From the NCBI GenBank assembly GCA_030696345.1, contig JAUYSK010000018.1, positions 62,001 to 126,000 on the forward strand: 64,000 nt of DNA, in the 5' to 3' direction. The notes under the pieces are model-generated. The model did no database searches, had not been told where the DNA came from, and saw only the letters and a list, made by a program, of their open reading frames with translations. Below are positions 1 to 64,000 of this stretch, piece after piece. The DNA is from Azonexus sp. (lineage in GTDB: Bacteria > Pseudomonadota > Gammaproteobacteria > Burkholderiales > Rhodocyclaceae). Both the position numbers and the translations under genes were made by a program. Position 1 is the first letter of the stretch, and every line of letters starts with the position of its first letter.

Positions 1-51
1 CGAATCGCAGCGCGCTGACTAGCTCTAATCGCTGCGAAGCTGTCCGTGGGG

Positions 52-72
52 AAAAAGCCGACTGGCTTTTTT
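52..72 (+). terminator. Rho-independent terminator of a gene left of the window
   Basis: An 8-bp stem (AAAAAGCC / GGCTTTTT) with a GACT loop runs straight into a T-rich tail on the plus strand. It probably ends a transcript whose gene lies outside the window. Bases 1-50 show no gene that can be supported, only an 8-bp inverted repeat (TCGCAGCG at 5-12, CGCTGCGA at 31-38). Confidence 0.6.
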
Positions 73-81
73 GGTCAGATG

Positions 82-222
82 CTGTTGAAAAACTTGCCTT
101 CTGGCGAAAAGGGAGGCTCGGCCAAAAAATCGACCTTCAAAACCGCTCTATATTCGACGATCTAACATTCAGGGAAGGTTTTGACATACCTTGGGAAAAT
201 GCCGTTTTGAGTTTTTCAACAG
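82..222. mobile_element. MITE-like element with CTGTTGAAAAACT inverted ends
   Basis: CTGTTGAAAAACT at 82-94 is repeated perfectly and inverted at 210-222. Together they bound about 140 bp with no reading frame. Ends of the form GTTGAAAAACT are common in several IS families, so this is probably a non-autonomous element or an IS remnant. No clear target-site duplication was seen. The rest of the gap up to tyrS holds only the terminator at 266-294. Confidence 0.5.
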
Positions 223-265
223 TATCGTCACTACGACCATTCGGTAGTGCCCCAAGATAAAAATT

Positions 266-294
266 GGCGCATGACAGGCTGACTTGTCTGCGCC
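266..294. terminator. Terminator downstream of tyrS
   Basis: GGCGCA (266-271) pairs with TGCGCC (289-294) around an imperfect inner stem. The minus strand continues into AATTTTTAT and the plus strand into ATTTTGTTTTT, so it could work in both directions. It lies about 20 bp beyond the tyrS stop codon. Confidence 0.6.
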
Positions 295-315
295 CATTTT
301 GTTTTTGGTCTGGAT

Positions 316-1590
<1,275 letters not shown>

Positions 1591-1659
1591 GGTGTTGCTC
1601 TCCACAAGACGGGGATGCCCGGCGCCGGGCGTCAGGAAACGCTAAAGGCCGGCATTTTA

Positions 1660-3123
1660 TCAGAGGCGGGCCGGCATCCCGCCAAACTGCACCCGCTTGG
1701 ACGGTGCCGGGCACATTTCAATTTTGGTCGTTTTTTCCGGTTGACCGTGGGAGTCCGCTTGATGGCGGGAGACGGGGGCATCTGAATTCAAACGTACTTG
1801 CATCGGGCCGGTCGGCGCGCCCGGCGCTTGCTGACTGGCAAAATCCGCCAGACGACGCTCGCTCTCGGCCAGCCGGGCCGGCGCAATGTGGTGTTCGGCC
1901 AGTGCCTCGGCGGCGCCAGCCAGGGCGCGATAGACCTGGCGCGGATCGTAGCTGACCAGCACGAGATCGACGCCGGCTGCCAGCGCCTCGCCGGCGACGC
2001 GGCCGATGCCTTTGCGGTAAACGGCGCCCATGTTGAGGTCGTCGGTGATGAGCAGGCCGTCGTAGCCCCAGGCCTGGCGCAGCAGGCCGTCGACGATGGC
2101 CGGCGAATGCGAGGCGGCGTGATCGGCGTCGAGTGCGGTGAGAGTGACGTGGCCGAGCATGATCGCCGCCGCCGGGTGGCCGGCCAGTTGGCGGAAAGGT
2201 TGCCAGTCGGCCGCCAGATCTTCCGCCGTCGCGGCGAGGACGGCCGGCCGCAGATGGGTGTCGGTGCGCACCCGGCCGAGGCCGGGGAAGTGCTTGAGTG
2301 TGCCGCGCACGCCGACGGCGTTGAGCCCGTCGAGATAGCCGCCGGCAATGTCGGCGACCTGCTGCGGGTCGCTGGCGATGGCGCGGGCGGCGATGTTGCT
2401 CAACGGGTCGGGCCAGGGCTTGTCGGCCGGGCGCAGGTCGACGACCGGGCCGAAATTGAGCGTGACCCCGAGATCGGCCAGGCCCCGGCCCTGGCGTTCG
2501 CCATAGGCGCGGGCAGCGGCCGCCGGGTCGCGGCTGTTGACGAAGTTGGCCAGCGGCGGCAGCGCTTCGAGCAGGGGCGACATATGCGAGACGGCGCCGC
2601 CCTCCTGGTCGGCGGTGACGATCAGCGGCGGCAAGTCGGCCCGCTGGCGGATGGCCTGCAGTTCGGCGATGTCGGCCGCGACCGCCGCCAGATCGCGGCC
2701 GCGGACGTTGCGCCGCGCCAGATAAATGCCGCCGATCAGCCCTTTCGCCGCCAGCGGGCGCAGTTCGTCGAGATCGGTGTAACCGACGACAAGGTGAGCG
2801 CCCACTGACTGCATGGTCGGACCGGCTTCGAGCACGGCATCGCGCATCTGCCGGTATTCCACCTCGCGGCAGGCGGTCAGCGCGAACACCGCGAGAAAGA
2901 GCGGGCGAGCCAGCTTGGGGAGGCGCCGGTGAAAGATCAAGGCAAGCACCGGCAAGCCAAGCAGCAGGGGCGTTTCGACATGGCGGAAGGCGAATAGCAG
3001 CGGGTGCTTGAGGTGCCAGGCCGGCCACAGCAGCAGGGTGGGCAGGGCGATGCCGAGCCAGCGGACTAGCCGCCCGCCTGGCCCGTCCGGGCGGTGGACG
3101 AATGCGGTGGGCAGGCGGATCAT
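1660..3123 (-). CDS. Membrane-anchored GH3 beta-N-acetylhexosaminidase (NagZ-like)
   Basis: Glycoside hydrolase family 3. The domain covers about residues 100-440 and carries KHFPG (277-281), the DTH general acid/base dyad (288-290) and the nucleophile region TDDLNM (D361 or D362). This fits removal of GlcNAc from peptidoglycan fragments. Unlike typical cytoplasmic NagZ (about 340 residues), this 487-residue protein has three hydrophobic N-terminal segments (about 20-38, 49-65, 73-85), so the enzyme domain is probably membrane-tethered. KHFPG is followed by L where NagZ usually has H. The C-terminal tail (about 455-472) is encoded by a copy of the window's dispersed repeat. Its ATG overlaps the creD stop codon (ATGA), so the two are probably translated together. 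The family is certain; calling it NagZ itself is less so. Confidence 0.85.
   Translation of the reverse strand: MIRLPTAFVHRPDGPGGRLVRWLGIALPTLLLWPAWHLKHPLLFAFRHVETPLLLGLPVLALIFHRRLPKLARPLFLAVFALTACREVEYRQMRDAVLEAGPTMQSVGAHLVVGYTDLDELRPLAAKGLIGGIYLARRNVRGRDLAAVAADIAELQAIRQRADLPPLIVTADQEGGAVSHMSPLLEALPPLANFVNSRDPAAAARAYGERQGRGLADLGVTLNFGPVVDLRPADKPWPDPLSNIAARAIASDPQQVADIAGGYLDGLNAVGVRGTLKHFPGLGRVRTDTHLRPAVLAATAEDLAADWQPFRQLAGHPAAAIMLGHVTLTALDADHAASHSPAIVDGLLRQAWGYDGLLITDDLNMGAVYRKGIGRVAGEALAAGVDLVLVSYDPRQVYRALAGAAEALAEHHIAPARLAESERRLADFASQQAPGAPTGPMQVRLNSDAPVSRHQADSHGQPEKTTKIEMCPAPSKRVQFGGMPARL
1715..1760 (+). repeat. Dispersed repeat, copy A (inside the GH3 gene tail)
   Basis: This plus-strand copy runs from ATTTCAATTTTGGTCG into CCGGTTGACCGTGGGAGTCC. 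It closely resembles copies at 7361-7408 and 7864-7911 and is related to 31841-31875, 43191-43230 (inverted) and 60239-60277 (inverted). It is translated on the minus strand as SHGQPEKTTKIE at the C-terminal end of the GH3 protein, beyond the catalytic domain. Confidence 0.75.
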
Positions 3124-4433
3124 TCGGCCGACTCCATCAGGCGGTTACCGAGGCCGTACCAGTTCAGGCGACGCGTGGCGAGCATGACCGTGCCCAGCGC
3201 GAGGAAGAGCAGCAGGCTGCCCATGAGCAGGGCATTGTCTTCAGAGAGCAGCACGCCGTAGAGCACGCCGTAGAGGCCGGTCAGGCCGCTACCGAAGGCG
3301 AAGCCCTGACGCCAACCACCGAGCGCACCGGCCAGGTACCAGGCGATCAGCCCGATGCAGGCCGTCGCAGCGATACCGTAGGCGGCGACGAAAGGCAGAT
3401 GCTCGGAAAAGGCGATCAGCAGCAGGAAGAAAATAGCCAGCGCCAGCCCGACCAGCAGGTACTGCATCGGGTGAATCGGCGTGCGGCGCAGGATTTCAGT
3501 CAGGAAAAAGCCGGCAAAGGTCAGGGCGATGAACAGGACGCCGTATTTCACTGCCCGCTCGGCCTGCAAATAGACGTTGACCGGGTCGATGAAGTCGATG
3601 CTCAGCGCTTCGCCGCTATTCGCCTTGAGCGCCGCGTCGAAATTGCGAGCGAGATGCGAGATTTCCCATGTCGCTTCAAAGCCCTTGCTGCTGACAGTGC
3701 GGCTCTGCGGCAGGAAACGGCCGCCAAAATTGGGGTGCGGCCAGTCTGATTTCAAGTGAATGTGGTTGGCCTCGCCGACCGGGGCAAAGGCCAGGCGCGT
3801 CGTGCCGGTCAGTTGCAGTGGAAAACTGAAGTCGAAGCGGCTGGCCTGTTGCAGATCAACCGGCCCAAGATTAGCGGTCAGCCGGCGCAGGCCGCTTTCC
3901 CCGGCGGATTGCGGCGAACTGAAGCGATAGGCCTTGCCATTGACGGTAATTTGCGGGTCGTTGCTGATACCGCGCGGATCGCTGACGCCGAGTTGCAGCG
4001 CGAGGCGGACATTGCTCACCGTCTTGCCGGCGAACAGATCGGCCAGCGGGCGCACGGCAAAATGGCCGCTTCCCTTGGCCGTCAGGCGAAATAGCCGCGC
4101 CTGGTAAATGCCGCGCTGGCGCGTCTCGACGCCGGCCTCGCCATCCAGATTCAGCTCGGTCGGCGGCAACAGCAGTGTGCGCTCGAACACCTGCTGGCGC
4201 GGCCCGGTCTTTTCCGATTCGGCCGGAATCTCGACCGTCTCCCGGTAATGAATCGCCAGAACCGGCCCAGCCAGCGTCTGCACGCCCGCCGCGCTGTTGG
4301 CGATATTCTCCTGAACCTCACGCTGACGCTGCGCCCGGTCGCTGATCTGGCTCTCCACCATGGCCAGCGGGATCAACAGCAACAAGGCCATCAGGCCAAT
4401 AGCCAGCATCTTGAACAGCAATTTCTTGTCCAT
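3120..4433 (-). CDS. creD: Cell envelope integrity inner-membrane protein CreD
   Basis: CreD is an inner-membrane protein and the main output of the CreBC response. It is linked to envelope stress and beta-lactam and colicin tolerance in Enterobacteria and Pseudomonas; its biochemical role is not settled. The 437-residue protein has an N-terminal membrane segment (about 7-26), a large periplasmic region (about 27-290) and a cluster of five or six C-terminal membrane helices, as usual for the family. A CreB-type direct repeat lies 69-84 bp upstream, and creB-creC sit 1.3 kb away, so regulation by CreBC is well supported. The following GH3 gene overlaps its stop codon. Confidence 0.93.
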   Translation of the reverse strand: MDKKLLFKMLAIGLMALLLLIPLAMVESQISDRAQRQREVQENIANSAAGVQTLAGPVLAIHYRETVEIPAESEKTGPRQQVFERTLLLPPTELNLDGEAGVETRQRGIYQARLFRLTAKGSGHFAVRPLADLFAGKTVSNVRLALQLGVSDPRGISNDPQITVNGKAYRFSSPQSAGESGLRRLTANLGPVDLQQASRFDFSFPLQLTGTTRLAFAPVGEANHIHLKSDWPHPNFGGRFLPQSRTVSSKGFEATWEISHLARNFDAALKANSGEALSIDFIDPVNVYLQAERAVKYGVLFIALTFAGFFLTEILRRTPIHPMQYLLVGLALAIFFLLLIAFSEHLPFVAAYGIAATACIGLIAWYLAGALGGWRQGFAFGSGLTGLYGVLYGVLLSEDNALLMGSLLLFLALGTVMLATRRLNWYGLGNRLMESAE

Positions 4434-4501
4434 CTCGAACTCCCTGGTTAAATGACAGGAGCGAGTCTGGAGGCCGTAGGTGAGGTCTTGTCGAAGCGAC
4501 G

Positions 4502-4517
4502 GTGAAGTGGGGGTGAA
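4502..4517 (-). promoter_or_regulatory. CreB-binding site (cre tag) upstream of creD
   Basis: Read on the creD strand, this is TTCAC-CCCCAC-TTCAC, an exact match to the known cre tag TTCAC-N6-TTCAC bound by phosphorylated CreB in E. coli. It lies 69-84 bp before the creD start codon, and the cognate creB-creC genes are close by. Confidence 0.8.
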
Positions 4518-4940
4518 GTGGGCGCTGGTGCGTGAGTGCTTGTTACGAGGCTGGTGACAGGATCACGCGATGTTCATGTTGGAATTGGCGGGGAGGGCAG
4601 AGTTTGGCCATCAAGAGACAATCGAGCCGCTCCTCCATTGTTGACGTTCGCGTTGAGTGATTTCTCCGGGCCGCCATTCAGTCGGTACAGCCAATTCTGC
4701 TGATCTGCACTTCGGCTATGCAGCGTTTGAGTCACTCATGGCAGCGAATGCGCTGGGCTTTAATGGGTGGCATCAGAGCTTCTGCTGAGTTTTGTACGGC
4801 TTGACAGTAAGGGGTGCCATGCTTACGCTTAATACTTGACGAAAATAATCAAGTATTCATCTAGAGCGCTACACCATCCCCCGAGCAACTTTGTCGGCAC
4901 GGATGCCACAACGCAGCAAGTTGCCCAGGGAGATGCGGGT
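4518..4940. other. Intergenic region with a 9-bp palindrome before the hemerythrin gene
   Basis: No gene could be supported between the cre tag and the hemerythrin start. At 4831-4857 there is a perfect inverted repeat, AATACTTGA and TCAAGTATT, separated by 9 bp. It lies about 85 bp before the hemerythrin ATG and could be an operator or part of a leader hairpin. It contains TTGA and TCAA half-sites, but the spacing does not fit an FNR box (TTGAT-N4-ATCAA). A TTG at 4836 opens the hemerythrin frame earlier but has no good ribosome-binding site. Confidence 0.4.
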
Positions 4941-5378
4941 ATGCCACCGATTCGATCACAGGCCGTGGAGCGGATCCGCCGAGATCATGACACCATGATT
5001 GATTTGGTGCGCCGGATAAAGGCCACGTGCACTCAGAGTGACAAGGTTGACAACTGCAACGACTGCGAACTCAGGCAGCGTCCAATTTGCCACGGCAACA
5101 TCGAAGAATTGGTCAGGGCATTCGTTGAGGTCACCCTGAAACACAATCTACTGGAGTCCGTATTTATGGAGTCAGTGGTGCCCCATGCCCATCGGATCGC
5201 CCACAATCAGGCGCATATGGAGATCGCGCAACAGTTGAAGGCCATTCGGTTGGTTTTTGCAGAGGACGGCAATTGCGTTCTTGCGATTGAGGGCGTTGAC
5301 CATGTTCTCGAGACGCTGCGGACCCACGCCAATGACTATGACCTACCACTGGAGCGCTATTTGCTGGCACCAGCCTAG
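4941..5378 (+). CDS. Bacteriohemerythrin with an inserted four-cysteine cluster
   Basis: Small diiron O2-binding protein. All expected ligands are visible in the 145-residue product: H16, H68-x3-E72 (HNLLE), H88-x3-H92 (HNQAH) and H129-x4-D134 (HANDYD). Between the first two helices lies an insert with C30, C39, C42 and C50 (pattern C-x8-C-x2-C-x7-C), absent from canonical hemerythrins and possibly a metal-binding or redox loop. The ATG at 4941 is chosen because AGGGAG lies 8 bases upstream; a TTG at 4836 would add 35 residues unlike the family. It stands alone between creD and creC. The role may be oxygen storage, sensing or delivery; the sequence does not say which. Confidence 0.85.
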   Translation: MPPIRSQAVERIRRDHDTMIDLVRRIKATCTQSDKVDNCNDCELRQRPICHGNIEELVRAFVEVTLKHNLLESVFMESVVPHAHRIAHNQAHMEIAQQLKAIRLVFAEDGNCVLAIEGVDHVLETLRTHANDYDLPLERYLLAPA

Positions 5379-5682
5379 CCATTTTGGCGAACATGGACTG
5401 AATTCGGTTGGCCATCCAAGAGCCACTTGGCCAGAGCGAGGTTGAGCGGTAGAAAACGAAGTGGATCGGTCGCTCCTTTATGCAATTTTCAGCAGACCGG
5501 AATCAGTCTGGTCCGACCAATGGCCGGATCAGGCTTAAAACCCGCCGTTCAGGCGAGAAACTTGATTCCGGATCGCCAAAGGCCGCTTCTGCTGTTCGTG
5601 ACCAACCGACGACCCGCAGTTGCCATTTTTTGCCAGTGACTCCTTAGGGCAATGAGCCTTCAATCAACCTTAACCTGAAAAC
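5379..5682. other. Intergenic region, nothing recognised
   Basis: About 300 bp between the hemerythrin stop and the current end of creC. The reading frames here are short, lack ribosome-binding sites and resemble nothing known to me. No repeat of the dispersed family and no terminator was seen. If the creC frame is corrected, that gene extends down to about 5660. Confidence 0.4.
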
Positions 5683-7086
5683 TTACCACCCCCCCCCCTC
5701 CGGGTGATTCTCAAACCCCGCCTCCCCACCATGCAGTCGCGCCACCTCCCTCACCAGCGCCAACCCTAGCCCGGTGCTTTTCTTGCCCGTGGCCGGTCGG
5801 GGCAGGGAGTAGAAGCGGTCGAAGATTTGCGGCAGGGCATAGTCGGGGGCGCCGGGGCCGTGGTCGCGGATTTCGAAGCTGACGGTATCTTCGGTGGCGT
5901 CGATGCCGAGTTCGATGGTGCTGCCGGTGGGCGAGAAGTCGATGGCGTTGTCGATGAGGTTGAGCAGGGCTTGCTGGAGCAGGAGGGCGTCTCCGCGGAT
6001 GGGGGCGGTGTTGGTGACGGTGATCCGGGTTTGTAGTTGGCGGCTGCTCAGGGCTTGCTGGCGCAGGGACAGACAGGTGTCGAGCAGGGCTTTCGGGTCG
6101 AGTGTCTGGTCGCCTTCGGGGGCTTGCAGTTGTTCGACGCGGGCGAGGAGCAGCATGCGGTCGATGATGGCTTGCAGGCGGCGGCCTTGCTCGGCGACGC
6201 TGAGGGTGAATCGGTGGCGGTCGTCGGCCGGTGGGTCGCTTTCGAGGATTTCGGCGGCGCCGAGGATGGCGGTGAGCGGGCTTTTCATTTCGTGCGCGAG
6301 GTTTTGCACGTAGCGTTCGACGTATTGCTTGCCTTCGAGCTTTTCGCGCATGGTGGCGAGCGCCTTGGCGAGTTCGGAGAGTTGCCGGCCGCCGCCGCTC
6401 GGCGGCTCGGCCTTGTGTCCTTCGCTCACGGCGCGGGCGTAGTCGCGCAGGCGGTGGATCGACCAGCTGAGCCAGGCGGTGAATACCAGGCCGATCACCG
6501 CCGTTGCCAGCAACAGGGTCAGGCCGGAGGCACGGACGCGGTCAGTGGCGCGCTCGACGAAGGGGGCGATCGAGGTCATCGGCTTGGCCAGCGAGACGAC
6601 GCCGATCAACTGGCCCTCGCGCCGCACCGGCGCGGCGACATGCATGACCGAGGTGGTCGGGTCGTTCGGGTTGATCCGGCTCTGGCGGGCGCCGTATTCG
6701 CCGCGCAGCACGCGGGCGACGTCTTTCCACTGCGAGAAGTCCGCGCCCCGCGCTTGGCCGGCCGAGTCATAGACGACGACGCCGCGCGCGTCGGTGAGGT
6801 AGATTCGCAGGTCGACGCTGTCCTTGCGGATGCCGTAGATTTCGGCGCCCGGGTGGCGCTGCAGCGCGGCGGCGACGGCCGTGGCGAAGGCGCCATCGTT
6901 GATGTGCCCGGCAGCGAGTTCGCCGGCCGCCAGTTCGGCGAGCAGGTTGGCGCTGTCGACCAGGCTTTCCTCGGTGGCCTGGCGGATGCTCGGCTCGCTT
7001 TCCTTGACGAAGGTGTAGAGCACGAACCAGGCGGCGAGGCCGACGATGAGGAAATAGCCGAAAAAGAGGCGGACGGAGATGTTCAC
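5683..7086 (-). CDS. creC: Sensor histidine kinase CreC (3' end altered by a G10 run)
   Basis: Inner-membrane sensor kinase, partner of CreB. The order is: membrane segment (about 7-27), periplasmic sensor domain (about 28-185), second membrane segment (about 187-209), HAMP-like linker, phospho-accepting H265 in LAHEMKSPL, and an ATPase domain with an N-box (NLIDNAIDFS) and a GLGLALV box. It starts with GTG at 7086, 6 bp after the creB stop. The last residues, HPEGGGW, come from a run of ten Gs. With two fewer (or one more) the frame would continue into GGVVSFQVKVD and stop near 5660, which is the hydrophobic strand expected at the end of such kinases. The annotated end may therefore reflect a slippage variant or a sequencing error. 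Confidence 0.9.
   Translation of the reverse strand: MNISVRLFFGYFLIVGLAAWFVLYTFVKESEPSIRQATEESLVDSANLLAELAAGELAAGHINDGAFATAVAAALQRHPGAEIYGIRKDSVDLRIYLTDARGVVVYDSAGQARGADFSQWKDVARVLRGEYGARQSRINPNDPTTSVMHVAAPVRREGQLIGVVSLAKPMTSIAPFVERATDRVRASGLTLLLATAVIGLVFTAWLSWSIHRLRDYARAVSEGHKAEPPSGGGRQLSELAKALATMREKLEGKQYVERYVQNLAHEMKSPLTAILGAAEILESDPPADDRHRFTLSVAEQGRRLQAIIDRMLLLARVEQLQAPEGDQTLDPKALLDTCLSLRQQALSSRQLQTRITVTNTAPIRGDALLLQQALLNLIDNAIDFSPTGSTIELGIDATEDTVSFEIRDHGPGAPDYALPQIFDRFYSLPRPATGKKSTGLGLALVREVARLHGGEAGFENHPEGGGW
5689..5698 (-). repeat. G10 homopolymer near the 3' end of creC
   Basis: Ten consecutive C residues on the plus strand (G on the coding strand) lie in the last four codons of creC. 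Tracts of this length are prone to slipped-strand mispairing. The length decides the C-terminal sequence of CreC: ten Gs give GGGW-stop, eight or eleven give an end ending in VVSFQVKVD. Confidence 0.9.
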
Positions 7087-7092
7087 GCCGGC

Positions 7093-7791
7093 TTACCCGA
7101 TCAGGCTGTAGCCGAGGCCGCGATGGGTGACGATGATGTCTTCGTCGCGGATGCTGCGCAGCTTGCCGCGCAGGGTCTTGATGTGGGTGTCGACGGTGCG
7201 TTCGAGGCTGTCGCCGCCGTCCTGCCAGACGGTGTCCATGATCTGGGCGCGATTGAGGATGCGGCCGGGTTTCTGGAGGAGCAGGGCGAGCAGTAGGTAT
7301 TCGTAGCGGGTGAGGGCCAGCCACTGACCGTGGTAGGCGATGCGCAGGCCGTCGGGGTCGATTTCAAATTTGGCCGTTTTTTCGGGTTGACCGCAGGAAT
7401 GCGTTTTTTCTCCGCCCTCGTGTCGGCTTTCCGGGTGCAGCCGGCGACTGATGGCGCGAATGCGCGAGGCAACCTCGCGCGGGCTGAACGGCTTGGTGAC
7501 GTAATCGTCGCCGCCCAGTTCCAGCCCGACGATGCGATCCACCTCGTCGGCGCGGGCGGTCAGGAACAGCACGGGTACGTCGGAATGCCGGCGCAGGGCG
7601 CGGCAGACGTCGAAGCCGGTCATGTCCGGCAGGCCAACGTCGAGGACGACGAAATCGACGGTGTCAGAAGCCAGCCGGTTCAGCGCCTCGCTGCCAAGCG
7701 TGCAGCAATCGACGGTAAACCCCTCGGCACGCAGGGCGTAGCTGAGCGTGTCGGCAATGGCCGGTTCGTCGTCGACGATGAGGATTTTCAT
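7093..7791 (-). CDS. creB: Response regulator CreB, with a repeat-encoded linker
   Basis: OmpR-family transcription factor phosphorylated by CreC; it controls creD through TTCAC repeats. The receiver domain spans about 1-118, with acidic residues at 8-9 (DDE), the phospho-acceptor D51 (VLDVGLPD) and K100 (VTKPFS). The winged-helix DNA-binding domain spans about 145-232 and contains ALTRYEYLLL and RTVDTHIKTLR, as in E. coli CreB. The linker (about 122-144) contains HSCGQPEKTAKFE, which is translated from a copy of the dispersed repeat. The ATG at 7791 (MKILIVDDEP) is preferred over one six codons upstream on family alignment; neither has a good ribosome-binding site. The creC GTG follows closely, so the two form an operon. 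Confidence 0.93.
   Translation of the reverse strand: MKILIVDDEPAIADTLSYALRAEGFTVDCCTLGSEALNRLASDTVDFVVLDVGLPDMTGFDVCRALRRHSDVPVLFLTARADEVDRIVGLELGGDDYVTKPFSPREVASRIRAISRRLHPESRHEGGEKTHSCGQPEKTAKFEIDPDGLRIAYHGQWLALTRYEYLLLALLLQKPGRILNRAQIMDTVWQDGGDSLERTVDTHIKTLRGKLRSIRDEDIIVTHRGLGYSLIG
7361..7408 (+). repeat. Dispersed repeat, copy B (in the CreB linker)
   Basis: This plus-strand copy begins ATTTCAAATTTGGCCG and continues through GGGTTGACCGCAGGAATGCG to a T-run. It lies exactly between the two domains of creB and keeps the frame open, giving CGQPEKTAKFE on the minus strand. It is very similar to copy A at 1715 and copy C at 7864. Confidence 0.8.
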
Positions 7792-7863
7792 GCGTGCATG
7801 ATAATTCATCTGCTGCCGGTCATTGTTGGGCTGGTGTTTCGGCGAACTTCCGCCGATACGAGG

Positions 7864-7911
7864 ATTTCAGTTTTGGCCTTTTTTTCCGGTTGACCGCAGC
7901 AATCTGCTTTT
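7864..7911 (+). repeat. Dispersed repeat, copy C (between creB and purM)
   Basis: This copy starts ATTTCAGTTTTGGCC, continues through CCGGTTGACCGCAGCAATC and ends in TGCTTTT. It lies in the divergent intergenic region between creB and purM, only 450 bp from copy B and in the same orientation, so it may contribute leader or terminator-like structure there. Confidence 0.75.
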
Positions 7912-8025
7912 CGCACCAAATAGCCGGAATGGTGAGGTCGGCGGGGCGGTTAGGGGAGCTTGGAGGTTTCGGGTAAAATCGCTGTTTTTTCCAGCGGCTT
8001 CGCCGCCCCTTGGCGCCTAAAGACC

Positions 8026-9069
8026 ATGACCCAGAACACTTCCCTTTCCTACCGTGATGCCGGCGTCGATATTGATGCGGGCGATGCCCTCGTTGAACGT
8101 ATCAAGCCTCTGGCCAGGAAGACCCTGCGCGAAGGCGTGCTCGGCGGCATTGGCGGCTTTGGTGCGCTGTTCGAGGTGCCGAAGCGTTACAAGGAGCCGG
8201 TGCTGGTGTCCGGGACTGACGGCGTCGGCACCAAGCTGCGCCTGGCTTTTGACCTGAATCGTCACGATACGGTGGGTCAGGATCTGGTCGCCATGAGCGT
8301 CAATGACATTCTCGTGCTTGGCGCCGAATCGCTGTTTTTCCTCGATTACTTCGCCTGCGGTAAGCTCGATGTCGATACCGCTGCGGCGGTTGTTGGTGGT
8401 ATCGCCAAGGGCTGCGAACTGGCCGGCTGCGCGCTGATCGGTGGCGAAACCGCTGAAATGCCGGGAATGTACCCGGCGGGTGAATACGATCTGGCCGGCT
8501 TTGCGGTTGGTGTCGTTGAAAAATCCAAGGCTATCGACGGCAAGGCCACGATTGCTGCAGGTGACATCGTGCTCGGTCTGGCTTCCTCCGGCGCCCACTC
8601 CAACGGTTACTCGCTGGTGCGCAAGATCATCGAGCGTTCCAATCCTGACATGAACGCCAAATTTGATGGCGAGCGCACGCTGGCCGACGTCGTTATGGAG
8701 CCGACCCGCATCTACGTCAAGCAGGTGCTGGCGACGATGGAAAAGGTCGCGATCAAGGGCATGGCCCACATCACCGGTGGTGGCCTGCTCGAAAACGTGC
8801 CGCGCGTGCTGCCGGAAAACACCGTCGCCGAGCTGGAAAAGGCTGCCTGGCCGCGTCCGAAGCTGTTTGACTGGATGCAGGCCGAAGGCAATGTCGCCGA
8901 GAACGAAATGCACCGCGTCTTCAACTGCGGTATCGGCCTGGTCATCGTTGTTGCCGCGGCTGATGCTGATGCCGCGATGGCCGAGCTGAAGGCGCAGGGC
9001 GAAGCGGTTTATCGCATCGGCAAAATCCGGGCCCGTCAGGGTGACGAAGCGCAGACCCTCGTGGTCTGA
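8026..9069 (+). CDS. purM: Phosphoribosylformylglycinamidine cyclo-ligase (AIR synthetase)
   Basis: Cytosolic enzyme that converts FGAM to AIR with ATP in purine biosynthesis. The 347-residue protein has the family motifs [12 protein letters not shown] near the start, the PurM nucleotide-binding segment [22 protein letters not shown] and [13 protein letters not shown]. The ATG at 8026 (MTQNTSLSY) fits the family start; an upstream in-frame ATG at 7960 would add 22 residues with no counterpart. The next gene starts 29 bp before its stop. purN, another gene of the pathway, lies 18 kb away. Confidence 0.97.
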
Positions 9070-9676
9070 ACGGTGGCGGTGGGTCGTGGCGATTGCCTGC
9101 GGCCTGCTGTTGCTGAATGTCTCGTCGGCTGCCTGGGCGGCGAGCAATAAGCCATCGGGCAAGCCGGTGGCGAGCAAGAAATCCAAGCCGGCCAGCCGCC
9201 ATGTTCGCCGCGCCGCGCCCCCCGAACCCACTATAGTCGCCGCCGAAATGATGGATAGCGACAATATTGGCCTGCATGGCAAGGCGAGTTTTTACGGCCA
9301 CGGCTTTCAGGGCCGCAAGACCTCGACCGGGGAGCGCTTCGATTTCAGGCAGTTCACCGCCGCCAGCAATCATTTTCCGCTCGGCAGCATGGTCGCCGTC
9401 CGCCGGCTGGACAGCGATCGCTGTGCCATCGTCAAGGTTAATGACCGGATGGCTGCCCACCATCGGCAACGCGTCATCGACGTTTCGCGTGGCGTGGCCG
9501 AATACCTCGACATGGTCAAGGCGGGCGTCGTGCTGGTTCGTGTTGCTCCTATCAAGGGGGCTCGCGGCGAGCCGGCCCACGAGTCTTGTCGTGCAGCATT
9601 CGAGCCGGAAGTTGAATGTGTCTCCTGCGGTAGACCGCCGCGTTTACCCGATTTTGGCGAATTGAACGTCGATTAG
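9041..9676 (+). CDS. RlpA-like secreted double-psi beta-barrel protein
   Basis: RlpA-family proteins are secreted or outer-membrane septal lytic transglycosylases or cell-wall-binding proteins. The 211-residue product has an N-terminal signal peptide (about 1-33, hydrophobic core [19 protein letters not shown]) and a double-psi barrel (about 78-175) with [31 protein letters not shown] and VKVNDR. There is no lipobox and no SPOR domain, so it is a short RlpA-like form. Four cysteines lie in the second half of the protein, two as CVSC near the end. The GTG start at 9041 lies inside the 3' end of purM. Activity as a transglycosylase is not certain from sequence. Confidence 0.8.
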
Positions 9677-9707
9677 GTTTGTAGCAATGGACGATGCCCC
9701 GGAATCT

Positions 9708-9736
9708 TTGGGCAGCCGCCCCTGCTTGGTTACAAT
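9708..9736 (+). promoter_or_regulatory. Possible sigma-70 promoter of the RND efflux operon
   Basis: TTGGGC (9708-9713) and TACAAT (9731-9736) are separated by 17 bp, about 40 bp before the membrane-fusion gene. The -10 is close to consensus and the -35 is fair. It would allow the efflux genes to be expressed separately from purM and the RlpA-like gene. Confidence 0.45.
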
Positions 9737-9773
9737 CCTGTTTCTCAATTGACCTCAGGGTCTGCCCCCGGCC

Positions 9774-10934
9774 ATGTCCATGAAAAAAAATACCCGTTAC
9801 GGAATTATCGCCCTTGCCATTGCCGGTCTGGCCGGGCTTGCTTATTACGCCTATGAAGCCAACCGTGCGCCGGCGACTGCGCCCGCGGGTGCGGCAGGTG
9901 CGCCGGGCAAACCGGGTGGGGCACCGGGTGGTTTTGCCATGGCGGTCGAGGTCGCCAAGGTCAGGGCCAGCGATTTTGCCGACGACGCAACTGCGGTCGG
10001 CAACCTCAAATCCAACGAGTCCGTCGTGTTGCGACCGGAAACGGCCGGGCGGGTGTCGGCGATCAGCTTCAAGGATGGTTCGATTGTCGCCAAGGGTACG
10101 GTGCTGGTGGCGCTGGACGCAGCGATTCAGGAGGCCGAGTTGCAGCAGGCGAAGGCCAATCTGGCGCTGGCCAGCAGCAACCACCAGCGCAATCAGGAAT
10201 TGCTCGGCAAGAAATTCCTCAGTCAGCAGGCAGTCGACAGTTCCGCCGCGACCTTGAAGGTGCAGGAGGCTGCGGTGCAACTGGCTGATGCCAAGCTGGC
10301 CAAAACCCGGGTCAAGGCGCCGTTCAGGGGCATGGTCGGCTTGCGCAATGTCAGCGTCGGCGACTACGTCAAGGAAGGCCAGGATCTGATCAATATTGAA
10401 GACATCGGCACGCTGCGCGCTGATTTCAAGTTACCGGAAAGCTATCTCGGTCGCCTGAACAAGGGACTGGCCGTCGAAGTGACCAGCGATGCCTTGCCGG
10501 GTGAGCGTTTCAAGGCGGTACTCGATGCCGTCGATCCGATGGTCGATCAGGGCGGTCGCGCCATTTCGGCCCGGGCCCGGCTCGACAATGCGGCCGGCAA
10601 ACTGCGGCCCGGCATGTTTGTCCGCGTCCGTCTGCTCTTCGGTGATCGCAAGGCGGTGCTGATGGTGCCGGAACAGGCCATCGTCCCGGGCGCTCAGCCG
10701 GCCGTATTCCGGGTGGTCGAGGGCAAGGCTGCTTTGGTCAAGGTCAAGCTCGGCATCCGTCGGGCGGCGCAGGTCGAGGTGCTGGAAGGGCTGGTCGAGG
10801 GCGATCTGGTCGTGACGGCCGGGCAACTGAAGTTGCGTGAAGGCGTACCGGTCAAGGCGGTCGGCGAAGGCGCCCCGCCGGCCCCGGCGCCTGCCGTACC
10901 AAGCGGCGTGTCCGGAACGGCTGCTGGCAAATGA
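9774..10934 (+). CDS. RND efflux periplasmic adaptor (membrane fusion protein)
   Basis: Periplasmic adaptor that links an inner-membrane RND pump to an outer-membrane channel. The 386-residue protein has an N-terminal membrane anchor (about 10-26), a Gly/Pro/Ala-rich spacer (about 30-55), lipoyl halves (RPETAGRVSAISFKDGS and TRVKAPFRGMVG), an alpha-helical hairpin (about 115-180) and beta-barrel and membrane-proximal domains. Its TGA overlaps the ATG of the pump gene (ATGA), so translation is coupled. No outer-membrane factor gene follows, so a TolC-type protein must be encoded elsewhere. The substrate cannot be told from sequence. Confidence 0.93.
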   Translation: MSMKKNTRYGIIALAIAGLAGLAYYAYEANRAPATAPAGAAGAPGKPGGAPGGFAMAVEVAKVRASDFADDATAVGNLKSNESVVLRPETAGRVSAISFKDGSIVAKGTVLVALDAAIQEAELQQAKANLALASSNHQRNQELLGKKFLSQQAVDSSAATLKVQEAAVQLADAKLAKTRVKAPFRGMVGLRNVSVGDYVKEGQDLINIEDIGTLRADFKLPESYLGRLNKGLAVEVTSDALPGERFKAVLDAVDPMVDQGGRAISARARLDNAAGKLRPGMFVRVRLLFGDRKAVLMVPEQAIVPGAQPAVFRVVEGKAALVKVKLGIRRAAQVEVLEGLVEGDLVVTAGQLKLREGVPVKAVGEGAPPAPAPAVPSGVSGTAAGK

Positions 10935-13900
10935 AGGTCTCCGATATCTGCATCAAGCGGCCGGTATTCGCTACCGTGCTGTCGCTGGTGGTAATGCTGC
11001 TCGGCATCGTTTCCTACGGTCGACTGGCGGTACGCGAATATCCGAAGATCGATGAGCCGGTGGTGACCGTAGATACGACCTATCGCGGTGCTTCGGCAGA
11101 CATCATCGAATCGCAGGTCACCAAACCGCTGGAGGATTCGCTGGCTGGCATCGAAGGCGTGGAAGTGATCACTTCCATTTCGCGGGCGGAAAACAGCCAG
11201 ATTTCGGTGCGTTTCAAGCTGGAACGGGCGCCTGATTCGGCCGCCGCCGATGTCCGTGACCGGGTTTCCCGCGTGCGTGCCAAGTTGCCGGAAGCGACCG
11301 ATGAGCCGGTCATCGCCAAGGTCGAGGCCGATGCCAATCCGATCATCTGGATTGCCTTCTCCTCGGATCAGCATTCGGCGCTTGAGGTGACCGATGTCGC
11401 CAACCGCATCGTCAAGCCGAAGATGCAGACCCTACCCGGGGCGGCCGATGTCCGGATTTTCGGCGAACGCAAGTTCGCCATGCGCATCTGGCTCGACCGA
11501 CAGCGACTCGCGGCCTACCAGCTGACCCCGGCCGATGTCGAGGATGCACTGCGCAAACAGAATGTCGAGGTGCCGGCCGGCCGAATCGAGAGTCGGGAGC
11601 GTGAGTTCTCGGTGGTGGCCAGCACCGATCTGAAAACGCCGGAAGAGTTTGGTGCCGTCGTCGTCAAGACGGTCAATGCTTATCCGGTACGAATCGCCGA
11701 CCTCGGTCGCGTCGAGATCGGCCCGGCGGCCGAACGTACCTCGGTGCGTTTCAAGGGGCGCTCGGCCGTTGGCATGGGCGTCATCAAGCAGGCGACGGCC
11801 AATCCGCTGGAACTGTCGAAGGCGCTGCGTGCCGAGTTGCCAAAGCTGGTCGCGCAGCTACCGCCCGGCATGACGGCGGATATTTCCTACGATTCCTCGG
11901 TCTTCATCGACCGCTCGATCAAGTCGGTGTTCACCACCATCGCTGAGGCAATTCTGCTGGTGCTGGCGATCATTTTCTTTTTCCTGCGCAACCTGCGGGC
12001 GACGCTGATTCCGCTGGTCACCATTCCGGTATCGCTGGTTGGCTCCTTCGCCATCATGTTCATGCTCGGCTTCACGATCAATACGCTGACCCTGTTGGCA
12101 CTGGTGCTGGCGATTGGCCTGGTGGTGGATGACGCCATCGTCGTGCTGGAAAACATCTATCGCCATATCGAGGAAGGCATGCCGCGCATGCAGGCGGCGC
12201 TTCAGGGCTCGAAGGAAATCGGTTTTGCCGTGGTGGCGATGACGCTGACGCTGGCCGCCGTGTACGCCCCGGTTGCCTTCATGACCGGGCGTACCGGCAA
12301 GCTGTTCATCGAGTTCGCGCTGACCCTGGCTGGTGCGGTGCTGGTCTCCGGGTTCGTCGCGCTGACCCTGTCGCCGATGATGTGCTCCGTTCTGCTGAAG
12401 CACGAGGAGAAACACGGCAAGGTTTTCCTGATCATCGAGGGCTTCCTGAACTGGTTGAATGATGGCTATAAACGGGTGTTGACCGCATCGCTCAAGCAGC
12501 GCTGGCTGGTGATGCTTGGTTTCGTTATCGTTGCCGCCTCCTGTGGCGTCCTGCTCAAAGCCTTGAAGTCCGAGCTGGCGCCGATTGAGGATCGCGGCGT
12601 CATTCTCGGCGTCTTCTCCGGTCCGGATGGGGCAACGCTGGATTACACGGAAAAATACGCCCGCCAGATTGAAGGCATTTACAGCCAGACCAAGGATGTC
12701 GAGCGTTTCTTCGTCGTTGCCGGCAGCCCGACAGTGAGCCAGGGCATTTCCTTTGTCGGCCTGACCGACTGGAGCGAACGGACCCGCCGTTCGCCGGACA
12801 TCGCCAAGGAACTCTTTCCGAAATTCATGGGTATTCCCGGCGTCCTGGCTTTTCCGGTGACGCCGCCTTCGCTGGGCCAGAGCCCGCGCGAGCGGCCGAT
12901 CAACTTCGTGATCGCGACTTCGGCATCCTATGCCGAACTCCAGAAGGTGACCAACCAGATGCTGGCCGAGCTGGCCAAGAATCCCGGCCTGACCAATGTG
13001 GATACCGACCTCAAGCTGAACAAGCCGGAGCTTTCGGTCGTGGTGCGTCGTGACCGGGCTGCCGATATGGGCGTGCCGGTGGAGAGCATCGGGCGGGCGT
13101 TGGAAACGCTGCTGGGCGGCCGTCAGGTCACCCGCTTCAAGCGCGACGGCGAGCAGTACGACGTGATCGTGCAGGTCGCCAATGTCGACCGCAGCAACCC
13201 CGACGACATCCGTGATATCTACGTCCGTGGTCGCGATGGCAGCATGATTTCGCTCGATAACCTGGTCAGTCTGGACGAGACAATCGCGCCGCGCGAACTC
13301 AACCACTTCGGCCAGCGCCGCGCTGTCACCATCACGGCCAACCTGGCGCCGGGCTACACGATGGGCGAAGCGCTGACGGCGATGGATGCCGTGGCCGCAG
13401 AAATCCTCAAGCCGGGATTTGCCGTCGATTACAACGGCCAGTCGCGCGAATTCCGCCAGTCCTCTTCCTCGCTGGCGATGACCTTCGGGCTGGCGCTTGC
13501 CTTCATTTATCTGGTGCTGGCGGCGCAGTTCGAGAGCTTCCGCGATCCCTTCATCATCATGCTGACCGTGCCGCTCTCAATGGCTGGTGCTTTGCTGGCG
13601 CTCTGGCTGAGCGGTGGCACGCTCAACGTTTATAGCCAGATCGGTCTGGTGACGCTGGTTGGCCTGATTACCAAACACGGCATTCTGATCGTTGAGTTCG
13701 CCAATCAGTTGCAGGAGAAGGGCTACGAATTGAAGGCGGCGGTGATCGAATCGGCCACGCTGCGTTTGCGCCCGATCCTGATGACCACCGGCGCCATGGT
13801 GCTCGGCGCCCTGCCGTTGGCAATGGCGAGCGGGGCGGGGGCAGAATCACGGCAGCAAATTGGCTGGGTCATCGTTGGAGGCCTCTTGCTGGGCACCTTC

Positions 13901-13975
13901 TTCACGCTGTTCGTGGTGCCGACGGTCTATTCGCTGTTGGCAGCGCGCAAGGAAATTCAGCTGGCTTCGGACTGA
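10931..13975 (+). CDS. RND multidrug efflux transporter (HAE1 type)
   Basis: Proton-driven inner-membrane pump of 1014 residues, the normal length for HAE1 (AcrB/MexB-like) proteins. The first membrane helix is at about 12-30. The central helices carry the proton-relay aspartates in GLVVDDAIVVLENIYRH, and the second helix block near 850-1000 includes GLITKHGILIVEF. The porter segments MQTLPGAADVRIFGER and YDSSVFIDRSI are typical of the family. It forms an operon with the adaptor gene. The last 19 bp overlap the end of miaA, which is convergent. Exported compounds are unknown; drugs, solvents or fatty acids are all possible. Confidence 0.95.
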   Translation: MKVSDICIKRPVFATVLSLVVMLLGIVSYGRLAVREYPKIDEPVVTVDTTYRGASADIIESQVTKPLEDSLAGIEGVEVITSISRAENSQISVRFKLERAPDSAAADVRDRVSRVRAKLPEATDEPVIAKVEADANPIIWIAFSSDQHSALEVTDVANRIVKPKMQTLPGAADVRIFGERKFAMRIWLDRQRLAAYQLTPADVEDALRKQNVEVPAGRIESREREFSVVASTDLKTPEEFGAVVVKTVNAYPVRIADLGRVEIGPAAERTSVRFKGRSAVGMGVIKQATANPLELSKALRAELPKLVAQLPPGMTADISYDSSVFIDRSIKSVFTTIAEAILLVLAIIFFFLRNLRATLIPLVTIPVSLVGSFAIMFMLGFTINTLTLLALVLAIGLVVDDAIVVLENIYRHIEEGMPRMQAALQGSKEIGFAVVAMTLTLAAVYAPVAFMTGRTGKLFIEFALTLAGAVLVSGFVALTLSPMMCSVLLKHEEKHGKVFLIIEGFLNWLNDGYKRVLTASLKQRWLVMLGFVIVAASCGVLLKALKSELAPIEDRGVILGVFSGPDGATLDYTEKYARQIEGIYSQTKDVERFFVVAGSPTVSQGISFVGLTDWSERTRRSPDIAKELFPKFMGIPGVLAFPVTPPSLGQSPRERPINFVIATSASYAELQKVTNQMLAELAKNPGLTNVDTDLKLNKPELSVVVRRDRAADMGVPVESIGRALETLLGGRQVTRFKRDGEQYDVIVQVANVDRSNPDDIRDIYVRGRDGSMISLDNLVSLDETIAPRELNHFGQRRAVTITANLAPGYTMGEALTAMDAVAAEILKPGFAVDYNGQSREFRQSSSSLAMTFGLALAFIYLVLAAQFESFRDPFIIMLTVPLSMAGALLALWLSGGTLNVYSQIGLVTLVGLITKHGILIVEFANQLQEKGYELKAAVIESATLRLRPILMTTGAMVLGALPLAMASGAGAESRQQIGWVIVGGLLLGTFFTLFVVPTVYSLLAARKEIQLASD

Positions 13976-14916
13976 TTCTCAAGAAAACACCTGACCCGTG
14001 TCGCGATGATTTCGCTCAGCGCCGGGTCGAGGCAATCGAAATTCTCGGCCTCGAAAGAGTTGGTCAGCCAGGTGATCTGGCGCTTGGCCAGTTGGCGCGT
14101 CGCGAAAATGCCGCGGTCGCGCAATTCATTTTTCGGGAGTGTGCCGTCCTGCGCCTCCCAGGCCTGCCGGTAGCCGACGCAGCGCATCGATGGCAGGTTG
14201 GGATGCAGCGTGTATTTCTGGCGCAGCATCCGCAGCTCGTCATCCAGCCCGGCCAGCAGCATTTCGTCGAAACGGTGGGCGATGCGTTCATGCAGCACGG
14301 TGCGGCTGGATGGCAGCAGGCTGATCGAGAGAAAGTTGTAGGGCGGTTTCTGTTTTTCGCTTTCAGCCAGCAATTCGGACATCGGCCTGCCCGTCAGCCG
14401 GCAGATCTCCAGTGCGCGTTGCAGGCGCTGGCTATCGGTCGGGTGGAGGCGTGCTGCGGTCAACGGGTCAAAAAGGGCTAATTTCGCATGCATGGCCGGC
14501 CAGCCATTGGCCGCCGCTTCGGCATCGATTTCGGCCCGCAACTGGGTGTCGGCCTGCGGCAGATCGGCCAGGCCGTGCAGCAGGGCACGGAAATACATCA
14601 TCGTGCCGCCGACCAGTAACGGCACCTTGCCGGCTGCTGTGATCTCGGCCATGGCAGCCAGCGCGTCGGTGCGAAATTTGGCGGCGGAATAACTTTCTTC
14701 CGGCGAAATCAGGTCGATCAGACGATGCGGGTAGCGAGCCAGCGTGGCGCGGTCTGGCTTGGCCGTGCCGACATTCATATCACGAAAGACCTGAGCCGAG
14801 TCGACGCTGATCAGTTCGACCGGAAAACGGTCGGCCAGCGCCATGGCAACCGCCGTCTTGCCCGAGGCGGTCGGGCCCATGATCAGGATGGCGGGAGGCT
14901 GGCTGGGGGCGTTCAT
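13957..14916 (-). CDS. miaA: tRNA dimethylallyltransferase
   Basis: Transfers a dimethylallyl group to N6 of A37 in tRNAs that read UNN codons. The 319-residue protein has the P-loop GPTASGKT near residue 15, SVDSAQVFRDMNVGTAKP, the DPLTAARLHPTDSQR segment and the C-terminal TRQLAKRQITWL motif that holds the tRNA. An ATG at 14940 is also in frame, but 14916 matches the family start better. It is convergent with the RND gene and divergent from the small zinc-ribbon gene. Confidence 0.96.
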   Translation of the reverse strand: MNAPSQPPAILIMGPTASGKTAVAMALADRFPVELISVDSAQVFRDMNVGTAKPDRATLARYPHRLIDLISPEESYSAAKFRTDALAAMAEITAAGKVPLLVGGTMMYFRALLHGLADLPQADTQLRAEIDAEAAANGWPAMHAKLALFDPLTAARLHPTDSQRLQRALEICRLTGRPMSELLAESEKQKPPYNFLSISLLPSSRTVLHERIAHRFDEMLLAGLDDELRMLRQKYTLHPNLPSMRCVGYRQAWEAQDGTLPKNELRDRGIFATRQLAKRQITWLTNSFEAENFDCLDPALSEIIATRVRCFLENQSEAS

Positions 14917-14986
14917 GGCGGCGAATGTTAACATGCACACGGCTTGGACCCCGGCCTATAATCGGCCAAAAATCAGCGGAGATTCC

Positions 14987-15220
14987 ATGTCCCTCGTTCC
15001 CTGTCGCGCCTGCGCGCACAAAGTCGATACCTCGGCCGAAGCCTGCCCCGGCTGCGGCGCCACCAACCCCGGCCGCAAGATGAGCCGGCAGCAGTCGGAC
15101 CTGATCGTGCTGCTCATTCAACTGATCGTCGGCTTCGCGCTGGTGATCGGGGGCGGCACGCTGGTTTGGAATGCAGTCGGGCCCATCGTCAAGGCGCAGT
15201 TGGTGAAGCCGGCCCATTAG
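14987..15220 (+). CDS. Small zinc-ribbon membrane protein
   Basis: A 77-residue protein with an N-terminal treble-clef or zinc-ribbon motif (C6-x2-C9 and C20-x2-C23, in CRAC and CPGCG), a short charged stretch and one membrane helix at about 40-63 (LIVLLIQLIVGFALVIGGGTLVW). GGAGA lies 5 bases before the ATG. Similar zinc-ribbon plus transmembrane proteins are widespread, but their function is unknown. A longer in-frame start would overlap miaA and is not needed. Confidence 0.75.
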   Translation: MSLVPCRACAHKVDTSAEACPGCGATNPGRKMSRQQSDLIVLLIQLIVGFALVIGGGTLVWNAVGPIVKAQLVKPAH

Positions 15221-15310
15221 CCAGCCACTGGGCGGTGACCGACCAAGGCTTGGACGCAGATATGGAAAGCTGCCGGGATCTGGGGTTCCGGCCGTTTCGG
15301 TTGGCGTAAA

Positions 15311-15342
15311 CAGAAAATGGCGCAGATATCTTCTGCGCCATT
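15311..15342 (-). terminator. Terminator of the Ser-rich PEP-CTERM gene
   Basis: A perfect 11-bp stem, AATGGCGCAGA (15316-15326) and TCTGCGCCATT (15332-15342), lies 27 bp after the PEP-CTERM stop and is followed on the minus strand by TTTTCTGTTT. It also faces the end of the zinc-ribbon gene from the other side, where the tail is weaker. Confidence 0.65.
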
Positions 15343-15368
15343 GTCCGAAAAGTCGATCTTCGGGAAGA

Positions 15369-16493
15369 TTAGCGGGTGAACTCCCTGCGGCGACGTGCAA
15401 TGACGCCAATCATGCCCAGACCAGCCAGCAACATGGCATAGGACTCCGGTTCTGGTACGGCTGCAACATTGCCGACGAGATTGAGTTCGAGCTGATACGC
15501 TTTGCGAGTCGCGCTGGCGCCAATGTCGGCATCCGACAAATTGAGCAGATAGTGGGAGCTGAAGTTGCCGGTCGATGTCGTATCCAGCCAGGCGTCGTAG
15601 CTGCTACTGCCACCTTGGGCCAGGTCGATGAAACCGGCGAGGTTGGTCGTCAGCTTGCCGGTGTTTCCTGAGCCGGAGACGCTGTCCAGATCGAGCCCGG
15701 CACGGTTGGCGCCAGCCAGGTTGAAGAGGCTAAAGCTCAAGGGCGATATGCTGGCACCTTGGGCGACGGTGCCGAAATCCAGCGTCAGGCTGCTCAATGT
15801 CGAGCTGTTGGCAAAAGACGGCGCGGCGTGGAGCAGGTAGTCGTAGCTCGCCTGCAGATTCCCTGACCAGCTGACCGTATAGGTGCTCGTTGAGCTCGAT
15901 GCCTGACCCTGGGTTCGCGACAAGGTGCTGGTCGCCTGTAGGCTAGGCAGGCTCAGGGCGACGCTGGTTGATCCGTTGCCGACATAGTCGTTCAGGTTGC
16001 TGGTGCTGACCGCCGCGGTTGCATTGGTTGCGACGGCCGCTGATGTCGTTGGCCCCCAGTTGCAGGAAATCGCGCCGGTGGGTCCCATGGCCAGGGAGCA
16101 ACCGCTCCCGGCCAGCGTTGCCGGTGTGGCGAACGTGCTGCTGGCGCCGGAGGCCGAGAAAGCAGCGGTGCTGCTACCGCTGCCATTGGCATCGCGGCCG
16201 GGGCCGTTGTTTTTGGAACCCGTGCCGCTGATCGATTGCAGGCGCTCGGAGTTGAGCTGGATGTTCGCGCCGACCAGGACGCCGGTGGAGCTGTCGAATT
16301 GGCCGACACCAACCGTGGCGATGGCGACATTGTTGTTGGTTCCGCTCGCGCTGGCGACGGATGATGCTGTGGCGCTGGCGCTGGCCGAGCCACTGAAGGC
16401 GCTGCTTGCGGTTGATGCGTTCAATTGTGCCTGGGCCATTCCGGCGCTACCGAGCAAGGCGGTTGCCAGGGCGATTCTAGTCAAATTGTTCAT
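15369..16493 (-). CDS. Ser/Ala-rich PEP-CTERM sorting-domain protein
   Basis: Secreted protein of 374 residues with a signal peptide (about 1-22, ending AQA) and a C-terminal PEP-CTERM signal: VPEPESYAMLL, a hydrophobic helix, then RRRREFTR. Such tails are cut by an exosortase during export of biofilm or extracellular-matrix proteins. The body is low in charge and very rich in Ser, Ala, Thr and Gly, with SASASATASS-like stretches, consistent with a glycosylated surface protein. No enzymatic domain is recognised. No exosortase gene is present in this window. A second PEP-CTERM gene lies 60 bp upstream on the same strand, so they may share a transcript. Confidence 0.88.
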   Translation of the reverse strand: MNNLTRIALATALLGSAGMAQAQLNASTASSAFSGSASASATASSVASASGTNNNVAIATVGVGQFDSSTGVLVGANIQLNSERLQSISGTGSKNNGPGRDANGSGSSTAAFSASGASSTFATPATLAGSGCSLAMGPTGAISCNWGPTTSAAVATNATAAVSTSNLNDYVGNGSTSVALSLPSLQATSTLSRTQGQASSSTSTYTVSWSGNLQASYDYLLHAAPSFANSSTLSSLTLDFGTVAQGASISPLSFSLFNLAGANRAGLDLDSVSGSGNTGKLTTNLAGFIDLAQGGSSSYDAWLDTTSTGNFSSHYLLNLSDADIGASATRKAYQLELNLVGNVAAVPEPESYAMLLAGLGMIGVIARRRREFTR

Positions 16494-16552
16494 ACTGTTT
16501 TTCAGTCCGAATGAAGTTGATGCGGAATTGCTGGAGAGATATGTAGGCGGAT

Positions 16553-17167
16553 TCAGGCGGCTTTGCGCCGACGGGCAACGCCGCCGACAATGGCCAGGCC
16601 AGCCAGCAGCATGGCGTAGGTTTCCGGTTCAGGAACTGGCGGTGCCGGCGTGACGGCCAGCCAGCTATTGAAAGCTCGCAGATGGTTGTTGGAGGCGTTC
16701 ATTAGGCTGCCATAGGTTGTGTATAGCGAAGAGTTCGTCGGAATTTGGGCCATGGCTGCAGTGAGGTCGGCGATATCTAGCAGTTCGATGTTCTTGCCGA
16801 CAGTCAGCGCGGCAAAGCTCGAGGTGCTGCCTTGCGCCACCAGGCTGCTGTAAAGCGATTGCAGCGTCGGGTTCTGGAAGTGGCCGGCCGCGAGCGAGGT
16901 CAGGTCGCTGACGTTGATGCCGATGAGGTTCGCCTGTCCAACTAAAGCAGCGACATGCATGTCTTCCGATTTCGGAATATTCTGGAACGGCTTGATTGTC
17001 GGGTAGAGGAGGCCGAACGAGCGGTACACGTTGCCGGCCAGCTTTTCTTCCTCGATCATGTAGCGCAGGCTGTCAAGCGCTTCGGGGGTATAGGTTTGGG
17101 CTTGTGCAGCCCCTGCCATTCCCAGGTGGGTTGCAAGGAGGGCGAGAAGAATCCGGAGCGTGTTCAT
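16553..17167 (-). CDS. DUF2202 ferritin-like domain protein with PEP-CTERM tail
   Basis: Secreted 204-residue protein. After a signal peptide (about 1-23, ending AQA) comes a DUF2202 domain (about 28-165), a four-helix ferritin-like fold. Candidate metal ligands are visible in MIEEEKLAGNVY, SEDMH and NIELLDI, and the typical end SNNHLRAF is present. The last 30 residues are a PEP-CTERM signal (VPEPETYAMLL, hydrophobic helix, RRRKAA). DUF2202 proteins are usually free or membrane-linked; an exosortase-sorted version suggests a surface diiron protein, possibly for iron or peroxide handling. The function is inferred from fold only. Confidence 0.85.
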   Translation of the reverse strand: MNTLRILLALLATHLGMAGAAQAQTYTPEALDSLRYMIEEEKLAGNVYRSFGLLYPTIKPFQNIPKSEDMHVAALVGQANLIGINVSDLTSLAAGHFQNPTLQSLYSSLVAQGSTSSFAALTVGKNIELLDIADLTAAMAQIPTNSSLYTTYGSLMNASNNHLRAFNSWLAVTPAPPVPEPETYAMLLAGLAIVGGVARRRKAA

Positions 17168-17594
17168 GAGATAAAGCCTTTCAACGGTGTGTTATTAAAT
17201 CGAGTGCCAAACAAGCCCTTCTACTGAACGCGGGTTGCTTGATGCCGCTTTTCGGTCAAGTATAAGAAGACGGTTATGTATTAGGAATGTGGCATATTGT
17301 CGCGGGGGCGCACCGGGTTGGCGGTGGTCAGTACTACAACGCCAAAGTGTTTCCAGCGTGCTGGAGATTATTTTCTTGAGTTTGATAGGATTTTGGCTGG
17401 CCGGCTTTGTGGGGAACTGTCGACACCGTTCGCGGTTTTCATTGTTCCGTCGATTCTTGCTCATGGGCAAAAGGCAGAGTCCAGAGGGGCGGAAAAATGC
17501 TTGTTGTGGCAAAGCAAGGGTTAGTTTGGCAAAAACACTCTATGGCTAAAGATATAATCGCCACTTGTTATCACTGCAATCAAGCGAGAACCCA
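17168..17594. other. Divergent intergenic region, no gene seen
   Basis: About 430 bp, more AT-rich than its neighbours, between the DUF2202 PEP-CTERM gene and the PhnD-like gene. It must hold both divergent promoters, but no confident -35/-10 pair, operator or terminator could be picked out. The open frames within it are unlike proteins and lack start signals. Confidence 0.4.
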
Positions 17595-18431
17595 ATGGAT
17601 CAGCGTAGACTTTTCAGGTTCCTGACTTGCTTTTCAATTGCGTTGTTGCTCCCGGTTTATTCGGTGGCGGAAACGGTTTACAAGTTCGGTGTGGTTCCCC
17701 AGTTTGAGCCAAGAAAGCTCTCGGCGATCTGGTCTCCGATCCTGACCGAACTGTAAAAGCGGACCGGTTTCAAGTTTCTGATGGTGGGTTCGCCGCGCAT
17801 ACCCGAGTTCGAAGCCGAATTTCAGGCCGGGCGTTATGACTTCGCCTACATGAATCCCTATCACGCGGTGCTTGCTTACGGTACGCAGAAGTACGAACCG
17901 ATTGTCCGCGATGGTGCCGAGAAGCTGTTCGGAATCGTTGTGACAGCGAAAGACGGTCCGCTTCAGGAAATCGCCAGCCTGAACGGCAAGACCATTGCAT
18001 TTCCTGCGCCGAACGCCTTCGGGGCTTCGCTCATGGTGCGAGCCGAACTTGATCGGCAGCATGTCAAATATCAATCCCTGTGGTCGCAAACCCATACCTC
18101 GGCCTATCTGAATGTGGCGCTGGGCAAAGCGGATGCTGCCGGCGGCATCATGGCGACATTGAAGCAACAGCCACAGGCCGTGCAGGACAAGCTCCGGGTG
18201 ATCTACGAAACCCGACGGGCCGAGCCGCATCCCGTCATGGCGCATCCCTCGGTGCCGGCGGCCGATCGCGAAAAAGTCCGCAAGGCGTTTCTGGAGATGG
18301 CGGCGACTCCCGAAGGCGCTGCCTTGCTCGCCCTGGTTCCCATGCGACAGGTTGTTTCGGCCTCGTTTGACGATTACAAGGCGCTCAACCAGATGGGGCT
18401 GGAGAAATACTACGTCAAGGGTGGCGACTGA
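17595..18431 (+). pseudogene. PhnD-like periplasmic binding protein with an in-frame stop
   Basis: Phosphate/phosphonate-type solute-binding protein. A signal peptide (MDQRRLFRFLTCFSIALLL..., ending SVA) is followed by YKFGVVPQFEPRKL and WSPILTEL. Then a TAA at 17754-17756 interrupts the frame. The same frame continues without any other break as KRTGFKFLMVGSPRIPEFEA and GRYDFAYMNPYHAVLAYG to the natural end at 18431, about 278 codons in total. Related proteins have a residue such as Glu or Gln at the stop position, so one base change explains it. The rest shows no decay. Read-through, restart at the ATG at 17781 (which would lack a signal peptide) or a sequencing error are alternatives. The hybrid kinase gene begins 31 bp downstream, suggesting a binding protein that feeds a signalling pathway, not an ABC importer. 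Confidence 0.8.
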
Positions 18432-18462
18432 GGTCGTTACTCACGCCTAGCCCTGGATCGCC

Positions 18463-20583
18463 ATGTCGCTGCGGCTCAAAATTTTCCTTGTCCTGGTTTT
18501 CTCCGGCCTCGTCGGTGTTTTTTCGGTCGTCGGGTTCTGGCAGCCGCGCTACCTGGCGAGTGAGTTGCAAAAGGAACGCAACGCAAACTACGATCATCTG
18601 GTGACCCTTGGCGATGCCATCACCCCGTTTATCCTGCAAAACCAGATTGCAGCTGCCTACGAGACGCTCGAAGCCACGTTGGGCCGGCAGCCGGACTGGA
18701 AGTTGCTGGAACTATTCGATAGCGATAGTCGGCTCGTCTATCCGCTTGAGTCACTGGCGCTATCGCCAAGCGCCAGCCATGAGGTGATTGAATATTCGGT
18801 CATCCTGCGCAATACCACCCTCGCCAAGCTGACGCTCGTCATTGATACCGCTGAATTACGCCGCGACTTGCAGCAACAGACCTACATCATTCTGGCGCTG
18901 ATTACCTTTGGCTTTCTCCTGTCCGGGACGCTGATCGGCCTGTTTTTGCAGCTGTTTGTCGGGAAACGGACCCTGGCTCTGGTACGTGCGGTCAAACGCT
19001 TCGGCGAGGGCGATCTGCAGGCGTCGCTGCCGAATACCAGTCGCGATGAGTTGGGCCAGCTGATCGATGCATTCAATCAGATGCGAGGCGAGATTGCCGC
19101 CAAGGAATCCTTGCTGATTCAGGCGCGCGAGGATGCCGAATCGGCGAATCAGGCAAAGTCGATGTTTCTCGCCACCATGTCGCACGAAATTCGGACGCCG
19201 ATGAACGGAATACTCGGCATGGCCCAGTTGCTGTTGATGCCCGATCTCAATGAAACTGACCGGGAAAACTACGCGCGAATTGTGCTGAATTCCGGGCAGA
19301 CACTGCTTACTTTGCTCAACGACATTCTCGATCTGTCCAAGGTTGAAGCCGGCAAACTGAAACTTGAAATCATTGCTTTCGAGCCGCATCAGATTGTTCA
19401 GGAAATTCATGCGCTTTTTGCCGATGCTGCGGATCGCAAGAGCTTGCGCTTCGAATCAGAATGGCTTGGCGACAGCACGCAGCGTTACCAGGCTGATCCT
19501 TTGCGGCTTCGCCAGATGCTGACCAACCTGGTCAGTAATGCGATCAAGTTCACCGAGCAAGGCTTTGTTCGCGTCGAGGCGCGTGAAGTCGAACGCGATG
19601 AGACGAGCGCGCTGCTTGAATTCTCCGTTGCCGATTCCGGCATTGGCATTTCCGAAGATCGCCGGCGGCTGTTGTTCAAGCCGTTCTCCCAACTGGATAG
19701 TTCGACGACGCGGCAATACGGGGGCACCGGCCTTGGCTTGTCGATACTCAGCAGCCTTGCCTTGTTGATGGGGGGCGAAGTTGGCGTTGATAGCGAGTTT
19801 GGCCAAGGTTCGCGTTTCTGGTTCCGGATTCGGGCCAGTCTCCTCAAGTCCGGCGACGACAGCCGGCGAATGGTTCGCCCGCAAAATCCCAAGGTTCGCC
19901 ATGTTTCCGGCCTGACAAGGCTGCAGGGGCGGGTGCTGGTGGTCGAGGACAATCTCACCAACCGTCGTGTCATCAAGGCAATGCTGGGGAAGCTCGGACT
20001 GACGGCGAGCATGGCCGAGAATGGCCTGCTGGGGGTTGAGGCGATAGCTCGGGGCGAGCGTCCGGATCTGGTCCTGATGGACATCCAGATGCCGGTGATG
20101 GATGGATACGCCGCAACCGAGCGTATTCGTCAGATGGAGGTCGAGAATTCCTGGGCGCATCTGCCGATCATTGCCCTGACCGCTGATGCTTTCGAGGAAG
20201 ACAGAAAGCATTGTCTGGCGGTTGGCATGGATGATTTTCTCGTGAAGCCGCTGGCCATTGACGCCTTGCAGTCGGTGCTCGGGCGCTGGCTTAAACCTGC
20301 CTTGCCAATGGTGGAAGCTGCCCTGCAGCCGCGCCAGGAAGAGCGAGACATCGATGTTGCCCAGATCCCCGTTTTGATCAACGAGATCATCCTCCTGCTG
20401 GCGGAACATAAATTTGATGCGATTGGCCGACTCAAGGATCTGGAGGTTTTGCTCGAAGCTAGCGCTGCAGAGCCGGAAATGCGTGAGATTTGCCGACTTC
20501 TCAACGCTTTTCAATTTGATGAGGCACGTGAACGTTTGTCCGGAATGCTGGTCAATCAAGCCTGGAAAAAAACTGATGCCTGA
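18463..20583 (+). CDS. Hybrid sensor histidine kinase (periplasmic sensor, HAMP, HisKA, HATPase, receiver)
   Basis: Membrane-bound phosphorelay kinase of 706 residues. Order: membrane helix (about 5-25), short periplasmic domain (about 27-138), second helix (about 141-165), HAMP (about 167-220), HisKA with H241 in [11 protein letters not shown], HATPase with NAIKF and GTGLGLSI boxes, and a receiver domain from about 485 with the phospho-acceptor in [13 protein letters not shown]. The last 90 residues are helical but show no clear Hpt signature. It lies between the PhnD-like gene and a second hybrid kinase and overlaps the latter by 8 bp. It probably senses the state of the binding protein; the ligand is unknown. 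Confidence 0.92.
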
Positions 20584-22999
20584 AAAGCTATCGACAATTC
20601 TTGCTATCGACGATACCCCGGCCAACCTGTTGACGCTGGGGGCCGCGCTTTCCGCCGAGTTTGATTTGCGCATGGCTACATCAGGCGCACAGGGCCTGCT
20701 GCTTGCGACCTCGATCCTTCCGGATCTGATCCTGCTCGATGTGATGATGCCGGAGATGGACGGCTATGAAGTCTGCCGGCGACTCAAGGCCGACCCGCTA
20801 TTGACGAATATTCCGGTGATCTTCATCACCGCGATTACCGAGGTGGATGCCGAGTCGACTGGTCTGGAACTGGGCGCGGTTGATTTCATCACCAAGCCGA
20901 TCAATGTCCAGATCGCCCGGCAGCGCATCCGCAATCTTCTCGAGCGCGAGCGCTTGCGCAAGAAAGTCGAGGATCAGCGGGACCTGCTGGCGGCCCAGAT
21001 CGAAACCCTGCTCAAGCTCACCACGGCTGTTGAACAGAGTCCGGCCTCGGTGGTGATTACGGACCTCGATGCCGGTATTCAGTATGTGAACCCAAGGTTC
21101 AGTGAGGTGACGGGTTACTGCCCTGACGAAGTGATCGGACAAAACCCCCGCATTCTCCAGTCGGGAACAACTGAAAAAGAGGTCTATGAGAAATTCTGGA
21201 AGACGCTGACTGAAGGGCGAACCTGGAAAGGCGAGCTTCGCAACAAGCGAAAAAATGGCGAGTTCTATTGGGAAGAGGCGCAGATTGCGCCGGTCAAGAA
21301 TCAGGCAGGGGCGATCACGCACTATGTTGCGGTCAAGGCGGATATCACGCAGCGCAAGCTGATTGAGGAGGCTCGCGACGAAGCACTGGGCCGTCTGCAA
21401 AAAATCGCCAGCCGCGTTCCCGGTGTCGTTTACCAATACCGCTTGCGCCCGGATGGCAGCTCCTGTTTTCCCTTTGCCAGCGAGGCGATCCGACAGATTT
21501 ATCGGGTTAGTCCGGAAGATGTGCGCGACGATGCCTCCGTACTGTTGGCCATTCTCCATCCTGACGATCTGGAGGGGGTTGTCGTCTCCATTCGTAAGTC
21601 AGCAGAAGACCTGACGCCGTGGCAGCATGAATATCGCGTCAAGTTCGCCGACGGCGCCGTCCGCTGGTTATATGGCGACGCCCTGCCGGAGCGCGAAGAG
21701 GGTGGGGCGACGCTATGGCACGGTTTTATTACCGATATTACCGATCGCAAATGCAGCGAAGCCGAACTGGCGCAGCATCGCCACCACCTTGAAGCTCTGG
21801 TTCAAGCCAGAACCGCGGATTTGTCGATTGCCAAGGAGGTTGCCGAAAGTGCCAACCGGGCCAAGTCGACGTTTTTGACCAACATGAGCCACGAATTGCG
21901 AACTCCGCTGAATGGCATCATGGGTTTGACCGGCATCGTCTTGCGCCGGGTGACCGATCCGAAGCTGAAAGATCCGTTGACCAAGGTTGAAAAGGCAGCC
22001 CAGCGCCTGCTTGCCATCATCAATGACCTGCTCGATATCTCCCGGATCGAAGCGGAGCGACTGACGCTGGAGACGACAAATTTCAGCGTTGGTGCCATTC
22101 TCGAGAACATCAGGAGCCTGATAGAACCGAAGGCCAGCGAAAAGGGGCTGGCACTGAATTTCGATGTGGCGCCAGCCATCACCAAACTGGTTGTTCACGG
22201 CGACCCGCTGCGTCTTGGGCAGGTTCTCCAGAATCTGATCGGCAACGCCGTCAAATTTACCGCCCAGGGCAGTGTGACGGCCAGCGTGCTTCTCGTCGAG
22301 GAGGCTTCGGATAGCCTGTCACTTCGCTTCCGGATTCAGGATACTGGGATCGGCATTCCGCCGGGTGACCAGGGGCGAATTTTCTCGGCCTTTGAGCAGG
22401 CGGATGGCTCGATGTCCCGCAGTTATGGCGGCACCGGGCTGGGGCTGGCCATCAGCAAGCGCCTGGTCGGCATGATGGGCGGCGAGATCGGCGTCGACAG
22501 CGAGCCCGGGCAAGGCAGCACCTTCTGGTTCTCTGCGCGCTTCGGCAAAGGGGAGCTTCATCCGGCGATGGCGTTTGGCGGAAATCCGTTGGTTTTCGAA
22601 AGTCAGATTAAAGCGCGTTTTCCCGGGCGGCGCGTGCTGCTGGCGGAAGACGAGCCGATCAATCAGGAGGTTTCAATCGGCTTGCTGCAGGAAGCGGGCC
22701 TGCAGGTCGATCTCGCGGTCGATGGTGTCGACGCCGTAGCCTTGGCAGAACAGACTGATTACGCGCTGATTCTGATCGATCTGCAGATGCCCCGGATGGG
22801 TGGTATCGAAGCGGCACAGGCCATCCGGCAGATTCCCGGGCGGCAGACCACCCCGATTCTGGCGATGACGGCGAATGTTTTCGACGAAGATCGCAAGCGC
22901 TGCCGCGATGCCGGCATGAATGACTTCATTGCCAAACCGGTTGATCCGGCCTTGCTGTTTGGTGTTCTGCTCAAGTGGCTGGCGGAGCCGCGCAGCTGA
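20576..22999 (+). CDS. Soluble hybrid kinase (receiver, PAS, PAS, HisKA, HATPase, receiver)
   Basis: An 807-residue cytosolic signalling protein that starts with a receiver domain (D55 in [13 protein letters not shown]). This is followed by two PAS/PAC modules (about 145-270 and 280-405), a coiled region, HisKA with [11 protein letters not shown] (about residue 435), HATPase with NAVKF and GTGLGLAI boxes, and a second receiver with [13 protein letters not shown] near the end. The real start is the ATG at 20576, which overlaps the upstream kinase stop. An N-terminal receiver fits phosphoryl input from the upstream hybrid kinase, so the two genes probably form one relay. No DNA-binding or GGDEF output is encoded next to them. 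Confidence 0.92.
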
Positions 23000-23002
23000 C
23001 TC

Positions 23003-23665
23003 TTATTTCTGCTTGAGCCAGCGGAGCAGGACAAGCGCGACGAGGCTGGAAGCCAGTTGAAATGCGGCGACAAACGCCAGCAGTGCGGCAAAGCCGCCGA
23101 TCAATACCGGTCCGGCAGTATCGGTATTGTTGAAGCTGCGGCTCACCTGATTAAAGACGAAACCCGCGCTGTAGCTGGCAACGAAGAAGCCGATGGCGCT
23201 GCTGGCCAACAGGGCAGGAATGGACATGACTTCTTTAAGCGGCTTGCCGTTCCGGAACTGCCGAATCTGACGGCGGATCACGACGATCAACAATCCCAGG
23301 GCGAGTGCAAGGCCGCCAATGGTCAGCAGAGGCAGTAGCCAGCGCTCGGTTTTGGCGTAGCGGGCCATGTCATTCTTGGGCCAGTATTTTTCCTGAGCGG
23401 GCGGTTGCGCCGTTTCGGGCAAACGGCTTTCCGGCCGGACCGCCGCTATTTTTGTACAGTCTTCATTGCCGGCTGGGCGAATGGTCTTTGCGCCGCTGGG
23501 GCAGGGGCCAGCCTGCATGGTTGGCAGATTGTTGATCTCGCAGATGGCCGAGTTTCGGTTGGCGCAATCTTCCTGAGCGGTTGGAACATAAGCCTGGCTG
23601 GCACCCGCACTGAGCAGGCTCAGCGCCAGGCCGAGTTGCAGGAGCAAGTGCTGGCTGGCTCTCAC
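23003..23665 (-). CDS. Exported membrane protein of unknown function, coupled to mutL
   Basis: A 220-residue protein not recognised as any known family. A signal-like segment (about 5-24) precedes a Cys-containing extracytoplasmic stretch (about 25-105; EDCANRNSAICEI, GPCPSG, NEDCTKI). Three hydrophobic segments follow, at about 109-131, 143-168 and 182-213. The GTG at 23665 overlaps the mutL stop as GTGA and gives a proper signal peptide; a longer start at 23737 would lie inside mutL. It runs convergent to the hybrid kinase. Four to five cysteines in the exported part could form disulfides. Confidence 0.6.
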   Translation of the reverse strand: MRASQHLLLQLGLALSLLSAGASQAYVPTAQEDCANRNSAICEINNLPTMQAGPCPSGAKTIRPAGNEDCTKIAAVRPESRLPETAQPPAQEKYWPKNDMARYAKTERWLLPLLTIGGLALALGLLIVVIRRQIRQFRNGKPLKEVMSIPALLASSAIGFFVASYSAGFVFNQVSRSFNNTDTAGPVLIGGFAALLAFVAAFQLASSLVALVLLRWLKQK

Positions 23666-25533
23666 TGCCCGCGCAAGAACAATTTGTCGAGCTGATCGAG
23701 CGGCAGCTCCGTCCACGTTGGCCGGCCGTGGTTGCACTGGCCGGCGCGTTCGGTTTCTTCCATTTGCCGCAACAGGGCGTTCATTTCCGGCAAGGTGAGC
23801 TGACGGTTGGCACGTACGGCACCATGGCAGGCCATGGTCGCCAGCAATTCGTTGCGGTGGGCGGTGGCAAGCTGGGTGATGCCGTGTTCGCGCAGTTCGG
23901 CGATCAGCGAGCGGGCCAGTGCGGCCGGGTCGCCGGACTGAAGCAGAGCGGGAACGCTGCGCACGCCGAGCTGGTTGGGGCCAAGCGGGGCGATTTGAAA
24001 GCCAAGGTCGGCCAGGGCTTCGGCGTGTTCTTCAACCGCAGCGATGTCGAGCGGGTCGGCCGAGAAGACAGCCGGGATCAACAGTGCTTGCGTCGCGATC
24101 TGGCGATTGTCGAACGCGGTTTTCAGCTTTTCGTAGAGGATGCGTTCGTGCGCCGCATGCATGTCGATCAGCACCAGGCCGCGAGCATTCTGGGCCAGGA
24201 TGTAGATGCCGTGCAGTTGGGCCAGCGCGTAGCCGAGCGGCGAACTGCTGCACCCCAAGGGTACTTCCTGCGGGGCGCGGTCAACGGCCCCAGAAGGCAA
24301 AAACTGCGGGGTGGTGGCCGGATTGGCTGACGAATAGCTTGGGCTGCCGATGTCCTGCGCGGCGCGGGCGAAGGCGAGGTAGGCCGCAGCAGCGGGTTCG
24401 GCGATGCCGAGACTGTCCTGATAACGGAGCGGCGAGGGCGGTGCCGTCATTCCCGCGGATGCGGAAGTCACAGGGGTTGGATAAACCGTGGTCTGTCCCC
24501 GGTTTTCCCGGTTTTGCCGGTTTTCCCGGTTTTCCCGGTTTTCTTCGCGGTTTTCTGCGGTTGCCAGTGTCCGCTGGATGGCATGGAAAACGAACTGATG
24601 CATGGCGCGCGAGTCGCGGAAGCGGACTTCGGTCTTGGCCGGGTGCACATTCACATCGACCAGCGCCGGGTCGATGGTGACGAACAGGCAGACGGCCGGC
24701 TGGCGGCTGCCGTGCAGCACGTCGCGGTAAGCTTCGCGCAGGGCGTGGCTGATGATCTTGTCGCGGACGAACCGGCCATTGACGAAGACGTACTGGCCAT
24801 CCTTGGCATCGGTGGCGCGGGTCGGGTCGATGGCGAAGCCGGCGATGGAAAGCGGGCCGGCAGCGGCGTCGAGGCGGCGGGCGGCACCAAGGAAATCGTC
24901 GCCGAGGATGTCGGCGATGCGGCGGGCGCTGTCGGCCGGGGCGAACTGAAACAGGTTGCGGCCATTGTGGGTCAGGCTGAAGGCGACATCCGGCCGGGTC
25001 AGCGCCAGACGTTTGACGGCATCGGCACAATGGGCGAACTCAGTGCCTTCGGCCTTGAGGAATTTGCGCCGGGCCGGGGTGTTGTAATAGAGGTCGCGCA
25101 TTTCGACGACAGTGCCGGCCATCAGTGCCGCTGGTTCCGGCTCGGCGCCGGTTTCGGCTTTCAGTTTCCAGGCATGGCTGGCGCCGCGTTCGCGGCTGCT
25201 GATAGCGAGTCGCGCGACAGAAGCGACCGACGCCAGTGCTTCGCCACGAAAACCCAGGGTGCCGACCCGTTCGAGGTCGTCCAGCGAGACAATTTTCGAG
25301 GTGGCGTGACGGGTCAGGGCCAGCGTCAATTCTTCCCTGGCGATACCGCAGCCATCGTCGGTAACGCGGATCAGTTTGACGCCGCCTTCTTCGAGATGCA
25401 CCTGAATCGCCTTGCTGCAGGCGTCGAGGCTGTTTTCGAGGAGTTCCTTGAGTACGGAGGCGGGTCTTTCGACCACTTCGCCAGCGGCAATCTGGCTGAT
25501 CAGGAGGTCGGGGAGGCGGGCAATCGTCGGCAT
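23662..25533 (-). CDS. mutL: DNA mismatch repair protein MutL
   Basis: GHKL ATPase that couples MutS recognition to strand incision. The 623-residue protein has the N-terminal ATPase motifs (LLENSLDA, TDDGCGI, GTLGFRGEAL, about 1-330) and a C-terminal dimerisation domain (about 435-623) with DMHAAHERILYE. That sequence is close to the endonuclease motif DQHA-x2-E-x4-E found in MutL proteins of bacteria without MutH. The linker (about 327-430) is unusual: five 9-bp repeats encode an ENR-rich tract, a second repeat type follows, and a sequence resembling the window's dispersed repeat encodes PSGAVDRAPQE. These changes lie outside conserved domains. The start at 25533 (MPTIARLPDLLISQIAAGEV) fits the family. 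Confidence 0.96.
   Translation of the reverse strand: MPTIARLPDLLISQIAAGEVVERPASVLKELLENSLDACSKAIQVHLEEGGVKLIRVTDDGCGIAREELTLALTRHATSKIVSLDDLERVGTLGFRGEALASVASVARLAISSRERGASHAWKLKAETGAEPEPAALMAGTVVEMRDLYYNTPARRKFLKAEGTEFAHCADAVKRLALTRPDVAFSLTHNGRNLFQFAPADSARRIADILGDDFLGAARRLDAAAGPLSIAGFAIDPTRATDAKDGQYVFVNGRFVRDKIISHALREAYRDVLHGSRQPAVCLFVTIDPALVDVNVHPAKTEVRFRDSRAMHQFVFHAIQRTLATAENREENRENRENRQNRENRGQTTVYPTPVTSASAGMTAPPSPLRYQDSLGIAEPAAAAYLAFARAAQDIGSPSYSSANPATTPQFLPSGAVDRAPQEVPLGCSSSPLGYALAQLHGIYILAQNARGLVLIDMHAAHERILYEKLKTAFDNRQIATQALLIPAVFSADPLDIAAVEEHAEALADLGFQIAPLGPNQLGVRSVPALLQSGDPAALARSLIAELREHGITQLATAHRNELLATMACHGAVRANRQLTLPEMNALLRQMEETERAGQCNHGRPTWTELPLDQLDKLFLRGQ
24276..24309 (-). repeat. 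Degenerate sequence resembling the dispersed repeat, copy F (in the MutL linker)
   Basis: Read on the minus strand this is TTTTTGCCTTCTGGGGCC followed by GTTGACCGCGCC. It shares the spacing and the GTTGACCGC core with copies A-D. It is the weakest match and may be chance, but it lies in the variable MutL linker where two other repeat types also accumulate. Confidence 0.35.
24446..24467. repeat. Short palindromic repeat of the GTCATTCCCGCG type in the MutL linker
   Basis: GTCATTCCCGCGGATGCGGA resembles the common betaproteobacterial dispersed palindrome that reads GTCATTCCCGCG...GCGGGAATCC. Another frame here reads FRIRGNDG, the usual signature of these repeats. It lies in the MutL linker coding TSASAGMT and keeps the frame open. 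Confidence 0.5.
24498..24542 (+). repeat. Five 9-bp tandem repeats in mutL
   Basis: Five copies of CCCGGTTTT (one starting with G) run head to tail and continue in degenerate form to about 24563. On the coding strand they encode a repeated ENR/QNR tract in the MutL linker. Because the unit is a multiple of three, copy-number change would alter linker length without breaking the frame. Confidence 0.85.
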
Positions 25534-25588
25534 GACGGGATTATAGCTTGCGGTAGAATCCGGGTTTTCTTAACCCCGGCGCATCCGC

Positions 25589-26230
25589 ATGGAACTTCTG
25601 ACCCAGTTCATCGATATCGTTCTTCATCTCGACAAGCATCTGGCGATTCTGGTGCAGCAATACGGGCTGTGGATCTACGGCATCCTCTTCGTGATCATCT
25701 TTTCCGAAACCGGTTTCGTCGTGACGCCGTTTCTGCCCGGTGATTCATTGCTGTTCGTGGCCGGGGCGCTGGCGGCGCTCGGCGAAGGGGGCATGGATAT
25801 TTTCGTGTTGATGGGCGTGCTGGTGGCGGCGGCCATTCTCGGCAACATGGTCAATTACCAGATCGGCCGCTTTCTCGGGCCCAAGGTGTTCCATTGGGAA
25901 AGCTCGCGCTTTTTCAACAAGAACGCCTTGATCAAGACGCACGCCTTTTATGAAAAACATGGTGGCAAGACGCTGGTAATTTCGCGCTTCCTGCCGTTGT
26001 TCCGGACCTTTGCGCCTTTCGTGGCCGGCATCGGTTCGATGTCTTATGCCAAGTTCACGCTGTTCAATCTGATCGGCGCGATCAGTTGGGTGGTTTCGCT
26101 GTGTCTGGCCGGTTATTGGCTGGGCAACATTCCCTGGGTCAAGGCGAACCTGTCGCTGATCATCATCGGCATCATCATCTCTTCGCTGATTCCGATCGGG
26201 ATTGGTTATGTGAAAAGCAAGGAGGCCTGA
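25589..26230 (+). CDS. DedA-family membrane protein
   Basis: DedA/VTT-family inner-membrane protein of 213 residues. These proteins are thought to move phospholipids or undecaprenyl phosphate across the membrane with the proton gradient. Visible features are the hydrophobic segment with FSETGFVVTPFLPGDSLL (about 38-60), GRFLGPKVF, the re-entrant-type segment ISRFLPLFRTFAPFVAGIGSM and two C-terminal helices. The stop shares a base with the ATG of the following lipoprotein gene (TGATG). It starts 55 bp from the divergent mutL. Confidence 0.93.
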   Translation: MELLTQFIDIVLHLDKHLAILVQQYGLWIYGILFVIIFSETGFVVTPFLPGDSLLFVAGALAALGEGGMDIFVLMGVLVAAAILGNMVNYQIGRFLGPKVFHWESSRFFNKNALIKTHAFYEKHGGKTLVISRFLPLFRTFAPFVAGIGSMSYAKFTLFNLIGAISWVVSLCLAGYWLGNIPWVKANLSLIIIGIIISSLIPIGIGYVKSKEA

Positions 26231-26928
26231 TGCGCTGGCTGGCCGTCCTGCTGGCGTTGACGCTGGCCGCATGCGCCACGAAGCTGGGCAAGGATGGTCG
26301 TACGGAGACGACGGTCGACGCCAAATATCTGCTGAAAACAGAAGTTGACCGCATCGCCGATGCCAGTCGTGCCGAAGTGATGGGGGGCTTGATGCTGATC
26401 GCTGACAAGCTCTATCGGCGCAATCCAAAAGAGTGGAAAAAGGCCGGCGTGGCCAGCCGCGAGGCGGCGCTGGAGCGGCTGAAGATGCGTTTCTATCGCA
26501 GCCTGCCGGAACTGGGTGGCCTGCGCGAGCGGCAGGCAGCGTTGCTGGCCTTCAGCGAAACCTATACCGGCGACCGTGTTGCGGCGTTGATGCTCGGTTT
26601 GCTGACGATGGCCGATGCGGCTTTCGAGCACAAGGAAGAGTTCTACATGCTGGACAGCCTCAACGAAACGAAACTGTTGAACTGTGCCCGCAATATGGAG
26701 GTTGCGATCTGGAAACTGGGCAACGACCGTACCGCAAGCGGCGAGTTGTTTCTGCTCTCCAACGAGCTTGATCCGGCTAATCGCAATCTCTCCTTCGAGC
26801 GAGAATTCGGCCGCCTGATGGGGCTGCTTGATTTGATGGCCAAAGTCGTTGCGGACCGCAACGGGCGTACCGTGTCGCGGCTGACCCAGTCGGTGGCGAC
26901 CATGGTCTTTCTACCTGTAGGTTTTTGA
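26230..26928 (+). CDS. Lipoprotein of unknown function
   Basis: A 232-residue protein with a lipoprotein signal peptide: MRWLAVLLALTLAAC with the lipobox LAAC at 12-15. The mature part is mostly helical and has no recognised domain. It is translationally coupled to dedA upstream, and the purN ATG follows its stop by one base, so these genes likely form a single transcript. An envelope role alongside DedA is a guess from context only. Confidence 0.7.
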   Translation: MRWLAVLLALTLAACATKLGKDGRTETTVDAKYLLKTEVDRIADASRAEVMGGLMLIADKLYRRNPKEWKKAGVASREAALERLKMRFYRSLPELGGLRERQAALLAFSETYTGDRVAALMLGLLTMADAAFEHKEEFYMLDSLNETKLLNCARNMEVAIWKLGNDRTASGELFLLSNELDPANRNLSFEREFGRLMGLLDLMAKVVADRNGRTVSRLTQSVATMVFLPVGF

Positions 26929-26929
26929 A

Positions 26930-27577
26930 ATGAAAAATATCGTCATCCTGATTTCCGGCCGGGGCAGCAACATGGAGGCGCTGATCGCCGCCCGCGATGC
27001 CGGCGATCTGCCGATCAACATCGCCGCCGTGATCAGCAACCGGCCGGAGGCCGAAGGGCTGGAGACTGCCGTCCGGGCCGGCATCACCGCGCACTTCATC
27101 AACCACAAGGGCTTTGCCGGGCGGGAGTCTTTTGACGCCGCGCTGGCCGAATGCATCGACCAGTTTTCGCCGGATCTGGTGGTGCTGGCTGGCTTCATGC
27201 GCATCCTGACCGAAGGCTTTGTGCGGCATTACGAAGGTCGCCTGGTCAATATTCACCCTTCCTTGCTGCCATCGTTTTCCGGCCTGCACACCCATCAGCG
27301 GGCGCTGGAAGAGGGCGTGCGCATCCACGGCTGTACGGTGCATTTCGTGACGCCGACGCTGGATCATGGCCCGGTGATCATTCAGGCGGCCGTGCCGGTG
27401 CTTGATGGCGATACCGAAGCGACGCTCGCGGCGCGCGTGCTGCAGCAGGAACACAAGGTCTATCCGCAAGCCGTGCGCTGGTTTGTCGACGGCCGGCTGA
27501 CGCTGGAGAATGGCCGCGTCCGCCTGGCGGCTGATCAGGCCGATGCCGCCGTGATGATCTCGCCCGAGATTCGCTAG
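26930..27577 (+). CDS. purN: Phosphoribosylglycinamide formyltransferase (GART)
   Basis: Cytosolic 10-formyl-THF-dependent enzyme that converts GAR to FGAR in purine synthesis. The 215-residue protein has SGRGSNMEAL at 9-18, the catalytic Asn-His stretch VNIHPSLLPSF and the catalytic Asp in TLDHGPVI. The length is normal. It lies in the dedA-lipoprotein-purN-DUF3108 series with almost no gaps. Confidence 0.97.
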   Translation: MKNIVILISGRGSNMEALIAARDAGDLPINIAAVISNRPEAEGLETAVRAGITAHFINHKGFAGRESFDAALAECIDQFSPDLVVLAGFMRILTEGFVRHYEGRLVNIHPSLLPSFSGLHTHQRALEEGVRIHGCTVHFVTPTLDHGPVIIQAAVPVLDGDTEATLAARVLQQEHKVYPQAVRWFVDGRLTLENGRVRLAADQADAAVMISPEIR

Positions 27578-27583
27578 GCGGCG

Positions 27584-28540
27584 ATGCCGTTCGCGCTGCT
27601 CATCGCCCTGGCCGGTTCGCTGGCCATTCACGGGGCGGCGCTGTTCGGGACGGATGTCGAGTTGTTCGGTAGTGAGCCGGAGCCCGTGAGCTTGCGGGCG
27701 GAAATTCAGCCGCCACCGCCACCGCCAGCGCCGGTTCCCGAGGTGCTGCACCCGGCACCCATGCCTCCTGCCAAACCCGCCAAGCCGGGCGTGCTGGCCA
27801 GCGCCAGACCTTCACCGATTGCGGTGCCTGCCCCGGCTGAAGTCCCGGTGGAAATTGCCCCGGAAGTGCCGTCCACCGCAGCTCTCATCATTCCCGAGCC
27901 GGCGAAGCCGATTCTGCCGGCCAGCGGCGTCATTCGCTTCGCCATCTTCAAGGAATCGATCGGCTTTCAGGTGGGCCGCGCCGAACATCGCTGGGAATTT
28001 ACCGAAGATGGCCGTTACCGGCTGACCGGCATCACCGAAACCAGCGGCCTCGCCGCCTTGCTCAAACCGGTGCGGCTGGAAGTGGAAAGTAGTGGCCGAC
28101 TGGTGGCCGGCGGTTTGCAGCCGGAGACATTTCGTAGCCTGAAGAACGGCAAGGACGCCAATGAAAATGCCGATTTTGACTGGTCGACCGCAGCCGTCCG
28201 CCTTTCCCGTGATGGCAGCCTGCGGCCGATCTCACCCGGGGCGCAGGACATCCTGTCGCTCCATTACCAGCTGGCCTATCTCGGCAAACTGGCCGAAGGC
28301 GCCAGTATTGACGTCGTTACCGGCAAGAAATACGAGCGCTATGCCCTCGATTCGCTGGGCGAGGAAGAAATCGAGGTTCCGGCCGGTCGTTTTCGCACTT
28401 TGCACCTGCGGGCGATGACTGATAACACCACGGAAATCTGGATCGCGCTCGATCGGGGGCGCTTGCCGGTTAAAATTCGCTTTACAGATAAAAAGGGCGA
28501 AAGCTTCGAGCAGGTCGCCACTGAATTAGGAATGCCATGA
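27584..28540 (+). CDS. DUF3108 protein with a TonB-like N-terminus
   Basis: A 318-residue envelope protein. The first 25 residues form a signal or anchor helix. Residues about 40-115 are Pro/Ala-rich (PPPPPPAPVPE, PAKPAKPG), as in periplasm-spanning TonB-type linkers. The DUF3108 domain follows from about 120 (FAIFKESIGFQVGRAEHRW) to the end, including SLHYQLAYLG and EVPAGRFRTLHLR. DUF3108 proteins are periplasmic, often found near purN in betaproteobacteria, and have no settled function. Its stop overlaps the start of the methyltransferase gene (ATGA). Confidence 0.85.
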   Translation: MPFALLIALAGSLAIHGAALFGTDVELFGSEPEPVSLRAEIQPPPPPPAPVPEVLHPAPMPPAKPAKPGVLASARPSPIAVPAPAEVPVEIAPEVPSTAALIIPEPAKPILPASGVIRFAIFKESIGFQVGRAEHRWEFTEDGRYRLTGITETSGLAALLKPVRLEVESSGRLVAGGLQPETFRSLKNGKDANENADFDWSTAAVRLSRDGSLRPISPGAQDILSLHYQLAYLGKLAEGASIDVVTGKKYERYALDSLGEEEIEVPAGRFRTLHLRAMTDNTTEIWIALDRGRLPVKIRFTDKKGESFEQVATELGMP

Positions 28541-29799
28541 AAGCCCGCTTCACCCCCGCCCTGTTTGCCCATGCCGAAGCTGTTCTCGGCCAGTTGCTGC
28601 GCTTCGAATACCCGGCTGATGCTGTCGTTTCGCGCTATTTCCGCGACCACCGTGAACTGGGTCACGCCGACCGCGCCTTTGTTGCCGAAACCGTGTTTGC
28701 CGTGCTGCGGCGCGGCCGTAGCCTGGAAGCACGTTGTGGCGGCAAGCTTTCCGATCGCGGCCTGCTGCTGACCGTGCTGACCGTGACGCGTGGCTGGAGC
28801 CAGCGCGAACTGGCCCCGGTACTGCGCGCCAGCGAAGAGGAATGGCTGGCTGCCGCCAAGGCCATGCCGGAGAGCGAGTTTTCGCCGGCCGTCCGGAGTG
28901 ATCTGCCGGACTGGCTCTACGCCCGGCTGGAAGCCCAGTTTGGTGTCGAAGAAGTGGTCAAGCTGGCGCATGCGCTGAATCAGCCGGCGCCGCTCGATTT
29001 GCGGGTCAATACCTTGAAGACCAATCGGGAAGCGGTGCTCGCCCAGTTTGAAACTGAAGGCATCGCCGCCATCCCCGGACCGTTGTCGCCGATGGCGATT
29101 CGCCTGCGCGAAAAGCCGGCGCTGGCCAAGCATCCGCTGTTCCTTGAAGGTGCTTTCGAGGTGCAGGACGAAGGCAGCCAGTTGCTCGGTTACCTGATGG
29201 AGCCGAAGCGTGGCGAACTGGTCGTCGATTTCTGCGCCGGTGCCGGTGGCAAGACGCTGTTGCTCGGCGCACTGATGAAGAATACTGGTCGCCTCTATGC
29301 CTACGATGTTTCCGACAAACGTCTGGCCAAGCTGAAGCCGCGTCTGGCGCGCTCCGGCCTCTCCAATGTGCATCCGGCCCGCATCGAGCATGAGCGCGAC
29401 ACCAAGATCAAGCGACTGTCCGGCAAGGCTGACCGCGTGCTGGTCGATGCGCCGTGTTCCGGCCTCGGCACGCTGCGCCGCAATCCCGATCTGAAGTGGC
29501 GCCAGAACGAAGATTCGGTTGCCGAACTTGCCATCAAGCAGGCAGCAATTCTCGATTCGGCAGCGAAAATGGTGCGCCCCGGCGGCCGGCTGGTTTATGC
29601 CACCTGCAGCCTGTTGACCGCAGAAAACGATGCGATCATCGAAGCCTTCCTCGCCAGCCATCCTGAATTCACGCTGACGCCGGCCTCCGCCGTGCTGGCC
29701 AAACATGGCATCACCGTCGACGGCGATTTCCTGCGGCTGCTGCCGCATCAACACAACACGGATGGTTTCTTCGCGGCGGTTCTGGACAAGAAGGCATGA
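28537..29799 (+). CDS. RsmB/Nop2-family RNA m5C methyltransferase
   Basis: SAM-dependent cytosine-5 RNA methyltransferase of 420 residues, probably acting on rRNA. The SAM-binding site is FCAGAGGKTLLLG. The two family cysteines are present in VDAPCSGLGTLRRNPDLKW (motif IV) and YATCSL (motif VI). The N-terminal third is helical but not a clear NusB domain, so the exact target (16S C967 as RsmB, or another site) is not fixed. It overlaps DUF3108 upstream and the MscS gene downstream, both by 4 bp. Confidence 0.88.
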   Translation: MKARFTPALFAHAEAVLGQLLRFEYPADAVVSRYFRDHRELGHADRAFVAETVFAVLRRGRSLEARCGGKLSDRGLLLTVLTVTRGWSQRELAPVLRASEEEWLAAAKAMPESEFSPAVRSDLPDWLYARLEAQFGVEEVVKLAHALNQPAPLDLRVNTLKTNREAVLAQFETEGIAAIPGPLSPMAIRLREKPALAKHPLFLEGAFEVQDEGSQLLGYLMEPKRGELVVDFCAGAGGKTLLLGALMKNTGRLYAYDVSDKRLAKLKPRLARSGLSNVHPARIEHERDTKIKRLSGKADRVLVDAPCSGLGTLRRNPDLKWRQNEDSVAELAIKQAAILDSAAKMVRPGGRLVYATCSLLTAENDAIIEAFLASHPEFTLTPASAVLAKHGITVDGDFLRLLPHQHNTDGFFAAVLDKKA

Positions 29800-31070
29800 G
29801 TGAAAAAAATCCGGCGCTGAAGCTGCTGACCGACGTTCTCGATGACATTAGTGACCCGAATTTCGTCTGGCAGGTTCTCGCACTGGTGGTCTGTCTTGGC
29901 CTTGCCTTACTGATTTCCCGCTGGTGGCGGGGCCGGCATGCCGAAGGTGCCGGGCGTCTGAGCGATGCCAGCGCCCGTCTCGCCTTTCCGCTGACCGCCA
30001 TGATTCTGGTCGGGGTTGCGCGCCTGATCCTGAAACCTTTCTTCCATGTCAATCTGCTCAAACTGGCATTGCCGCTGCTCGGCTCGATGGCGCTAGTGCG
30101 CAGCGTCATTTTCGTGCTCCGCCAGGCTTTCCCGAAAGCGGCCTGGCTGACGGCCTGGGAGCGCATCATCGTCATCGTGGTCTGGGGTTGTCTGGCCCTC
30201 TACATCACCGACATCGCCCCTTATGTCATCGACTCGCTGGAACAGGTCGATTTTCCCATCGGCAAACAGCGCATCGATCTGTGGATGATCCTGCATGGCG
30301 CGGCCACCGTCTTCCTGACCGTGGTGCTGGCGCTCTGGGTGGCCGGCCTGATCGAGGCTCGGCTGATGCGGGTCGATACCCTCGACTCCAGCCTGCGCAT
30401 CGTCGGCATTCGGCTCGCCAAGGCCCTGCTGACGGTGATCGCCATCGTCACCAGCCTGTCGCTGGTCGGCATCGACATGACCGCGCTATCAGTCTTTACC
30501 GGGGCGCTCGGGGTCGGCCTCGGTCTTGGTCTGCAGAAGATTGCCAGCAACTATGTGTCCGGTTTCATCATCCTGCTCGACCGCTCGATCCGTATCGGCA
30601 ACGTGGTGCAGGTTGGCGCCGATAACGGCATGGTGACGCAGATCACGACGCGCTATACGGTATTACGCCACCCCGGCGGTACCGAATACATCGTGCCGAA
30701 CGAAACACTGATCGGCAGCGTCGTCCAGAACCAGACCTATTCCGACAGCCGCCTGCGCCTGGCGACCACGATTGGCGTCGCCTACAGTACCGACCTTGAT
30801 CTCGCCATGCGCCTGATGACCGAAGCTGCTGCGGCGCAGGACCGCGTTTTGACTGATCCTGCGCCCAGGGTCTTCCTGACTCTGTTTGGCGACAGCAGCA
30901 TCAACCTGGAGCTCGGTTTCTGGATTGCCGACCCCGAGGAGGGACGGGGAAATGTCATCTCCGACGTCAATCTCGCCATCTGGCGCGCTTTCCGCGAGAA
31001 CGGTATCGAGATCCCCTTCCCGCAGCGCGATATCAGGATCATTCACGAGAAAACGGCCGGTAACGAATAA
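29796..31070 (+). CDS. MscS-family mechanosensitive channel
   Basis: A 424-residue inner-membrane channel that opens under osmotic downshock. Six predicted helices span about 23-224. The pore helix and beta domain start at about 226 with TGALGVGLGLGLQKIASNYVSGFIILLDRSIRIGNVV, where the Gly/Ala packing and the hinge before the beta domain match MscS. The N-terminal three helices go beyond E. coli MscS, as in mid-sized members. It is the last gene of the dedA-mscS series. Confidence 0.92.
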   Translation: MSEKNPALKLLTDVLDDISDPNFVWQVLALVVCLGLALLISRWWRGRHAEGAGRLSDASARLAFPLTAMILVGVARLILKPFFHVNLLKLALPLLGSMALVRSVIFVLRQAFPKAAWLTAWERIIVIVVWGCLALYITDIAPYVIDSLEQVDFPIGKQRIDLWMILHGAATVFLTVVLALWVAGLIEARLMRVDTLDSSLRIVGIRLAKALLTVIAIVTSLSLVGIDMTALSVFTGALGVGLGLGLQKIASNYVSGFIILLDRSIRIGNVVQVGADNGMVTQITTRYTVLRHPGGTEYIVPNETLIGSVVQNQTYSDSRLRLATTIGVAYSTDLDLAMRLMTEAAAAQDRVLTDPAPRVFLTLFGDSSINLELGFWIADPEEGRGNVISDVNLAIWRAFRENGIEIPFPQRDIRIIHEKTAGNE

Positions 31071-31083
31071 GTCACCGGCCGTT
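31052..31083 (+). terminator. Hairpin at the end of the mscS gene
   Basis: AACGGCCGGT (31052-31061) pairs perfectly with ACCGGCCGTT (31074-31083) and the mscS stop codon lies in the loop. There is no T-run after it, so it is either a factor-assisted terminator or a transcript-end stabiliser. Confidence 0.45.
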
Positions 31084-31144
31084 CGGCATTGCAAATGGTA
31101 ACGGCTTACTACGGATAAGTGCCCGCCAAAACTGCTGTTATCAA

Positions 31145-31507
31145 TCAGCGGCCTCGACCCCCACCTCCCATTCCACCGCCCGAACCCATTCCGCCACCGG
31201 AACCCATTCCACCACCCGCGCCCATGCCCGTGCCTTGACGCATGCCCCCACCTTGAGTCGGGGGCGAATCTGGCAGGGTTGTGCCACGCTCCTTGGCTCT
31301 AAGCTGCATTTGTTCATGATGTTCCAAACGAACTTGCTCACGCTCCTGGGGTGTTTTGGCGGCATTCATTTTCGTGCGTTGTTCCATCCTCTCCTGATTG
31401 GTCATCATCTGACTGCCATAAATGGGCTCATCGGCAGCAATGGAACCAGAAGTCATAAGTCCTAAAGCGATAGCGGTCAGCACGAGTTTTACTGTGTTCT
31501 TGGTCAT
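31145..31507 (-). CDS. Secreted Met/Gly-rich small protein
   Basis: A 120-residue exported protein, not recognised. It has a signal peptide (about 1-25, ending SIAA), a charged helical middle rich in Met, Glu and Arg (SQMMTNQERMEQRTKMN) and a Gly/Met tail with repeated GMGSGG-type units. Met-rich exported proteins often bind Cu(I) or act as sinks for oxidants, but that is inference. The ATG at 31507 has GGGAG 8 bases upstream; an earlier in-frame start exists but lacks this. It lies just past the DoxX end of the RiPP operon on the same strand, separated by about 380 bp. Confidence 0.6.
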   Translation of the reverse strand: MTKNTVKLVLTAIALGLMTSGSIAADEPIYGSQMMTNQERMEQRTKMNAAKTPQEREQVRLEHHEQMQLRAKERGTTLPDSPPTQGGGMRQGTGMGAGGGMGSGGGMGSGGGMGGGGRGR

Positions 31508-31889
31508 TTTTAACTCCCAATTAGACAAAAGTAAATCAATCCAACGGCTGAGTCTGAAGAGCTGAGGCTTACCTTCATCAAGTCGTCAATTCAGTTATAG
31601 CTCTGATTTTCTGAAAAATTCTCACAGCAACAAATGCTTGCAATTGATGTCATAAATCCAGGCAAGGACAACCAAAGACGGTTTTCCGGAGCCGGTAACT
31701 TGTGATCATAAATGTTCTTCTCTCGCGGGCCAGGATGACGGGGGCGCAGCTTGAGACGCTGGAAATTGCCTTCGAGCGCCTCGAAATGGAGTGAGTCAGT
31801 GGCGGCTGGTGTGGTGGTTTCGCCCTTCCAGCCGCGTTTGGTTTTTGCCCTGCAGGCCGGTTGACCGCAGCAATCAATGTCGCAGAGAG
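31508..31889. other. Intergenic region containing dispersed repeat copy D
   Basis: About 380 bp between the DoxX gene and the Met/Gly-rich gene. The only structure seen is a diverged copy of the dispersed repeat. A long minus-strand frame crossing this stretch runs through doxX out of frame and is not convincing as a gene. A promoter for the Met/Gly-rich gene should be here but none is obvious. Confidence 0.4.
31841..31875 (+). repeat. Dispersed repeat, copy D
   Basis: GTTTTTGCCCTGCAGG followed by CCGGTTGACCGCAGCAATC. The right half is identical to copy C (7864-7911); the left half has diverged. It lies just downstream of the DoxX gene. Confidence 0.6.
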
Positions 31890-32393
31890 CTATTTGAGCA
31901 CTCGGCGGCGCAGCCAGTAATCCAGCGACAACTTGCCCGGCCCCATCAGGATCAGTGGCAGCAGCATGCCAATGAAAAGTACCGGTAGCTTGAAGTTGCC
32001 AAAGCCCTGGTCGGTAAAGCCGTAGCCCATCAGCAGGTCGCTGTAACTCGACCACATTTCCGGCCAATGGACGCTGGCGATGGCGACGAGCGTGAGGATC
32101 AGCAGCGACATCGAGAAAAATCGGGTGCCCAGGCCAACCACCAGCGCCACGCCGCCCAGCAGCTCGAACCACGTCGCCATCTGCCAACTGAGATCAGGTG
32201 GTACGAGACTGAAAGGGAAGGGGAAGCGTTCCTGAATGTCGGCAAACCAGTTGCTGCCGTTGAACTTTTCCAGACCGGATTCGAAGAAATCCCAGCCGAG
32301 CAGCAGGCGCAGGCTGAGCAGGCCAAGCCAGAGTCCGAGGGCATCGATGCCATCAAGGGCCAGGACAATGGGGCGTTTCAGGATGTTGTTCAT
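31890..32393 (-). CDS. DoxX-family membrane protein (HvfD-like)
   Basis: A 167-residue membrane protein with four hydrophobic segments (about 18-36, 70-90, 92-108, 133-152). The family start LSLRLLLGWDFFESGLEKF is typical of DoxX. DoxX proteins are regular partners in HvfABCD-type operons, where the fourth gene (hvfD) encodes one; the role may be membrane-linked electron transfer or metal handling. Its ATG overlaps the stop of the DUF2063 gene (ATGA). It is the last gene of the five-gene unit. Confidence 0.85.
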   Translation of the reverse strand: MNNILKRPIVLALDGIDALGLWLGLLSLRLLLGWDFFESGLEKFNGSNWFADIQERFPFPFSLVPPDLSWQMATWFELLGGVALVVGLGTRFFSMSLLILTLVAIASVHWPEMWSSYSDLLMGYGFTDQGFGNFKLPVLFIGMLLPLILMGPGKLSLDYWLRRRVLK

Positions 32394-33133
32394 GCTTGGG
32401 CTCCGAGAATGATGCCCTCAGTGCGAAAGTCTTCAAGCAGGGCTTTGCCGAAGGCCTGCAGTTGCGCCGGTTCAGGGTGATGCAGCTCGTCAGCAATCTG
32501 TTGGCAGGCGGCTTCACCGCTGGTCGGGGCAAGGGCCAGCAGCACGAGGAGACGGGCGGTGACCGGGTTGATTTCGACAAATTTCACTGCGTCGGCGGCG
32601 TTGCGATAGACCACGAGTTGCGTCGTTTGCTGCTTGCGCGGCCGGTAATCAGGGCCGATCCGGTGCACCGGCCAGGCATAGGTCAGGTTTAGCAGGACCG
32701 GGTTGAGGATGACGACTCGCTGCATCAGATCGCCGGCCGGATCGTGCTCGGGGATGGGGCAATCCATGACGTCGAGCGCCAGTTCGGTCCATTCGTAATG
32801 TGCCAGTTCGGCGAACCAGGCCGGCAAGGGCTGGCGGATGGCGAACTCATTCAGGTAGCGGACGAATTCGCGCGGAATCTCGCGAAACCACGGCGTGTGC
32901 GATTTCCAGTCGCGAAAGAAGGCACGGTTCAGGCGTCGCCAGTTGGTCTCGCCGAGCAGCTTGCGGCAAACCGGGAAGCAGGCGTCGAGAAAGCCGGTGA
33001 TGTTGTTGAACAGCAGTTCGTTGTAGACCGCCATGCGGCGGGCCGGTACGCCGGCCGGGCGCGGTGTGTGATGCGGGTCGCGCAGATGGCGGCCAAAGGC
33101 CTGCTGGAAAGCCTGAAAGTCGGGGGCGCTCAT
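32390..33133 (-). CDS. DUF2063 RiPP partner protein (HvfC/BufC-like)
   Basis: A 247-residue DUF2063 protein. The N-terminal domain (about 5-95) has the family pattern FQQAFGRHLRDP and RMAVYNELLFNNITGFLDACFPVCRKLLG. The C-terminal half is a second domain, probably the peptide-recognition part. In characterised HvfABC and BufABC systems this protein binds the precursor leader and presents it to the MNIO enzyme. The ATG shares one base with the stop of the DUF692 gene (TGATG) and the stop overlaps doxX, so all three are coupled. Confidence 0.88.
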   Translation of the reverse strand: MSAPDFQAFQQAFGRHLRDPHHTPRPAGVPARRMAVYNELLFNNITGFLDACFPVCRKLLGETNWRRLNRAFFRDWKSHTPWFREIPREFVRYLNEFAIRQPLPAWFAELAHYEWTELALDVMDCPIPEHDPAGDLMQRVVILNPVLLNLTYAWPVHRIGPDYRPRKQQTTQLVVYRNAADAVKFVEINPVTARLLVLLALAPTSGEAACQQIADELHHPEPAQLQAFGKALLEDFRTEGIILGAQA

Positions 33134-33990
33134 CAGGCAGCCTCACGGCGTTTACTGGCGGCCAGCGTCTGGCGTTGAGCGATGATCTCGACTTCTGCGG
33201 TCAACTGCCCCAGGTCGGGAATATTGAAGTCGCGTTCGAGGCAGGTCGGGACGTTGCCGATACGCTCATAGGCGGCGTCAAGCAGTGACCAGACCGGGTT
33301 GATGACGTCGGCGCCATGGGTGTCGATCAGCAGGCCGTCCGGTTCGACATAGTGCCCGGCGACATGAACGTAGCAGGTTCGGTCGAGCGGCAGGGCGTTC
33401 ATGAATTCCTGGGCATCGAAGCCGAAATTGCGACTGTTGACGTAGATGTTATTGACGTCGAGGTGAAGCAGGCAATCGGCTTCGCGCACGATGGCAGAGA
33501 TGAATTCGGTCTCGCTCATCTCGGCACCCGGTGGGGTGACGTAGTAGGAGGCGTTTTCGATACCGATGCGCATGCCAAGAATGTCCTGGGCCCGAGCGAT
33601 GCGGTCGACCGTCCATTTGACGGCATTTTCAGTCATCGGGATTGGCAGCAGATCGTAGAGATGGCCGTCGTCGCCACACCAGGAAAGGTGTTCGGTGTAC
33701 AAGGCCATGCCATGTTCGGTCATGAATGATTTGATCCGCCGCAGCAGGGTTTCATCGAGCGGCATCGGGCCACCCAACGAGAGCGATAAGCCATGGCAGA
33801 CAAAGGGATAACGTTCGGTGAAGTGGCGCAGATCTTTAGCCGATTTGCCGCCCATGCCGGCCCAGTTTTCCGGGGCCAGTTCAAAGAAGCGGATGGCGTC
33901 GGGAACGCCGGCTTTCAGCGCTTCGATCAGTTCGCGGCGAAAGCCGAGGCCGGCGCCGCGGGCTGCGCGGGGCATCTGGTGTTGAGGCAT
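33133..33990 (-). CDS. MNIO / DUF692 multinuclear iron oxidase (HvfB/BufB-like)
   Basis: A 285-residue TIM-barrel enzyme of the MNIO family, which uses two or three iron ions and O2 to rebuild cysteines of a precursor peptide into oxazolone/thioamide or thiooxazole groups. Family marks are GAGLGFRRELIE near the start, FFELAPENW, the His and Asp/Glu ligand stretches in VCHGLSLSLG, YTEHLSWCG, IGIENASYY, LHLDVNNIYVN and HVAGHY, and LLIDTHG. The ATG at 33990 has GGAGAG at good spacing; an upstream frame start adds 16 unlikely residues. It lies between the Cys-repeat precursor gene and DUF2063. Confidence 0.92.
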   Translation of the reverse strand: MPQHQMPRAARGAGLGFRRELIEALKAGVPDAIRFFELAPENWAGMGGKSAKDLRHFTERYPFVCHGLSLSLGGPMPLDETLLRRIKSFMTEHGMALYTEHLSWCGDDGHLYDLLPIPMTENAVKWTVDRIARAQDILGMRIGIENASYYVTPPGAEMSETEFISAIVREADCLLHLDVNNIYVNSRNFGFDAQEFMNALPLDRTCYVHVAGHYVEPDGLLIDTHGADVINPVWSLLDAAYERIGNVPTCLERDFNIPDLGQLTAEVEIIAQRQTLAASKRREAA

Positions 33991-34014
33991 TTTGCTCTCC
34001 AAGGGAAGGGGCGG

Positions 34015-34031
34015 GCAGGGAGTTTCCCTGC
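34015..34031 (-). promoter_or_regulatory. Stem-loop between precursor and enzyme genes
   Basis: GCAGGGA and TCCCTGC pair perfectly with a 3-base loop, in the 63-bp gap between the precursor stop and the MNIO ribosome-binding site. There is no T-run. Such hairpins can protect or partly terminate the upstream message, so that the precursor peptide is made in excess over its enzymes. Confidence 0.45.
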
Positions 34032-34053
34032 GCCGCAACCCGTCAATGCCTGC

Positions 34054-34374
34054 TTATTTCTTCTTGTCAGCGCCGCACTTGGCTTCGCCGCATTTGCCAT
34101 CTTTCATCTTGGTCTCGGCGGCCTTTTTGTCGGCACCGCACTTGGCTTCGCCACACTTGCCGTCCTTCTTCTTTTCGGCCGCCTTCTTGTCAGCGCCACA
34201 CTTGGCCTCACCGCATTTGCCATCCTTGGCCTTGGTGTCAGCCTGGGCCAACTGATAACCGGCTTCAAGCTTGGTGGCACCAAACGGGTTGTCGGCGGCG
34301 TGGGCAACCGGGGTCAGGGCAATGGCGGCAAAGGTGGAAGCGACGGCCAGGGAAACAAAACTTTTCTTTTTCAT
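34054..34374 (-). CDS. Cys-repeat RiPP precursor (HvfA/bufferin-like)
   Basis: A 106-residue exported peptide. A Sec-type signal peptide (about 1-26, ending AHA) serves as leader. After a short linker the core carries three near-identical units of KDGKCGEAKCGADKK, giving six cysteines in KCGEAKCG pairs. This matches HvfA-type precursors (EGKCGEGKCG arrays), whose cysteines are modified by the MNIO enzyme to bind copper. GGAGA lies 6 bases before the ATG. The unit is encoded by DNA repeats of about 45-51 bp, so copy number could change by recombination. It sits between a zinc anti-sigma-like gene and the MNIO gene. The metal is inferred from the family. Confidence 0.9.
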   Translation of the reverse strand: MKKKSFVSLAVASTFAAIALTPVAHAADNPFGATKLEAGYQLAQADTKAKDGKCGEAKCGADKKAAEKKKDGKCGEAKCGADKKAAETKMKDGKCGEAKCGADKKK

Positions 34375-34405
34375 GGTTTTCTCCGATGAGATTGAGGTGG
34401 TTGGA

Positions 34406-34585
34406 TCAGTCGCTATGACTCATCCAGGAGCCCATGGCCTGGCGCAAGAACCGGAACTGCTTTTCAGCCCGCCGGCAGCCGATACAGAACGCCAGGTGCA
34501 GGCGCAACTGAAGACGTACCCAGAAACCGAGGGGGCGTTCCAGTTGAAGCGAGACGAGGCGGGTGGCTTCCTTGCAGCTGATCAT
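34406..34585 (-). CDS. Small zinc-binding anti-sigma-like protein heading the RiPP operon
   Basis: A 59-residue protein: MISCKEATRLVSLQLERPL at the start, then H30-x3-C34-x2-C37 (HLAFCIGC). This is the HxxxCxxC zinc anti-sigma (zf-HC2) motif, with C4 as the usual additional ligand. The rest is helical and Arg-rich, and there is no membrane segment. AGGA lies 7 bases before the ATG. Such short anti-sigma factors normally sit directly after their ECF sigma gene. Here no sigma gene adjoins it; the nearest is the ECF gene at 39436-40005. It starts the transcript that continues into the precursor gene 31 bp downstream, suggesting redox- or metal-controlled release of a sigma factor that drives this operon. 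Confidence 0.75.
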   Translation of the reverse strand: MISCKEATRLVSLQLERPLGFWVRLQLRLHLAFCIGCRRAEKQFRFLRQAMGSWMSHSD

Positions 34586-34625
34586 TTCAATTCCTGTTTC
34601 TTGTTTAAGGCAGGGTTCCTGTCCT

Positions 34626-34655
34626 ATTAGTCGGCGGAAACCGGAAATCCTTACA
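34626..34655 (-). promoter_or_regulatory. Putative ECF-type promoter of the RiPP operon
   Basis: On the minus strand TGTAAGGA (34655-34648) and CGACTAAT (34633-34626) are separated by 14 bp, preceded by an A/T-only stretch of about 20 bp that resembles an UP element. The form TGTAAG...CGnCTAA fits ECF sigma promoters better than sigma-70. It lies about 40 bp before the anti-sigma-like start codon. The assignment is by pattern only. Confidence 0.5.
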
Positions 34656-34753
34656 ATTTATTTTAAATTTTTTTTCGAGGCTGAAAAAACATGCCGTCTG
34701 CCCGGCTCAGGTCGGGCCTGGCCAGTGTTGTGAATCGTCGATCAGAGCGCTGT

Positions 34754-36925
34754 CTAGCGCTTTACGTCCTGGGCCAGAAAGGCTTCCACCTGGGCGGCGG
34801 GGAGCGGGCGGCTGAACAGGAAGCCCTGCATTTCGTCGCAGCCCAGCCTGAGCAGGGCCTGCTTCTGAGCCTCGGTTTCAACGCCTTCGGCCAGCACATG
34901 CAGGCCAAAACTGTGGGCAATGCCCAGAATGGCGTGAATGATGGCATTCGATCCGTGGCCAAGACTGATGTCGCGCACGAAGGCCTGGTCGATCTTGAGG
35001 CTGCTGACCGAGAAGCGGCGCAGATAATTGAGCGACGAATAGCGCGTGCCAAAATCATCGATCGAGATTCGCATGCCGGTCCGGCGCAACTGGCGAACCT
35101 TGGAAATGATGGTTTCGGCATCCTTCATCAGGAGGCTTTCGGTAATCTCGATTTCAATCGCCTCGGGTGGAATGCCGTGGCGGTTGAGCGGCCCGGTGAC
35201 ACGCTCGAACAGGTCGCTGCGCTCGAACTCGCGAGGCGACAGGTTGATGCCCATCTTGAGGTCGACGAAACCCTTCCGTCGCAAGGCGGCCAACTGGGCG
35301 CAGCCGGCTTCGAGTACCCAGTCGCTGATCGGCAGGATCATGCCGCCTTCTTCCGCCAGCGGAATGAAGGCGTCGGGGGAGATCAGCCCCTGGGTCGGGT
35401 GATTCCAGCGAATCAGCGCTTCAAAGCCGATCACCCTGCCGAGCGTCAGATTGATTTGGGGCTGGAAGTGAAGCTCGAATTGATCGCCTTGCTTGATGGC
35501 CTGTCGAAGGTCGTTCTCCAGCGAAATGCGCTCGACGTGATTGGTGTTCATCGAGGCCTGGAATTCGACGTAGCCGTTTTTTCCTTGTGCCTTGGTCTGA
35601 TACATCGCAATGTCGGCATTGCGGATCAGATCTTCCGAATTGTTGCCATCTTCCGGATAGACCGCGATACCGATGCTTACCGTGGCAAGGAAGTCACGCT
35701 CGGCGACGGTAAACGGCCGCTTCAGTTCGAACAGCATTTTCTTGGCAATGGTAATGACGTCGTCAGCGCTGTTGATATCGGGCAGCAGTACGGTGAATTC
35801 ATCCCCACCCTGGCGGGCCAGCGTGTCGCCGGAGCGCAGGCACTGGCGAACGCGCTGCGCGAACTCCTTGAGTAGCTGGTCTCCCTCGGGGTGACCGTAG
35901 GTGTCGTTGATCAGCTTGAAGCGGTCGATGTCGAGGAACATCACGCCCAGTCGCTGGTTGCGTCGATTGGCCTGGGTGATCGAGAGTTCGAGCCGATCCA
36001 TGAACAGCGTTCGGTTGGGCAGGCCAGTCAGCAGATCATGGAAGGCCTGGAAGGCGATCATTTCTTCCGCCCGCTTGCGCTCGGTAATGTCCCGGGCGAC
36101 ACCCGAGGTACCCATGAACTGTTGTTGCGGTGCTTCTTCTTCCTGCGTGTAGATTCCTTGAGAACTCAGGATGGCAACAATCATCCGGTTTTCAAAATGG
36201 CGAACACCGCTCTGTTTGTTGACCAGGCGTACTTCGAAATTGTTGGTCGCGCGCTCGCCAATACGGCGTTCGTTGAAGGCGTAGAGTGCCTGATCGACAT
36301 CGTCTTCGTGAACGATGACCGAGTAGTGCTGCCCGATCAATTCATCCCGTTTATAGCCGAGCAGCGACTCGACGCGGCCATTGACGAAAATGAAACGACT
36401 ATTGCTGTCCAGTGTGTAGATCAGGTCCGGCGACTGTTCCACCAGAAAACGGTGCAGACGCTCGGATTGTTCCAGGCGGCCAGTCATCAGGGCGTGTTCC
36501 TGCTCCATCCGGCGGCGACGCAGGGCGCGGTCCACGCTGTCGATCACCTCATTCGGATCACAATGTTTGCGGATGAATTCAAAAGCACCCTGGCGCAGTG
36601 CCTGAATCGCCGAATCGATTGATTCATCAGCGCTGAAGACAATAACCGAGGTCGAAATATGGTTGCGGGTCAGCCAGTCCATGATCTCGATGCCACCGAT
36701 ATCCGGCAGCTTCAGGTCAAGAACGACAACGTCAATGTCGCGGCCGCCAAGGCGTTGCAGGGCATCCTTGCCGCAGCTGCATTCCTCGATACTGCGCCCG
36801 GGGCCGGAGAGGAGTTCTCGGTAGGCAGTCCGGAAGCGTGGTTCGTCGTCGACGATAAGGATGCGCTGGGATTCCACAAGGTCCGGGATGGCACTTATAG
36901 AGTCAATATTTGTAACAGCGTTCAT
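34754..36925 (-). CDS. Receiver-PAS-GGDEF-EAL cyclic-di-GMP enzyme
   Basis: A 723-residue cytosolic protein. It has a receiver domain (about 20-135, phospho-acceptor in VVVLDLKLPDIGG), a PAS domain (about 150-280) and a GGDEF domain with intact GGDEF and an RSGD inhibitory site five residues before it. The EAL domain (about 465-715) has EALIRW, the Asn in INLS, EIEITES, SIDDFGTRYSSL and AEGVETE. Both halves keep their catalytic residues, so it may make or degrade c-di-GMP depending on state. Its ATG overlaps the stop of the HDOD kinase gene (ATGA); phosphorylation by that kinase is a natural guess. Confidence 0.94.
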   Translation of the reverse strand: MNAVTNIDSISAIPDLVESQRILIVDDEPRFRTAYRELLSGPGRSIEECSCGKDALQRLGGRDIDVVVLDLKLPDIGGIEIMDWLTRNHISTSVIVFSADESIDSAIQALRQGAFEFIRKHCDPNEVIDSVDRALRRRRMEQEHALMTGRLEQSERLHRFLVEQSPDLIYTLDSNSRFIFVNGRVESLLGYKRDELIGQHYSVIVHEDDVDQALYAFNERRIGERATNNFEVRLVNKQSGVRHFENRMIVAILSSQGIYTQEEEAPQQQFMGTSGVARDITERKRAEEMIAFQAFHDLLTGLPNRTLFMDRLELSITQANRRNQRLGVMFLDIDRFKLINDTYGHPEGDQLLKEFAQRVRQCLRSGDTLARQGGDEFTVLLPDINSADDVITIAKKMLFELKRPFTVAERDFLATVSIGIAVYPEDGNNSEDLIRNADIAMYQTKAQGKNGYVEFQASMNTNHVERISLENDLRQAIKQGDQFELHFQPQINLTLGRVIGFEALIRWNHPTQGLISPDAFIPLAEEGGMILPISDWVLEAGCAQLAALRRKGFVDLKMGINLSPREFERSDLFERVTGPLNRHGIPPEAIEIEITESLLMKDAETIISKVRQLRRTGMRISIDDFGTRYSSLNYLRRFSVSSLKIDQAFVRDISLGHGSNAIIHAILGIAHSFGLHVLAEGVETEAQKQALLRLGCDEMQGFLFSRPLPAAQVEAFLAQDVKR

Positions 36926-39135
36926 TTGTCGGTTACTCCACAGGCTTGCCCGGATACGGCGAGGCTTGATCGGGGTGCATCGGCAGCGGACGATTCGGTG
37001 CCGAATTTGGGAATGAGCAGGGCGATACTGGTGCCTTTGCCAGCTTGGCTACGGCACGTTATGGGAATTCCCTGGCGGGTAGCCAATGTGCCGACGATGG
37101 ACAGGCCCAGACCGCGTGGGCCGGTTCGGTTGGCATCAACAGGATGGTGGATGGAATGCATGGCGGCATCCGACATGCCTGGCCCATTGTCGTCCATCCT
37201 GACCTGAATATAGGCGTGGCCGCTATGGACGACGTGGTCGGTCAGGGAAATCTTGATCTGCTGGCCGGAGACCAGGGCCTCGGAGGCATTTTTCCAGAGA
37301 TTGAGCAAAATCTGCTTCAGGCTGTCGCGCTCGCACTTGACGCGCAGCGACTCGGCCGGTTGCGACACTTCAAACTTGATACCCTTGGCCTGGAACAGTG
37401 CGTCGCCGTAGAGGAGCAGCAATTCATTGACCAGTTCACCCGCATCAAGCCCGTTGGCCGGTGCCTGATCTTTCGGGATATCGTTCATGCGCCCGACGAT
37501 GCCAGCAACCCGGTCAATCTCTTCGTTCAATACTTCGAGTTCCTGCCGCACGCCAGCTTCTGCCGGCAGCTTGTGGTCAAGAATCTTGAGGTAACTCTTG
37601 ATGATGCCCAGCGGATTTCCGGCTTCATGAATGACCCGCCGGGCCTGTTTGTTGAAGCGGCTGGCGGCATCGTGTTCGGCTTGTTGCCGATAGTCCTTGG
37701 CTTCCTGCAGCGAATCGAGGCTGATGGCTGCGATGCGGCCGAAATTCAGCAGCCAGGGCAGGCGCCGGGAGAGGCGTGAAAATTGGGCCTGGCTCAGTCC
37801 GCAGACCATGACGCCGGCAATCCGGTTGCGCCCGATCATTGGAATGCAGAGCAGGCCGGCACTGCCGAGGGCGCGGGCGAATTGAATATCGATCAGGGCA
37901 TTTTGTGGCGTTGCCTGTGGGTCGAAAGAGCACTGTATTTTTTTCTTGAAGGCGGCTGCAGATACCAGAGAGCGATGTTCTTCCGGGTGGAGCTTGACCT
38001 GCCGGAAGATCGCGGGCTGGTCGCCGATGCTGGCGCCGGATAGCTTTTTCTCGGTCGGGCTGTAGAGAAGAAAGGCCAGCCGGTTCAGGTCGAAAAGTAT
38101 CCGGGCCGATTCTTTCAGCGATAGCAGGACCTCGGCATCGCTTTCGAGTTCGAACAAGTCTTGCTGCAGGGGCTGCAGCAAGGCCATGCCGCCGATCATC
38201 GAAGACAGTTCGCTTTCAGCGGAACTTTCCGGAGCTTGTTGATGTGGCTCGACTTGCAGGTTCTTCCAGACTTGAAGGGCACAAACCTTTTCCGGTGGCG
38301 TGAAGCCGAGCGCCTCGGAAATCTGTTTGGTCTGGGTTTCTGCCCGCTGGCGCAGGATCTCGAGATCAATGCCGCCTGGCGGGTTGGCAATCTGCTGGTG
38401 GAAGGCAACCATTTCCGGCGCGATTTCCTCGCTGGCAGCGATGGCGTGGGCCAGCCAGACAATCTGTGGGAGCAAATCAGCGGTGACGATTTCCTCCAGC
38501 TTGGCGTGGTGGAAGAGAATGCCATCGGCAAATGAGGAATCGAGGTGCCATTTGTCGGTCAGCCAGGTGCCGATTTCGCCGTGATGGACGCCGAACTGGG
38601 CAGTTTCCATGGCCTGAAGCGCATCCTCGTCGGAGGTGCTGGCGAGTAGTTGGGCGTAGGGCTCGCCGAGGGCTGAAAGCAGGATCAGTTCGCCGATGTC
38701 GTGGAGCAGTCCGGCCAGGTAGGCTTCTTCAGGGTGAGGGTGGTTGGCGGAAACGGCCAGGCTGCGCGAAAGCTCGGCTACGATCAGCGAATGTATCCAG
38801 AATCCCGAGAGGTCAGCCGCGGAAATTCCGTAACGACGTTCAAACAGGTTCTGAATCGACAGGCAGGTGGCAATCGAACGGACCAGCCTGGTGCCAAGGG
38901 CTGTCAGGCAGTTCTCAAGACTTCTCAATTCCGAGCCGCGCCGCAAGGCGGGGGAGTTGGCAATGCTTAGTACCCGGGTGGAAAGCCCCGGGTCTTGCCT
39001 GACCAGTTTGGCCAGATCGCCGACGCTCGTCTGGTCGTCATCGACCATCTGCAGCAGGCGCAGCAGAAGCTGCGGCGGTGAAGGAACCCGCCCCGACTCG
39101 ATAGCATGCAGGATGGGTTCGGGGAGTTTATGCAT
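36922..39135 (-). CDS. HDOD-GAF-histidine kinase
   Basis: A 737-residue soluble protein with an HDOD domain (about 15-215, including LVRQDPGLSTRVLSIANSP and LAGLLHDIGELI), a GAF-like region (about 330-465), a short phospho-acceptor segment RRVIHEAGNPLGIIKSYL (about 495-515) and a HATPase domain with NLWKNASEAL and GLGLSIVGTLA. This architecture links a metal-independent HD-type signal domain to a kinase. It is followed with 4-bp overlap by the receiver-GGDEF-EAL gene, so the pair is likely a two-component route into c-di-GMP control. Confidence 0.9.
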   Translation of the reverse strand: MHKLPEPILHAIESGRVPSPPQLLLRLLQMVDDDQTSVGDLAKLVRQDPGLSTRVLSIANSPALRRGSELRSLENCLTALGTRLVRSIATCLSIQNLFERRYGISAADLSGFWIHSLIVAELSRSLAVSANHPHPEEAYLAGLLHDIGELILLSALGEPYAQLLASTSDEDALQAMETAQFGVHHGEIGTWLTDKWHLDSSFADGILFHHAKLEEIVTADLLPQIVWLAHAIAASEEIAPEMVAFHQQIANPPGGIDLEILRQRAETQTKQISEALGFTPPEKVCALQVWKNLQVEPHQQAPESSAESELSSMIGGMALLQPLQQDLFELESDAEVLLSLKESARILFDLNRLAFLLYSPTEKKLSGASIGDQPAIFRQVKLHPEEHRSLVSAAAFKKKIQCSFDPQATPQNALIDIQFARALGSAGLLCIPMIGRNRIAGVMVCGLSQAQFSRLSRRLPWLLNFGRIAAISLDSLQEAKDYRQQAEHDAASRFNKQARRVIHEAGNPLGIIKSYLKILDHKLPAEAGVRQELEVLNEEIDRVAGIVGRMNDIPKDQAPANGLDAGELVNELLLLYGDALFQAKGIKFEVSQPAESLRVKCERDSLKQILLNLWKNASEALVSGQQIKISLTDHVVHSGHAYIQVRMDDNGPGMSDAAMHSIHHPVDANRTGPRGLGLSIVGTLATRQGIPITCRSQAGKGTSIALLIPKFGTESSAADAPRSSLAVSGQACGVTDK

Positions 39136-39435
39136 GCTCTTCCGGGTGCCGCATACAGGAGAAATTGCAGGGAAAAGCGGAAGTTTTCGCCTTCAGATGA
39201 ATGCCGGGGCAGAAAAAAAGCGAATCTGGCAAGCTACGAGCAGCTTGCTGATTATCCTGCGCTGTCAGCTTGAAGCGAAACATGACTTCTTTCTCTACGC
39301 GATGAATACCTTGGCTTGAAGGAGCTTGCAAGAAGCCGATTCATACTACTATGGGCAGGTTATCCTTTCAATTACTTACGGCATAGTCGCGATGCTTCTT
39401 CGTGGTTTACGGCAACACTCGCTTTGGCATTTCAG
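39136..39435. other. Divergent intergenic region before the ECF sigma gene
   Basis: About 300 bp between the HDOD kinase start and the ECF sigma start. No gene was found. No copy of the TGTAAGGA...CGACTAA element is present, so the sigma gene does not look autoregulated by that pattern. The sigma start at 39436 has no clear ribosome-binding site; a TTG at 39316 would open the frame 40 codons earlier. Confidence 0.4.
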
Positions 39436-40005
39436 ATGACACATGACCCGCTGCATGACCCCGTATTTCTGAACGAAGTTCGTCGTGACATGTTGCGTTT
39501 TGCCGAAATGCAATTGCGCGACAAGGCGCAGGCCGAGGATGCAGTGCAGGAAGCATTGGCGGCGGCGCTACAGGGTCGGGAAAATTTTTCCTCGCAGGCC
39601 TCGCTACGGACCTGGGTGCTCGCCATCCTGAAAAACAAGATCATCGATGCCTTGCGTCATCGGGTTCGCGAACGTGCTGCGGTAGACGTCGAAAGTGATG
39701 CCGATCTTGATGTCTACTTCGACCAGCGCCAGCATTGGGCCGAAGATACCCGGCCATCGGCATGGGAAACGCCGCAGCAGGCGATGGAAAACAAGCGTTT
39801 CTGGGAGATTTTCGAGGCCTGCCTCTACCGCCTGCCCGAGGCCAGCGCCCGCATTTTTACCATGCGGGAAGTGCTCGGCTTCGATACCGAGGAAATCTGT
39901 GAGGTGCTGGCGATCAGCAATAACAACTGCTGGGTGCAACTGCATCGCGCTCGTCTGACCTTGCGCGCCTGCCTTGGTGTCAAGTGGTTCGGTGAGGCCG
40001 CCTGA
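39436..40005 (+). CDS. ECF-family RNA polymerase sigma factor
   Basis: A 189-residue group IV sigma factor. Region 2 spans about 12-80 with RFAEMQLRDKAQAEDAVQEAL and LRTWVLAILKNKIID. A linker with RPSAWETPQQAMENKRFWEIFEACL follows. Region 4 (about 130-180) is LPEASARIFTMREVLGFDTEEICEVLAISNNNCWVQLHRARLTLR. This type is usually followed at once by a small zinc anti-sigma gene, but here the next gene is a convergent lipoprotein. A matching anti-sigma-like gene heads the RiPP operon 5 kb away. Start uncertain (see the upstream region). Confidence 0.92.
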   Translation: MTHDPLHDPVFLNEVRRDMLRFAEMQLRDKAQAEDAVQEALAAALQGRENFSSQASLRTWVLAILKNKIIDALRHRVRERAAVDVESDADLDVYFDQRQHWAEDTRPSAWETPQQAMENKRFWEIFEACLYRLPEASARIFTMREVLGFDTEEICEVLAISNNNCWVQLHRARLTLRACLGVKWFGEAA

Positions 40006-40023
40006 ACGGCCTCTGCCCGGGAG

Positions 40024-40446
40024 TTAGCGGCTACTTCGCTGCAGGGTAATCAGCGTTACGCCTGAATCTTCGGCGCCGGGATAGTCGATCAGCTTGCCCT
40101 GAGTGGCTTTGCCGGCAAAGCCGCCGTTGCTGTTTTTCCTCAGGATGGCGCTGTAGTAAACCTTGCGGCCCGAACTGAATACCATGTACACGTGTTCGCC
40201 ATTCAGTGCGCCATCAACGTAGTAGCTACCCATCTGGCCATAGAAGCGCGAGCCATCCTGGATGAAGTTGCCTTCGCCCCAGTTGCTGGTCCAGTTACCG
40301 GCAGATGTCCATTTTCCAGAAATGATTTCGTTGGTGGGGCCGGCTTTCCGGTCCAGCCAATCATTGCCGTCAGTTCTGCTGAGGCCGGCACAGGCGGTGA
40401 GCAGAAGGGCTGTCGCAACAGTAACGAAGAAAATTTTGAGTTTCAT
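40024..40446 (-). CDS. Small lipoprotein of unknown function
   Basis: A 140-residue protein with a lipoprotein signal peptide: MKLKIFFVTVATALLLTAC, lipobox LTAC, Cys19. The mature part is rich in Gly, Trp, Ser and Tyr and looks like a small beta-sheet protein (SGKWTSAGNWTSNWGEGNF, YYVDGALNGEHVYMVF). No family is recognised. An earlier in-frame start at 40509 would put 21 residues before the signal and overlap the terminator region. It is convergent with the ECF sigma gene, ending 18 bp from it. Confidence 0.7.
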   Translation of the reverse strand: MKLKIFFVTVATALLLTACAGLSRTDGNDWLDRKAGPTNEIISGKWTSAGNWTSNWGEGNFIQDGSRFYGQMGSYYVDGALNGEHVYMVFSSGRKVYYSAILRKNSNGGFAGKATQGKLIDYPGAEDSGVTLITLQRSSR

Positions 40447-40507
40447 GGTTGCTGAGTCTCGAAAAAGATGGCGCGGAAATAATGGCAAATTATGACGGAT
40501 TTTGAGC

Positions 40508-40535
40508 AAAAAAAGACCCCGCCACGAGGGCGGGG
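40508..40535 (-). terminator. Rho-independent terminator of the small-gene pair
   Basis: CCCCGCC (40517-40523) and GGCGGGG (40529-40535) form a strong stem followed on the minus strand by TCTTTTTTT. A second perfect 8-bp stem, TCTCGAAA / TTTCGAGA, lies at 40547-40570. Both sit just after the two tiny minus-strand genes at 40589-40920, showing that this region is transcribed in that direction. Confidence 0.8.
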
Positions 40536-40588
40536 TAACAGGGATTTCTCGAAAAGGGGGGATTTCGAGAGGGGGGTAAATCTGTCGT

Positions 40589-40768
40589 TCAATCCTTGCG
40601 TCGGCTTTTCAGCCAGTGACGCGCCACCAGAATCACGGCGCAGGCGGCAACGGCGGCTACAGCCGCCTTGAGCGGTTCGGCCTGTCCTTCGGTCAGCCAG
40701 TCGTAGCCTGCAACGCCGACGAAAACACCAAGGCTTTCGTTCATCGGCAAATTGTCGGCAAATGCCAT
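40589..40768 (-). CDS. Tiny membrane protein, second gene of a coupled pair
   Basis: A 59-residue protein, MAFADNLPMNESLGVF..., with an amphipathic start, the charged stretch DWLTEGQAEPLK and one membrane helix (about 34-51, AAVAAVAACAVILVAR) ending in KSRRKD, so the C-terminus probably faces the cytoplasm. Its ATG shares a base with the stop of the upstream tiny gene (TGATG), and a strong terminator follows 53 bp later. No family is recognised. A role in modulating a membrane partner, such as the nearby kinase, is only a guess. Confidence 0.6.
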   Translation of the reverse strand: MAFADNLPMNESLGVFVGVAGYDWLTEGQAEPLKAAVAAVAACAVILVARHWLKSRRKD

Positions 40769-40920
40769 CAGCGAACCTGACGAACCGGAATCGTGGCGAG
40801 TTGCGCCTGTGGTGCAGGCATCATGCCCAACAGGTATTGGCGGGCGGTTTCCATAAATTCCTTGATATTCATTTCGTTCATTTCCTCGTGATCCTCTTGG
40901 TGGGATTGTTGTTGTTCCAT
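40768..40920 (-). CDS. Tiny soluble protein, first gene of a coupled pair
   Basis: A 50-residue protein beginning MEQQQSHQEDHEEMNEMN, very rich in Gln, Glu, His and Met, followed by a helix (IKEFMETARQYLLGMM) and a short tail. No family is recognised. Its stop overlaps the start of the membrane mini-protein (TGATG). It starts about 110 bp after the end of the histidine kinase gene, in the same direction. The His/Met-rich start could bind metal, but this is speculation. Confidence 0.5.
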   Translation of the reverse strand: MEQQQSHQEDHEEMNEMNIKEFMETARQYLLGMMPAPQAQLATIPVRQVR

Positions 40921-41027
40921 GCCTCGCATTCTAGGGAGGTGGTGACGAGGTGTCTGTTGGGCAAGCGTGCTGGCGTCGTAACGAGGCTTGATGCTCTATG
41001 ACGCTTTGTAACAGCGTCGCCAAAGCC

Positions 41028-42464
41028 CTATTGGTGAGCTTTCCAGTCCAGCGTGAAGCGCGCACCACCGAGTGGGGCGGCGTCTGCCGTCGCGGTGCCG
41101 CCATGCAGTTCGAGTACCCGCCGGGCGATCGCCAGACCAAGGCCGTAGCCGCCAGTGGCGCGGTCGCGTGAGCGGTCCAGGCGGGTGAAGGCGGAGAAAA
41201 TATGTTCGCGCTCTTCCGGCGGGATACCGATGCCATCGTCGTCGACGTGAATCCGGATACGGTCGCCGACCAGTTCGGCGCTGACCTTGATCTCTTTACT
41301 GGCGTACTTGAAGGCGTTGCGCAGCAAATTGCGCAGGGCATAAGGCATGGCTTTGCGATCAAGATCGATGTTGAGACTTTCGGGCAGATTGTCGGTGTCC
41401 ACCGCAACGTTCAGCTTGCGACCAAGCAAACGCACCGAATCGACTTCATCCATCAGCCATTCGCAGAAATTGACACTGGAAAAATGCGGCTCCGGTGCTT
41501 CGCGCTCGAAGCGGGCATAGGTCAGGCTGGTGTCGATCAGGTGATCGAGTTCGTCAAGATCATCTTCCATCATCGCCCACAGGCGTTCACGTTCTTCCCG
41601 TTCCTCGGTTTCCGAGAGCATTTCCAGCGCGAAGCGCATGCGGGCGATTGGCGTACGCAATTCGTGCGAGATGCCGCAGGCAAGTTCGCGGTGGGTGGCG
41701 AGCAATTGCTGGACGCGCTCGGCCATGCTGTTCATGGTGTCCGAAAGTGGCGCGAAGAGCTGGCTTCGGGCCGGCGGCGAACGCGCTTCGAAATCGCCAT
41801 CGCCAAGGTCCCGGGCTGTTTGGCGCAGCGATTCCAGATCGCGCCAGACCGGGCGGACCCAGAACCAGAGTGCGACGCCGAAAATCAGTCCGGTCAAGCT
41901 CCAGGTCAGCAGTCGTAGCCGCAGTTCGAGCGGCAGGCGATCTTTCAGTTCGGGATTGCGACTGGAGGCCAGCGGACCAACGACCAGAACCTGGCTGCTG
42001 GTGCCAAGGCGGTGGTACATGATGTCGCCATCGTGGTCGATGGCAATGTCGCCGGCATCCAGCTTCTCGACCTGAAGGGGGGTCAGCGTCCGGTCGAGCT
42101 TGATGCGTTCAGTGATGTCGAGGCGATAGGAAAATTTTTCGTCCAGATCCTTGATTTTTCGCGGCCAGGAACTGCGCGGCTGGCGGAAGAGTTCGTCTTC
42201 GATCAGGGTGATCGTGCCGCGCATGAAGCGGCGGGCATAATCGTCGGTGATGCCGCGTTGGGCGGTGGAAATGACGAAGTCGGCGGTGAAGGCGATGGCG
42301 ACAAAAGAGCCCATTGCCAGCAGGTAAAAATTGAAAAAAAGCTTGGAGAGGCTGTAGCGTCCGCCCCGCCAGCGGGGCAGTGAAACGCGGAAGAGCGAGC
42401 GGGCAAGTCCCTGACTGCGCTCCTTGGCGCCTGCATCCCCGGATGGGGACTCAGTTCCAGTCAT
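41028..42464 (-). CDS. RstB-like sensor histidine kinase
   Basis: A 478-residue inner-membrane kinase. A basic N-terminal tail of about 40 residues precedes the first membrane helix (about 43-63). A periplasmic domain (about 64-185), a second helix (about 187-207), HAMP, HisKA with ISHELRTPIARMRFALEML and a HATPase domain with NLLRNAFKYA and GYGLGLAIARR follow. The start overlaps the regulator stop by 14 bp, so the pair is co-translated. The RstB resemblance is by layout and the regulator; the signal is unknown. Confidence 0.9.
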   Translation of the reverse strand: MTGTESPSGDAGAKERSQGLARSLFRVSLPRWRGGRYSLSKLFFNFYLLAMGSFVAIAFTADFVISTAQRGITDDYARRFMRGTITLIEDELFRQPRSSWPRKIKDLDEKFSYRLDITERIKLDRTLTPLQVEKLDAGDIAIDHDGDIMYHRLGTSSQVLVVGPLASSRNPELKDRLPLELRLRLLTWSLTGLIFGVALWFWVRPVWRDLESLRQTARDLGDGDFEARSPPARSQLFAPLSDTMNSMAERVQQLLATHRELACGISHELRTPIARMRFALEMLSETEEREERERLWAMMEDDLDELDHLIDTSLTYARFEREAPEPHFSSVNFCEWLMDEVDSVRLLGRKLNVAVDTDNLPESLNIDLDRKAMPYALRNLLRNAFKYASKEIKVSAELVGDRIRIHVDDDGIGIPPEEREHIFSAFTRLDRSRDRATGGYGLGLAIARRVLELHGGTATADAAPLGGARFTLDWKAHQ

Positions 42465-43155
42465 GCTTGCTGAAAAGGTAGCCCTTGCCGCGTACGGTCT
42501 TGATGCGGGTCGGGTTCTCCGGATCGTCGTTCAGCTTTTTGCGCAGTCGGGAAATGCGGGCATCAATCGAGCGGTCGAGTCCGTCAAAACCGATGCCGCG
42601 CAGTTCCTGCAGCAGGTCGTCACGCGACAGCACGCTGCCGGCGTGAGAGGCAAGCAGCCAGAGCAGGTCAAATTCGGCGGTGGTCAGGTCGATGCTGTTG
42701 CCGTTCAACGAGGCGGTGCGGGTCGCCTGGCTGATTCGGAACTGGCCAAACACCATGGTTTCGGCTTCGTTACCCTGAGCATCGCCGGGGTTCGGCAGGC
42801 GACGGAGCAATGCCTTGATGCGAGCCAGCAGGACGCGTGGCTGGACCGGCTTGGAAATATAGTCGTCGGCACCCATCTCGAGGCCGAGAATCTGGTCAAA
42901 GTCTTCATCGCGGGCAGTCAGCATCAGGATCACGCCGCGATAATGCGGTCTGACGCCCCGACAGACCTCGAAGCCATCCTTGCCGGGCAGCATCACGTCA
43001 AGAATGACCAGGTCCGGCTGTTCGGCCAGAATTCGAGCTTCGGCGGTGTCGCCACGCGGCTCGATGCTGACTTGAAGGTCGTTCTTGGTGAGGTATTCGG
43101 CGGTCAGTTCGGCCAGCCGTTCGTCGTCTTCAACAAGCAGGATACGTGTATTCAT
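42451..43155 (-). CDS. RstA-like OmpR-family response regulator
   Basis: A 234-residue regulator with a receiver domain (about 1-120: LLVEDDERLAEL, phospho-acceptor in VILDVMLPGKDG, Lys in ISKPVQP) and a winged-helix domain (about 135-230). The latter has LTTAEFDLLWLLASHAG and the stretch GIGFDGLDRSIDARISRLRK, which is typical of RstA-type regulators. It is transcribed with the kinase gene. Just upstream lies an inverted copy of the dispersed repeat. Confidence 0.92.
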   Translation of the reverse strand: MNTRILLVEDDERLAELTAEYLTKNDLQVSIEPRGDTAEARILAEQPDLVILDVMLPGKDGFEVCRGVRPHYRGVILMLTARDEDFDQILGLEMGADDYISKPVQPRVLLARIKALLRRLPNPGDAQGNEAETMVFGQFRISQATRTASLNGNSIDLTTAEFDLLWLLASHAGSVLSRDDLLQELRGIGFDGLDRSIDARISRLRKKLNDDPENPTRIKTVRGKGYLFSKHDWN

Positions 43156-43190
43156 CCGACAATCTTAACGGCAGGCCGGCCAGCGGTCCA

Positions 43191-43230
43191 GCTTGCTGCG
43201 GTCAACGCCCCGTAGCGGCCATTTTCAGCC
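43191..43230 (-). repeat. Dispersed repeat, copy E (before the RstA-like gene and dsbB)
   Basis: Read on the minus strand: GGCTGAAAATGGCCGC, then GGCGTTGACCGCAGCAAGC. The right half matches the family core closely and the left half is diverged. It lies in the divergent promoter region between the response regulator and dsbB. Confidence 0.55.
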
Positions 43231-43292
43231 TGCTGGCTGCGCCATGCCTTAGAATCCGGCCTTGTTTGTAATTCACTCGCGAAAGCACCGCC

Positions 43293-43784
43293 ATGTTTTT
43301 TTCTCAAGTGCCTGTTCGTGCCTGGTTCGCCACTCTGGCGCTGGGCTGTTTCGGGTTGGTTGCCGTGGGTATGGAGTTGCAGAACCTGCTACGGCTGGCA
43401 CCCTGCCCGATGTGCATTTTTCAGCGTGTGCTCTATCTGCTGATTGGCGGGCTGGCGCTATTCGGTTTTGCTTGGCCAATAGCCCGGATGGCCTGGGCGG
43501 GCTTGATTGGCCTGCTGGCCATGCTGGGCGTCGGCGTTGCCGGCGAACAGACCTGGATGCAGGCGTTTCCGGAACTGGCCACGGAGTGTGGTTATGCCGA
43601 GCCGAACCTGATGGAGCAACTGGTCGACTGGCTGGGCATGCAGTGGCCGAGCTGGTTTCTGGCAACCGGTTTCTGTACCAGCCGGGACTGGGTATTTCTT
43701 GGGCTCTCGATGGCTAACTGGTCATTGCTGGTCTTTATCGGCATCGTTGGCTACGCAGCCCTGCTGTTCCGGCGCAGGAACTGA
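43293..43784 (+). CDS. dsbB: Disulfide bond formation protein DsbB
   Basis: Inner-membrane quinone reductase that reoxidises DsbA. The 163-residue protein has four hydrophobic segments, the first cysteine pair as CPMC (38-41) and the second pair as C in TECGYAEP (about 99) and GFCTSRD (about 128). The length and layout are normal. A shared terminator separates it from the convergent rpmG. Confidence 0.95.
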   Translation: MFFSQVPVRAWFATLALGCFGLVAVGMELQNLLRLAPCPMCIFQRVLYLLIGGLALFGFAWPIARMAWAGLIGLLAMLGVGVAGEQTWMQAFPELATECGYAEPNLMEQLVDWLGMQWPSWFLATGFCTSRDWVFLGLSMANWSLLVFIGIVGYAALLFRRRN

Positions 43785-43805
43785 TCGCCAACCCCTGAAA
43801 AAACA

Positions 43806-43827
43806 AAACCCGCCGAAAGGCGGGTTT
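43806..43827. terminator. Bidirectional terminator between dsbB and rpmG
   Basis: AAACCCGCC and GGCGGGTTT form a 9-bp stem with a GAAA loop. It is followed by TTTG on the plus side and by TTTTGTTTTTTC on the minus side, so it best serves the ribosomal protein transcript and also ends dsbB. Confidence 0.8.
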
Positions 43828-43850
43828 GTCGAAAGCTGGAGCAGGCTGAA

Positions 43851-44018
43851 TTACTTCAGCTTTACTTCCTTGTAAGCAACGTGCTTACGAGCTTTGGGAT
43901 CGTACTTGTTGAACTCCAATTTTTCAGGCGTCGTGCGCTTGTTCTTGGAGGTGGTGTAGAAGTGCCCGGTACCAGCTGTAGATTCCAGCTTGATTTTTTC
44001 GCGACCGCCTTTAGCCAT
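43851..44018 (-). CDS. rpmG: 50S ribosomal protein L33
   Basis: A 55-residue protein starting [23 protein letters not shown] and ending [10 protein letters not shown], a full-length L33. It lacks the zinc-binding CxxC pairs, so it is the Cys-minus form found in many Proteobacteria. It follows rpmB by 19 bp on the minus strand, the usual rpmBG pair. Confidence 0.97.
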
Positions 44019-44037
44019 TTTATTTATCCTTACTTAA

Positions 44038-44271
44038 TCAGACTTCGCCGCGGGCGCGCAGGTCGGCCAGAACGGAATCAATGCCGTTCTTGTCGATGAC
44101 GCGCAGGCCGGCGTTGGAAACGCGCAGACGGATGAAGCGGTTTTCAGCTTCGACCCAAAAGCGGCGGTACTGCAGGTTCGGCAGGAAGCGACGCTTCGTT
44201 CTATTGTTGGCATGGGAAACCTTGTTCCCAACCATCGGGGCTTTGCCCGTTACTTGGCAGACTCGCGCCAT
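44038..44271 (-). CDS. rpmB: 50S ribosomal protein L28
   Basis: A 77-residue protein with [20 protein letters not shown] at the start and the family stretch [12 protein letters not shown]. The start at 44271 fits the family; an upstream frame is spurious. First gene of rpmB-rpmG. Confidence 0.97.
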
Positions 44272-44353
44272 GATTGCTGCTCCAGAAATCGCTAGAAGAA
44301 AGCCGGTGAGTATAACCAAAACTCCCCAATCCTTTCAAGGGGTTTTGTGATTT

Positions 44354-45034
44354 TTATAGCAATCCCCGTTCGGCAAAGGATAGTGGCGGGGTGTTGCCGG
44401 CCACAATGAAATGGTCAAGCAGCTTGACGTCAACCATAGCCAGAGCCTCTTTCAGGCTGCGTGTCAGTATCTCGTCGGCCCGCGACGGTTCGGCCAAACC
44501 GGACGGATGGTTGTGGGCAAGGATGACGGCAGCGGCATTGTGGCTGAGCGCTGCCTTGACCACTTCTCTCGGGTACACGGATGTCTGGGTCAAGGTTCCG
44601 ACGAAAAGCTCATCGGCTTTCAACAGCCGGTTTTGGGCATCCAGCCAGAGCGCCATGAAGACTTCGTGCGGCCGCGTTGCCAATTTCAGGCGCAACCAGT
44701 CGCGCACCTGGCCGGGGGATGTAAGCATGTCGCGCGCCGACATTTCCTGACCCAGCGCTCGTTTGGCCAGTTCGAAGCTGGCCTTGAGTTGAGCGGCCTT
44801 GGCCATGCCGATACCGGAAACGCTGGCCAGTTCATCCAGCGAAGCTTCGACGAGGGCGTTCAGCCGGCCGTCGAAGCGTTGCAACAGATCGCGCGCCAGA
44901 TCAACCGCACTTTTTCCACGGACACCCACACGCAAATAGATGGCCAGAAGCTCGGCGTCCGAGAGTGCAGCCGGGCCGAGTGTCAGCAGCCGTTCGCGCG
45001 GTCTTTCGCCCTCCGGCCAGTCGCTGATCGCCAT
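44354..45034 (-). CDS. radC: RadC family protein (JAB/MPN domain)
   Basis: A 226-residue RadC (UPF0758) protein. An N-terminal helix-hairpin-helix region (about 1-75) is followed by a JAB domain with the metal motif HNHPSG and the downstream Asp in SRADEILT. The name comes from an old link to DNA repair that has since been questioned; the real role is uncertain. It is divergent from coaBC, with the two starts 46 bp apart. Confidence 0.93.
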
Positions 45035-45080
45035 GCTATTTCCAGTAGAATGGGAAAGCACACATTCTAATGGCAAGACA

Positions 45081-46271
45081 ATGGAATTACAGGGAAAGCG
45101 CATCGTTCTGGGCGTCACGGGAGGCATCGCTGCCTACAAGGCAGCCGAGCTGGTCCGTTTGTTGGGCAAGCAGGGGGCGGAAGTGCAGGTGGCAATGACC
45201 GAAGGGGCAACTCACTTCGTGACGACCACCACGTTTCAGGCGCTTTCCGGCAAGCCGGTTTTTACTGACCAGTGGGATGCGCGGATGCCGAACGCCATGG
45301 CGCATATCGATCTCTCGCGCCAGGCCGATCTGATTCTGGTCGCGCCGGCCTCGGCAGATTTCATGGCTCGGATAGCCAATGGCTTGGCCGGCGACCTTCT
45401 GGCGACCATGGTACTGGCCCGCGAGTGTCCTTTGCTCGTCGCGCCGGCAATGAACCTCCAGATGTGGGAAAACCCGGCAACGCAGCGCAACGTGACACAA
45501 CTGTTGGCGGATGGCGTGCATCTGCTGGGCCCGGCCAGCGGGGAACAGGCCTGTGGCGAAGTTGGTGCCGGCCGCATGCTGGAGCCTGAAGAAATTCTCG
45601 AAGAAGTGCTCGCCTTCCTTTCGCCAAAATTGTTGGCTGGCAAATCCGTATTGATTACGGCAGGACCGACTTTCGAGGCTATCGACCCGGTACGCGGCAT
45701 TACCAATCTCTCGTCCGGTCGCATGGGCTATGCGGTGGCCCGCGCTGCCCGGCAGGCGGGGGCGAAGGTGACGCTGGTTTCAGGCCCGGTTGGTTTTTGC
45801 TCGCCACAGGGGGTCGACCGCATCAGTGTGCGGAGTGCGCTAGAAATGTATGCTGCCGTGATGGCGCGAGCCGCTGAGTCCGATATTTTTATTGGTGTGG
45901 CGGCCGTGGCCGATTACCGGGTGGCCAATGCCGCCGAGCACAAACTCAAGAAGGATACGGGCGGCATTCCACCGATTGAGCTGGTCGAGAACCCGGATAT
46001 TCTGGCGGAAGTCGCAGCCCTGAAAGATGGCCCGTTCTGCGTTGGCTTCGCTGCCGAGAGTCGAAATCTGGAGGAGTATGCCCAGACCAAGCGCCGCAAG
46101 AAGAATATTCCGTTGATCGCCGGCAACCTGATTCAGGATGGTTTTGGCGGCGACGATAACCGACTGGTGCTGTTCGACGAGACAGGAAACTACCCGCTGG
46201 CGCCCGCGTCAAAATCGGTGCTGGCTCGCCAGTTGATCGAACATATCGCAACTTTGACTGGGGAAAACTGA
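45081..46271 (+). CDS. coaBC: Bifunctional phosphopantothenoylcysteine decarboxylase / synthetase
   Basis: Catalyses two steps of coenzyme A synthesis. The N-terminal FMN-dependent CoaC part (about 1-185) has [16 protein letters not shown], the PAMN motif, and the catalytic Cys in [13 protein letters not shown]. The C-terminal CoaB part has [25 protein letters not shown] and the Lys-rich [11 protein letters not shown] loop. It is 396 residues long, the usual size. Its TGA overlaps the dut ATG (TGATG). Confidence 0.97.
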
Positions 46272-46720
46272 TGCATCGGATTGACGTCAAAATTCTCGAC
46301 AACCGCTTGCGCGACAGCCCGCCGCATTACGCAACGCCGGGTTCTGCCGGGCTGGATCTGCGGGCCTGTATTGAGGCACCACTGCACCTGGCGCCTGGGC
46401 AAACTACGCTGGTGCCGACCGGGATGGCAATTCATCTGGCTGATCCCGGGTTGGCTGCAATCATCCTGCCGCGCTCGGGGCTGGGCCACAAGCATGGAAT
46501 CGTGCTCGGAAATCTGGTCGGGCTGATCGATTCGGATTACCAGGGGGAACTGATGGTGTCAGCCTGGAATCGTGGCCACGAGAGTTTTACGCTCAATCCG
46601 CTGGATCGGATCGCCCAGCTGGTCGTTGTACCGGTACTTCATGTCGGCTTCAATATCGTCGAAGAGTTTGATGCCAGCGCTCGCGGTGAAGGTGGTTTCG
46701 GGAGTACGGGAAAAAGCTGA
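46271..46720 (+). CDS. dut: dUTP diphosphatase
   Basis: Hydrolyses dUTP to dUMP, which limits uracil in DNA and feeds dTMP synthesis. The 149-residue trimeric-type enzyme shows all five motifs, including [36 protein letters not shown] and the C-terminal arm [12 protein letters not shown]. It forms the common coaBC-dut pair. Confidence 0.97.
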
Positions 46721-46733
46721 TAGGTCCAGGCGA

Positions 46734-47960
46734 TCAGAACAGTTCGATATCGCCATTACTCTTGCTTGATGGACTGTTTGAGGCGTTTGTTGTCCGGATG
46801 GCATCCTGCTTTTGATGTGAGTTGACCAGCAGTTCGACCAGATGCTTGCTACGCATGCGGACTCTCTGCAGGCTGTCAGCTTCCCCTTGGTCGTTATGCA
46901 GGTTCAGGAAGGCGTGCATGTATTCACCGACATGCGTTGTCCGCTGACTGATCCGGGTAATCATTTGCGTCACGATATCCTCAAATTGCATGGCCATGAC
47001 GCCTTCCTGGGTCAGGTTATGCATTTGTTCCGTAACTGCCGTGATATGGGTTGAGTGCTCTCGGGCTTTTTCGGTGAGTTCCAGCAACTCGGCGCCCAGT
47101 TCGTGGAGGGTTGCCTGTGATTTTTCGGCAATGCTCATGTCGATACTGGTCGCATCGGCAACCCGTACGCCAACTTCCTGCAGTGAATTCAGGATGTCGC
47201 CGAGTGCTTTGCGAATATCGGTATTGAACTCGCCAGTCCGTGCGGCCAGCTTGCGGACTTCGTCTGCAACCACGGCAAATCCACGCCCCGCCTCGCCGGC
47301 ACGGGCTGCCTCAATGGCGGCGTTGAGGGCGAGCAGGTCCGTCTGTTTGGTGATGCCGGCGACATCATTCAGTGTCGTGGTAATGCGGCCAACCTGATCC
47401 TGCATCTGGGAAAAACTATGGGCAACCCCGTGGCTGGTGGCCTGCAACTGCCCCATCTTGCTGACGAATTCACTGATCAGACGATTGGTTTCGTCGAAAA
47501 AGCGTTGTAGTCCGGCTTGTTCCTCGCGCTGGTTATTGTCGGAACCAGTCATCGCGAGCATTTCATCAATCAGGGAGCGCAAGATCTGCCGTTGGTCGGA
47601 GGATTGCGACTCCAGTCCGGTCAGGCTGCCGCTCAGCTTGCTGACCGAGGCGCGGATGATCTCCTGGGCTTCCTGCATTTCCCGTTCGAGCAGGTTGAAT
47701 TGCAGGCCGGCGTGCTCCATGGCTTCGCTCGACAGGACGTTGTACTCCGACATCACCGTATTCATCTCGCCGATGTAGGCACGATTTTTATCTACCCAGC
47801 GCTTTCGGGCTCCGTGCGAGAAAAATATCGCGCTTGCCAGAAGGACTGAAATGATCAGGAAAAGATGTGCCGAGACGGGGCCAGCCGTCATGGACCAGAT
47901 CCATAGTCCGAGGCAGGCAGCCGCAGCCAACCAGATCAGCAAGTCATCAATTCTCTTCAT
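46734..47960 (-). CDS. Methyl-accepting protein without a periplasmic sensor
   Basis: A 408-residue chemoreceptor-like protein. Two membrane helices at about 8-25 and 30-48 are joined by a few residues, so there is no external ligand domain. A coiled-coil cytoplasmic signalling region follows with the tip motif [32 protein letters not shown]. After it comes an extended tail with [15 protein letters not shown], seen in receptors related to cytoplasmic or energy sensing. It is convergent with dut. It probably senses membrane state or an internal signal. Confidence 0.88.
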
Positions 47961-48056
47961 ACATCAATTCCATGAACAGTTTAGCCGCCTATTGTACGAC
48001 CGGGCACGCCCGGTCGGTGCATGAATATGACGAAAGGAGTATGGGGTGTTCCTGGG

Positions 48057-49430
48057 TTACCCCATGGCCTTGAGGTGCTGGATGATCTCGCCAGCCATCG
48101 GTTGCGCATCGCCATAAAGCATCCGGCAGTTGTCAGTGTAGAACAGGGCATTTTCAACCCCGGAATAACCCGTGCCCTTGCCTCGCTTGATCACGATCAC
48201 GTTCTGCGCCATATCTGCATTCAGAATCGGCATGCCGTAGATCGGGCTCGCCTTGTCGGTGCGGGCACTCGGATTCACCACATCATTCGCCCCGATGATC
48301 AACGCCACATCCGCCTGACCGAACTCGCCGTTGATTTCTTCCAGATCGAAGATCTTGTCGTAAGGCACACCGGCTTCGGCCAGCAGCACATTCATGTGCC
48401 CCGGCATCCGCCCTGCCACCGGGTGAATGGCGAACTTCACCTCGACCCCGGCTTCTTCGAGAATCGAAGTCATCTCCCAGACCTTGTGCTGGGCATGCGC
48501 CACCGCCATGCCGTAACCCGGCACGATGATGACCTTGCTGGCGTAACGCATCATCGCTGCCGCATCGAGGGCGCTGAGTTCCTTCATCGTCCCTTCGATC
48601 GCCTCGCCCGGGCCGCTGGCCACCATCGGGGTGAAAAGAATGTTGGAGATCGGGCGATTCATCGCCTTGGCCATCAACTGGGTGAGCAAGGTGCCGGCCG
48701 CACCGACCACGATACCGGCAATGATCAGCGCCGGATTACCCAGTACATAACCTTCGAAGCCCACGGCCAGGCCGGTAAACGCATTGAACAGCGAAATCAC
48801 CACCGGCATGTCGGCCCCGCCGATCGGCAGGGTGACGATGATGCCGAGCAGCAGGGAGACGGCGAAGAAGGCAAGGATCAGTTCAGGTTTGGCTGGTGCC
48901 ATAAAGACCATCGCCCCGCCAAGGCCGATGGCGACCAGCGCGAGGATCACATTGACTGCATTCTGCGCCGGCAGACGATGGGCTTTTTTCAGCACGCCCT
49001 GCAATTTCGCCCAAGCGACGCAGGAACCGGTGAAGGAGACCGCACCGATCAGTGCACCGACCATGGCGAGTATCGTCGTGGCGAGACTGAGGGCATCGCC
49101 CTTGGCGAACTCGATGGCGGCAATGCCTGCTGCCGCACCGCCGCCCATGCCGTTATAGATGGCAACCATCTGCGGCATGTCGGTCATCTTGACCTTCTTG
49201 CCGGAGATCCAGGCGGCCGAGCCGCCCAGCGCGAGGGCCAGGGCTATCAAGGCGATGTTCTGCAAGCCGGGAATGAGGAAAGTGCCGGCAATCGCGAGCA
49301 GCATGCCGTAACCGGCAATGACGATGCCTTTTCGTGCACTGGCTGGGGAACTCATGCCTTTCAGGCCGAAGATGAACAATGCGGCACCGAGGAACCAGGC
49401 GCCTTGAACGTAGAGGGGGAGCGACATCAT
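48057..49430 (-). CDS. pntB: NAD(P) transhydrogenase subunit beta
   Basis: Membrane subunit and NADP(H)-binding domain of the proton-translocating transhydrogenase, which makes NADPH from NADH and the proton gradient. The 457-residue protein has about nine membrane helices in the first 260 residues and a Rossmann-type dIII domain with VPGYGMAVAHAQ and VIIGANDVVNPSA. It overlaps pntAB by 4 bp (ATGA). It is the last gene of aceK-pntAA-pntAB-pntB. Confidence 0.96.
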   Translation of the reverse strand: MMSLPLYVQGAWFLGAALFIFGLKGMSSPASARKGIVIAGYGMLLAIAGTFLIPGLQNIALIALALALGGSAAWISGKKVKMTDMPQMVAIYNGMGGGAAAGIAAIEFAKGDALSLATTILAMVGALIGAVSFTGSCVAWAKLQGVLKKAHRLPAQNAVNVILALVAIGLGGAMVFMAPAKPELILAFFAVSLLLGIIVTLPIGGADMPVVISLFNAFTGLAVGFEGYVLGNPALIIAGIVVGAAGTLLTQLMAKAMNRPISNILFTPMVASGPGEAIEGTMKELSALDAAAMMRYASKVIIVPGYGMAVAHAQHKVWEMTSILEEAGVEVKFAIHPVAGRMPGHMNVLLAEAGVPYDKIFDLEEINGEFGQADVALIIGANDVVNPSARTDKASPIYGMPILNADMAQNVIVIKRGKGTGYSGVENALFYTDNCRMLYGDAQPMAGEIIQHLKAMG

Positions 49431-49711
49431 GCGTCCTCCTTCTTCTTGAACATGGCCAGCATGCGTTCAGTCACCACGTAACCACCGGCAGCATTGGCGG
49501 CGCCGAGGGCGACGGCAAAGAAGCCGATGACTTGCTGGATTACCGTATCGGCAGAGCCGAGCATGATCATGGCACCGACCACGACGACTCCGTGGATGAA
49601 GTTGGAGCCGGACATCAGTGGTGTATGCAGGATGACCGGTACCTTGGCGATGATCTCGTAGCCGGTGAAGGCGGCGAGCATGAAGATGTAGAGGGCGAGT
49701 AGTCCGTCCAT
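49427..49711 (-). CDS. pntAB: NAD(P) transhydrogenase subunit alpha, membrane part
   Basis: A 94-residue protein with about three membrane helices, equal to the C-terminal membrane part of E. coli PntA. The split of PntA into two chains is normal for many Proteobacteria outside the enterics. The ATG at 49711 (MDGLLALYIFMLAAF) is preceded by GGGAGG. A 150-bp gap separates it from pntAA. Confidence 0.95.
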   Translation of the reverse strand: MDGLLALYIFMLAAFTGYEIIAKVPVILHTPLMSGSNFIHGVVVVGAMIMLGSADTVIQQVIGFFAVALGAANAAGGYVVTERMLAMFKKKEDA

Positions 49712-49859
49712 TACGCTGCCCTCCCGAGCAGTAAGCAGGGGCCCCGATCGGCGTTGCCGAGCGGGGATGCGCACGACCGCGAGTGGGGGGCAGCCGCATG
49801 GGGCGGTGAGCCGATAGCGATGCAGGTAGAAGAATTCATGATGTTCAATGTGGCGATGT

Positions 49860-50987
49860 TCATGCGGCCTCCATCACTTGTTTGACCACGCTGTGGGCGG
49901 TGAGGCCATCCTTGCAGAGCAACGTGCCGGCAACGACTTCGTCGCTCCAGTCAAAAACCAGTTCGCCGTCCTTGATCCACGGTGAGAGGAAGTTGTAGAG
50001 ATTCTTGGCATAGAGCTCGGAAGCGTGGGTCGGCATGCGGGAGGGAAGGTTCAATGGGCCGTGGATATTCACGTCATTGGCGATGACGTGTTCGCCCGGC
50101 TGGGTCAGGGCGCAATTGCCACCGGATTCGGCGGCCATGTCGACGATGATGGCGCCGTATTTCATGCGTTTTATCATGTCGACCGTGATTATCACCGGCG
50201 CTTTCTTGCCGGGAATGGCGGCGGTGGTGATCACCACATCGGCAAGGGCGACGGCCTTGGTCAGTTTCTCGGCTTGCATCGCCTTCTCTTCGGCGGTGAG
50301 TTCGCGCGCGTAACCACCTACGCCATCGGCACTGACGCCGGTGTCGACGAACTTGGCGCCAAGGGATTCGATTTGTTCGCGAGAAGCGGCACGGACGTCG
50401 TAGGCTTCGACCATGGCGCCGAGGCGCTTGCAGGTGGCGATGGCTTGCAGGCCGGCGACACCGGCGCCGATCACCAGCACACGGGCCGGGCGGATTGTGC
50501 CAGCGGCGGTGGTGAGCATCGGGAAGAACTTGGTGCAGCGGGCGGCGGCGATCAGACCGCACTGGTAGCCGCCGCAGGAGCCCTGGCTGGATAATGCATC
50601 CATGCTTTGGGCGCGGGAGATGCGGGGCAGCAGTTCGAGGGCGAAGGCGGTGATCTTGCGGGCGTTCAGCGCAGCGAGTCTCGCTTTGTCTTCGAAGGGT
50701 TTCAGCAAACCAATGAGGACAGCGCCTTCGGGCATCGCGGCGATTTCTGCGGCGCTAGGCGGGGCAACTCGGAGAATCAGGCCGGCGGTGCCGTAGGCTT
50801 CTGTGATGCCATTGACCATGGTGACTTCGGGGTAGACCGAGTCGAGCAGGTGGCTTTCAATGCCGGCGCTCTGCTCCATGCGGAGCGTGGCGCCGAGGGC
50901 GGCAAACTTCTTGGCAGTCTCTGGAACGAGTGCGACACGGCTTTCGCCAAGTCCACGTTCCCGAACGACCGCGATACTTAACGGCAT
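49860..50987 (-). CDS. pntAA: NAD(P) transhydrogenase subunit alpha, NAD-binding part
   Basis: A 375-residue soluble dI subunit related to alanine dehydrogenase. It shows RVALVPETAKKFAALG near the start, RAQSMDALSSQ, the NAD site VIGAGVAGLQAI, and the mobile-loop region near MKYGAIIVDMAAESGGNCALT. Its ATG lies 66 bp after the aceK stop, with a 20-bp imperfect palindrome (51009-51028) between them. Confidence 0.96.
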   Translation of the reverse strand: MPLSIAVVRERGLGESRVALVPETAKKFAALGATLRMEQSAGIESHLLDSVYPEVTMVNGITEAYGTAGLILRVAPPSAAEIAAMPEGAVLIGLLKPFEDKARLAALNARKITAFALELLPRISRAQSMDALSSQGSCGGYQCGLIAAARCTKFFPMLTTAAGTIRPARVLVIGAGVAGLQAIATCKRLGAMVEAYDVRAASREQIESLGAKFVDTGVSADGVGGYARELTAEEKAMQAEKLTKAVALADVVITTAAIPGKKAPVIITVDMIKRMKYGAIIVDMAAESGGNCALTQPGEHVIANDVNIHGPLNLPSRMPTHASELYAKNLYNFLSPWIKDGELVFDWSDEVVAGTLLCKDGLTAHSVVKQVMEAA

Positions 50988-51008
50988 GCTGTTACTCCAA
51001 ATTACAGG

Positions 51009-51028
51009 GTCCAGATTCTAGTCTGGAC
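51009..51028. promoter_or_regulatory. Palindrome between aceK and pntAA
   Basis: GTCCAGATTCTAGTCTGGAC: 7-bp arms GTCCAGA and TCTGGAC around TTCTAG. It has no T-run, so it is not a typical terminator. Placed 21 bp before the pntAA start, it could be an operator or a processing hairpin. Confidence 0.35.
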
Positions 51029-51053
51029 TCTTAGTGTTTTCTAATATTCGTGC

Positions 51054-52826
51054 TCAGCCTACATCCGGCTGGATACTACAGAAACGCAGTTCAACCGGAT
51101 AAGGGAAGAAGTCCTCAACGTGGCCGTCACGAATTTTCTGCTGCGCGTCCTGCCAGAATTTGGCTGATAGCAGATCGGCGTGATGCTTGTGAAAAACCTT
51201 GCGCAAGGTCGGCGAGGCGAGCAGGAAGGTGCTGAATTCCTCAGGGAAAACATCATTCCTGGCCACTGGATACCAGACATCACCCGACATCTCGGTTTCA
51301 AAATCCGGTGCCGGCGGGATTTTACGGAAGTTGCAGTCGGTCATGTATTCAATTTCGTCATAGTCGTAGAAAACGACGCGTCCGAAACGGGTAACGCCGA
51401 AGTTTTTCCACAGCATGTCTCCCGGGAAAATGTTGGCCTGAGCCAGTTCGCGGATGGCGCTGCCGTATTCCTTGATGGCGTGTTCCAGACCTTCGGTATT
51501 GTTGGTTCGCTCCATGCGTTCAAGATGGATGTTGAGCGGTTCCATGCGGCGCTCGATATACAGGTGCTTGATGATCAGCTGGTTGCCATCAATTTCGTAG
51601 CAATTCGGGGCGAGCTTCTCCAGTTCTTCCAGGACTTCGTCGTCGAAACGGTTCAAGGGGAACAACACATTGGAGAACTCCAGCGTATCTGCCATCCGGC
51701 CGACGCGGTCGACCTGCTTGACCATCATGAATTTCTTCTTGACCGTAGCCCTGTCCATATTCTTGGATGCGCCGAAAACATCCTTGATCAGCTTGAAAAC
51801 GTAGGGGTAGGACGGCAGGGTAAAGACCAGCATGACCAGACCACGGATGCCGGGCGCCATGATGAATTTGTCTTCGGAATGGTGAAGGTGGTAGATGAAG
51901 TCGCGGAAAAACATGGTTTTCCCCTGCTTGCCAAGGCCCAGCATGATGTACAGCTCTGAACGCGGCTTGTTGGGCAGTACGGCGCGCAGGAACTGGACGT
52001 AGCCGGAAGGCACTTCCATATCGACCATGAAGTAAGCGCGCGACAGCGAAAAAAGCAGGCCGATTCGCCAGGCGTCGAGCAGGATGGTGTCGAGGAAGAG
52101 TTTGCCGTTTTCGTCATGCAGGACCGGGATGGCAAAGGGGTATTCGACTGAACCGTTAATCGCCTTGCCGATGATGTAGGCGGCCTTGTTGCGGTAAAAG
52201 GCGGACGCCAGTACCTGAATCTGAAAGTTCACTTCGCGTTGCGGCATTTCCTTCATGAAGCGCCGAATGGCGTGATAAACATGATCGACGTCACGGGCCA
52301 GGTCAGCGAACGGGCGGTGCCATTCAAAGTCCTTGATGATGCTCCGGATGGCGCCCCGCAATCCGTCTTCCTTGGCGTAGTAGCTCCGATAGGTGGCGTC
52401 GATGTCGGCCTCGATGTTCTCGGTCGACACGGTGGGGCGAACAAAAATGAAGTCGTTGTGAAAATAATTGCGGTGAAGAATCTTGGTGGTCACCGAATTG
52501 AAGAAGGTTTCAGCCAGTTCCGGCTGCTTGTGGTTGAGCAGCAGGCCGATGTAAAGCAGCTTGATTTGCTGCCAGGTCGGCTGTTCGATCGTGCCGGCGT
52601 CAAAATCGTTGCGCAGGCGCTCGACGCATTCATCGACGCGGTCGTCGTAAAAACGGATGCGCTCCTTGACCGCCTTGTGTACACCCAGCCAGTCAGCTTG
52701 TTCAAAGCGGGTCTTGGCTTCCTTGCTGGTTTCGCGAAACAGCATGTAGTGCTTGTTGAAGCCCTGAATCAAGGCCAGTGCAATCTGATGAGCATTCGTG
52801 CCGTAAAGGCCGACGGATATTTTCAT
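51054..52826 (-). CDS. aceK: Isocitrate dehydrogenase kinase/phosphatase
   Basis: Bifunctional enzyme that phosphorylates and dephosphorylates dimeric isocitrate dehydrogenase at an active-site Ser, controlling the split between the TCA cycle and the glyoxylate bypass. The 590-residue protein has the usual length and family stretches such as ALIQGFNKHYMLFRETS, YPFVFKL-type YPYVFKLIKD, and FPGDMLWKNFGVTRFGRVVFYDYDEI, the kinase active-site region. The start at 52826 (MKISVGLYG) is used instead of a frame start 14 codons earlier. A target dimeric Icd with the phosphorylatable Ser is encoded 4 kb away. Confidence 0.96.
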   Translation of the reverse strand: MKISVGLYGTNAHQIALALIQGFNKHYMLFRETSKEAKTRFEQADWLGVHKAVKERIRFYDDRVDECVERLRNDFDAGTIEQPTWQQIKLLYIGLLLNHKQPELAETFFNSVTTKILHRNYFHNDFIFVRPTVSTENIEADIDATYRSYYAKEDGLRGAIRSIIKDFEWHRPFADLARDVDHVYHAIRRFMKEMPQREVNFQIQVLASAFYRNKAAYIIGKAINGSVEYPFAIPVLHDENGKLFLDTILLDAWRIGLLFSLSRAYFMVDMEVPSGYVQFLRAVLPNKPRSELYIMLGLGKQGKTMFFRDFIYHLHHSEDKFIMAPGIRGLVMLVFTLPSYPYVFKLIKDVFGASKNMDRATVKKKFMMVKQVDRVGRMADTLEFSNVLFPLNRFDDEVLEELEKLAPNCYEIDGNQLIIKHLYIERRMEPLNIHLERMERTNNTEGLEHAIKEYGSAIRELAQANIFPGDMLWKNFGVTRFGRVVFYDYDEIEYMTDCNFRKIPPAPDFETEMSGDVWYPVARNDVFPEEFSTFLLASPTLRKVFHKHHADLLSAKFWQDAQQKIRDGHVEDFFPYPVELRFCSIQPDVG

Positions 52827-53034
52827 TTTGATTGATCCTGAGTGAAGGGCAAATTTTACACCGGACATGCCTGATAACTTCCTCGGAAGCGGCGTAAAGC
52901 GGCCTTCTCCGACAACTGCCGTTGACTAGGGCGGCGCGGAAAACGATACTCGACAGGTTTATGCTTGTAAGCATCGCGAAAGGCGCCCGGCGTAGATTCG
53001 CCCAGCGTAATTTAATCCTATTCAAGGGGGTAGC

Positions 53035-55272
53035 ATGGCTGCAGGAAAGTCAAAGATCATTTACACGCTAACTGACGAGGCGCCATTGTTGGCGACTTGT
53101 GCCTTTTTGCCTATCGTTCGCACGTTTACCGCACCGGCGGGTATTGAGATTGAAAAGGCAGACATTTCCGTCTCTGCCCGCATGCTTTCCGAGTTCTCTG
53201 AATTCCTTCAGGATGACCAGAAAGTCCCGAATACCCTTGGCGAGCTGGGCAAAAAGTGCCTGCTGCCGGAAACCAACATCATCAAGCTGCCGAACATCAG
53301 CGCCTCGGTTGCCCAGCTGAAAGCCTGTGTCAAGGAACTGCAGGAAAAGGGCTACGCCATCCCTGATTACCCGGAAACAGCCAATACCGACGAAGAGAAG
53401 GCGCTCAAGGCCCGCTTCGGCAAGTGTCTCGGTTCCGCCGTCAACCCGGTGCTGCGCGAAGGTAACTCCGACCGCCGCGCGCCAGGTGCCGTCAAGAATT
53501 ACGCCAAGAAGCGTCCTCACTCGATGGGCGAATGGAAGCAATGGTCGCAGACCCACGTCTCCCACATGGAACACGGTGACTTCTACCACGGCGAAAAATC
53601 GCTGACGCTCGACAAGCCGCGTGAAGTGCGCATGGAGCTGATCGCCAAGGGCGGCAAGACCACCGTGCTGAAGCCAAAGCTATCCCTGCTCGAAGGCGAG
53701 ATCATTGACTCGATGTTCATGAGCAAGAAGGCACTGTGCGAATTCTATGAGCGTGAAATGGAAGACTGCCGCGAATCAGGCATCCTTTTCTCGCTGCACG
53801 TCAAGGCGACGATGATGAAGATCTCGCACCCGATTGTCTTCGGCCACTGCGTCAGGATTTTCTACAAGGAAGCCTTCGAGAAGCACGATGTGCTGTTTAA
53901 AGAACTCGGCATCAACGTCAACAATGGCATGGTCGACCTGCTTGACAAGATCAAGGTCCTGCCCGAGTCCAAGCGTGACGAAATCATCCGCGACCTGCAT
54001 GCCTGCCGCGAGCATCGTCCGCGTCTGGCCATGGTCGATTCGGCCAAGGGCATCACCAACTTCCATTCGCCGAACGACATCATCGTCGACGCCTCGATGC
54101 CGGCCATGATCCGCGCAGGCGGCAAGATGTGGGGCGCTGACGGCAAGCAGTACGACAGCAAGTGCGTCATGCCGGAATCGACCTTTGCCCGCATCTACCA
54201 GGAGATGATCAACTTCGTCAAATGGCATGGCAACTTCGATCCAAAGACCATGGGCACCGTTCCGAACGTCGGCCTCATGGCCCAGCAGGCCGAAGAATAC
54301 GGCTCGCATGACAAGACTTTCGAAGTCACTGAAGCCGGCATCGCCAACATCGTTGATAACGCTACCGGCGAGGTTCTGCTGACGCAAAACGTCGAAGTTG
54401 GCGACATCTGGCGCATGTGCCAGGTCAAGGATGCACCGATCCGTGACTGGGTCAAGCTGGCTGTTACCCGTGCCCGTCAGTCCGGCATGCCGGCGATTTT
54501 CTGGCTGGATGCTTATCGTCCGCACGAGAACGAACTGATCAAGAAGGTTCAGAAGTACCTCAAGGATCACGATACCAGTGGTCTCGAAATCCAGATCATG
54601 TCGCAGGTCCGTGCCATGCGCTTCACGCTCGAACGTGTCGCCCGCGGTCTGGATACGATTTCTGTGACCGGTAACATCCTGCGCGACTACCTGACCGACC
54701 TGTTCCCGATCATGGAACTGGGTACCTCGGCCAAGATGCTGTCCATCGTTCCGCTGATGAACGGCGGCGGCATGTACGAAACCGGTGCCGGTGGTTCGGC
54801 CCCGAAGCACGTGCAACAGCTGACCCAGGAAAACCACCTGCGCTGGGATTCGCTCGGCGAGTTCCTGGCTCTGGCCGTCTCCCTGGAAGAGCTGGGCATC
54901 AAGGAAGGCAACCAGCGCGCAGTGTTGCTGGCCAAGACACTCGATGCTGCAACCGGCAAACTGCTCGACAACAACAAGTCACCGTCGCCGAAAACCGGCG
55001 AGCTGGACAATCGTGGTTCGCAGTTCTACCTCGCCATGTACTGGGCGCAGGAACTGGCGGCGCAGAAGGATGATGCCGAGCTGGCGGGCCATTTTTCCAA
55101 GCTGGCCAAGGCGCTGACTGACAACGAAGCCCAGATCGTTGCCGAAATGAAATCGGTGCAGGGCCGGCCGGTCGATATCGGTGGCTACTACAAGGCCGAT
55201 GCCGAGAAGTGCAAGGCGGTCATGCGTCCGAGCCCGACACTGAATGCCGCCATGAAGGCAGCGCGAGTCTGA
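53035..55272 (+). CDS. icd2: NADP-dependent isocitrate dehydrogenase, monomeric type
   Basis: A 745-residue monomeric IDH (IDH-II type) that makes 2-oxoglutarate, CO2 and NADPH. It shows [15 protein letters not shown] at the start and long conserved blocks such as [16 protein letters not shown] (the substrate-binding Ser/Asn region) and [19 protein letters not shown]. It is unrelated in sequence to the dimeric enzyme at 56610-57851. It is divergent from aceK by about 210 bp and ends in two strong hairpins. AceK acts on the dimeric enzyme in known species, so this isozyme probably escapes that control. Confidence 0.97.
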
Positions 55273-55312
55273 TCCCGGTGGGTTGGGCCTGACAGACGGT
55301 CAGGCCCTCAAT

Positions 55313-55349
55313 AAAATGCGAAGATCATACGATCTTCGCATTTTTGTTT
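55313..55349 (+). terminator. Terminator of the monomeric IDH gene
   Basis: AAAATGCGAAGATC and GATCTTCGCATTTT form a 14-bp stem with an ATAC loop, followed by TGTTTGG. A second hairpin, GGGCCTGAC / GTCAGGCCC, lies just before it at 55285-55307. Together they form an efficient stop signal for a highly expressed gene. Confidence 0.85.
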
Positions 55350-55402
55350 GGTGGGTACGGTTTGCTTTGTGTTATATTGTTGATTTTAAATAGATTGTTC
55401 TA

Positions 55403-56497
55403 GTGACGCTTCCGCCTCAAGCTTCAATCCTCCTGGCGTTGCGTGCATGTGCCGCGCTGACCATTCTCTGGCACCACTATGCGTTGTATGCGCCGTTCCG
55501 CGACTGGGCGGCACCTCTTATCGGTGAAACGCTCGACTGGCTGGCCAACTATGCTCGTGCAACCCAGGTCTTTTTTGTCGTCGGCGGTTATGTCGCGGCC
55601 AAAACCATCGGCCGGCGTCAATGGGGGCTACGCGAACTCGGACGGTTTGCAGTGCAGCGTTACTGCCGACTCGGCCTGCCTTATCTGGCAGTTGTCGTGT
55701 TGATCATCCCGATCTATGCGTTCGCCCGTGGCTGGGTGCCGGATGAGGTGCTGGGCTCGGAGGTCGGGCTGGGGCAATTCCTTGCTCACCTGTTCTTCCT
55801 GCAGGATATTCTCGGTTACGAGTCACTGTCTGCCGGCTTGTGGTTCGTCTGCATCAATTTTCAGCTCAGTTTCGGCTACGCGTTCAGCCTGGCCCTGCAG
55901 GGGAGATTCGGTCGCGGCGGCGATGGCCTGTTTACGGCGATTGGCTGGGGGGCGGCGCTGATCTCCCTGTTTCACTTCAATCTCGATCCGGCAGCGGACA
56001 GCTGGGCACTCTATTTTTTCCCCTATTTCTTCATGGGCATCCTGGTCCAGCGGGCCTTGGAGCGTGGCAGTCAGACCGAATTCCTGCTCTTTCAGGCCGT
56101 GCTACTGGTGGCCATGCTGTTCGAGTGGCGCTGGCGTCTGGTGATCGCGATGGTTTTCGGCGCGCTACTGTTCGTTGCCGAACGCTCTGCTTTGGCGCGG
56201 CACTGGTCTCCCGGTCGTCTGGTCACCGGACTGGGGCACATTTCCTTTAGCCTTTTCCTGATCCATTTCCCGGTGCTGATTCTGGTTTCCACTGTCTGGT
56301 CCCGCCTCGGCTGGGATAGTGCGGAGGCAGCAGTTGGCGGGCTGCTCGCCGCCTTCCTGATGAGTCTGCTGACGGCGGTTGCTTTTTATCGCTGGGTCGA
56401 GCAGCCATCTGCCCGCCTGTCGCGTTATTTCAGGGCCTCTGAGAGGCTGGATGCGCGGGGAGAGAGGGCGGTGCGCCGGATGGCTTTCGAGAACTGA
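55403..56497 (+). CDS. Acyltransferase 3 family membrane protein
   Basis: A 364-residue integral membrane acyltransferase (OafA/YrhL type), which transfers acyl groups to surface polysaccharides or lipids. About ten hydrophobic segments are present. The family's early RACAALTILWHHY stretch holds the catalytic-type His, and RYCRLGLPYLAV and FSLFLIHFPVLI are typical. There is no SGNH domain. It begins with GTG at 55403. It stands between the two IDH genes with no clear link to them. Confidence 0.85.
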   Translation: MTLPPQASILLALRACAALTILWHHYALYAPFRDWAAPLIGETLDWLANYARATQVFFVVGGYVAAKTIGRRQWGLRELGRFAVQRYCRLGLPYLAVVVLIIPIYAFARGWVPDEVLGSEVGLGQFLAHLFFLQDILGYESLSAGLWFVCINFQLSFGYAFSLALQGRFGRGGDGLFTAIGWGAALISLFHFNLDPAADSWALYFFPYFFMGILVQRALERGSQTEFLLFQAVLLVAMLFEWRWRLVIAMVFGALLFVAERSALARHWSPGRLVTGLGHISFSLFLIHFPVLILVSTVWSRLGWDSAEAAVGGLLAAFLMSLLTAVAFYRWVEQPSARLSRYFRASERLDARGERAVRRMAFEN

Positions 56498-56609
56498 CAC
56501 TCCAGGGGCTTTTGCGACATAATTGGTCGCCGTGCCGGCCCAAAGAATCCGTGGTGCCGGTCGTGCGATCCGCCGAGGGTCGTCCCAAAACAATTTCAGG
56601 AGAGTGCCC

Positions 56610-57851
56610 ATGACTTCTCATATCAAGGTGCCGCAAGGTGGCCAGAAAATCGTTCCGGGGCAGGCTGTCCCGAATAATCCGATCATTCCCTTCATCGAAG
56701 GTGACGGCATTGGTATCGACATCACGCCGGTCATGATCAAGGTGATCGACGCCGCCGTGGCCAAGGCCTACGGTGGCAGCAAGAAAATCTACTGGATGGA
56801 AGTTTTTGCCGGCGAAAAATCCACCCGCCTGTATGGTCCGGACGAATGGTTTCCCAAGGAAACTTTCGACGCGCTCAAGGAGTATGCTGTTTCCATCAAG
56901 GGGCCGATGACGACGCCGGTCGGCGGTGGCATCCGCTCACTGAATGTGGCATTGCGTCAGGAGCTCGATCTCTATCAGTGCGTCCGCCCCGTGCAGTATT
57001 TCAAGGGGGTGCCGTCGCCGCTCAAGCACCCGGAACTGACCAACATGGTCATCTTCCGCGAGAATACCGAAGACATTTACGCCGGCGTGGAATGGTCGTG
57101 CACCTCGGCCGATGCAAAGAAAGTCATCAAGTTTCTGCAGGATGAAATGGGCGTCAAAAAGATTCGCTTTCCGCATTCGTCGGGTATCGGCATCAAGCCG
57201 ATTTCGGTCGAAGGCAGTTCCCGTCTGGTACGCGCGGCGATCAAATACGCCATCGCCAATGACCGCAAATCGGTAACCATCGTGCACAAGGGCAACATCA
57301 TGAAGTACACGGAAGGCTTGTTCCGTGATGTCGCCTACGAGCTTGCGCAGAAGGAATTCGGTGCCGGGCCAATCGATGGCGGCCCATGGTGCAAGATTAC
57401 CAACCCGAATACCGGCCGCGAAATCATCATCAAGGATTCCATCGCCGACGCCTTCCTGCAGCAAATCCTGCTGCGCCCGGCCGAATACGATGTGATCGCC
57501 ACCACCAACCTCAATGGCGATTACATTTCCGATGCGCTGGCTGCGCAGGTTGGCGGTATCGGCATTGCGCCGGGGTCCAATATCTCCGACCAGTACGCCT
57601 GCTTTGAGGCGACCCACGGCACCGCCCCGAAGTATGCCGGCCTGGACAAGGTTAACCCCGGTTCGCTGATTCTCTCGGCTGAAATGATGCTGCGCCATCT
57701 GGGCTGGATGGAAGCCGCCAATTTGGTCATCAAGGCCATGGAAGCGGCGATTGGCGACAAGCAGGTGACCTATGACTTTGCCCGCTTGATGGAAGGTGCC
57801 GAGGAGTTGTCCTGTTCTGCCTTTGGCGATGCCATGATCGCCCGCATGTAA
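56610..57851 (+). CDS. icd: NADP-dependent isocitrate dehydrogenase, dimeric type
   Basis: A 413-residue homodimeric TCA-cycle enzyme. It shows [15 protein letters not shown] and the phosphorylation-site region [18 protein letters not shown], whose Ser corresponds to the E. coli Ser113 target of Ace[19 protein letters not shown] and [11 protein letters not shown] are also present. AGGAG lies well placed before the ATG at 56610; the open frame upstream is not used. aceK is in the same neighbourhood on the other strand. Confidence 0.97.
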
Positions 57852-57875
57852 ATTCGCCGGGCGTTTCTGGATCAA

Positions 57876-57906
57876 CGAAGCCCCCGCCATGGGGGCTTCG
57901 GCTTTT
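57876..57906 (+). terminator. Terminator of icd
   Basis: CGAAGCCCCC and GGGGGCTTCG form a perfect 10-bp stem with a GCCAT loop, followed by GCTTTT, 25 bp after the icd stop. Confidence 0.85.
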
Positions 57907-57942
57907 AAGGGCGGCTGATTAAACGGGAAGTACAATTCAGGC

Positions 57943-58446
57943 ATGACATCAAATACAACGAACGAGGCCATCGAAGCCGATCCGACCGCCGCAATCAACG
58001 AACCGCGCCTGTGGCGCAATAATGGCTGGACTGCCCGCGTCATCAAGAATGAAGATGATGAGGGATGGGCGGTCGAAATGATCAAGGACGGTGAATCCGA
58101 GCCGGCACTGGTCGGCCCATGGACCATGGGCCGTGACAAGAAAAGCCCCAAACCGCTCGATGTTTCCGCATTCCAGACCCTGATCAAAACCGCCTCGGAG
58201 GTCCTGCGTCGTCACGAGCATCAACTGCATGCCCAACTCCATAAGAAACTCACGGTCGACCGGGGAAACGGGCCCGTTTTGATAAGCCTCGACATCATTC
58301 CCGACGAGGACGATCCCTACGCCACGCTGTCCGCCGAGGATGCCGACGGCGAGCAACTGGCCAAAGTGCGGGTCGGGCCAAACTTCAAGCTCAGCTCCGC
58401 CAGCGCCAATGCCTGGATAGACGACGAATTTCGCCAGCCTGAATAA
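57943..58446 (+). CDS. Hypothetical protein, parent of a nearby 3' fragment
   Basis: A 167-residue, acidic, soluble protein not recognised as a known family. Segments such as LWRNNGWTARVIKNEDDEGWAVEM, LVGPWTMGRD and the C-terminal DDPYATLSAEDADGEQLAKVRV look conserved in type. The last 45 residues are closely matched by the fragment at 59223-59444, on the other side of the toxin-antitoxin pair. It starts with ATG 37 bp after the icd terminator and has no signal peptide. Confidence 0.65.
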   Translation: MTSNTTNEAIEADPTAAINEPRLWRNNGWTARVIKNEDDEGWAVEMIKDGESEPALVGPWTMGRDKKSPKPLDVSAFQTLIKTASEVLRRHEHQLHAQLHKKLTVDRGNGPVLISLDIIPDEDDPYATLSAEDADGEQLAKVRVGPNFKLSSASANAWIDDEFRQPE

Positions 58447-58532
58447 GACCAAAGATGAGCAGTTGTATGGTCGCTTGCATTGGTGCGCCAGTCCGGCTAA
58501 ACTTGTACGATATATTGAACAGGTTAAACATC

Positions 58533-58787
58533 ATGCGCGTTGTCAATTTCTCCGATGCCCGTAACAGCCTCAAAGCCATCATCGACCAAGTCAGCGACGA
58601 CGCCGACTACACGGTGATCACCCGCCGAGACGCCTCCGATGCCGTCGTAATGTCGCTCGACACCTTCAACAGTCTCATGGAGACCGTCCATTTGTTGAAG
58701 TCGCCAGCCAATGCCGCTCATCTGGCGCGTTCCATCGAGCAATACCGCAAAGGCAAAACCAAGGCGCAGGATTTGGTGGAAGCCTAG
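58533..58787 (+). CDS. YefM-type antitoxin (Phd/YefM family)
   Basis: An 84-residue antitoxin: MRVVNFSDARNSLKAIIDQV and TVITRRDASDAVVMSLDTFNSLMETVHLL form the Phd/YefM DNA-binding and dimer domain. The C-terminal helix (about 60-84) would wrap the toxin. Such antitoxins repress their own promoter. The stop codon TAG lies in the first bases of an inserted MITE-like element, which separates it from the toxin gene; these pairs normally overlap or nearly touch. Confidence 0.9.
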   Translation: MRVVNFSDARNSLKAIIDQVSDDADYTVITRRDASDAVVMSLDTFNSLMETVHLLKSPANAAHLARSIEQYRKGKTKAQDLVEA

Positions 58788-58950
58788 TGTCGTGTTGCAC
58801 GCTATTCGGCACTCAAAACGGCGCCTTTGCCCCCGTGGCGGCGTTGCAAATCCTCGCAATACCACTGGGTCTCGCTGTGGTTTGCGCCTTGCTGCAAAGT
58901 CAAGCGCCTTCCTTTTATTAAGTGCCTCACAGCATGCGACACGACACTAG
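58784..58950. mobile_element. MITE-like insertion between antitoxin and toxin genes
   Basis: Inverted ends of 30 bp with 25 matches (58784-58813 and 58921-58950), starting CTAGTGTCGTGT and bounding 167 bp without a gene. The ends begin with CTAG, so a CTAG or TA target duplication is possible but cannot be proved. The right end supplies the ATG and first codons (MRHDTS) of the toxin gene; the left end contains the antitoxin stop codon. Confidence 0.75.
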
Positions 58951-59209
58951 CCGGATCACCTGGACCCTCTCCGCTTGGGAGGACAACAAGTACTGGCAAG
59001 GCCAGGACCGCAAGACGCTGAAACGGATCAACTCTGTCATCCGTGATTGCCTGCGCGAACCCTTTGATGGCATTGGCAAACCTGAACCGCTGAAAGAAAA
59101 CCTGTCCGGCTTCTGGTCTCGCCGTATCGATGATGCCAACCGCCTTGTCTATTGCGTGGATGGGGGCGATCTGGTGATCATTGCTTGCCGTTATCACTAT
59201 GACAACTAG
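58934..59209 (+). CDS. YoeB-type toxin (RelE superfamily)
   Basis: A 91-residue mRNA-cleaving toxin. The core ITWTLSAWEDNKYWQ, KRINSVIRDCLREPFDGIGKPEPLKENLSGFWSRRID, RLVYCV and CRYHYDN is complete and keeps the catalytic-type Glu, Arg, His and Tyr residues of YoeB. Residues 1-6 (MRHDTS) are encoded by the right end of the inserted MITE, and no good ribosome-binding site is seen before the ATG. A GTG at 58922 is an alternative start. Expression may thus be lower than, and uncoupled from, the antitoxin gene. Confidence 0.88.
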   Translation: MRHDTSRITWTLSAWEDNKYWQGQDRKTLKRINSVIRDCLREPFDGIGKPEPLKENLSGFWSRRIDDANRLVYCVDGGDLVIIACRYHYDN

Positions 59210-59222
59210 GCCCGGTGCATAC

Positions 59223-59444
59223 ATGAATGGCGGGAATGGCGATGGTTGCGTGCTTTTCGATCGGATGCTGAAGGCGGGTTGGGGGGTATTGCTAAATGAC
59301 CCTGACCCCTATCCTATGGCTCTGCTGGCGGCAGAAGATGCCGCTGGCGATCAACTGGCCGAGGTACGCGTGGCGCCGGATTTCAAGCTGAGTGCAAGCA
59401 GTGCCCTGGCGTGGGTGGCGGATGAATTTCGGCAGCCCGATTGA
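59223..59444 (+). pseudogene. Diverged 3' fragment of the hypothetical gene at 57943
   Basis: The last 40-45 codons (DPYPMALLAAEDAAGDQLAEV..., ending DEFRQPD) match the C-terminus of the 167-residue protein upstream (DPYATLSAEDADGEQLAKV..., ending DEFRQPE). The preceding part (from the ATG at 59223) has no counterpart. The two copies differ at many positions, so the duplication is old. It is likely a remnant, though a short protein could still be made. Confidence 0.6.
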
Positions 59445-59513
59445 TGTTTGTGAATCCAGCACGAAACGGATCAAGATCAGCAACAGCACCTTGTTTTGCA
59501 ACTGAATGCATTC

Positions 59514-60299
59514 ATGACTTCTCATCCCATCGCCGTTTTTGATTCCGGCCTCGGCGGCCTGACTGTATTGCGCGCTTTGCGTGAGCGCCTGCCACAGGAA
59601 GATTTCTTCTATTTCGCCGACACCCGTTTCCTGCCCTACGGCGACCGGCCGGAGATTTTTCTTCGCGAGCGTGGCGTTTTGATTGCCGAGGCGCTGGTGG
59701 CGCGCGGGGCGAAGGCGCTGGTGATTGCCTGCAACACGGCGACGGCGGCGGCTGCGGAGGCGATTCGGGCGGCGATAGCGGTGCCGGTGGTGGCGCTGGA
59801 GCCTGGCGTCAAGCCGGCAGTGGGACTGACCAGAACAGGTGTCATCGGCGTGCTGGCAACGACGCGGACTTTGGCCAGTGAGCGTTTTCAGCGGCTGGTT
59901 GGAAATCACGCCAACGGCCATCGTGTCATTGCCCAGCCGTGTCCTGGCTTGGCCGAGGCGATTGAGGCCGAGGGGCCGGACAGCGCCGCCGTGGCGGCCT
60001 TGCTTGATACTTTTGTCGCGCCGCTGGCTGCGGCGGCGGCTGATGTCGTCGTACTCGGCTGCACGCATTATCCGTGCGTGTCGTCGGCGATTGCCCGGCG
60101 CATGCCGGCGGGAACCGTGTTGCTCGATACTGGCGAGCCGGTGGCGCGTCAGCTTGAGCGGTTATTGGCGGCGGGCAATCTGCTCGGCGGCGGCGAGGGC
60201 CGGCTGACGGTGGCGACGAGCGGGGCGCCGGTGTCGGTGATTGCTACGGTCAACCGGATTTTTGGGCAAAAATTGAAAATCGAACACTGGGAGCCCTAA
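59514..60299 (+). CDS. murI: Glutamate racemase
   Basis: Makes D-glutamate for peptidoglycan. The 261-residue protein has FDSGLGGLTVLRALRERLP near the start and the two catalytic cysteines in VIACNTATAAA and LGCTHYP. The ATG at 59514 matches the family start; a frame start 6 codons earlier is less likely. The last codons (VIATVNRIFGQKLKIE) coincide with an inverted copy of the dispersed repeat. Its TAA shares a base with the ATG of the next gene (TAATG). Confidence 0.96.
   Translation: MTSHPIAVFDSGLGGLTVLRALRERLPQEDFFYFADTRFLPYGDRPEIFLRERGVLIAEALVARGAKALVIACNTATAAAAEAIRAAIAVPVVALEPGVKPAVGLTRTGVIGVLATTRTLASERFQRLVGNHANGHRVIAQPCPGLAEAIEAEGPDSAAVAALLDTFVAPLAAAAADVVVLGCTHYPCVSSAIARRMPAGTVLLDTGEPVARQLERLLAAGNLLGGGEGRLTVATSGAPVSVIATVNRIFGQKLKIEHWEP
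60239..60277 (-). repeat. Dispersed repeat, copy G (in the 3' end of murI)
   Basis: Read on the minus strand: TTCAATTTTTGCCC, five As, then TCCGGTTGACCGTAGCAATC. It aligns without gaps to the family consensus, with 31 of 39 positions equal. It overlaps the last murI codons, which may in part be constrained by protein sequence, so some similarity could be chance. Confidence 0.5.
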
Positions 60300-61498
60300 T
60301 GAGCGAAACGCAAAAGCCGCTGGCCGGGTTGAAGGTCGTCGAACTCGGAACGCTGATTGCCGGCCCGTTCTGTACTCGCATCATGGGCGAGTTCGGGGCC
60401 GAGGTCATCAAAGTGGAGTCGCCGGACGGTGGCGATCCATTGCGCCAGTGGCGCAAGCTCTACGAGGGAACCTCGCTGTGGTGGTACGTGCAGGCCCGCA
60501 ACAAGAAATCGGTGACGGCCAATCTGAAGCATCCGGATGGTCGCGAGTTTGTCCGCAAGCTGATCGCTGAGGCCGACATTCTGGTCGAAAATTTTCGCCC
60601 CGGTGTTCTCGAGAAACTCGGCCTGGGGTGGGATGTACTGAAAGCCCACAACCCGGGCCTGGTCATGGTCCGCCTCTCAGGTTTCGGCCAGACCGGGCCG
60701 TACAAGGATCAGCCGGGCTTTGGTGCGGTGGGCGAGGCGATGGGCGGTTTGCGCTACGTCACCGGCTTTCCTGACCGGCCACCAGTGCGCACCGGGATTT
60801 CGATTGGCGATTCGATCGCCGCCTTGTGGGGCGCCATCGGTGCCTTGATGGCGCTGCGCCATCGCGAAGTCAATGGTGGCGCCGGGCAGGTGGTCGATGT
60901 TGCGCTCTACGAAGCGGTGTTTGCCATGATGGAATCGATGGTGCCGGAATTCGACGTCTTCGGCTTTATCCGCGAGCGAACCGGCAACATCATGCCCGGC
61001 ATTACGCCGTCAAACACCCACACGACGCGGGATGGCAAGCACGTCACCATTGGTGCCAATGGCGATGCAATCTTCAAGCGTTTCATGCAGGCCATTGGCC
61101 GGGCCGACCTGGCCAATGATCCGGCGCTGGCCGACAACGCCGGGCGTGATGCGCGGCGCGACGAGATCTACGGGTTGATCGACCAGTGGTGTGCTGCCCA
61201 CGATGAGGCCGAGGTGCTGGCCATCCTTGCCACGGCGCAGGTGCCCTCGTCGCAGGTCTATGCTGCGGTGGACATGTTCTCTGACCCACAATTCATCGCC
61301 CGCCAGATGATCGAGTCGGCAAAGTTGCCGGATGGTCGGGATTTTCATATTCCCGGCATCGTTCCCAAGCTTTCGGAAACACCGGGAAGTACCGAATGGC
61401 TGGGGCCCAGGCTCGGAGAGCACACCGATCAGATCCTGGCGAGCCTGGGTTATGCCGCCGAAAAAATTGCTGAACTGAGACAGGCCGGGGCGGTTTAG
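60299..61498 (+). CDS. CaiB/BaiF family (type III) CoA-transferase
   Basis: A 399-residue CoA-transferase that moves CoA between carboxylic acids. Family marks: VVELGTLIAGPFCTRIMGEFGAEVIKVE at the start, NKKSVTANLK, the GFG-type region RLSGFGQTGPY, and the catalytic Asp in TGISIGDSIAAL (about 165-176). The length is normal. The substrate cannot be fixed from sequence (formyl-, succinyl- or aromatic-CoA types are all possible). It is translationally coupled to murI, a pairing with no obvious metabolic link. Confidence 0.92.
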   Translation: MSETQKPLAGLKVVELGTLIAGPFCTRIMGEFGAEVIKVESPDGGDPLRQWRKLYEGTSLWWYVQARNKKSVTANLKHPDGREFVRKLIAEADILVENFRPGVLEKLGLGWDVLKAHNPGLVMVRLSGFGQTGPYKDQPGFGAVGEAMGGLRYVTGFPDRPPVRTGISIGDSIAALWGAIGALMALRHREVNGGAGQVVDVALYEAVFAMMESMVPEFDVFGFIRERTGNIMPGITPSNTHTTRDGKHVTIGANGDAIFKRFMQAIGRADLANDPALADNAGRDARRDEIYGLIDQWCAAHDEAEVLAILATAQVPSSQVYAAVDMFSDPQFIARQMIESAKLPDGRDFHIPGIVPKLSETPGSTEWLGPRLGEHTDQILASLGYAAEKIAELRQAGAV

Positions 61499-61518
61499 TT
61501 CCACCCCGGCAGCACCTC

Positions 61519-63147
61519 TTACACCTTGAAGCGTCCGATCATTGTCTTCAGGCTGTTGGCGATGCTTTCCAGTTGATGTGCCGCCGCCGCCGTACCACGA
61601 ATTGTCGTCGTCGTTTCTTCGACCATATTGGCGATTTGCTCAACCCGCTGGGCAATCGAGGTACTGGCTGAACTCTGCTCGCGGGTCGCGTCGGCAACTT
61701 CACCGACCCGTGCCAGCGTACGCCGGGCGCCATCTTCGATCGCCTGCAGCGAAGCCGAGGCAGACGAGGCAAGCTCGACGCCTTCCTGAACCTCCGGCAA
61801 GGCGGAGTTCATTGCTTCAACGGCCCCGGTCGTGTCGCTCTGGATGCCGAGAATCATCTGCTCGATTTCGGTCGTGGCGCTGGAAGTGCGTTCCGCCAGC
61901 TTGCGAACCTCGTCGGCGACGACGGCAAAGCCGCGTCCCTGTTCGCCGGCCCGAGCGGCTTCGATGGCGGCATTCAAGGCCAGCAGATTGGTTTGTCCGG
62001 CGATATCCTTGATGACGTTAGCGATCGAAGACACCTGTTTGGCTCGCTCTTCCAGGGCATGGATGCGCCCGGAGGCATCGGAAACCGTGTTGGAGATTTT
62101 TTGAATGGCTTGTGCGGCCTGCAGCACCCGCTTAGCGCCCTGGCCGGAGAGCTCGACCGCCTCGGAGGTGTCATGGGCGGTATCACGGGCACTGTCGGAA
62201 ATGTGGTTCGAACTGACCGTCAGTTCCTCGATGGCCGCAGCCATGGAAGATGTCGCATCGGCCTGATGTTCGGCCGCCTTGGCGACCTCATCTGAAGCGG
62301 TGGCGATCTGTTCGGCATTGCTCACCAGGCGGTTGGCGTCGTTGTTGATTTCGCTGACCATCTGACGCAAGGAGCCGACCATGCCGCCAAGTGCATGCAG
62401 CATGCTGCCGGGGGGCGCCGAACTGACGTTGGCCGTCAGATCGCCATCGGCGACGCGCTGCATCACCTCGGCGGCCAGTTTGGGTTCGCCACCCAGTTGT
62501 TTCAGGATGCTGCTGCCGACCTGCCAGCCGACCAGGCTCAGCGCAGCCAGCAGTACCAGGGAGATGGCGCCGAGCAGCATGGCGCTCTCGCGGTATTCCT
62601 TGTCGATATCATCGATGTAAACACCGGTTCCAAGCACCCAGTTCCAGGGGGCAAACATCGCGGCATAGCCCAGTTTTGGTTCGGGTTTTTGCTGTCCGGC
62701 CCGGGGGAACCAGTAATCGACGAAGCCACCGCCCGCTTGCGCGGCGCCGATCAGCTCCTTGATCAGCAACTTGCCGTTGGTGTCCTTCATGTCAATTTTC
62801 TGCTGGCCTTCGAGGGCCGGGTTGCCACCGTGCAGAATGTAGACGCCTGAAGTCTCGAAGCCGAAGTAATAATCGTCGTTGCCGTAGCGCAGGCTACGCA
62901 AGCTGTCGCGTGCCGCCCTTTTGGCATCTTCTTCGGATAACTTCCCGGCTTGCGCCAGCTTGTGATGGTGGGCAACGATGCCGATGCCGACTTCGACCAG
63001 ATTGCGGGTTTTTTGTTTTCGGTCTTCCAGCATGCTGCCCTTGAGCTGGAAGAGTGCCGTCAGGCAAAGAATGATCAGGCCAAGCAGTGTCAGGCCGATC
63101 AGGAGTTGCATGCGCGTCGCGACTCGCCAGTTACCCAGTATTCCCAT
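61519..63147 (-). CDS. Methyl-accepting chemotaxis protein with a Cache sensor
   Basis: A 542-residue chemoreceptor with a membrane helix at about 14-36, a periplasmic single-Cache (sCache_2) domain at about 40-188 and a second helix at about 190-210. The Cache domain has [32 protein letters not shown] and [23 protein letters not shown] domain and a signalling domain with the tip [36 protein letters not shown] follow. sCache_2 receptors often bind small organic acids. It is convergent with the CoA-transferase. Confidence 0.93.
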
Positions 63148-63236
63148 TGCTTTCCTCTGTGTGGGTGTTTTTCAGATACTCGTATTCTTGTAAATTCCTG
63201 ACGGAATCATAGGCTTATTTAATGACAATTAAAAGA

Positions 63237-63767
63237 TTAGCGAAGCCTGAAACGTACCGGTATCAGGGTTTCCCGGGGAGCATCCGCGGGGAGCGAACGC
63301 AAGGAGCGGGCGGCGCGCAGCGCAGCATTGTCGAGGATGGGATGGCCGCTACTTTGTTCGACGCGAGCGGCAACGGCATTCCCCGCTTCGTCGAGGATAA
63401 GCAGAACCAGGGTTTCGCCCTCCAACCCCCGGGCGATCGCTTCGGCGGGATAGAACAGGTCACGCTCATCCAGATTCTTGAATTGCTTGCGGACTTCGTC
63501 GTGCCAGGTTTTGGCTTTACCGGCGATTTCGGTCTGTTTCGGCGGCTTGGCCGGTTTGGGGGGCGTGGCTTTGGGTGGTGGCTGTTCCGGCAGCGTCAGC
63601 GGCGGCTGCTCCGGCGGTGGGGGCGGGCGCAGTTCGGCCTTCAGGGCCGGGGCTGGCGGCGGTGGCGGGGCCGGGTTTGGCGTGATCAGTTCGCTGATCA
63701 GCGGCAGCAGATGAAGCAGCAGCGAAACTATCAGGGCCAGTACTAACCGGTAATCGGTCCGGGTCAT
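63237..63767 (-). CDS. TonB-like energy-coupling protein
   Basis: A 176-residue protein with an N-terminal membrane anchor (about 8-27), a Pro-rich periplasmic spacer (about 32-80, PPPPPAPALKAELRPPPPPEQPP and later KPAKPPKQ) and a TonB C-terminal domain (about 95-176) that includes YPAEAIARGLEGETLVLLILDEAGN. It would pass inner-membrane energy to outer-membrane receptors. No exbB/exbD or receptor gene is adjacent in this window. The ATG at 63767 is preferred over a TTG at 63788. Confidence 0.85.
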   Translation of the reverse strand: MTRTDYRLVLALIVSLLLHLLPLISELITPNPAPPPPPAPALKAELRPPPPPEQPPLTLPEQPPPKATPPKPAKPPKQTEIAGKAKTWHDEVRKQFKNLDERDLFYPAEAIARGLEGETLVLLILDEAGNAVAARVEQSSGHPILDNAALRAARSLRSLPADAPRETLIPVRFRLR

Positions 63768-63804
63768 GAGAAAATGCGGGCTGGCCAAGGAAATGGGTAC
63801 GTTG

Positions 63805-64000
63805 ATGAGGCAGGTTTTCGCAAAGCGACTGGGCGCAATAATAATCGGGATTGGGCTGGCGTTGCCCGTTCATGCGCAGTTATGGTCAGCTGGCCCGGTG
63901 ACGATGCCGACGCCAACTGCCTTCGTGACAACGCTGGAGGTGGGTGATCTGGATAAGGCCGCTGCCTGGTTGGACGCCGGGTTGCCGCCGGATTTCATGG
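63805..64000 (+). CDS. Secreted protein, 5' part only (possibly ankyrin-repeat)
   Basis: The frame starts MRQVFAKRLGAIIIGIGLALPVHAQ, a good signal peptide, and runs off the window end. The last visible part, TLEVGDLDKAAAWLDAGLPPDFM, resembles the first helices of an ankyrin repeat, so it may be a periplasmic ankyrin protein. An in-frame ATG at 63793 and a TTG at 63802 are alternative starts; AAGGA lies at 63787-63791. It is divergent from the TonB-like gene. Confidence 0.6.
   Translation, partial: MRQVFAKRLGAIIIGIGLALPVHAQLWSAGPVTMPTPTAFVTTLEVGDLDKAAAWLDAGLPPDFM

Follow-up and report, generated by a model that had tools for sequence, protein, structure and literature searches.

An hvf/oxazolin-type copper-binding-peptide operon of Azonexus sp. 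and its predicted control by an ECF sigma factor

Described relatives and the layout of the locus

In Haemophilus influenzae, the HvfABCX system comprises a precursor, HvfA, whose three paired KCG units and six cysteines follow a secretion signal, an MNIO enzyme, a DUF2063 partner and a DoxX protein (PMC13419390, PMC7907618). Its sigma factor RpoE2, paired with the short zinc anti-sigma factor HrsE, is reported to control under HOCl both msrAB and a cluster of DoxX, COG3767, COG3220 and DUF2063 genes (PMC7907618), which by its COG families would be the hvf operon. The sigma and anti-sigma genes of that organism lie beside msrAB, away from the DoxX cluster. The Neisseria sigmaE operon NMB2140-NMB2145 has an anti-sigma gene (MseR), a DoxX-family gene and msrA/msrB as the other target, with the sigma gene within the operon (PMC2893595, PMC3240639), and the sigmaE consensus is given as GTMAGBWTT and CGTCTAAH separated by 12-13 nt (PMC2893595). 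Of the fontiphorin FonABC/captophorin class, a Lys-Cys-type MNIO with Arg-Arg and Asp-Phe substrate residues has been described, and the fon cluster as that account presents it holds precursor, MNIO and partner genes only (PMC13097082). The BufABC systems (Buf1, Buf2) combine an MNIO, a DUF2063 partner, DoxX and an exported cysteine-containing precursor; Buf1 clusters (DUF2282) are described as also carrying sigma/anti-sigma genes, the anti-sigma factor being NrsF (PMC12452194).

The locus compared here with these systems lies at positions 31890-34585 of a 64,000-nt window, the whole stretch of Azonexus sp. DNA that was analysed, and is an ordinary hvf/oxazolin-type copper-binding-peptide operon of a known family. 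Five minus-strand open reading frames were verified in place, in the 5' to 3' order anti-sigma, hvfA-type precursor, hvfB, hvfC, hvfX. The anti-sigma gene (34406..34585, stop codon included; 59 aa) thus heads the hvf operon, in contrast to its position in H. influenzae, and is followed after 31 nt by the precursor gene (34054..34374), then after 63 nt by hvfB (33133..33990), hvfC (32390..33133) and hvfX (31890..32393). An earlier note on this DNA had described five coupled genes. All five are present, with overlaps confined to hvfB/hvfC/hvfX, and the two overlaps it named are indeed found there, TGATG at the hvfB/hvfC and ATGA at the hvfC/hvfX junction. The downstream gene at 31145..31507 matches no Pfam or NCBIfam family at E up to 0.001, and the whole genome contains a single MNIO match.

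Maturation genes and the six-cysteine precursor

HvfB, the MNIO (DUF692) maturase of 285 aa, scores 396.6 bits against NF003818 (cut-off 360) and 330 bits against PF05114, and matches its solved relative 3BWW with E 2.5e-74. The adjoining genes encode HvfC, the DUF2063 partner (NF050145, 299 bits, cut-off 142; also PF09836 and PF22106), and HvfX, a DoxX-family membrane protein (NF050144, 142.3 bits, cut-off 80; also PF07681), both over their curated cut-offs. Positions equivalent to FonB R15, R16, D249 and F250, and to HvfB N175, D242 and H244, were assigned on our MNIO by motif, and are identical in all lettered rows of the alignment (56 to 58 of 58 aligned); the predicted metal-ligand and substrate residues are conserved, including the Arg-Arg and Asp-Phe pairs that the enzyme has in common with the fon MNIO.

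The precursor (106 aa) carries cysteines at residues 54, 59, 74, 79, 95 and 100, arranged, as first read by the earlier note, in three KCGEAKCG units. The KCGExKCG_twice model NF050137 matches it in three stretches with 70.3 bits (cut-off 19.5) and E 7.5e-20, so that the repeat is not due to chance. Against the HvfA equivalog NF050188 it reaches 50.8 bits, under the cut-off of 95, making it a family member rather than the HvfA equivalog itself. Its units read GKCGEAKCG where those of H. influenzae are given as EGKCGEGKCG, and they resemble the FonA peptide SGEAKCGEGKCGEK (PMC13097082). The N-terminus (KKK, a hydrophobic stretch, then AHA-A) is Sec-like as judged by eye alone, and similar in relatives. 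Sec leader, three-unit repeat and an 'extra' anti-sigma gene had been singled out as special to this version, a view that does not survive comparison: the first two are described for H. influenzae HvfA as well, and the anti-sigma gene is one half of a probable sigma/anti-sigma pair.

By its sequence, then, the precursor belongs to the HvfA/EGKCG (oxazolin, captophorin) class and not to BufABC. The original dual assignment to HvfABCD/BufABC-type systems holds for the Hvf family, with HvfB, HvfC and HvfX over their model cut-offs and the precursor over the HvfA-family repeat model, and was dropped for BufABC. Neither PF10048 (DUF2282) nor NF050166 (BufA2-type) is among the precursor matches at E up to 1, the maturase reaches 256.5 bits against a cut-off of 310 for the BufB equivalog NF050167, and the Buf precursor families described in PMC12452194 differ from ours, as does NrsF from the zinc anti-sigma factor found here.

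By analogy with characterised relatives, the cysteines would be modified and the peptide would bind copper. Formation of a 5-thiooxazole is reported to remove 4 H per Lys-Cys site (PMC13097082), which replaces the earlier expectation of 2 or 4 H lost from each Cys pair and predicts a loss of 24 H for the six-cysteine precursor. In the hvfA-hvfB spacer, a G+C-rich hairpin without a U run (34011..34036, minus strand) forms a 10-pair helix that, across 15 hand-picked spacers, has 96.6% of cells paired and 3 pairs changed on both sides, with scores against mononucleotide shuffles spanning +0.8 to -3.5. No intrinsic terminator was found between hvfA and hvfB on the minus strand in 31600-35000, and the hairpin is suggestive of a possible message processing or protection element.

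The sigma/anti-sigma pair, the promoter motif and a candidate regulon

The operon's first product scores 67.5 bits against NF052368 antisigmaE (cut-off 50) and 24.3 bits against zf-HC2 (cut-off 22.2). Its ZAS motif, C4-X25-H30-X3-C34-X2-C37, has all ligands intact and conforms to the C/H-X23-26-H-X3-C-X2-C pattern of short anti-sigma factors (PMC7907618). Across 84 aligned rows, with certain genes represented twice, C4, H30 and C34 are present in 82/82 lettered rows and C37 in 84/84. Elsewhere in the genome, a search for a second copy gave one weak match (34%, E 0.16) with two internal stops.

The same window also holds an ECF sigma factor gene absent from the earlier note (39436..40005, plus strand), an intact frame whose product exceeds the cut-offs of NF008892 (306.1 bits against 291) and TIGR02943 (273 bits against 162.2) and is 79% identical to its nearest orthologues. 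Seventeen other same-genus genomes bear this sigma gene, and at all 16 testable loci (one with the sigma gene in two frames) it stands head-to-head with the anti-sigma gene; the remaining locus, L155 of genome G428, starts at a contig edge and is untestable for adjacency. The two genes are also adjacent in 29 of 29 further loci outside that set. The ECF sigma factor is thus the likely partner of the short anti-sigma factor, which, if it behaves as characterised relatives do, would bind and silence it.

Upstream of the anti-sigma gene lies an ECF-type promoter motif, TGTAAGGATTT-N11-CGACTAAT (34626..34655, minus strand), conserved in relatives and nearly identical to that of Neisseria: the -35 element and spacer fit the sigmaE consensus, and the -10 element CGACTAAT is off at one of 8 bases. 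An exact-site scan of the window (1 match; 0 in 100 shuffles) is circular, the pattern having been derived from that site. On the minus strand of 31600-35000, a sigma-70 scan returned 1 site, upstream of the operon, against 0.8 expected, and was set aside. In the whole genome (3.96 Mb), a looser motif pattern has two exact sites, one at the hvf operon and the other 64 nt upstream of an msrAB lipoprotein fusion gene for methionine-sulfoxide repair, itself confirmed by HMM and linked to the motif by sequence. Allowing one mismatch, the genome has 2 sites against 0 for the reversed pattern; at two mismatches it has 3 against 7, and the motif no longer stands out. Since the second site precedes msrAB, the second target of the Neisseria and H. 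influenzae units as well, periplasmic oxidation rather than copper alone would be the trigger.

The motif search covered 41 of 60 same-genus genomes, 18 with a sigma orthologue (this one included) and 23 without; the other 19 lay outside it, among them G380, in which a partial 85% sigma match sits at a contig edge. With up to one mismatch, the 18 sigma-bearing genomes yielded 38 sites against 4 for the reversed pattern, sites that are not independent because many of the genomes are close relatives. Seventeen precede the operon, and the other 21 precede thioredoxin-like (8), msrP (7), msrAB (3), hvfX (2) and arsS (1) genes. Four of the 18 genomes (G062, G392, G413, G431) have the operon site with no second one, and G428 has no operon site. 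The 23 contrast genomes, several of which carry a related sigma factor, gave 14 sites against 4 reversed; of the 12 inspected, two each precede hvfA and msrAB, one each msrP, arsS, DUF2282 and PhnD-like genes, and four have nothing recognisable downstream. HMM matches confirmed a single gene of each of the types msrAB, msrP, thioredoxin-like, arsS and DUF2282, and the remaining assignments, including all hvfX and the PhnD-like gene, were made by eye. MsrP matches PF00174 (Pfam), a family whose genes are reported in a few EGKCG clusters (PMC12452194). This genome has no match to MsrP or to chlorite dismutase, and a link to chlorite metabolism considered earlier was dropped for lack of the latter.

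Taken with the control genes, the promoter suggests joint induction of the operon and an enzyme for repairing oxidised proteins, as in two better-studied bacteria, and the operon is probably induced by periplasmic oxidants. We hold with good confidence to a model in which a dedicated ECF sigma factor drives this HvfABCX (oxazolin/captophorin-type) operon in response to oxidant. The model builds on the gene identities, enzyme and zinc-site residues, sigma/anti-sigma association, motif and motif neighbours observed here, and takes promoter use and trigger to be as in characterised relatives. Periplasmic oxidant stress, possibly also copper stress, would cause the anti-sigma zinc centre to be lost or oxidised, and the released sigma factor would transcribe from the GTAAGGATT-N12-CGACTAAT promoter. 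Transcription of the operon would supply more anti-sigma factor, acting as negative feedback, along with HvfA, HvfB, HvfC and HvfX, and the second promoter site would supply the repair enzyme MsrAB. HvfB and HvfC would then turn each Lys-Cys site of HvfA into a 5-thiooxazole; after its export, the peptide would bind copper in the periplasm.

Alternatively, copper itself may be the inducer, with the anti-sigma factor either a direct copper sensor or incidental, a reading that strikes us as rather unlikely. Anti-sigma zinc centres could be attacked by copper. Captophorin and bufferin peptides have also been tied to copper (PMC13097082, PMC12452194), but what follows the 21 further motif sites in the 18 genomes is in each case a repair, thioredoxin-like, hvfX or arsS gene and never a copper exporter, and the characterised relatives are linked to msrAB and oxidants (PMC7907618, PMC2893595).

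The oxidant-triggered model may be carried further, to a proposal we consider evenly poised between right and wrong. In Dechloromonas-like betaproteobacteria, the copper-binding RiPP would belong to a small regulon for repairing oxidant damage in the periplasm, its dedicated ECF sigma factor driving the RiPP along with MsrAB or MsrP. In many relatives a periplasmic thioredoxin-like gene would be driven as well. The chief task of the peptide would be to stop copper from feeding oxidative damage, and in the present genome the anti-sigma gene, parted from the sigma gene, would persist as a pure feedback gene in its target operon. A literature search, with most subscription journals outside its coverage, found no account of such a regulon in this genus. 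The motif link bears on what triggers thiooxazole copper peptides and what they do, and the two exact sites, at the peptide operon and at msrAB, allow the connection to oxidant repair to be put to a direct test in a free-living genus. Should it hold, the proposal would extend the Neisseria/Haemophilus regulon to environmental bacteria, with msrP, the thioredoxin-like gene and hvfX as new candidate targets.

Separation of the sigma and anti-sigma genes

The adjacency seen in the sigmaE-MseR and RpoE2-HrsE units, and the divergent arrangement of our relatives, are absent from this genome, where 4.85 kb separates the sigma gene from the anti-sigma gene, the sole split among 17 same-genus loci with both genes (its own included). 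Between them lie two minus-strand genes identified by Pfam, one for a response regulator/PAS/GGDEF/EAL protein (34754..36925) and one for an HDOD/histidine-kinase protein (36922..39135). Because of this distance, and because the sigma gene is without the divergent upstream stretch present in relatives, its expression here is uncertain. These same features, together with the uniqueness of the split, would fit a pair decoupled by a rearrangement, the sigma gene since being silent or answering other signals and another promoter driving the operon. This appears quite unlikely, as the sigma frame is intact, over its model cut-off and as close to its orthologues as stated above, the anti-sigma ligands are intact, and the motif is exact at both genome sites.

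An assembly error could account for a split unique within the set, in a draft genome of 28 contigs with 4.66% contamination, but is highly improbable: the window lies inside a single 146-kb contig, and in relative G421 both flanks, hvfABC at one end and the lipoprotein, histidine kinase, response regulator and dsbB genes at the other, keep the order seen here. Just two neighbouring blocks differ between the two genomes, the GGDEF/EAL and HDOD pair standing in G421 on the opposite side of the sigma gene, and on this comparison the intervening genes are judged not to be part of the system.

The operon and its predicted partner sigma factor

The five minus-strand genes that the earlier note had placed at 31890-34585 are borne out, each being named by both Pfam and NCBIfam: an anti-sigma gene (34585..34406; NF052368 anti-sigma family, 67.5 bits, cut-off 50), the precursor gene hvfA (34374..34054; NF050137 HvfA-family repeat, 70.3 bits in three stretches, cut-off 19.5), the MNIO gene hvfB (NF003818, 396.6 bits, cut-off 360), the DUF2063 partner hvfC (NF050145, 299 bits, cut-off 142) and the DoxX-family hvfX (ending at 31890; NF050144, 142.3 bits, cut-off 80). 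The gene overlaps it described are found at hvfB/hvfC and hvfC/hvfX only, whereas the two upper junctions have gaps of 31 and 63 nt. Likewise, membership in the copper RiPP operon family stands, but the type, given as HvfABCD/bufferin, is corrected to HvfA/EGKCG. The MNIO scores below the cut-off of the BufB equivalog model (256.5 vs 310 bits), as does the precursor with the strict HvfA equivalog model (50.8 vs 95 bits). A single MNIO-family match occurs in the window genome, and the closest HvfB records with a genus name are from Dechloromonas and Azonexus. The gene below hvfX (31145-31507, minus strand) encodes a small protein that looks exported and whose tail is rich in Gly and Met; Pfam and NCBIfam searches gave no match for it.

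The informative parts of this system, namely a predicted partner sigma factor, its separation here from the anti-sigma gene, and a promoter motif, all lie outside that region. The anti-sigma protein carries C4-X25-H30-X3-C34-X2-C37, the ZAS motif as defined in PMC7907618, which is kept in an 84-row alignment. Of nine Sigma70_r2 profile matches in the window genome, one is an ECF sigma gene inside the window (39436..40005, plus strand; NF008892, 306.1, cut-off 291; TIGR02943, 273, cut-off 162.2). Orthologues with 73-79% identity occur in 17 other genomes among 60 drawn from the genus (in two frames in G407), and at 16 of these 17 loci the anti-sigma gene stands head-to-head with the sigma gene, the seventeenth (L155) starting at a contig edge. 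The two start codons are 114-118 bp apart in genomes G420, G421 and G062, and in all 29 other loci from a class-level search a relative of the sigma gene adjoins the anti-sigma gene.

The window is the exception, having a GGDEF/EAL gene and an HDOD/histidine-kinase gene between the two. In G421 the homologues of these two genes are found beyond the sigma gene instead. The flanks there follow the window order: hvfABC borders the region at one end (hvfX was not found on that contig), and lipoprotein, histidine-kinase, response-regulator and dsbB genes border it at the other. G420 and G062 are without the pair at this locus. The opposite order of the two blocks between like flanks (window 34754-39135 and 39436-40005; 7120-12081 of the G421 locus L241) indicates that they exchanged places between these genomes, a local swap of gene order by which the sigma gene stands apart from its anti-sigma gene in the window. 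The window sigma gene lacks the upstream stretch bearing GATCATACTG or close variants that precedes it in relatives, and the operon retains its promoter motif.

Other arrangements are also seen. At six loci (L081, L083, L162, L164, L165, L166) a second sigma clade of about 50% identity, with its own anti-sigma gene, is placed at the 3' end of hvfABCX. In Limnohabitans and other Burkholderiales (L088-L095, L097-L102) the ECF sigma gene that stands divergent to hvfABCX is more distantly related (104-123 bits), and no anti-sigma gene of the window type was detected at these loci.

A promoter motif shared with methionine-sulfoxide repair

The ECF-type motif TGTAA-N17-CGAC(T/C)AAT (34626..34655 in the window, minus strand), or a one-base variant, precedes the anti-sigma gene in every sigma/anti-sigma intergenic stretch seen whole (L144 was seen in part only). 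The 3.96-Mb genome contains TGTAANNNTTN12CGACTAAT exactly twice: once before the anti-sigma-hvf operon, and once on another contig, where an msrAB lipoprotein fusion gene with both domains above their cut-offs (MsrA 157.5 bits, MsrB 134.6 bits) begins 64 nt downstream. With up to one mismatch the motif has two sites and the reversed pattern none; with up to two the counts are three and seven, so that only near-exact sites are meaningful. MsrP had no match in this genome, where msrAB lies under the motif. The Neisseria sigmaE consensus is reported as GTMAGBWTT, 12-13 nt, CGTCTAAH, with a DoxX-containing sigmaE operon and msrA/msrB as targets (PMC2893595), and the operon site, GTAAGGATT-12 nt-CGACTAAT, agrees with it at all but one base. 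At the level of predicted promoters, the motif ties the putative copper peptide to methionine-sulfoxide repair.

Across the 18 sigma-bearing genomes (own included), up to one mismatch, there are 38 motif sites against 4 for the reversed control, compared with 14 against 4 in 23 genomes without the orthologue. The anti-sigma-hvf operon is preceded by 17 of the 38, in every sigma-bearing genome but G428, and the other 21 lie upstream of thioredoxin-like genes (8), msrP (7), msrAB (3), hvfX (2) and arsS (1). HMM matches confirmed a single msrAB, msrP, thioredoxin-like and arsS example apiece, and the rest were assigned by eye. A second site, at this tolerance, is absent from four of the 18 (G062, G392, G413, G431). 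In the contrast genomes, several of which bear a related sigma factor of about 50% identity, 12 of the 14 sites were inspected, and eight precede hvfA, msrAB, msrP, arsS, DUF2282 or PhnD-like genes while four do not. At loci L209 (G376), L216 and L227 (G424) the genes behind the motif include arsS (arsenosugar radical SAM); in G424 a DUF2282 gene and, by eye, a PhnD-like gene are similarly placed. The msrP link is hinted at in print, since PF00174 and ferric-reductase genes are noted in small numbers of EGKCG clusters (PMC12452194).

Oxidant-triggered sigma control of both the peptide operon and msrAB is the most likely reading, judging by motif, synteny and the H. influenzae and Neisseria relatives. 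Envelope oxidant stress would inactivate the zinc anti-sigma factor, and the freed sigma factor would transcribe its own inhibitor, the precursor and maturation genes, and msrAB. By analogy with the family, HvfBC would then convert Lys-Cys sites of the peptide to thiooxazoles, and the exported peptide would hold copper. In H. influenzae under HOCl, the reported targets of RpoE2 control are msrAB and a gene cluster with DoxX, COG3767, COG3220 and DUF2063 members (PMC7907618). In Neisseria, loss of MseR is reported to raise msrA/msrB 81-fold and the sigmaE operon 6- to 36-fold (PMC3240639).

Spacer, precursor and maturation enzyme

The hvfA-hvfB spacer contains a G+C-rich hairpin with no U run (34036..34011, minus strand). 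Among 15 spacers chosen for a visible hairpin, a choice that makes the result suggestive only, 96.6% of cells are paired and 10 cells are changed on both sides (3.8 in shuffles, 0/500 reaching 10). Pairs with both-side change number 3 (1.9 in shuffles, 27/500 reaching 3), and further pair types 5 (4.9 in shuffles, 443/500 reaching 5).

The Sec leader and three-unit repeat that the earlier note considered special, and the six Cys, are family norms, as described in two accounts. HvfA of H. influenzae has an N-terminal secretion signal, three AEGKCGEGKCG motifs and six modified Cys (PMC13419390), and about 2,000 EGKCG proteins are reported, with Sec signals on most MNIO-modified precursors (PMC12452194). 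In the published modification each Lys-Cys site loses 4 H and becomes a 5-thiooxazole, and Arg-Arg and Asp-Phe residues of the MNIO are tied to Lys-Cys substrates (PMC13097082). The window MNIO keeps these residues and the HvfB site-3 ligands described in PMC13419390, as located by motif and 3BWW alignment, and they are identical in every row with a letter at the column in a 58-row alignment. In close relatives (L062, L065, L067, L143, L151) the precursor encoded before the MNIO gene has mostly DASCG/DGSCG/EAKCG-like units in place of GKCGEAKCG, although the MNIO keeps the residues linked with Lys-Cys substrates, which makes these loci a natural test of substrate tolerance.
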